21,039 nt of DNA from a virus, in IMG/VR virus record IMGVR_UViG_3300046000_007901, positions 1-21,039 of that record, one strand, 5' to 3'. The notes beneath the pieces were generated by a model. That model ran no database searches, was not told the origin of the DNA, and worked only from the letters and a program-made list of their open reading frames with translations. Position numbers and translations under genes: made by a program. Positions 1 through 21,039 of the stretch are shown piece by piece (position 1 is the stretch's first letter; each line of letters starts with the position of its first letter).

Positions 1-1
1 G

Positions 2-520
2 ACAAATAACGTTACGGTTATTAATACATCAACAAATGTGACCGCGGCTACGATAAATGTAGGAGCTCAACCTTCCTTTGGAACGTTAGTAAATGATAAT
101 TTATATGTTGGAAATTCAGCGTCAAATAGCGTTACGGTTATTAATACATTAACGAACGTAACTGCGGCGACAATAAACGTCGGAACAGATCCTCAATTCG
201 GAACATATGTTTCATCGAACAATAGTTTATATGTTGGAAATAATAATTCAAATGACGTTACGGTAATTAATACATTAACAAATGTAACTGCCGCGACAAT
301 AAACGTCATATCAAATCCAAAATTTGGAACGTATGTCCCATCGAACGATTATTTATATGTTGGAAATGCGGTGTCAAATAACATTGTAGTTATTGATACA
401 ACAACAAACTTAATTTACAACTCAATAACCGTTGGTTATACTTCTGTCTTTGGAACATACGCAAACGGTAATTTATACGTTGGAAATAATGCCAGTGCTA
501 ACGTTAGTGTAATAGGAGAA
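2..520 (+). repeat. YVTN-type ~41-residue propeller repeats
   Basis: About four copies of a roughly 123-nt unit encode the pattern LYVGN...VTVINT...TAATINV. The first copies are also very similar at the DNA level, for example the stretch around GTTACGGTTATTAATAC near nt 10 and nt 130. This suggests recent tandem expansion. The array continues upstream of the window. Confidence 0.85.
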
Positions 521-3500
521 ATAGAAAATAATTGGGTTGCCACTAATTCCGTTTTGGATCCAATTAATGGGGAATGTTATTATGCGGTAGCACCAACAAA
601 CGGAGTAACACCTGAGGCTACGTTCACGTCCCCCACTTACGCAAATTGTGCGGAGTGTATAGCCGTTACAGAACAAGGATGTAATTACATATTTACTGCT
701 TGTTGTAATGAAAATCTAACAAAAGTATTTTCCATTAATACAGTTAATTTCAATACAGGTGAAATCGTTGTTTATGGGGATGTTTGTTGGGGATTAACAG
801 AATTTACTTCAGAAGATGAGTCAGAGTATTTTTACAATGAACCTAGTTACGTGGATTGCCCAACTTGTACATCAGTATACCATTGTGAATGGAGAGTATT
901 TGTAGATTGTTGTACTGAGTTAAATGAAATTGTTTTTAGTATTAACACAAATAACTTTTTAGATGGGGGTATTGTAACATACGATGATGGAAACGGTCCT
1001 AAGTGTTATAAGAGTACTGAAGAAACTACCACAACGATTTTACCTGTGGCTAATTATAATGACCCTGAATACGGAATAGATGATTGTCCTACATGTATAT
1101 CAGATTATGGTGATTGTACTGAAGTTTGGATATTTACACTTTGTTGTGATGGTGTAACGGAAGTACCATTTTATATAATCCCGTCTCCATCATTTTCCGC
1201 CGGTACAGTAATTATTGACTCTGTTAGTAGTAAACCTTATAGTCTTACAAGAATCTGTGACCCTAATATTGACCCGACTTGTATTCCTTCAGACAATACT
1301 ATTTATAGTGTACCAAGTTATAACAGTTGTGTTGAGGCGTTAAATGACGGATATAATGATAGTGAATGTGGTCTCCAACAATATATTGCGGAACCATGTT
1401 GTGGTGGTGACCAAATTTATTACTATCTAGCGGTGGGTGGGGTCGAATCTTTTACATATAATGGTGAGTGTTATTTTAATGTTACTAAAACATCTGGAGA
1501 AATCGCGGCAACGATTGTATATTCAGGATATGAAGATTGCGCCGAATGTCTAAGTGCGAATACCACAATATATCAATTTAGTTCTTGTACAAATGGTATT
1601 ATATATACTGGATATAGTGAAACGCCATTAATAAGTAATAAAGTGTATAATGTAGATTTTGGTAGTGGTGTAGGTAGTGGTGAATATTTTTATGACACAA
1701 CATTTAATAGTGGTGAATCTGGATTTAATTCTGGGGGTCAAGTATATAATATCTTAAAATTAATTAACGGAGATATTATTGTAGGAGGTAGATTTACCGG
1801 ATACAATTCCAACGAGGTGTGGAAAATTGTTAGGATGAGTAATTCTGGTGTTATCGATCCAACATTTTATCGTTTCGGGTTTAGTGGGGGTAGTCTTGGT
1901 AGTCTTGGAGTCTTTATAGGTGAATTATCTGACGAAACATTAATTGTTGGTGGCGGTTTTAGTTCATATAGTGGTACTCCATTTGGAAATGTTGTAGGGT
2001 TAAATTCTAACGGAACAATAAATTCCGGATTTTCTACTGGGGTTGGGTTTAATAGTAGAGTTTTTAATATTAAAGTACAATCAAATGACCAAATATTATT
2101 AGGGGGTGATTTCACAACGTATAACGGGGTAAATTCAAATAGATTAATAAGGTTAAATCCTAACGGAACTCCCGACTCATCATTTGTTACAAACATGGGA
2201 ACAGGTTTCGGTTCGGGTGCGGTCAATACAATAGCAATTCAAACCGATGGTACAATATTAGTTGGGGGTACTTTTGACAATTTTAATGGTTCATCTCGTA
2301 GTCGTTTAGCTAAACTAACTAGCGTGGGATTAATTGATCCGGTTTTTAATGTGGGTACAGGATTTAATGATGATGTTAGAGTTGTTAAAATACAAACTGA
2401 CGGTAAGATATTAGTCGGTGGTGTATTTACGGAATATAGTGGCATTACTAATGCAGGGTTAATTAGATTGGAATCTAACGGAACTCAAGATTTCACTTTT
2501 ATCCCTCCCTTTACAATAGGGGGAAGTCCGTTGGTAAGTGATATTTTACAACTAACCGATGGTAATATTTTAGTTGTGGGGAAACTTCCCATTGCGGGAA
2601 ACAACGAAAACATAGCAATTATTGACCCTAACGGTGGTCTATTACAGGTAATCGTAGACCCTGGTGGGGGTGGTGTTTGGAGCGACAGTATGATATTAAG
2701 AGAACCCAATAGAGTTGTTATTGGGAATACTTTTAGTGCAATAACAGATAATGTTGGGACTTATACGGTCGGAGCAATAGCGGGTATTTATACTGAAGCC
2801 TCAAGCGGTTGTTATACCGTAACCGGATTAGAATGTGAAACAACCGCAAGTTATACCGCAACGACAATAAGTGGACCTCATGATGATTGTCCTGCGTGTG
2901 GATCAGAACCCATACCAACACCAACACCAACTAAAACACCAACACCTACGTTAACGCCAACAAATACAAAAACACCTACGTTAACACCAACGAATACAAA
3001 AACACCTACGTTAACACCAACAAATACGGCTACACCAACGTTAACACCAACGTTAACACCAACGTTAACACCAACATCGGAACCTCAACCTAATACTTAT
3101 AGTCTTATACCTTGTAATTTTAATACTTTATCTTTCACCGCATCGACAACTGAGCCGTTAATTGATGGAGTAATTTACAATCTAATTTTATCACCAAACA
3201 ACGAATATGTTTATGACCAATTTTTTAATAATGGACGGACTGGATTTTTAGGTGAAAACCCTATTATTAATTCAATTATAAAATTAAGTAATGGTGATAT
3301 AATTGCAGTTGGGAGTGGTTTTGATACGTATAATGGAAACGTGACAACTGGTAATATTGTTAGAATGAATACTTTTGGTGGTATTGGTGGTACTGAAGGA
3401 ATATTTTATAGTTATTCTTTTACTAATCCATCATATTATTTTAACGGAATTGCGGAACAATCTAATCAAAAGTTAGTAGCCATTGGATCATTCTCAGGGT

Positions 3501-6500
3501 ATAACGGTACGTTGTCTGCCAATATTGTTGGTTTAAATACTAATGGGACAATTAATACTTCATTTTCTGCCGGCACCGGATTTATTGGGGGAACACCATA
3601 TAATATTAGAACACAAACAGACGACAAAATATTAATCGGTGGTGCTTTTACCACTTATAATACTGCATCGGCGCCGAAATTAGTGAGAATTAATAGTAGT
3701 GGTGAAACAGACTCGTCATTTATGACAGGTATGGGTACAGGATTTAATGGTGTCGTATATTCAATAGCGATTCAAACCGATGGTAAAATATTAGTTGGTG
3801 GTGATTTTACAACTTTTGACAGTAATTCTCGCATAGGTTTAGTTAGATTAAATAGTGGGGGAACAATTGACACATCATTTAATGTAGGGGTCGGTTTTAA
3901 TGATACGGTTAGAGTTGTTAAAATACAATCCGATAATCAGATATTAGTTGGTGGTAACTTTACTGAATATAATGGGGATAATTATAATGGGTTAATCAGA
4001 TTAAACATAGATGGTAGTATTGATACTTCATTTAATGCTAATGCTGTTTTGTTGGGTATTGGTGGTGGTGTTGCGGATATATTACAATTAAATGAGGGTA
4101 GTATCTTAATATCAGGTAAATTAAATAATGATAATGGTTCATTTATTTTAGATAGTTCAGGTGGTTTATTACAAACTTTTGAAAATCTTTATACTCCTAC
4201 GAATACTAGTATGATAATAAGAAGTAATAATTCAGTTGTGGTTGGTGGAGAATTCTCATATTTCATAGATGATGATGTAGCATATTCAGTCGGTTCAATT
4301 GGGGGTATTACAAGTTCATATAATGATTGTTTTTTAGTGGATTTAACGGAAATTCCACCGACAAATACTACGATTACGGTAATAGCCGGTCCTTATGGAG
4401 TTGACTGTAGAGCTTGTGAACAAGCGGCCTTACCAACACCAACGCCAACAAAAACCCAAACACCAACTAATACTCAGACACCAACAGTTACGACAACAAA
4501 AACCCAAACACCAACGGTCACACCAACTAATACTCAGACACCAACAGTCACACCAACTAGTAATTCACTTTGTCAATATTTTTATGTTTCATCGGAATGT
4601 GGAATTGCCACACCTATTGAAGGTCCAACTATTAATGGTAAAAGATCATTCACTTTTATATTCCCCAACTTTCCTTTCTCTTTAAATGATTATTCTATTT
4701 ATTGGGATGGTACTGTATGGGTTGTATTTTGTGATACTTTAGGTCTTGCGGGTTCTTTCTTACCATTAGACACCGCATTACCTATTGGAAACGCATCTCA
4801 ATGGATTAACTATGCCGGAGGCGTTACTTGTATTACGGATGATAGCGGATTCCAAACATTATTAGTTGAATCTCCTTGTCCAAGCCTCACACCAACTAAT
4901 ACTCAGACACCAACAGTCACACCAACTATTGGTAGTATAAGTGTTGGAGAATGTGATGTATTATATTTAACTAACGATAAATTAGTGTCATCGTACAATT
5001 ATTCTACTAATACAAGTATACTTTTACCAATACCGGGATTTGTAACCGCTAATGATATAGCTCATAGCTCAAGTAAGTTATATACAATTCATCGTGGTGT
5101 GGTGTCTGAGTGGGATATAACTTTATCACCTTTTACGGCAACCTATAATTCTGCGTATGATTTTAATACATTAACACTATTGGGTGGTCTTTCATATTTT
5201 GGTGTGGATCGTTTAGTATCGGCGGATAATACATCGAAAAAAGTTGTTGTTTTAGATTTAGCTTCAAATACTATTACGGAGAGGTTCTCACTTAATCCTA
5301 GTAGATTATATAATTATGATTTAATAGTAACAGATACTAATAAATTATTAATTAGTTCACTTCAACAAAGTACCGCAACTTTCTATATAACTCAATATGA
5401 TTATACAACAGGGTCATTGGAGGTAGATATTCCAGTAACTCCACCAATGAGTAGTTTACAGGGGATATTCCAAGATAGTGGAAACATCTATATTACACAA
5501 AACGACGGAACAATTTATACAATTAACTTAAACTACCCATATATAACAACTTTAGAAACTAATTCAACTAATACGGTGCTCGGAATGTCGCAAATACGTA
5601 GTTGTCTAACTGCAAATTTTGCCCCACTACCAACACCAACAAATACTAGAACGCCAACACCAACTAAGACACCAACTCAAACTAAAACACCAACTAAAAC
5701 ACCAACTCAAACTAAAACACCAACTAAGACACCAACGCAAACACCAACAAATACTAAAACACCAACTAAAACGCCAACACCAACAGTTACACCTTCATTT
5801 CCGAATGAATTAAGAGTTGCTGCAACAAATTGTTGCACCAACGAAGAAAGAGTTATCCAACTTTCCGGATTAACCTCTACTGAGTATTTACAAATTATTA
5901 ATAATGTGAATACTGTTTTCGGTTTATCAGCACCTTATGGAAATTGTTGGAAATTTCTTAGAGTGGCAACCGCAAATCCTTCTAATGTAATATTCTCAAC
6001 ATTGAGTACTGTTTATGGGTTAAATCAATGTGAGTCGTGTATTAATACTGAGGCTCCTGGAGATTGTTGTTGCGTTCCTGACATAACAGTAGATTTTATT
6101 GGTATGGATAACCAAGGAGATAATTACATCTATGAAATTGGATTCAACTCACCTAATTGTGGAACATGTTGTGATATTGATGTTGAGTATGCTTTATCAC
6201 CTTCAGGACCTTGGATTACAAGAGAAGCGGGAACATCTTGTAATGGACCATTTACAGTGACAGGTCCAGATCCAACAGGCATCTCTTATTGGAGGTTAAT
6301 CGTATCTTGTTGTGACTACCCTAACTATCCTGATACTAGGGGGGAAAGTTGTGACGGAGCTAAACCTTGTGAATTAACAACAACAACTGGAACCACTGTA
6401 ACTTATACACCTGTTTACTATGCGGTATTCCAATCATGCAATTGTAATGCCGGTGAAAACCCAACTTATAACGAAGTTGTTTTGATTTTACCATATCAAA

Positions 6501-8164
6501 ATATAACCGGTATACGTTATTTTTATTATGGAGGATTTTGTTATGTTTTTGAACGTTGGTCGATCACTAGATCCGGACTTCCCCTTTTGGATAATTATAC
6601 TCTTTGGGATAGTGTTCCATCTATACCGAGTCAAACAAATAATGCTTGTAATGATTTATTGGCTTCACAACAATCATTATGTTGCTCAAATTGTGTGGTT
6701 TATGTCGGCGGCGCTTCCGGCGGTGCTTTCATATATAATATGCAAACAATAGATAGTGACACGAATACAGTTGGAATGTATGGGTTCTTTTTATCAGTCT
6801 CTGCCAATAAAATGATTATGAAACCACAATCAACATCAAATACTCTTAGAGTTAGCAATTTTTTATCACCTTTATCCGTATCACAACCGGCAAGTAGTAT
6901 ATCGTTTCCGCCAAATTGGTTTACAACAACTTCATTAGGATTTGTATTTTCGTTAGATGATGATAATATCATTTATGTTAAAGATGGTAATGGTATCTCT
7001 GAGGTTTGGCAATCCCCACTAAATGGGTTAGATAATATTGCGAATCACACTCTGATTATATCAAACGCTAATCCATTTAGAATAGACGATATAAAGAAAT
7101 CAACAACTGGTAGATATTTAACATTGTCTTTTAATACGGTAACTTCTAGATATTGGATGAGAGAATACAATAGTTCGGGAACTCTAACACAAGAATTTTT
7201 ATTACCTGGATTAGATTATAGAGGGTTTGTTGGTTATAATCAAAACATATACGTTGCAGCACCGGCCAGCAGCGGTTTCCTTAAATTATTTTTAGTTAGT
7301 TATTGTAACCCACAAGATTTCTCATTAACAATGGTAACTACTTCAATGGATGGAACAACTAATACAACCCTTAATCAAAAATACGGTTGTTTAGAGATTG
7401 ATTTAACCGGACTTTCGTTAATAACTACACCGACACCAACACCGACACCAACACCAACAGTAACGCCATCACCACCATCGATTCTGTCTTGTTTGACCGG
7501 TATGAGAGTTGTTTATAGGTATAATCATTTTGAAAGTGGTGCACCTCTAGACCAAAGGTGCCCATGTCCTGGTGTTGTTCAAAGTCATGTTTGTTTACGA
7601 GCAAGATTCATCATGAAAGTTAATGGGATGATTCTTGAACCTACAACACCAACTTGTCTTGAACCCTTGTGGGGTACCAAAACTTGGTCAATAAATAACT
7701 CTTGTAGTCAGCAACCATCACCAAATTGTGGTACCCAGTGTTATCGAGAAAATATTTTTAATGAAAATAATGAGCTTTGGAACGGATGTAGAGATGACTT
7801 TAATTACCCACCAGGACAAACTGCTGGTCCGATTTGGGGAGCTCTCTATAATTATAACAGATATTCTGAAGGATATATTAGCGAAGCTCAAGCACAATAT
7901 ATCGCAAGTCAAACTAATGACTTTTGTGTTAATTTTGTTTTACAATGTTGGATGCCACCAGATAGATGTTGCCGAGACGGATGCGGGGATGATGCAAATC
8001 AAGGTGGTGAGGATGATGGTCAATGTCATGAAGACCGAGCATGGATACAAATATGGATTCGAAATAGCGATGGTACTGAAACATTGAAATTTAACGGATG
8101 CCCTGAATCGTCACAAAATGCGTTTCTTAGAGTAAATGTATGTACAGGGATTGTATGCGAATAA
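2..8164 (+). CDS. Giant modular adhesin / tail-fibre protein with Thr-Pro stalks (5' truncated)
   Basis: The reading frame is open from base 2, and its first codons already belong to a repeat, so the start lies upstream. A GTG at 38 is internal. More than 2,700 residues are visible. Modules in order: YVTN-type propeller repeats (about nt 2-520); Cys-rich modules with paired cysteines (520-1640); a delta-60/DUF5122-like propeller block with ILVGG-F-T motifs (about 1560-2908); a Thr-Pro stalk; a second copy of that block (3092-4429); a stalk; a compact domain (4560-4885); a stalk; a propeller-like domain (4928-5629); a stalk; Cys-rich and FN3-like regions (5800-6420); another propeller-like region (about 6690-7420); a stalk; and a Cys-rich C-terminal domain (7481-8161) with CPCPG and CCRDGCGDD motifs. 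Propellers, stalks and many cysteines suggest an extracellular binding structure, most likely a phage fibre. A host surface adhesin is the alternative. The next gene begins 18 nt downstream. Confidence 0.8.
1560..4429 (+). repeat. Tandem duplication of a delta-60 propeller block
   Basis: Two blocks (about 1560-2908 and 3092-4429) have the same architecture. Each has a short Cys-containing entry segment, a YFYD/YVYDQ...FN-G-GF motif, and several repeats of the type ILVGG-F-T-Y-x-G...L-RL...G-x-D-x-F. Each then has a GPxxDCxAC exit motif and a Thr-Pro stalk. Many repeats align one to one, for example the FNDxVRVVKIQ stretch near 2360 and 3898. Delta-60 repeats (DUF5122) are predicted propeller blades. 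A duplication of the whole module including its stalk is the simplest explanation. Confidence 0.8.
2909..3091 (+). repeat. Thr-Pro stalk 1 of the giant fibre
   Basis: About 60 codons of [20 protein letters not shown] type. Nearly every second residue is Thr, and each Pro before the final SEPQP segment is followed by Thr. At the DNA level there is a 30-nt tandem period encoding [10 protein letters not shown]. It is a mucin-like, extended linker between the two delta-60 blocks and a plausible O-glycosylation target. Confidence 0.9.
4430..4559 (+). repeat. Thr-Pro stalk 2 of the giant fibre
   Basis: About 43 codons of [20 protein letters not shown] type. Its 3' end (4518-4559) is a 42-nt stretch repeated exactly at 4887-4928, so it directly flanks the next domain. 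Confidence 0.9.
4886..4928 (+). repeat. Thr-Pro stalk 3 of the giant fibre
   Basis: A short stalk, [14 protein letters not shown], that is an exact 42-nt DNA copy (4887-4928) of the end of stalk 2. The two copies bracket a domain of about 110 residues. Confidence 0.9.
5630..5799 (+). repeat. Thr-Pro stalk 4 of the giant fibre
   Basis: About 56 codons of [20 protein letters not shown] type. It carries more lysine than the other stalks and has an internal tandem DNA repeat (accaactcaaactaaaac recurring). It joins the third propeller-like domain to the Cys-rich region. Confidence 0.9.
7424..7480 (+). repeat. Thr-Pro stalk 5 of the giant fibre
   Basis: A short pure stalk, [19 protein letters not shown], before the C-terminal Cys-rich domain. 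The DNA is a simple alternation of ACC/CCA-type codons. Confidence 0.9.
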
Positions 8165-8182
8165 ACTTAAAATTTTTACATT

Positions 8183-8455
8183 ATGAATTATACACAAAAC
8201 TTAAATTACTCTGGAATGACTTTCAATACCAACGACGAATTTTATTTTGATAATGAAAGAATAATAATTATTGGTTTTTGGAAAACTATTTCAGGTGATT
8301 ATTTGGTTGATATAAAAAGACCATTCCCAATAATTAATGAAACTATATCAATTGATGAAATGTTCAGTAGATACGGAAATTTTTTAAAAACAAAAATAAA
8401 TAACACTAAAATTAGTGATATTAAAAAATGTTGCGATAATCCTTTAGATTTATGA
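8183..8455 (+). CDS. Small protein of unknown function
   Basis: I do not recognise this 90-residue protein. It starts at ATG 8183 behind an A/T-rich leader, 18 nt after the giant fibre stop, and ends with TGA. It has no signal peptide or membrane segment. The centre is mixed beta-type sequence (RIIIIGFWK, DYLVDIKRP), and the C-terminal part is lysine-rich and ends in a CC pair. Its position between the fibre and the glycosyltransferase genes suggests it belongs to the fibre or its modification, but that is inference from location only. Confidence 0.7.
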   Translation: MNYTQNLNYSGMTFNTNDEFYFDNERIIIIGFWKTISGDYLVDIKRPFPIINETISIDEMFSRYGNFLKTKINNTKISDIKKCCDNPLDL

Positions 8456-8485
8456 TTTATATTGTATTTTTTTAAAAAAAAAACT

Positions 8486-9739
8486 ATGAAAATTTTTATC
8501 CAAATCGCCTCTTACAGAGACCCAGAATTATATAAAACAATTGACTCAGCAATTAACAACGCCAAAAACCCAAAAAATTTGGTTTTTGGTGTTGTTAACC
8601 AATTAGACAAGTATGACCAATTTCCTTTAGTTAATGAATATAGATACGATAAAAGAATCAAAGAACTAAAAATAGATTGTTACGATTCTAAAGGAGCTTG
8701 TTGGGCTAGAAATCAAATACAACAATTATACGATGGTGAGGAGTATACATTACAAATAGACTCACATATGAGGTTTGAAAAGAATTGGGATTCTGAAATG
8801 ATAAAAATGATAAAACAACTTCAGAAAAAAGGTTATAAAAAACCTTTACTTACTGGATATGTTTCATCTTTTAATCCCGAAAATGACCCTGCGGAAAGAA
8901 TTCCTGAACCTTGGAGAATGGTTTTTGATAGATTTATACCCGAAGGTGCCGTTTTCTTCCTACCTGAAACAATCCCACATTGGAAAAGTCTAAAAGAACC
9001 TGTTCCCGCAAGATTTTACTCAGCTCACTTTTGTTTTACATTAGGAGAATTCGCTAGAGACGTTCAACACGATCCTGACTACTATTTCCACGGAGAAGAA
9101 ATCTCAATCGCGGCAAGAGCATACACTCACGGTTACGATTTGTTTCACCCACACAAAGTATTAATTTGGCACGAATACACAAGAAAAGGTAGAACAAAGC
9201 AGTGGGATGATGATAAAGATTGGGGTACAAAAAATAACCTGTCACATTTAAAAAATAGAAAACTATTTTCAATGGACGGAGAAACCTACAGTCAACTTGA
9301 GTTCGGACCTTATGGTTTCGGAACTGAAAGAACGTTAAGAGATTATGAAAAATATTCAGGTCTATTGTTTGAAAAAAGAGCAATACAACAATATACAATA
9401 GATAAGCACTACCCACCAAACCCTTACTCATTTGATAACGAGGAGGATTGGAAAAATAGTTTCGCTCAAATATTCAAACATTGTATTGATATCGGATATA
9501 CTCAAGTTCCTGAAACTGATTATGAATATTGGGTTGTTGCCTTCCACGATGAAAAGGATGAAACAATCTTTAGAAAAGATGCTGATGTCGGTGAAATAAA
9601 TATGATGAAAAATGATCCTGATGGATATTGTAAAGTTTGGAGAGAATTCCAAACATCACACAAACCAAAGTATTGGGTGGTATGGCCATACTCAACATCT
9701 AAGGGGTGGTGTGAGAGAATTACAGGAAATTTATATTAA
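8486..9739 (+). CDS. GT60-like polypeptide N-acetylglucosaminyltransferase
   Basis: This 417-residue protein closely resembles the GlcNAc-transferase family GT60 (Pfam GlcNAc). Landmarks are the N-terminal IFIQIASYRDPEL motif (residues 3-15), NPKNLVFGVVNQ (28-39), GACWAR (70-75), the metal- and nucleotide-binding LQIDSHMRF (89-97, the DxH form of DXD), GEE (203-205) and IWHEY (227-231). Characterised GT60 enzymes transfer GlcNAc from UDP-GlcNAc to hydroxyproline of Skp1 or to Thr of trypanosomal mucins. The roughly 110 residues after position 310 form an extra C-terminal region I do not recognise. I chose ATG 8486 because the alternative TTG at 8462 lies in a T/A run and adds residues not seen in the family. 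The next gene starts 1 nt after the stop. The family call is firm; the acceptor is inferred. Confidence 0.88.
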   Translation: MKIFIQIASYRDPELYKTIDSAINNAKNPKNLVFGVVNQLDKYDQFPLVNEYRYDKRIKELKIDCYDSKGACWARNQIQQLYDGEEYTLQIDSHMRFEKNWDSEMIKMIKQLQKKGYKKPLLTGYVSSFNPENDPAERIPEPWRMVFDRFIPEGAVFFLPETIPHWKSLKEPVPARFYSAHFCFTLGEFARDVQHDPDYYFHGEEISIAARAYTHGYDLFHPHKVLIWHEYTRKGRTKQWDDDKDWGTKNNLSHLKNRKLFSMDGETYSQLEFGPYGFGTERTLRDYEKYSGLLFEKRAIQQYTIDKHYPPNPYSFDNEEDWKNSFAQIFKHCIDIGYTQVPETDYEYWVVAFHDEKDETIFRKDADVGEINMMKNDPDGYCKVWREFQTSHKPKYWVVWPYSTSKGWCERITGNLY

Positions 9740-9740
9740 A

Positions 9741-10604
9741 ATGATACATGAAAATATTTTGTATGGTTATGATTATGACGATATAGAAAATAAATTAACC
9801 GCGAGAGAGGATATAAAGAACTATGGATTTTTTTCCACATTTACACTCTTACTAACCTCAATAATGACCGTTTACAGAAAATTTGGAAAAACCCCTGATA
9901 TAATTGACTGTAAAAAAGGGATGGCTAAATTTAAAAATGAAGAAAACTTTGATTTGTATCATCATTTTTTTCATATAAATAACGATATTGAAATTAATTT
10001 TGATGAAGAATTACCAGTACCGTTAAGTCCCGACGACCATCATACGGTTTATTCTGAAAAATACATAAAGTTCTATAACCCGTTTTTTCAAAAATACTTT
10101 AATATTAATAAACCTATTGTTGATAGAATTGATTATCTATTAAATAGATATTCCTTGGATGATGATAGGGTTTCAATAATTTACAGAGATTCCGATAAAT
10201 GGACTGATTTTGGCGGGTTTAATTATGTTTCCGCTGGAGCGTATATGAAAAAATTTAGAGAGATTGCGGAAAAAGAAAAACCTAAAAAAATATTAATACA
10301 GTCAGAAAATAACGGGGTTGTTAAAACTTTTGGTGAAGCTTTCGGTGCGATTTTCTTTGAAGAAACTAGTTTAAAAGATTCATCCGACAATTACCCACCA
10401 ATACCTAAACAAAAACACGACATTATAAATTGGTGTGAATTTTACATTGCTTCGCTATGGATTCACGCAAAATCTAAGTATGTTATAACATACACAGGTA
10501 ATAGTTCATTTTTCGTTTATTTAGTTAGACAAACAACTAAAAACTTTATCCAAGAAATAACCTTTACAAAAAATTATAATGATTTTTTTATAAACGAAAA
10601 TTAA
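9741..10604 (+). CDS. Putative glycosyltransferase, possibly fucosyltransferase-like
   Basis: A 287-residue protein starting at ATG 9741, one base after the preceding stop, so probably translationally coupled. The second half looks like a GT-B donor domain. It has VSIIYRDSDKW (about 143-153), then a YMKKFREI helix, a KKILIQSENN strand (about 184-193) and a C-terminal SLWIHAKSKYVITYTGNSSFFVYLVR segment. This order resembles O- or alpha-1,6-fucosyltransferase-type enzymes, where a charged pocket precedes a final S/T-rich loop. I could not find a decisive fucosyltransferase motif such as HxRRxD, and YRDSDK is only a weak counterpart. The N-terminal third is unrecognised. Its place between GT60 and the GT/methyltransferase fusions supports a role in glycan synthesis. 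Confidence 0.5.
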   Translation: MIHENILYGYDYDDIENKLTAREDIKNYGFFSTFTLLLTSIMTVYRKFGKTPDIIDCKKGMAKFKNEENFDLYHHFFHINNDIEINFDEELPVPLSPDDHHTVYSEKYIKFYNPFFQKYFNINKPIVDRIDYLLNRYSLDDDRVSIIYRDSDKWTDFGGFNYVSAGAYMKKFREIAEKEKPKKILIQSENNGVVKTFGEAFGAIFFEETSLKDSSDNYPPIPKQKHDIINWCEFYIASLWIHAKSKYVITYTGNSSFFVYLVRQTTKNFIQEITFTKNYNDFFINEN

Positions 10605-10613
10605 TTTGAAATT

Positions 10614-12362
10614 ATGAAAATGCCAATCGGTGATATTATAGATAGATATACTATTTGTAAATTAAAAAATGAAAGACTTAGTTTAAGCAATGAAAATGAG
10701 ATTAATGAATTATTAAGTCACATTAAAAATTATGATGGTGTAGACCCATTTATTAATGGTTTATATGAAATGAATGGTAAAATTTGGGACTTAGAATCTG
10801 ACATAAGAAAAAAAAATGAACATATTTTAGGTTTAGAAGAAGTAGGTAGAAGGGCGATAAAAATAAGGGAGTTTAATAACTTAAGAGTTGAAATAAAAAA
10901 TGAAGTCAATTCAAAATTTAGTGAGGGGTATATTGAAGTTAAAATGAATCATGGGAGTGAATCAAAAATTGAAGCGGTCATATCGTTAACCACTGTACCT
11001 GAAAGATTATTAAATGAAAATGAGGAAGGTTTAAAATTGGTTTTAAAATCGTTACTAAATCAAAATGATAAAAATTATGAAGTCCATTTTAACATACCAA
11101 AAAAGTACGCAGTAAATGGATCTGACTATATAATACCGGCATGGGTTGATGAATACCAATTAAGATACCCAAAATTAAAAATCTTTAGGACTGAAGATTT
11201 TGGTCCGCCAACTAAATTCGTACCAACAATACAAAGACTAACTGATGAAGAAACAATAGTAATTGTGGTAGATGACGATTTAATTTATCATCCTGATTTA
11301 GTCACTGAACATAAAAAATATCAAAAAGAATTGGTTGATTCGGTTATTTGTTATGATGGTAGAGGGTCAGAGAAACCAAAATATGGCGACTTAAGAGATA
11401 GTTGGATTATATGTGTTACTGAAATAACTCAAACACATTTTCTACAACACTATAAATCTGCGTCATATAAGAAAAAACTATTCGACAATAGCTTCTTTTC
11501 AAAATACTTAGGTAAAACTCTTTCTGACGATGTTCTGATTTCTAGATATTTTAGGGATAAAAATATAAAAATGTATTCTGTCCCATATGAAAAAGAAAAT
11601 TATTTATTTGAAACAAAAGAGTTGTGGGATAAAAATCAAGGAGTCGTGACGTTTCCTATTTTAAGATGTGCTTCTAGTATTGAAAATACGGGATGTAATA
11701 ATCCCGAATTACTAAAAATACAACCTAAATTTTATGAACCAAAAAATTGGTCAGATATGGAAGTAAAGTTTCAAAAATTCCATACGGATAAAATTAATCA
11801 TGGTTATATGAAATTATATAATGAGTTTTTTGAAAAAATGACCGACTCTAAAAATATCCTACATATGGGTATAAAGGATGACTTTTTAGAAATGTTGTGT
11901 GAAGTATTTCCTGAGGCGACAATTTATGGTACGGATAGTACATACAAAATAAAAGAAAATACAAAAATAAAAACTTTTGTTTTAGACCAAACAAATGAAC
12001 AAGGGGTAAAAAAATTCATAGAAGAGGTGAACATCAAATTTGATTTGATTATTGATGACGGTGGTCATACAATGAAACAACAACAAGTGCCTTTTGGATT
12101 ACTCTTTAAAGAATTAAAAAATGGTGGGGTTTATATTATAGAAGATTTACACACGTCTTTAAAAAAAGAATACAAAAATGACGACGACATTATTACAACT
12201 TTAGACATGCTAAATAATTTTAATGAAAATAAAAAAATAATTTCAAACCACATTTCCGAGGAAAATAAAAATTATATTAATGATAATATAGAAAATATTA
12301 TCATTTGGACAAGAACCCCTGATTTTAAAGAAAGTGTTACTTCCGTAATAACTAAAAAATAA
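10614..12362 (+). CDS. Three-part fusion: DUF6165-like, GT-A glycosyltransferase, O-methyltransferase
   Basis: A 582-residue protein with three apparent modules. Residues 1-100 begin MPIGDIIDRYTICKLKNERL, resembling the small DUF6165-like proteins found beside glycosyltransferases (recalled from memory). Residues 118-380 look like a GT-A glycosyltransferase, with VISLTTVPERL (122-132), a DXD-like VVDDDL (218-223) and LSDDVLIS (303-310) as the catalytic-acid region. Residues 400-582 resemble the SAM-dependent sugar O-methyltransferases of the MycE/demethylmacrocin type, with ILHMGIKDD (415-423), YGTD (438-441), FDLIIDDGGHTMKQQ (476-490) and GGVYIIEDLHTS (504-515). The last two contain the His/Asp residues typical of metal-dependent members. 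A single chain could add a sugar and methylate it. It sits 9 nt after the previous gene. Confidence 0.75.
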   Translation: MKMPIGDIIDRYTICKLKNERLSLSNENEINELLSHIKNYDGVDPFINGLYEMNGKIWDLESDIRKKNEHILGLEEVGRRAIKIREFNNLRVEIKNEVNSKFSEGYIEVKMNHGSESKIEAVISLTTVPERLLNENEEGLKLVLKSLLNQNDKNYEVHFNIPKKYAVNGSDYIIPAWVDEYQLRYPKLKIFRTEDFGPPTKFVPTIQRLTDEETIVIVVDDDLIYHPDLVTEHKKYQKELVDSVICYDGRGSEKPKYGDLRDSWIICVTEITQTHFLQHYKSASYKKKLFDNSFFSKYLGKTLSDDVLISRYFRDKNIKMYSVPYEKENYLFETKELWDKNQGVVTFPILRCASSIENTGCNNPELLKIQPKFYEPKNWSDMEVKFQKFHTDKINHGYMKLYNEFFEKMTDSKNILHMGIKDDFLEMLCEVFPEATIYGTDSTYKIKENTKIKTFVLDQTNEQGVKKFIEEVNIKFDLIIDDGGHTMKQQQVPFGLLFKELKNGGVYIIEDLHTSLKKEYKNDDDIITTLDMLNNFNENKKIISNHISEENKNYINDNIENIIIWTRTPDFKESVTSVITKK

Positions 12363-12385
12363 TTAAACCAAGTATCTTATAAATT

Positions 12386-14773
12386 ATGCCAACAAGTACA
12401 CATTATTTTAAACAAGAAACAAAAGACCATATATTAAAAAAATACGATAAAAATATAAAAATATTAGATATTGGGGCGGGAATTGGAACTTACTCTGATA
12501 TGCTTAAACCGGAGGGATATTTAAATATTGATTGTGTTGAGGTATTTGAGAACTACGTAGAACAATACAAACTAAAGGATAAGTATCAAAATGTTTTTAT
12601 TGGTGATGTAACACTACTTAATATTGATTTCAACAGTTATGATTTAATTATAATTGGTGATGTGTTGGAACATATATCAGTAGAGTCATCAATTGAATTA
12701 ATAAATAAATTAACTTCGGTTGATTTTATAATATGTGTACCGTTTGAATCACCGCAAGGAGAACATTATGGTAATAAATATGAAATTCATCTACAAGAAG
12801 ATTTAACGTTATTTAATTTTCTGGAAAGATACCCAACCACTAACCCTTATTGTTTAAGGTTTGATTATGGTATTTTTACTAATACCAAAAATGAGGTTAT
12901 ATATATCGAAACGGGTGAGCGTCCATTACCTGAAAATTATTTTTTACACCTAATTAGGAATAATAGAGATTCCATAATTGAAAATATAGTAGATAAAAAA
13001 AAAGATGATGTTAAATTGAGTGTTGAAGTGGAAAACATTATTAAAAATAATAGTACCACTATTGTAACCGCTCTTTGGGATTTAGGTAGAGGTGAAATTT
13101 CTGAAGGATTTAAAAGAAATTATAGTGATTATCTTAATAAGTTCGGAGAATTATTAAAAACAGATATACCTATGTATATTTTTGCGGATAAGTCGGATGA
13201 AGATTTTATTTGGAGTGTTAGGAGTAAAAAAAATACGGTTATTAATTTCATGTCTTTGGATGAACTTAAATCTTGGTTTAGTTTTACTAATGAAACCGAA
13301 TCAATAAGACAAAAACCCGAATGGCTATCCCAAGCAAGTTGGTTATCAGAATCTCCTCAGGCTAAGTTATCGGGGTATAATCCACTTGTAATGAGTAAGA
13401 TGTTTATGTTAAATAACGTAACGATTTGGGATCCTTTCGGTAGTGATTATTTCTTTTGGATTGATGCTGGAATAACAAATACGGTTCATTACGGATATTT
13501 TACTCACAATAATGTTTTAGATAAATTACCTAATTTCACAAAAAACCACAATGATTTTATTTTCTTGACTTACCCTTATGAGGGTGGTAATGAAATACAT
13601 GGGTTTAATAGAGATGGAATGGCGAAATATTGTAATACTGATTATGTTAGATATGTTTGTCGAGGTGGTTTTTTTGGTGGTGAGAAAAAAAGAATAAACG
13701 AAATAAACGGATTGTATTACTATTATTTGAGTGACACACTAAAATCGGGATTAATGGGTACCGAGGAAAGCGTTTTCACAATAGTTTCACATAAACACGA
13801 AAACTTAATATATAATTTTTCCATAGGACAAGACGGTTTAGTTTGGCCATTCTTCGAAAAACTTAAAGATTGGGAACTAAAAGAGGACGTAAAAAACAAT
13901 TCATATGCCGACAGACCGGTAGAGTTACCTAAGTTAGACAGAATAATTAATGAATCACTTCCAATGGAAGAGACGGCATTATATGTTATAGGATTTAACT
14001 CACCAAATCAATTCAAGACATTAATACATTCAATGATGTCTTATGATAAAAACTTCATTGATAAACCAAAAAAATATCTATTAAATAACTCAACAGATTT
14101 AAGTACAACGGATCAATATGTTGCTCTATGTACCGCCTACGGATTTGAACATATAAAGAAAGATAATATCGGTATTACAGGAGGAAGACAATGGATTGCC
14201 GAACATTTTAACGATAGTAACCATAAATACTATTTCTTCTTTGAGGATGATATGTTCTTTAGTGATGATAAGACGGGTTATTGTAGAAACGGGTTCAGTA
14301 GATACTCGTTTAATCTATATGACAAGTTAATCAAGTTAATGAATAAGGAAAAGTTCGATTTCATTAAGATGAACTACTCCGAGTTTTTTGGAGACAATGG
14401 CACTCAATGGGCGTGGTACAATGTACCACAAGCGTTCAGACAAGTACAATGGCCTGATAACCAAAAATTACCGGTACAAGGATTAGACCCAAATTCACCA
14501 AGAACTAAATACGATACAATACAATCGCTTGAGGGATTACCTTACGCGACGGGTGATGTATTCTATTGTAATTGGCCTCAGATAATGTCTAAGGATGGTA
14601 ATAAGAAGTGTTTCATTGACACCAAATTCCAATTCCCGTACGAACAAACCATTATGTCATTCATTTTCCAAGAAACGGTTAAGGGGGTTATAAAACCCGC
14701 GATTCTGATGTTAACACCAACTGACCATAACAGGTTTGAACATTATGATGCGTCATTAAGAAAAGAATGTTAG
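12386..14773 (+). CDS. Three-part fusion: methyltransferase, HtrL/YibB-like domain, GT-A glycosyltransferase
   Basis: A 795-residue protein. Residues 20-200 are a class I SAM methyltransferase, with motif I ILDIGAGIGTYSDML (26-40), GDV (73-75) and LIIIGDVLEHIS (87-98). Residues 223-500 match the HtrL/YibB family, found in lipopolysaccharide and capsule loci: TTIVTALWDLGRGE (224-237), YNPLVMSKMFML (331-342) and DYFFWIDAGI (354-363). Residues 530-795 look like a GT-A glycosyltransferase with YVIGFNSP (533-540), LLNNST (565-570), GITGGRQWIAEHF (596-608) and a DXD-like FFFEDDMFF (617-625). HtrL/YibB proteins are thought to be glycosyltransferases but are little characterised. The gene ends with TAG and is the last before the ncRNA promoter, so the modification operon stops here. 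Confidence 0.78.
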   Translation: MPTSTHYFKQETKDHILKKYDKNIKILDIGAGIGTYSDMLKPEGYLNIDCVEVFENYVEQYKLKDKYQNVFIGDVTLLNIDFNSYDLIIIGDVLEHISVESSIELINKLTSVDFIICVPFESPQGEHYGNKYEIHLQEDLTLFNFLERYPTTNPYCLRFDYGIFTNTKNEVIYIETGERPLPENYFLHLIRNNRDSIIENIVDKKKDDVKLSVEVENIIKNNSTTIVTALWDLGRGEISEGFKRNYSDYLNKFGELLKTDIPMYIFADKSDEDFIWSVRSKKNTVINFMSLDELKSWFSFTNETESIRQKPEWLSQASWLSESPQAKLSGYNPLVMSKMFMLNNVTIWDPFGSDYFFWIDAGITNTVHYGYFTHNNVLDKLPNFTKNHNDFIFLTYPYEGGNEIHGFNRDGMAKYCNTDYVRYVCRGGFFGGEKKRINEINGLYYYYLSDTLKSGLMGTEESVFTIVSHKHENLIYNFSIGQDGLVWPFFEKLKDWELKEDVKNNSYADRPVELPKLDRIINESLPMEETALYVIGFNSPNQFKTLIHSMMSYDKNFIDKPKKYLLNNSTDLSTTDQYVALCTAYGFEHIKKDNIGITGGRQWIAEHFNDSNHKYYFFFEDDMFFSDDKTGYCRNGFSRYSFNLYDKLIKLMNKEKFDFIKMNYSEFFGDNGTQWAWYNVPQAFRQVQWPDNQKLPVQGLDPNSPRTKYDTIQSLEGLPYATGDVFYCNWPQIMSKDGNKKCFIDTKFQFPYEQTIMSFIFQETVKGVIKPAILMLTPTDHNRFEHYDASLRKEC

Positions 14774-14791
14774 ATTTATTTTTATAAAGAG

Positions 14792-14822
14792 TTTGTAGAT
14801 TCAAAAAATATTTATATCTTTG
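14792..14822 (+). promoter_or_regulatory. Bacteroidota-type promoter for the ncRNA
   Basis: A TTTG box (14792-14795) is followed after exactly 19 nt by TATCTTTG (14815-14822). This fits the known Bacteroidota housekeeping consensus TTTG-N19/21-TAnnTTTG. Transcription should begin about 7-9 nt downstream, near 14830. It lies 18 nt after the stop of the previous gene and is the only perfect match I noticed between genes. Confidence 0.8.
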
Positions 14823-14829
14823 TAAAACA

Positions 14830-14944
14830 AAAGGTAGATACTACCGATCGAAAGTATCCGTAGCGTGTCTGGCGAAATCCGACACAGGTTGAAATTCCTA
14901 CCGCTAGGTAAAATATAAAATGGGGACTTTTGTCCCCATTTTTG
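14830..14944 (+). ncRNA. Predicted free-standing structured RNA (~115 nt), unknown family
   Basis: It lies between a good promoter and a strong intrinsic terminator in a 192-nt stretch with no gene. Hand folding gives a three-way junction. P1 is GGUAG (14833-14837) with CUACC (14898-14902). P2 is AUACU (14838-14842) with AGUAU (14853-14857) and a 10-nt loop containing the palindrome CGAUCG. P3 is GUGUC (14865-14869) with GACAC (14881-14885), extended by GG/CC past a bulged U. Single-stranded CCGUAGC and AGGUUGAAAUUC lie at the junction. An alternative hairpin GGUAG-AUA-CUACC (14833-14845) would compete with P1 and P2, so a switch is possible. Its composition is richer in G/C than its surroundings. 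I could not match it to tRNA, hammerhead or a riboswitch that I know. Confidence 0.65.
14917..14944 (+). terminator. Rho-independent terminator
   Basis: A perfect 11-bp stem AAAATGGGGAC / GTCCCCATTTT (14917-14927 and 14932-14942) closes a TTTT loop and runs into a T tract ending at 14943. Because A's flank the 5' side, it may work in both directions. It separates the ncRNA from the following gene. Confidence 0.88.
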
Positions 14945-14965
14945 TTATACCGTATATTTATCTGT

Positions 14966-15472
14966 ATGAGATTATTAGATTCGGTAAAAAAAATCGTCTT
15001 AGAACAGAGAAAATTTTCAAAACTAAAATGGAATGGTTATATTGGTGATAATAAAATAAAATTATTATCATCGTACCATCAATGGTTTGAAAGGCATGGT
15101 GATGAAAATTATGAAACAATAAAAGACATTTTTTTTGATAAGGTTGCTCATAGTAAAAAATATAGAGTTGGTGTACCTGACGAATTAATCATACAATTAT
15201 TTAAAAAGAATATATCAAAAATTGAAAGTTCATTTGATGATCCATCAAAAAATAGGGTGATTTTTGTAAAAAAAAGAAAGGATAATGAAGATGAAGTTGA
15301 ATTTGATTATATAGAATTTATTTTACAAAAAATTGGGGATAATTATGAGATAATAACATCTAGTTATTCGGATGATGGAAAATTTTTGGTTTTAGGATTC
15401 CCAATTAGAACCAAATTTGTTGTATTGGAAAGGATGATTAAACCTAAATATAAAATAGTATACTTGGATTAA
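14966..15472 (+). CDS. Protein of unknown function
   Basis: I do not recognise this 168-residue protein. The chosen start is ATG 14966 (MRLLDSVKKIV). The frame extends upstream to a TTG at 14930, but that codon lies inside the terminator hairpin. The protein has a basic, helical N-terminus, then a middle region with VGVPDELIIQLFKK (near residues 68-82). The C-terminal part is beta-rich, with charged strands such as NRVIFVKKRK and KFVVLERMI, and there is no membrane segment. Its last base overlaps the next start, as the A of TAA is the A of ATG at 15472, which implies translational coupling with the BppU-like protein and a possible role in tail assembly. Confidence 0.72.
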   Translation: MRLLDSVKKIVLEQRKFSKLKWNGYIGDNKIKLLSSYHQWFERHGDENYETIKDIFFDKVAHSKKYRVGVPDELIIQLFKKNISKIESSFDDPSKNRVIFVKKRKDNEDEVEFDYIEFILQKIGDNYEIITSSYSDDGKFLVLGFPIRTKFVVLERMIKPKYKIVYLD

Positions 15473-16854
15473 TGGAATTTAATATAAAAAAAAATAGCAC
15501 TCTACCCATATTAAAGATGGCGGTAGTCAAAGACGGAAGAAACGACTACCAAAGTTTTATGGATTTTATCGAGACATCAACCCTATTGTTTTCAATGGTT
15601 GATTCTGACACCGGTGTTAGTAAGATTCACATGGAACCGGCAGGATTTGTTGAAAAAACATTTCTTGACCCAAATACACCGGTTGAGTACTATATCTACT
15701 TTAAATTCCAAAAGAAACATCTAAATTATGCGGGTAGATTTGAGGGTCAATTCACATTAAGAAACGAAGCTGGAACTTTAATTTTACCAATAAGAGAACC
15801 GTTATATATTAATGTATTAGAAAGTCAAGGAGCGGATGATATTAATGATGCTCTTAATCTTAATTTAACTGCGGTTATTAGTTCTGGATCTACCATTATT
15901 AATTATATATTTACCGCTAATAAGAAATTAGATTATACAACCACCGTTAATTTCACACATACACTTAACACTGTAACGGGAGATACCGTTGTGGTCACCA
16001 CCGGTGTTACTATTAATGTGGGTAAAAAACTCGGAACGATTACTATAATCTTACCTGATGTGGATTATAATAACCTAACCCAAGAAAATACTTTCACCGG
16101 TGTTGAAATATTCCCTATTGGTATTAGAGGATATACAACAATAAAAGAAGAGGCAATATTTACACAACCCCAAGACCAAAATATTAATGACGCGATTTTA
16201 ACGGGAGTTCAAAACGAATATATATCTGTTGGTAATAACTTCTATTTAAAGTTTGTTGACCCCGAATTTATTGATGATGCCATTTTGGCTGATCCTGAAA
16301 CATATATTAAGGTTGGGGAGGGTATGTATTTGAAATTTATTGATACCCCACCACCTAGCCCAACGACAACTCCGACAAATACTATAACACCTACCGTAAC
16401 TCCGACAATAACAAGTTCTGAGGTTCCAATTGAGCCAACACCTACACCAACTATAACGACAACTAATACGGTAACTCCTACTATAACACCGACGGAAACT
16501 GCGACCAATACACCTACACCAACAGAAACGCCAACTAACACACCTACACCAACAGAAACACCAACTAACACACCTACCCCAACACCAACATTAACCCCGA
16601 ATTGTGTTCGTCAAATAGTTGTTCCTACTCTATGGAATGGGGATACAAACACAAACACTAATACACTTAAATTAACTCAGACTTCAGAAACTTTACAAAT
16701 ACGGGTAAACGACACTATAACAGATAATATTGGGTCAACGAGTTTTGTTGGTATTGTATCATCTGATGGAACATACACATATGTATTTACGGGTGCTGGT
16801 GGTGGGGTTGCCTTCTCATGTCAATTCCCGTTAACATTTTCAGGTGGTTGCTAA
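15472..16854 (+). CDS. BppU-like baseplate/fibre protein with Thr-Pro stalk
   Basis: A 460-residue protein. Residues 1-118 resemble the N-terminal domain of phage baseplate upper proteins (BppU-type). They begin with a KNSTLPILKMAVVKDGR strand, have FSMVDSDTG (40-48) and YAGRFEGQF (86-94), and end in LYINVLES (111-118). The protein encoded at 20153 shares this domain. Residues 125-230 are beta-rich with IxVG and LPDVDYNNLT motifs that recall Calx-beta folds, though this is weak. Residues 238-291 hold two copies of a short repeat (DAILTGV..YISVGNNFYLKFVD and DAILADP..YIKVGEGMYLKFID). Residues 293-377 are a Thr-Pro stalk, and about 83 residues form a C-terminal, possibly receptor-facing, domain. 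The likely role is a virion protein anchored by the N-terminal domain. It overlaps the previous stop by 1 nt. Confidence 0.7.
   Translation: MEFNIKKNSTLPILKMAVVKDGRNDYQSFMDFIETSTLLFSMVDSDTGVSKIHMEPAGFVEKTFLDPNTPVEYYIYFKFQKKHLNYAGRFEGQFTLRNEAGTLILPIREPLYINVLESQGADDINDALNLNLTAVISSGSTIINYIFTANKKLDYTTTVNFTHTLNTVTGDTVVVTTGVTINVGKKLGTITIILPDVDYNNLTQENTFTGVEIFPIGIRGYTTIKEEAIFTQPQDQNINDAILTGVQNEYISVGNNFYLKFVDPEFIDDAILADPETYIKVGEGMYLKFIDTPPPSPTTTPTNTITPTVTPTITSSEVPIEPTPTPTITTTNTVTPTITPTETATNTPTPTETPTNTPTPTETPTNTPTPTPTLTPNCVRQIVVPTLWNGDTNTNTNTLKLTQTSETLQIRVNDTITDNIGSTSFVGIVSSDGTYTYVFTGAGGGVAFSCQFPLTFSGGC
16348..16602 (+). repeat. Thr-Pro stalk of the BppU-like protein
   Basis: About 85 codons of PTNTITPTVTPT and PTETPTNTPTPT type. 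The last part is a 36-nt tandem DNA repeat encoding TPTPTETPTNTP. It is the same kind of mucin-like linker as in the giant fibre but with more Glu and Ile, and again nearly every second residue is Thr. Confidence 0.9.
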
Positions 16855-16898
16855 ATAATTAAACAAATAAATGATATTTATAATAAAATAGAAAAATT

Positions 16899-19256
16899 AT
16901 GTTAACAGGAAAAACAATTGGTGAACTAACCTTACTTGAAACACTAACATCAAATACATTATTCCCCGTAGAATTAAGTGGGGTTACATATCACGCAGCA
17001 TACTCGGCATTCACTAGTAATGGTGGTGGGGTTATTGAGGTAACTTACTCTGAACTTGTTGATGGTATAACGGGGGCGACATTAACACCCGGCACTTTTT
17101 ATACTATTACTGACTATCGTACTTGTTATGACCAACCAGATTTTGACATTGATAATAATCCGATAACTAACGGTACTTATAAGGAATCTGCCGTTGAGCC
17201 TATTATGGTTTTTGCGACTAGCGCTAATACTATTAGTACTTTTGCATATCAACCGTCATACCCTAATGATAAAATTCAATATGATTGGACTTTTAGTGCT
17301 ACCGAAGTAACGCAAGGAGTAGCATATGGTAGAATTACTGAAAGAATTGACGAGTTTAATAATAGAACAGATTACGACCATAGAACCATTGAATTCAAAA
17401 GATATCGTTTATATACATACAGAAATGACCAACCTTTAAATGGTACTATAGAATTATTAAGTAATGGTACGGTTAGTGGTGTTAACACATCATTTTCATC
17501 TTTGACGGTAGGAAATGTTGTTTATATTCCCGCCACAAATTTGTATTATGAAATTGTGAGTATCACGGGTAATACCAATATGACGGTTTCTGGTGATACG
17601 ATAGGGACTGCGGGTGCGGGTTCGGCGTTTTATTTAGCCGTTGAAGAAACTAATGATAGTGATGGATATTTCAATTATAAAAAAACAAATGTTAAAACAG
17701 ATGATTTTATTGAGTATACAACATTTGGTGATGCGATAGCATCAGACTACGCTAAAAATAACTACGTAGGGAATTTTGCAAATAATTACACTAATACAAG
17801 TTCTGGCACATTTATCTTGGCCAACAACGTATTTTTAGAGGGTCAGTACGAAAGTAATAAATTTGGTGATTATTGTTATAATAACACTTTTGGTACAGAT
17901 AATCAAAACAACACATGGGGTGATTATTGTTACGAAAATGCATCAACAAATGATATTGATAACTGTATTATTGGTAATTATTTTTACGGAAACATTATAA
18001 ACGCTAATTTGGATAGTACTCAAATTGGAGACAATTTTCATAGTAATAAATTATTTACTGAAAACAGTACTGATTTTGCTGATAATAGAATTGGTAATTA
18101 TTTTAATAATAACACAATATATTCCGGTTTTTATGATAATATTATAGATAATAACTTTCAAGATAATATCATAGGTGATTTTGTTAGTCTAGATACCTTT
18201 AATTTTTATAGAAATTCGATTCAAAGTTATTTTGCTTCAAATACTGTTAGGCAAGAGTTCTATAAAAATGAAATTGGTTTTGGTTTTAATAATAATCAAA
18301 TAAGTGGAGATACATCTTCAAATAGAATCGGCGAACAATTTCAAAATAATACAATATATGACGACTTTTACGATAATCAAATATTCAATGAGTTTAAGGG
18401 TAATATGATTTATGGTACTTTCTATCTAAATAAAACAGATTGGGCGTTTGCGTCAAACGAAATTACCGGTAGTTGTTTTAGTAACACCTTTGGACCTTAC
18501 ATAAATAGTAACAACTTTTTGGGTGAAGTGAGTGAAAATGTAATTAAAGGTAATTTCAATACTAATACAATGGGGGATTATTTCAAGAATAATACGATTG
18601 GGTATGATTTTTATGATAACTTTATTGGAATCTGGTTCTATAGTAATACAATTGGAAATGAATTTTATAATAACACAATAGGGGATAATTTTGGTTACGG
18701 AAATTCAGACCCCCAAGGAAATAAAATAGGAAATAATTTTCGATATAACACCGTTGGTGAATATGCTTATAACAACTCTATCCCTGATAATTTTGAGAAC
18801 AACACCATAGGAGATTATTTTCAGTGGAACATTGTTAACACAGTTATAAATAACACTGATTTTACAACAAATTATGGAAACATAACAGGGGTTACATATG
18901 TTGCTAATGGGACAACCGGAACTGATGCCGTTTATACTGATTTATCTGGCACTACAAATGGAATTGGTACAGGAGCAACTTTTGATGTTGAGGTTTCGGG
19001 TGGAGCGGTAATAGGTGTTAGTGGATTTTCTGATGGTAGATTATACCAAACCGGTAATACAATAACGATATTAGGGACTCAAATAAGTGGAGCGACTCCG
19101 GCTGATGATGTTGTTATTACTGTTACAGGTATTAGTGTTAATCCATCTGTTTATGAAACTTACACTTGTCAGATTTTTGAAAGACAAGGAGGAAACAAAC
19201 GATTATCATATTACGATTCGAGTGATACACTAACAATAAAAAATATTAATGAATAA
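16899..19256 (+). CDS. Repeat-rich beta-solenoid tail fibre / tailspike-like protein
   Basis: A 785-residue protein. The N-terminus GKTIGELTLLETLTSNTLFP (residues 4-23) looks like a short attachment domain seen in tail proteins of Bacteroidota phages (from memory). Residues 180-255 form a small beta domain. From about residue 320 to 648 the chain consists of Asn-rich units of about 9-12 residues with the pattern x-I-G-x-x-F-x-x-N, for example TIGDYFKNN, TIGNEFYNN and TIGDNF. I predict a right-handed solenoid with stacked Asn and aromatic residues. The C-terminal 130 residues are Gly/Thr-rich and beta-type, ending KRLSYYDSSDTLTIKN. No catalytic motif is visible, so it is more likely a binding fibre than a depolymerase. 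It starts 44 nt after the BppU-like gene in the same direction. Confidence 0.72.
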   Translation: MLTGKTIGELTLLETLTSNTLFPVELSGVTYHAAYSAFTSNGGGVIEVTYSELVDGITGATLTPGTFYTITDYRTCYDQPDFDIDNNPITNGTYKESAVEPIMVFATSANTISTFAYQPSYPNDKIQYDWTFSATEVTQGVAYGRITERIDEFNNRTDYDHRTIEFKRYRLYTYRNDQPLNGTIELLSNGTVSGVNTSFSSLTVGNVVYIPATNLYYEIVSITGNTNMTVSGDTIGTAGAGSAFYLAVEETNDSDGYFNYKKTNVKTDDFIEYTTFGDAIASDYAKNNYVGNFANNYTNTSSGTFILANNVFLEGQYESNKFGDYCYNNTFGTDNQNNTWGDYCYENASTNDIDNCIIGNYFYGNIINANLDSTQIGDNFHSNKLFTENSTDFADNRIGNYFNNNTIYSGFYDNIIDNNFQDNIIGDFVSLDTFNFYRNSIQSYFASNTVRQEFYKNEIGFGFNNNQISGDTSSNRIGEQFQNNTIYDDFYDNQIFNEFKGNMIYGTFYLNKTDWAFASNEITGSCFSNTFGPYINSNNFLGEVSENVIKGNFNTNTMGDYFKNNTIGYDFYDNFIGIWFYSNTIGNEFYNNTIGDNFGYGNSDPQGNKIGNNFRYNTVGEYAYNNSIPDNFENNTIGDYFQWNIVNTVINNTDFTTNYGNITGVTYVANGTTGTDAVYTDLSGTTNGIGTGATFDVEVSGGAVIGVSGFSDGRLYQTGNTITILGTQISGATPADDVVITVTGISVNPSVYETYTCQIFERQGGNKRLSYYDSSDTLTIKNINE
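17860..18840 (+). repeat. Nonapeptide-type solenoid repeats
   Basis: About 30 short units repeat at roughly 27-36 nt with the core I-G-x-x-F-x-x-N. DNA identity between units is only moderate (ATTGG/ATAGG followed by a TTT codon), so the array is old or under selection for structure. The regular stretch at 18565-18830 has nearly exact nine-residue spacing. Confidence 0.8.
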
Positions 19257-19262
19257 AAAATT

Positions 19263-19523
19263 ATGAGAATCTGTATACTATGTGAAGAATCTAAAGTTTC
19301 ACAAGCGAGAGAAAAAATGAAAAATGACAACATCTTAAAAATAAGTTTGTCACCAACAGGAGAATTACCGGCAACTCATAAATTATGTGTTATGGCGGTT
19401 CCCGAAGAAAAGGCTAAACAAATGATAGATTCTGCGGAATTAACAATAATTGAGGCGATGAACCCCAAAGAATTTTTAGCGAAACACAACTTAAAGAAAA
19501 TTGGAAAATACGGAAACATATAA
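19263..19523 (+). CDS. Small protein of unknown function
   Basis: I do not recognise this 86-residue protein. It starts at ATG 19263, six bases after the solenoid-fibre stop. It begins MRICILCEESKVSQAREKM and has a second half of VMAVPEEKAKQMIDSAELTI followed by a basic helix. The beta-alpha-beta pattern suggests a small compact cytoplasmic domain. A CxxC-like pair is absent, since only C4 and C7 lie near the start, separated by IL (CILC), and no second pair follows. Its last 23 nt overlap the next gene in a different frame, so the two are probably co-translated. Confidence 0.65.
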   Translation: MRICILCEESKVSQAREKMKNDNILKISLSPTGELPATHKLCVMAVPEEKAKQMIDSAELTIIEAMNPKEFLAKHNLKKIGKYGNI

Positions 19524-20130
19524 GGTAATAAAAAAATTCATTACTAAAGATGAATCAGACCAAATAGTAAATTGGATAGACTCCGTTAGTCATAACGGTA
19601 ATGATGCTAATCATCATTTAAGTGAACTATCCAAAGTATTAAATGGTAAATCTTATATATTTGATATATCCAACACGACTCTAACGAACTACATAACAAA
19701 TTTCCAATCAATATCTGACGTTTCTAAAGAACCTTTACCCGAATTTATTAATAACATAATTGACCGTATAAGTGACTCTTTTGGATTCCCAAAAGATAAT
19801 ATTTTTTTACAAGCGGTTGATATGGGTAAGGGTGGTAAGGTAAATCCACATTACGATGCGGCGATGGATGGTTATATTAACTACAAATGTAACATAAGTG
19901 TCTTATCTGAAGATTATGATTTGTTCTTAGATAAAGAGTCAATCAAAGTTCAGGAAACAGATTTATACGGATTCGAAGCCTCTTTATATAAACATTGGAC
20001 AAATGAGTTTAACTCAAGAAGAGTTTTTTTGAGTTTCGGTTTCGTTTTAAAATACGAAGAATTAGGTAGAAATGAAAACGACCCAAGAGTTAGATTAAGT
20101 AAAAGAATTGAGAAATACTTTCAAAAATAA
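19501..20130 (+). CDS. 2OG-Fe(II) oxygenase, prolyl-hydroxylase-like
   Basis: A 209-residue protein that fits the small double-stranded beta-helix oxygenases. The iron ligands appear as HYD (H117, D119) and H165 in YKHW. R173 or R174, eight to nine residues later in SRRVFLSFGF, would bind 2-oxoglutarate. The N-terminus FITKDESDQIVNWI is also typical of these enzymes. Such enzymes hydroxylate proline or other residues, or small molecules. The acceptor here is unknown, but Thr-Pro stalks encoded nearby are candidate substrates. The frame has no early ATG. An in-frame stop at 19492 leaves TTG 19501 as the best start, inside the previous gene, so translation is probably coupled to it. Confidence 0.75.
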   Translation: MENTETYKVIKKFITKDESDQIVNWIDSVSHNGNDANHHLSELSKVLNGKSYIFDISNTTLTNYITNFQSISDVSKEPLPEFINNIIDRISDSFGFPKDNIFLQAVDMGKGGKVNPHYDAAMDGYINYKCNISVLSEDYDLFLDKESIKVQETDLYGFEASLYKHWTNEFNSRRVFLSFGFVLKYEELGRNENDPRVRLSKRIEKYFQK

Positions 20131-20152
20131 ATAATATATTATATAAAAACAT

Positions 20153-20563
20153 ATGGAATGGTTCATTAAGAAAAACGCAACTTTACCCACCTTAAAAGTT
20201 AAAGTTAATAAGGACGGTAGAAGTGATTTTGAAAAGGGTTATTCAGATTTGTCTGAATCTTCCGTGTTTTTCTCCATGATCAATACCGAAACACAAATAC
20301 CGAAAATATCAACTAAATCGGCCACTGTTGTCGGTGAGGTGAATAACGAAGGTGATACCGAGTACTATGTTTATTATCAGTTTACTAAAAGAGATACCGC
20401 CAAAGAAGGTAGATTTTCAGCTGAATTTATGATTGTTAGTGGTGATGGGGTTATTTATCTACCTATTAATGATAAGTTATATGTAAATATACTTGATAGT
20501 TTTGCCATTGATGATGTGTCTTTTGACGATAACTACACAATCTCATTCCCGTGTTGTGATTGA
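20153..20563 (+). CDS. Short BppU-like domain protein
   Basis: A 136-residue paralogue of the first 118 residues of the protein at 15472. Shared landmarks are KKNATLPTLKVKVNKDGR, FFSMINTET, YYVYYQF, EGRFSAEF and LYVNILDS. After that domain only about 20 residues remain (DDVSFDDNYTISFPCCD), so it lacks stalk and C-terminal domain. It could be a stand-alone baseplate subunit or a chaperone-like partner of the longer protein. ATG 20153 follows an A/T-rich leader, 22 nt after the oxygenase stop. Confidence 0.7.
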   Translation: MEWFIKKNATLPTLKVKVNKDGRSDFEKGYSDLSESSVFFSMINTETQIPKISTKSATVVGEVNNEGDTEYYVYYQFTKRDTAKEGRFSAEFMIVSGDGVIYLPINDKLYVNILDSFAIDDVSFDDNYTISFPCCD

Positions 20564-20571
20564 TTTTTAAA

Positions 20572-20639
20572 TATATTTGGAATATACTTACCAAGTAAGG
20601 TAAATGCCGTTTAATACGGTAGCGAATAAACCAAATATA
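20572..20639 (+). promoter_or_regulatory. Predicted three-way-junction RNA leader
   Basis: The 84-nt gap before ATG 20648 folds by hand into a compact junction. P1 is a perfect 9-bp helix UAUAUUUGG (20572-20580) with CCAAAUAUA (20631-20639). P2 is UUACC (20588-20592) with GGUAA (20599-20603) and a 6-nt loop. P3 is UGCCGU (20605-20610) with ACGGUA (20616-20621) and a UUAAU loop. The strand GCGAAUAAA (20622-20630) joins P3 to P1. P1 ends nine bases before the start codon, so it could control ribosome access or be a protein-binding operator. Confidence 0.55.
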
Positions 20640-20647
20640 ATAAAAAA

Positions 20648-21039
20648 ATGTTAGACCAAGAAGAAATTAAATCCTTCCTAGAAGGTGGTGACCCCGAACA
20701 ATATATAGTTGCCGTAGAGTTTGATTACAGAACAAACTCAGTATTTAAGATAAAAGAAATCCCCGGACAAGGTAAGGTTATTAAGAAAGAAAGTTTTGTT
20801 GCTTTCTGTTGGGTAGGAGATTTAAAAGATAGAAACTTCTATAAGAACTCAAAGGAAGAACAAAAACAAGCGATGACCAAATATGGTATCATCATTGATA
20901 GGCTTGAAACCCAAGGCAACGAAAGATTGGAAAAAGGACTTAAATTTATGGTTAAGTCACTTAAGGGTTATAGAGAATTAATACAATTTTTCAGAGATGG
21001 AGGTATAGATCCTTGGGGTGAAAGCACAAGAGATTTAAT
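20648..21039 (+). CDS. Possible family B DNA polymerase N-terminus (3' truncated)
   Basis: The frame runs open from ATG 20648 to the window end, 130 codons. It starts MLDQEEIKSFLEGGDPEQYI, then has an N-terminal beta/alpha domain with VAVEFDYRTNSVFKI and FVAFCWVGDL. A helix-rich stretch follows (MTKYGIIIDRLETQGNERLEKG, KFMVKSLKGY), ending in FFRDGGIDPWG. From memory this resembles the region before the exonuclease domain of family B polymerases in phages of Bacteroidota. No exonuclease DxE or polymerase motif lies within the window, so the assignment is tentative. The structured leader directly upstream would suit an autoregulated replication gene. Confidence 0.4.
   Translation, partial: MLDQEEIKSFLEGGDPEQYIVAVEFDYRTNSVFKIKEIPGQGKVIKKESFVAFCWVGDLKDRNFYKNSKEEQKQAMTKYGIIIDRLETQGNERLEKGLKFMVKSLKGYRELIQFFRDGGIDPWGESTRDL

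Follow-up and report, generated by a model that had tools for sequence, protein, structure and literature searches.

A candidate phage-encoded pathway for mucin-like glycosylation of Thr-Pro fibre stalks, organized as an exchangeable gene island

Described systems closest to the locus

Characterised GT60 enzymes modify polypeptides: threonine in trypanosome mucins (PMC3769586) and hydroxyproline in Skp1 (PMC6939170). The window analysed here, a whole IMG/VR fragment of about 21 kb from a large freshwater phage, encodes an enzyme of the same Pfam/CAZy family (GT60) as the mucin UDP-GlcNAc:polypeptide alpha-GlcNAc-transferase of Trypanosoma cruzi. The likeness extends to the acceptor, which in T. 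cruzi is Thr-rich and Pro-flanked (KPPTTTTTTTTKPP), is modified on threonine without a hydroxylase, and receives its later sugars from other glycosyltransferases (PMC3769586); however, the T. cruzi enzyme is membrane-bound in the eukaryotic secretory pathway, whereas no membrane segment is found in the phage enzyme, whose acceptor is predicted. The Skp1 pathway of Dictyostelium and Toxoplasma (PhyA, Gnt1, PgtA) is similar in having a cytosolic GT60 starter and an extension that includes fucose (PMC6939170), but it is strictly coupled to a prolyl hydroxylase acting on one proline, whereas the candidate phage acceptor is a long repeat and the phage hydroxylase and GT60 genes do not travel together.

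Among viruses, the nearest studied relative is the Xanthomonas phage XacN1, which has many Thr-Pro proteins, encoded in the regions of ORF232-237, 325, 350, 369-372 and 384, and a GT60 homologue (ORF334) 47% identical to that of the window. According to PMC5852040, at least two glycoproteins were detected in XacN1 virions, and its authors suspect the glycosyltransferases of XacN1, of which one is the GT60 homologue and a second is also present. The XacN1 GT60 gene adjoins a carbamoyltransferase gene, with a GT9 gene 7 kb further on, and no PF13640 oxygenase was found there. Mycobacteriophage glycosyltransferases likewise decorate virion proteins, those of the capsid and tail tube (work cited in PMC12619734), but the acceptors are different, and the excerpted text of PMC12619734 describes no GT60/YibB-bounded island or Thr-Pro stalk. 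Mimivirus combines a viral collagen-modifying hydroxylase with glycosyltransferases (PMC9546862); it differs in acting on lysine in collagen with other enzymes, as a giant virus of amoebae, and its hydroxylase-transferase coupling is absent in the phage of the window. A literature search for GT60 together with phage found no paper.

Glycosyltransferase and stalk genes of the window

The genes considered here are listed in Table 1; because the window is the whole fragment, absence of any gene from it means little. The GT60 assignment made in the first-pass annotation is borne out by strong matches to PF11397 (E 7e-72, 243 bits, cut-off 21) and phrog_24687 (E 2.9e-161). PF11397 is matched by 29/29 aligned relatives, and an acidic, metal-site-like DSH motif (D92-S93-H94), invariant across the 29 sequences, may bind metal. 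A further homologue is found in the isolate RAS14 (43% identity).

Table 1. Features of the window discussed in the text
Feature	Coordinates	Strand	Evidence and remarks
Large fibre-like protein, proposed glycan acceptor	38..8164	+	PF17164, TPTxTPT motifs; open at the 5' end of the window
Thr-Pro stalk segment 1	2909..3079	+	57 aa, 27 T, 15 P
Thr-Pro stalk segment 2	4433..4561	+	43 aa
Thr-Pro stalk segment 3	5624..5797	+	58 aa
GT60-type polypeptide GlcNAc-transferase, upstream island end	8486..9739	+	PF11397, phrog_24687, DSH motif
Fucosyltransferase-fold (FUT8/NodZ/POFUT-like) glycosyltransferase	9738..10604	+	AF2 model, fold comparison
GT2-type glycosyltransferase with C-terminal methyltransferase domain	10614..12362	+	PF00535, phrog_21658
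Methyltransferase, HtrL/YibB-type glycosyltransferase and C-terminal glycosyltransferase-like domain	12386..14773	+	PF13489, PF09612, phrog_842
Second stalk protein	15472..16854	+	7 TPTxTPT motifs; N-terminal domain, Thr-Pro stalk, small C-terminal domain
Thr-Pro stalk segment of second stalk protein	16435..16602	+	56 aa
Asn-rich, repetitive, beta-helix-like fibre protein	16899..19256	+	Class judged by eye; neighbour at 2OG loci
Conserved 86-residue ORF, overlapping oxygenase start	19263..19523	+	Conservation in 2OG loci
2OG-Fe(II) oxygenase	19501..20130	+	Predicted fold, invariant residues

Directly downstream of GT60 lies a gene missing from the first-pass list, whose AlphaFold2 model (pLDDT only 72.9) resembles FUT8 (Z 15.6 over 234 residues), NodZ (13.9) and POFUT2 (13.3); all fucosyltransferases in the comparison score at least 11.9 and the first unrelated structure 7.8, so that the model has the GT-B fucosyltransferase fold of the GT23/GT65/GT68-like superfamily. 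Residues Y149-R150..D153-K154, which we take to be the equivalent of the FUT8 donor-site Arg motif, are shared without exception by 5 sequences, the most divergent at 26% identity. Relatives of the ORF called at 9612 align only from residue 42-44, and its true start most likely lies near 9738, so that the gene overlaps the stop codon of GT60.

The two glycosyltransferase-methyltransferase fusions proposed earlier were confirmed by Pfam and PHROG matches. The first, a GT2-type enzyme with a methyltransferase at its C terminus, matches PF00535 (E 5e-7) and phrog_21658 (E 2e-15). The second matches PF13489 and PF09612 (HtrL_YibB; E 2e-14, 54.3 bits, cut-off 24.1), scores 55.9 bits against the TIGR02192 equivalog model, below the cut-off of 264.9, and has a third domain weakly similar to phrog_842 (E 7e-4), a beta-glucosyl-HMC alpha-glucosyltransferase family.

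Both virion-type proteins with predicted Thr-Pro stalks hold up, with a motif count far above that of shuffled sequences: the large fibre consists of DUF5122 beta-propeller repeats (PF17164, E 2.9e-81, 9 stretches) with Thr-Pro linkers between them, and contains 18 TPTxTPT motifs, whereas none of 300 residue shuffles contained any. Stalks of this kind are poor in K/R. The N-terminal domain of the second stalk protein recurs in the ORF at 20153-20563, and relatives of this protein, mostly of its N-terminal domain, are encoded at 56/79 loci of the 2OG oxygenase family.

An exchangeable island, and co-occurrence of GT60 with Thr-Pro stalks

A YibB-type glycosyltransferase gene accompanies GT60 at 63/80 GT60 loci, on the same strand in all 63, and the two bound an island of 0-10 sugar-tailoring genes whose ends are conserved and whose middle is swapped between phages. 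The cargo includes glycosyltransferases of families GT2/7/10/25/34, methyltransferases, UDP-galactopyranose mutase and carbamoyltransferase, and, in one case elsewhere, a 2OG enzyme (phrog_61). Methyl capping was another element of the first-pass annotation; as far as the window's own methyltransferase domains would carry it out, it is an occasional accessory, these domains occurring in just 5-7 of the 80 GT60 loci, although methyltransferases unrelated to them are common cargo.

GT60 is strongly associated with Thr-Pro stalks, as the first-pass annotation had proposed for this enzyme and its extension partners. The motif is found on 42/43 GT60 contigs and, among 46 contigs collected through the oxygenase, on 22/22 with GT60 vs 8/24 without it (Fisher 8e-7; 7e-6 after de-replication to 30 clusters). 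Both GT60 isolates that were checked are rich in matches (51 in XacN1, 22 in RAS14), and 14 other large phages, RaK2-like relatives included, have 1 stray match in total. Stalks also occur without GT60, in the 8/24 contigs just mentioned and in 12/16 of a terminase-selected set consisting mostly of short fragments, which gave no usable 2x2 table. A tree-based test of GT60 against stalks found just 3 independent pairs, too few for a tree-corrected association, with none opposing (p 0.5). In 22/67 loci the gene immediately preceding GT60 encodes a Thr-Pro protein, vs 103/1180 genes overall; across whole GT60 contigs, stalk motifs show no significant proximity to GT60 (24 contigs above chance and 18 below it, p 0.44), so physical linkage holds in only part of the set.

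These genes likely amount to a phage-encoded, mucin-like O-glycosylation of the phage's own stalks, as judged from sequence. The fuller account, which we consider reasonably probable, is that the island, running within the fibre gene region from GT60 to the end of the YibB-type enzyme, is a glycan assembly decorating those stalks, with the 2OG oxygenase belonging to a separate cassette. In the cytosol of the infected cell, GT60 would most likely place a first, alpha-linked GlcNAc on stalk threonines of the phage's own fibre proteins; the soluble fucosyltransferase-fold, GT2, YibB-type and third glycosyltransferases would then extend it, and the methyltransferase domains may cap it. With conserved ends and an exchanged middle, each phage lineage would wear a different glycan, giving a coat that may be protective or variable.

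Glycosyltransferases of the GT25, YibB and GT2 types are found in LPS clusters, which counts towards a different reading, in which the island builds or alters host surface polysaccharide for superinfection exclusion or receptor masking. This has been proposed for some jumbo cyanophages, and PMC7824862 interprets jumbo-phage glycosyltransferase clusters in this way. We consider it unlikely here, since neither the 202 cargo ORFs nor the genes of the window include a membrane protein, which leaves the island without a flippase, a polymerase or an initiating enzyme of the lipid-linked kind, the enzyme at the upstream end is of a polypeptide-modifying type, and GT60 strongly co-occurs with Thr-Pro proteins. 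Glycosylation of modified bases in phage DNA, to which the weak phrog_842 match might point, was rejected as highly improbable because no base-modifying enzyme is found among the window genes or listed cargo families, every GT60 acceptor known to date is a polypeptide, and the island associates with Thr-Pro fibres.

The 2OG oxygenase and its own neighbourhood

Sequence searches with the oxygenase gave no match in Pfam, PHROG, NCBIfam or PDB, so it is identified by fold alone: its AlphaFold2 model (pLDDT 85.8) has the double-stranded beta-helix and resembles 2OG oxygenases of solved structure (Z 13-14), among them ALKBH6 (Z 14.4, 159 aligned, 3.0 A). The previously noted residues H117, D119, H165, R173 and R174 do not vary among 36 relatives, which together with the fold upholds the original assignment; either R173 or R174 is presumably the 2OG-binding arginine. 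The fold is uninformative as to substrate class because AlkB-type enzymes (AlkB homologues, Z 14.4) and prolyl 4-hydroxylases (algal, 13.8; PBCV-1, 13.7) tie.

The neighbours of the oxygenase form a cassette with a fixed order, namely the beta-helix-like fibre gene, the 86-residue ORF and then the oxygenase. Relatives of the fibre occur at 70/79 2OG loci but just 7/80 GT60 loci, and the 86-residue ORF, about 90% identical in most, at 69/79 vs 0/80. The oxygenase probably lies outside the Thr-Pro glycosylation pathway, as a separate gene about 10 kb from GT60, and would have another substrate, possibly the fibre whose gene precedes it in the cassette. That it hydroxylates Asn/Asp or another residue of this fibre or of the 86-residue protein is a tentative proposal. 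Consistent with it, the cassette is conserved in most of the 79 loci, stalk-less genomes included, the fibre has 107 Asn but 14 Pro, and 4/36 oxygenase relatives match an Asp/Asn hydroxylase model, at E ~0.1 only; the argument is nevertheless one of neighbourhood, and in several stalk-less phages collagen-like genes adjoin the oxygenase gene.

The first-pass annotation had instead joined the two enzymes in one route, the oxygenase hydroxylating stalk prolines and GT60 adding GlcNAc to the hydroxyproline, like PhyA and Gnt1 on Skp1. The window does hold both enzyme types, the oxygenase fold matches prolyl 4-hydroxylases of algae and viruses among others, a phrog_61 2OG enzyme is island cargo elsewhere, and where both genes share a contig they are closer than random (median distance 13 kb, p 0.005, n=16), although this proximity can follow from both being in the fibre region. 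The survey of genomes, in which GT60 tracks stalks, shows the oxygenase family tracking neither: it is present on 3/43 GT60 contigs (0/6 of those above 200 kb), GT60 is present on 22/46 2OG contigs and missing from one of 430 kb, and contigs of 169-430 kb that lack both GT60 and Thr-Pro stalks still retain the family. Its fixed neighbours are not Thr-Pro proteins, and a threonine-acting GT60 needs no hydroxylase. A PF13640 search of XacN1 and RAS14 gave no match, but this model is a weak proxy for any prolyl hydroxylase because the enzyme family of the window escapes it too. Unrelated hydroxylases may still accompany some GT60 genes. The hydroxyproline step is thus not supported; we regard the two-enzyme route as unlikely, and likewise a mucin system encoded wholly by the phage in which GT60 glycosylates stalk residues, hydroxylated prolines among them, and an exchangeable island then adds a lineage-specific glycan, so that a bacterial virus would have hydroxyproline as well as a switchable glycan coat.

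Few cases of glycosylated phage virions are known, and only a minority of the transferases have been paired with their protein targets. In the present case a single transferase family, a single type of acceptor (Thr-Pro stalks) and one exchangeable island align across a large group of uncultured phages and two distant isolates, which yields a concrete enzyme-substrate prediction testable in part on deposited proteomics data. If true, glycosylation of Thr-Pro stalks by the island would help to explain the abundance of glycosyltransferases in such phages, and would mean that bacterial viruses wear a mucin-like coat whose genes turn over in the manner of O-antigen clusters.

Genes of the window

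The fragment is complete at 21,039 bases in IMG/VR, with all genes on one strand.

Features of the window, left to right
Feature	Position	Remark
Giant fibre-like protein	38-8164	DUF5122 propellers with Thr-Pro linkers
Small ORF
GT60-type transferase	8486-9739
Fucosyltransferase-type gene (predicted)	start ~9738	overlaps the GT60 stop
GT2-methyltransferase fusion	10614
Methyltransferase-YibB-GT fusion	12386
Small ORF
Second stalk protein	15472-16854
Asn-rich beta-helix-like fibre
86-residue ORF	19263-19523
2OG-Fe(II) oxygenase (2OG)	19501
Rightmost protein		N-terminal domain common with second stalk protein

The elements listed in the first-pass annotation stand, in a richer setting than it described; its enzyme list lacks the gene at 9738. 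The GT60 gene matches PF11397 (E 7e-72) and phrog_24687 (E 2.9e-161), and D92-S-H94 is invariant in its relatives. The next ORF probably begins later than its listed start of 9612: its relatives start to align at residue 42-44, and the residues at its N-terminus fall within the overlap with the GT60 gene. A model of the 9738 product (pLDDT 72.9) matches FUT8, NodZ and POFUT at Z 12-15.6, versus 7.8 for the next unrelated fold; the predicted structure is that of a fucosyltransferase-type enzyme.

The proposed glycosylation island

The YibB part of the 12386 fusion has a relative less than 10 kb from GT60 in 63 of 80 GT60 loci, always on the same strand and with 0-10 genes between; GT60 is upstream in most, and the YibB gene directly precedes it in five. 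Among 2OG loci, the YibB part occurs in 11/14 with GT60 nearby versus 6/65 without. The 202 cargo ORFs between these ends form 87 families at 50% identity (50 at 25%), and those with Pfam matches include glycosyltransferases (GT2, 7C, 10, 25, 34 and PLOD-type), FkbM and other methyltransferases, CmcI/rhamnosyl O-methyltransferase, UDP-galactopyranose mutase and carbamoyltransferase; PHROGs adds one 2OG oxygenase, and membrane segments are predicted in none of the 202. Judged by its gene content, the island would supply soluble enzymes that assemble and tailor a glycan, its ends fixed and its middle exchanged. Methyl capping by the window's own methyltransferase domains would be accessory, since these are rare (5-7 of 80 GT60 loci).

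Thr-Pro stalks as proposed acceptors

The stalk marker, pattern ACNCCNACNNNNACNCCNAC (TPTxTPT; reversed control, 0-2 matches per contig), is present in 42 of 43 GT60 contigs of at least 50 kb. GT60 and stalks are associated: among 46 contigs gathered via the 2OG gene, with selection on neither GT60 nor stalks, the marker occurs in 22/22 with GT60 versus 8/24 without (Fisher 8e-7), or in 16/16 versus 3/14 clusters after de-replication (7e-6). Stalks are also present on contigs where GT60 is not seen, and fragments make up most of the contigs. Mapped on the 2OG tree, each trait has 6-7 changes, but no more than three pairs on supported branches are independent; none runs against the association, and the comparison is without power. 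Within GT60 contigs, stalk genes are overall not closer to GT60 than chance; the 288-kb contig G083 (locus L156) has 596 marker matches, all of them more than 10 kb from its GT60.

Outside this phage group, this GT60 occurs in only 3 of 50,697 phage records (XacN1, RAS14 and CM1). The two examined, XacN1 and RAS14, have 51 and 22 marker matches, and 14 other large phages, including RaK2, 121Q, GAP32 and Atu_ph07, have one in total. XacN1 virions are reported to contain at least two glycoproteins, and ORF334, this GT60, is one of the phage's two glycosyltransferases (PMC5852040). A trypanosome enzyme, assigned to GT60 (PMC6939170), puts alpha-GlcNAc on Thr of KPPTTTTTTTTKPP with no hydroxylase involved (PMC3769586). 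Together, the co-occurrence, the isolates, the XacN1 glycoproteins and the trypanosome enzyme favour direct glycosylation of stalk threonines.

In bacteria, a Thr-Pro ORF lies less than 8 kb from GT60 in 10 of 80 loci. VgrG-type spike proteins (PF05954, Gp5_trimer_C) whose Thr-Pro tail is long and uninterrupted are encoded within 8 kb of GT60 in Paraburkholderia ferrariae (L300:13078-15573, minus strand) and Trinickia terrae (L306:13070-15430, minus), so that the pairing appears to recur on a contractile injection machine. Thr-Pro proteins directly adjoin GT60 in Jiulongibacter (L278:6944-7810, minus) and in a Vicinamibacterales genome (L293:6424-7998, plus). A Thr-Pro protein on a planctomycete MAG contig (L281:7499-9262, plus) has a crAssvirus muzzle C-terminal domain, and the contig may therefore be phage.

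The 2OG oxygenase and its company

The 2OG enzyme has no match in sequence libraries. Its 36 relatives all keep H117, D119, H165, R173 and R174, and a model made from them (pLDDT 85.8) resembles 2OG oxygenases (Z 13-14), a predicted fold that indicates no particular substrate. The first-pass annotation proposed that it hydroxylates stalk prolines, to which GT60 would add GlcNAc; as first step of such a pathway it would be expected to travel with GT60 and stalks. It occurs on 3 of 43 GT60 contigs (0 of 6 above 200 kb), and contigs of 430, 271, 226 and 169 kb that lack both GT60 and the stalk motif still have it. It neighbours beta-helix-like fibre relatives (70 of 79 loci) and the 86-residue ORF (69 of 79), mostly just upstream. 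On contigs that carry both GT60 and 2OG, the two genes lie nearer to each other than under random placement (median 13 kb, p 0.005), which residence of both in one fibre region also explains. PF13640 finds no match in XacN1 or RAS14, and since it also misses the window's own enzyme, other hydroxylases there are possible. The hydroxyproline route is conceivable but unsupported, and we consider it improbable.

The 86-residue ORF, without a family match, is ~90% identical across most of its relatives and better conserved than the overlapping oxygenase. It sometimes occurs twice (L013:5484-5789 and 9727-10026), and both copies then follow a beta-helix-like fibre gene. In several stalk-less 2OG phages (L038:4006-15658, L042:10617-12566 and relatives), genes with collagen-like Gly-X-Y repeats (GPTGATG, GTSGESG) adjoin the oxygenase gene; it looks as if one stalk type replaced the other. 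Contigs G033 and G036 (loci L052 and L064; 211-217 kb) have stalks but no GT60, and in addition to an oxygenase of the window's type each encodes three to five that match PF13640.

The best reading, and probably the right one, is that an exchangeable GT60 island glycosylates the phage's own stalks. Phage-encoded virion glycosylation is already known as a kind, and the own-stalk GT60 island would be a case of it.
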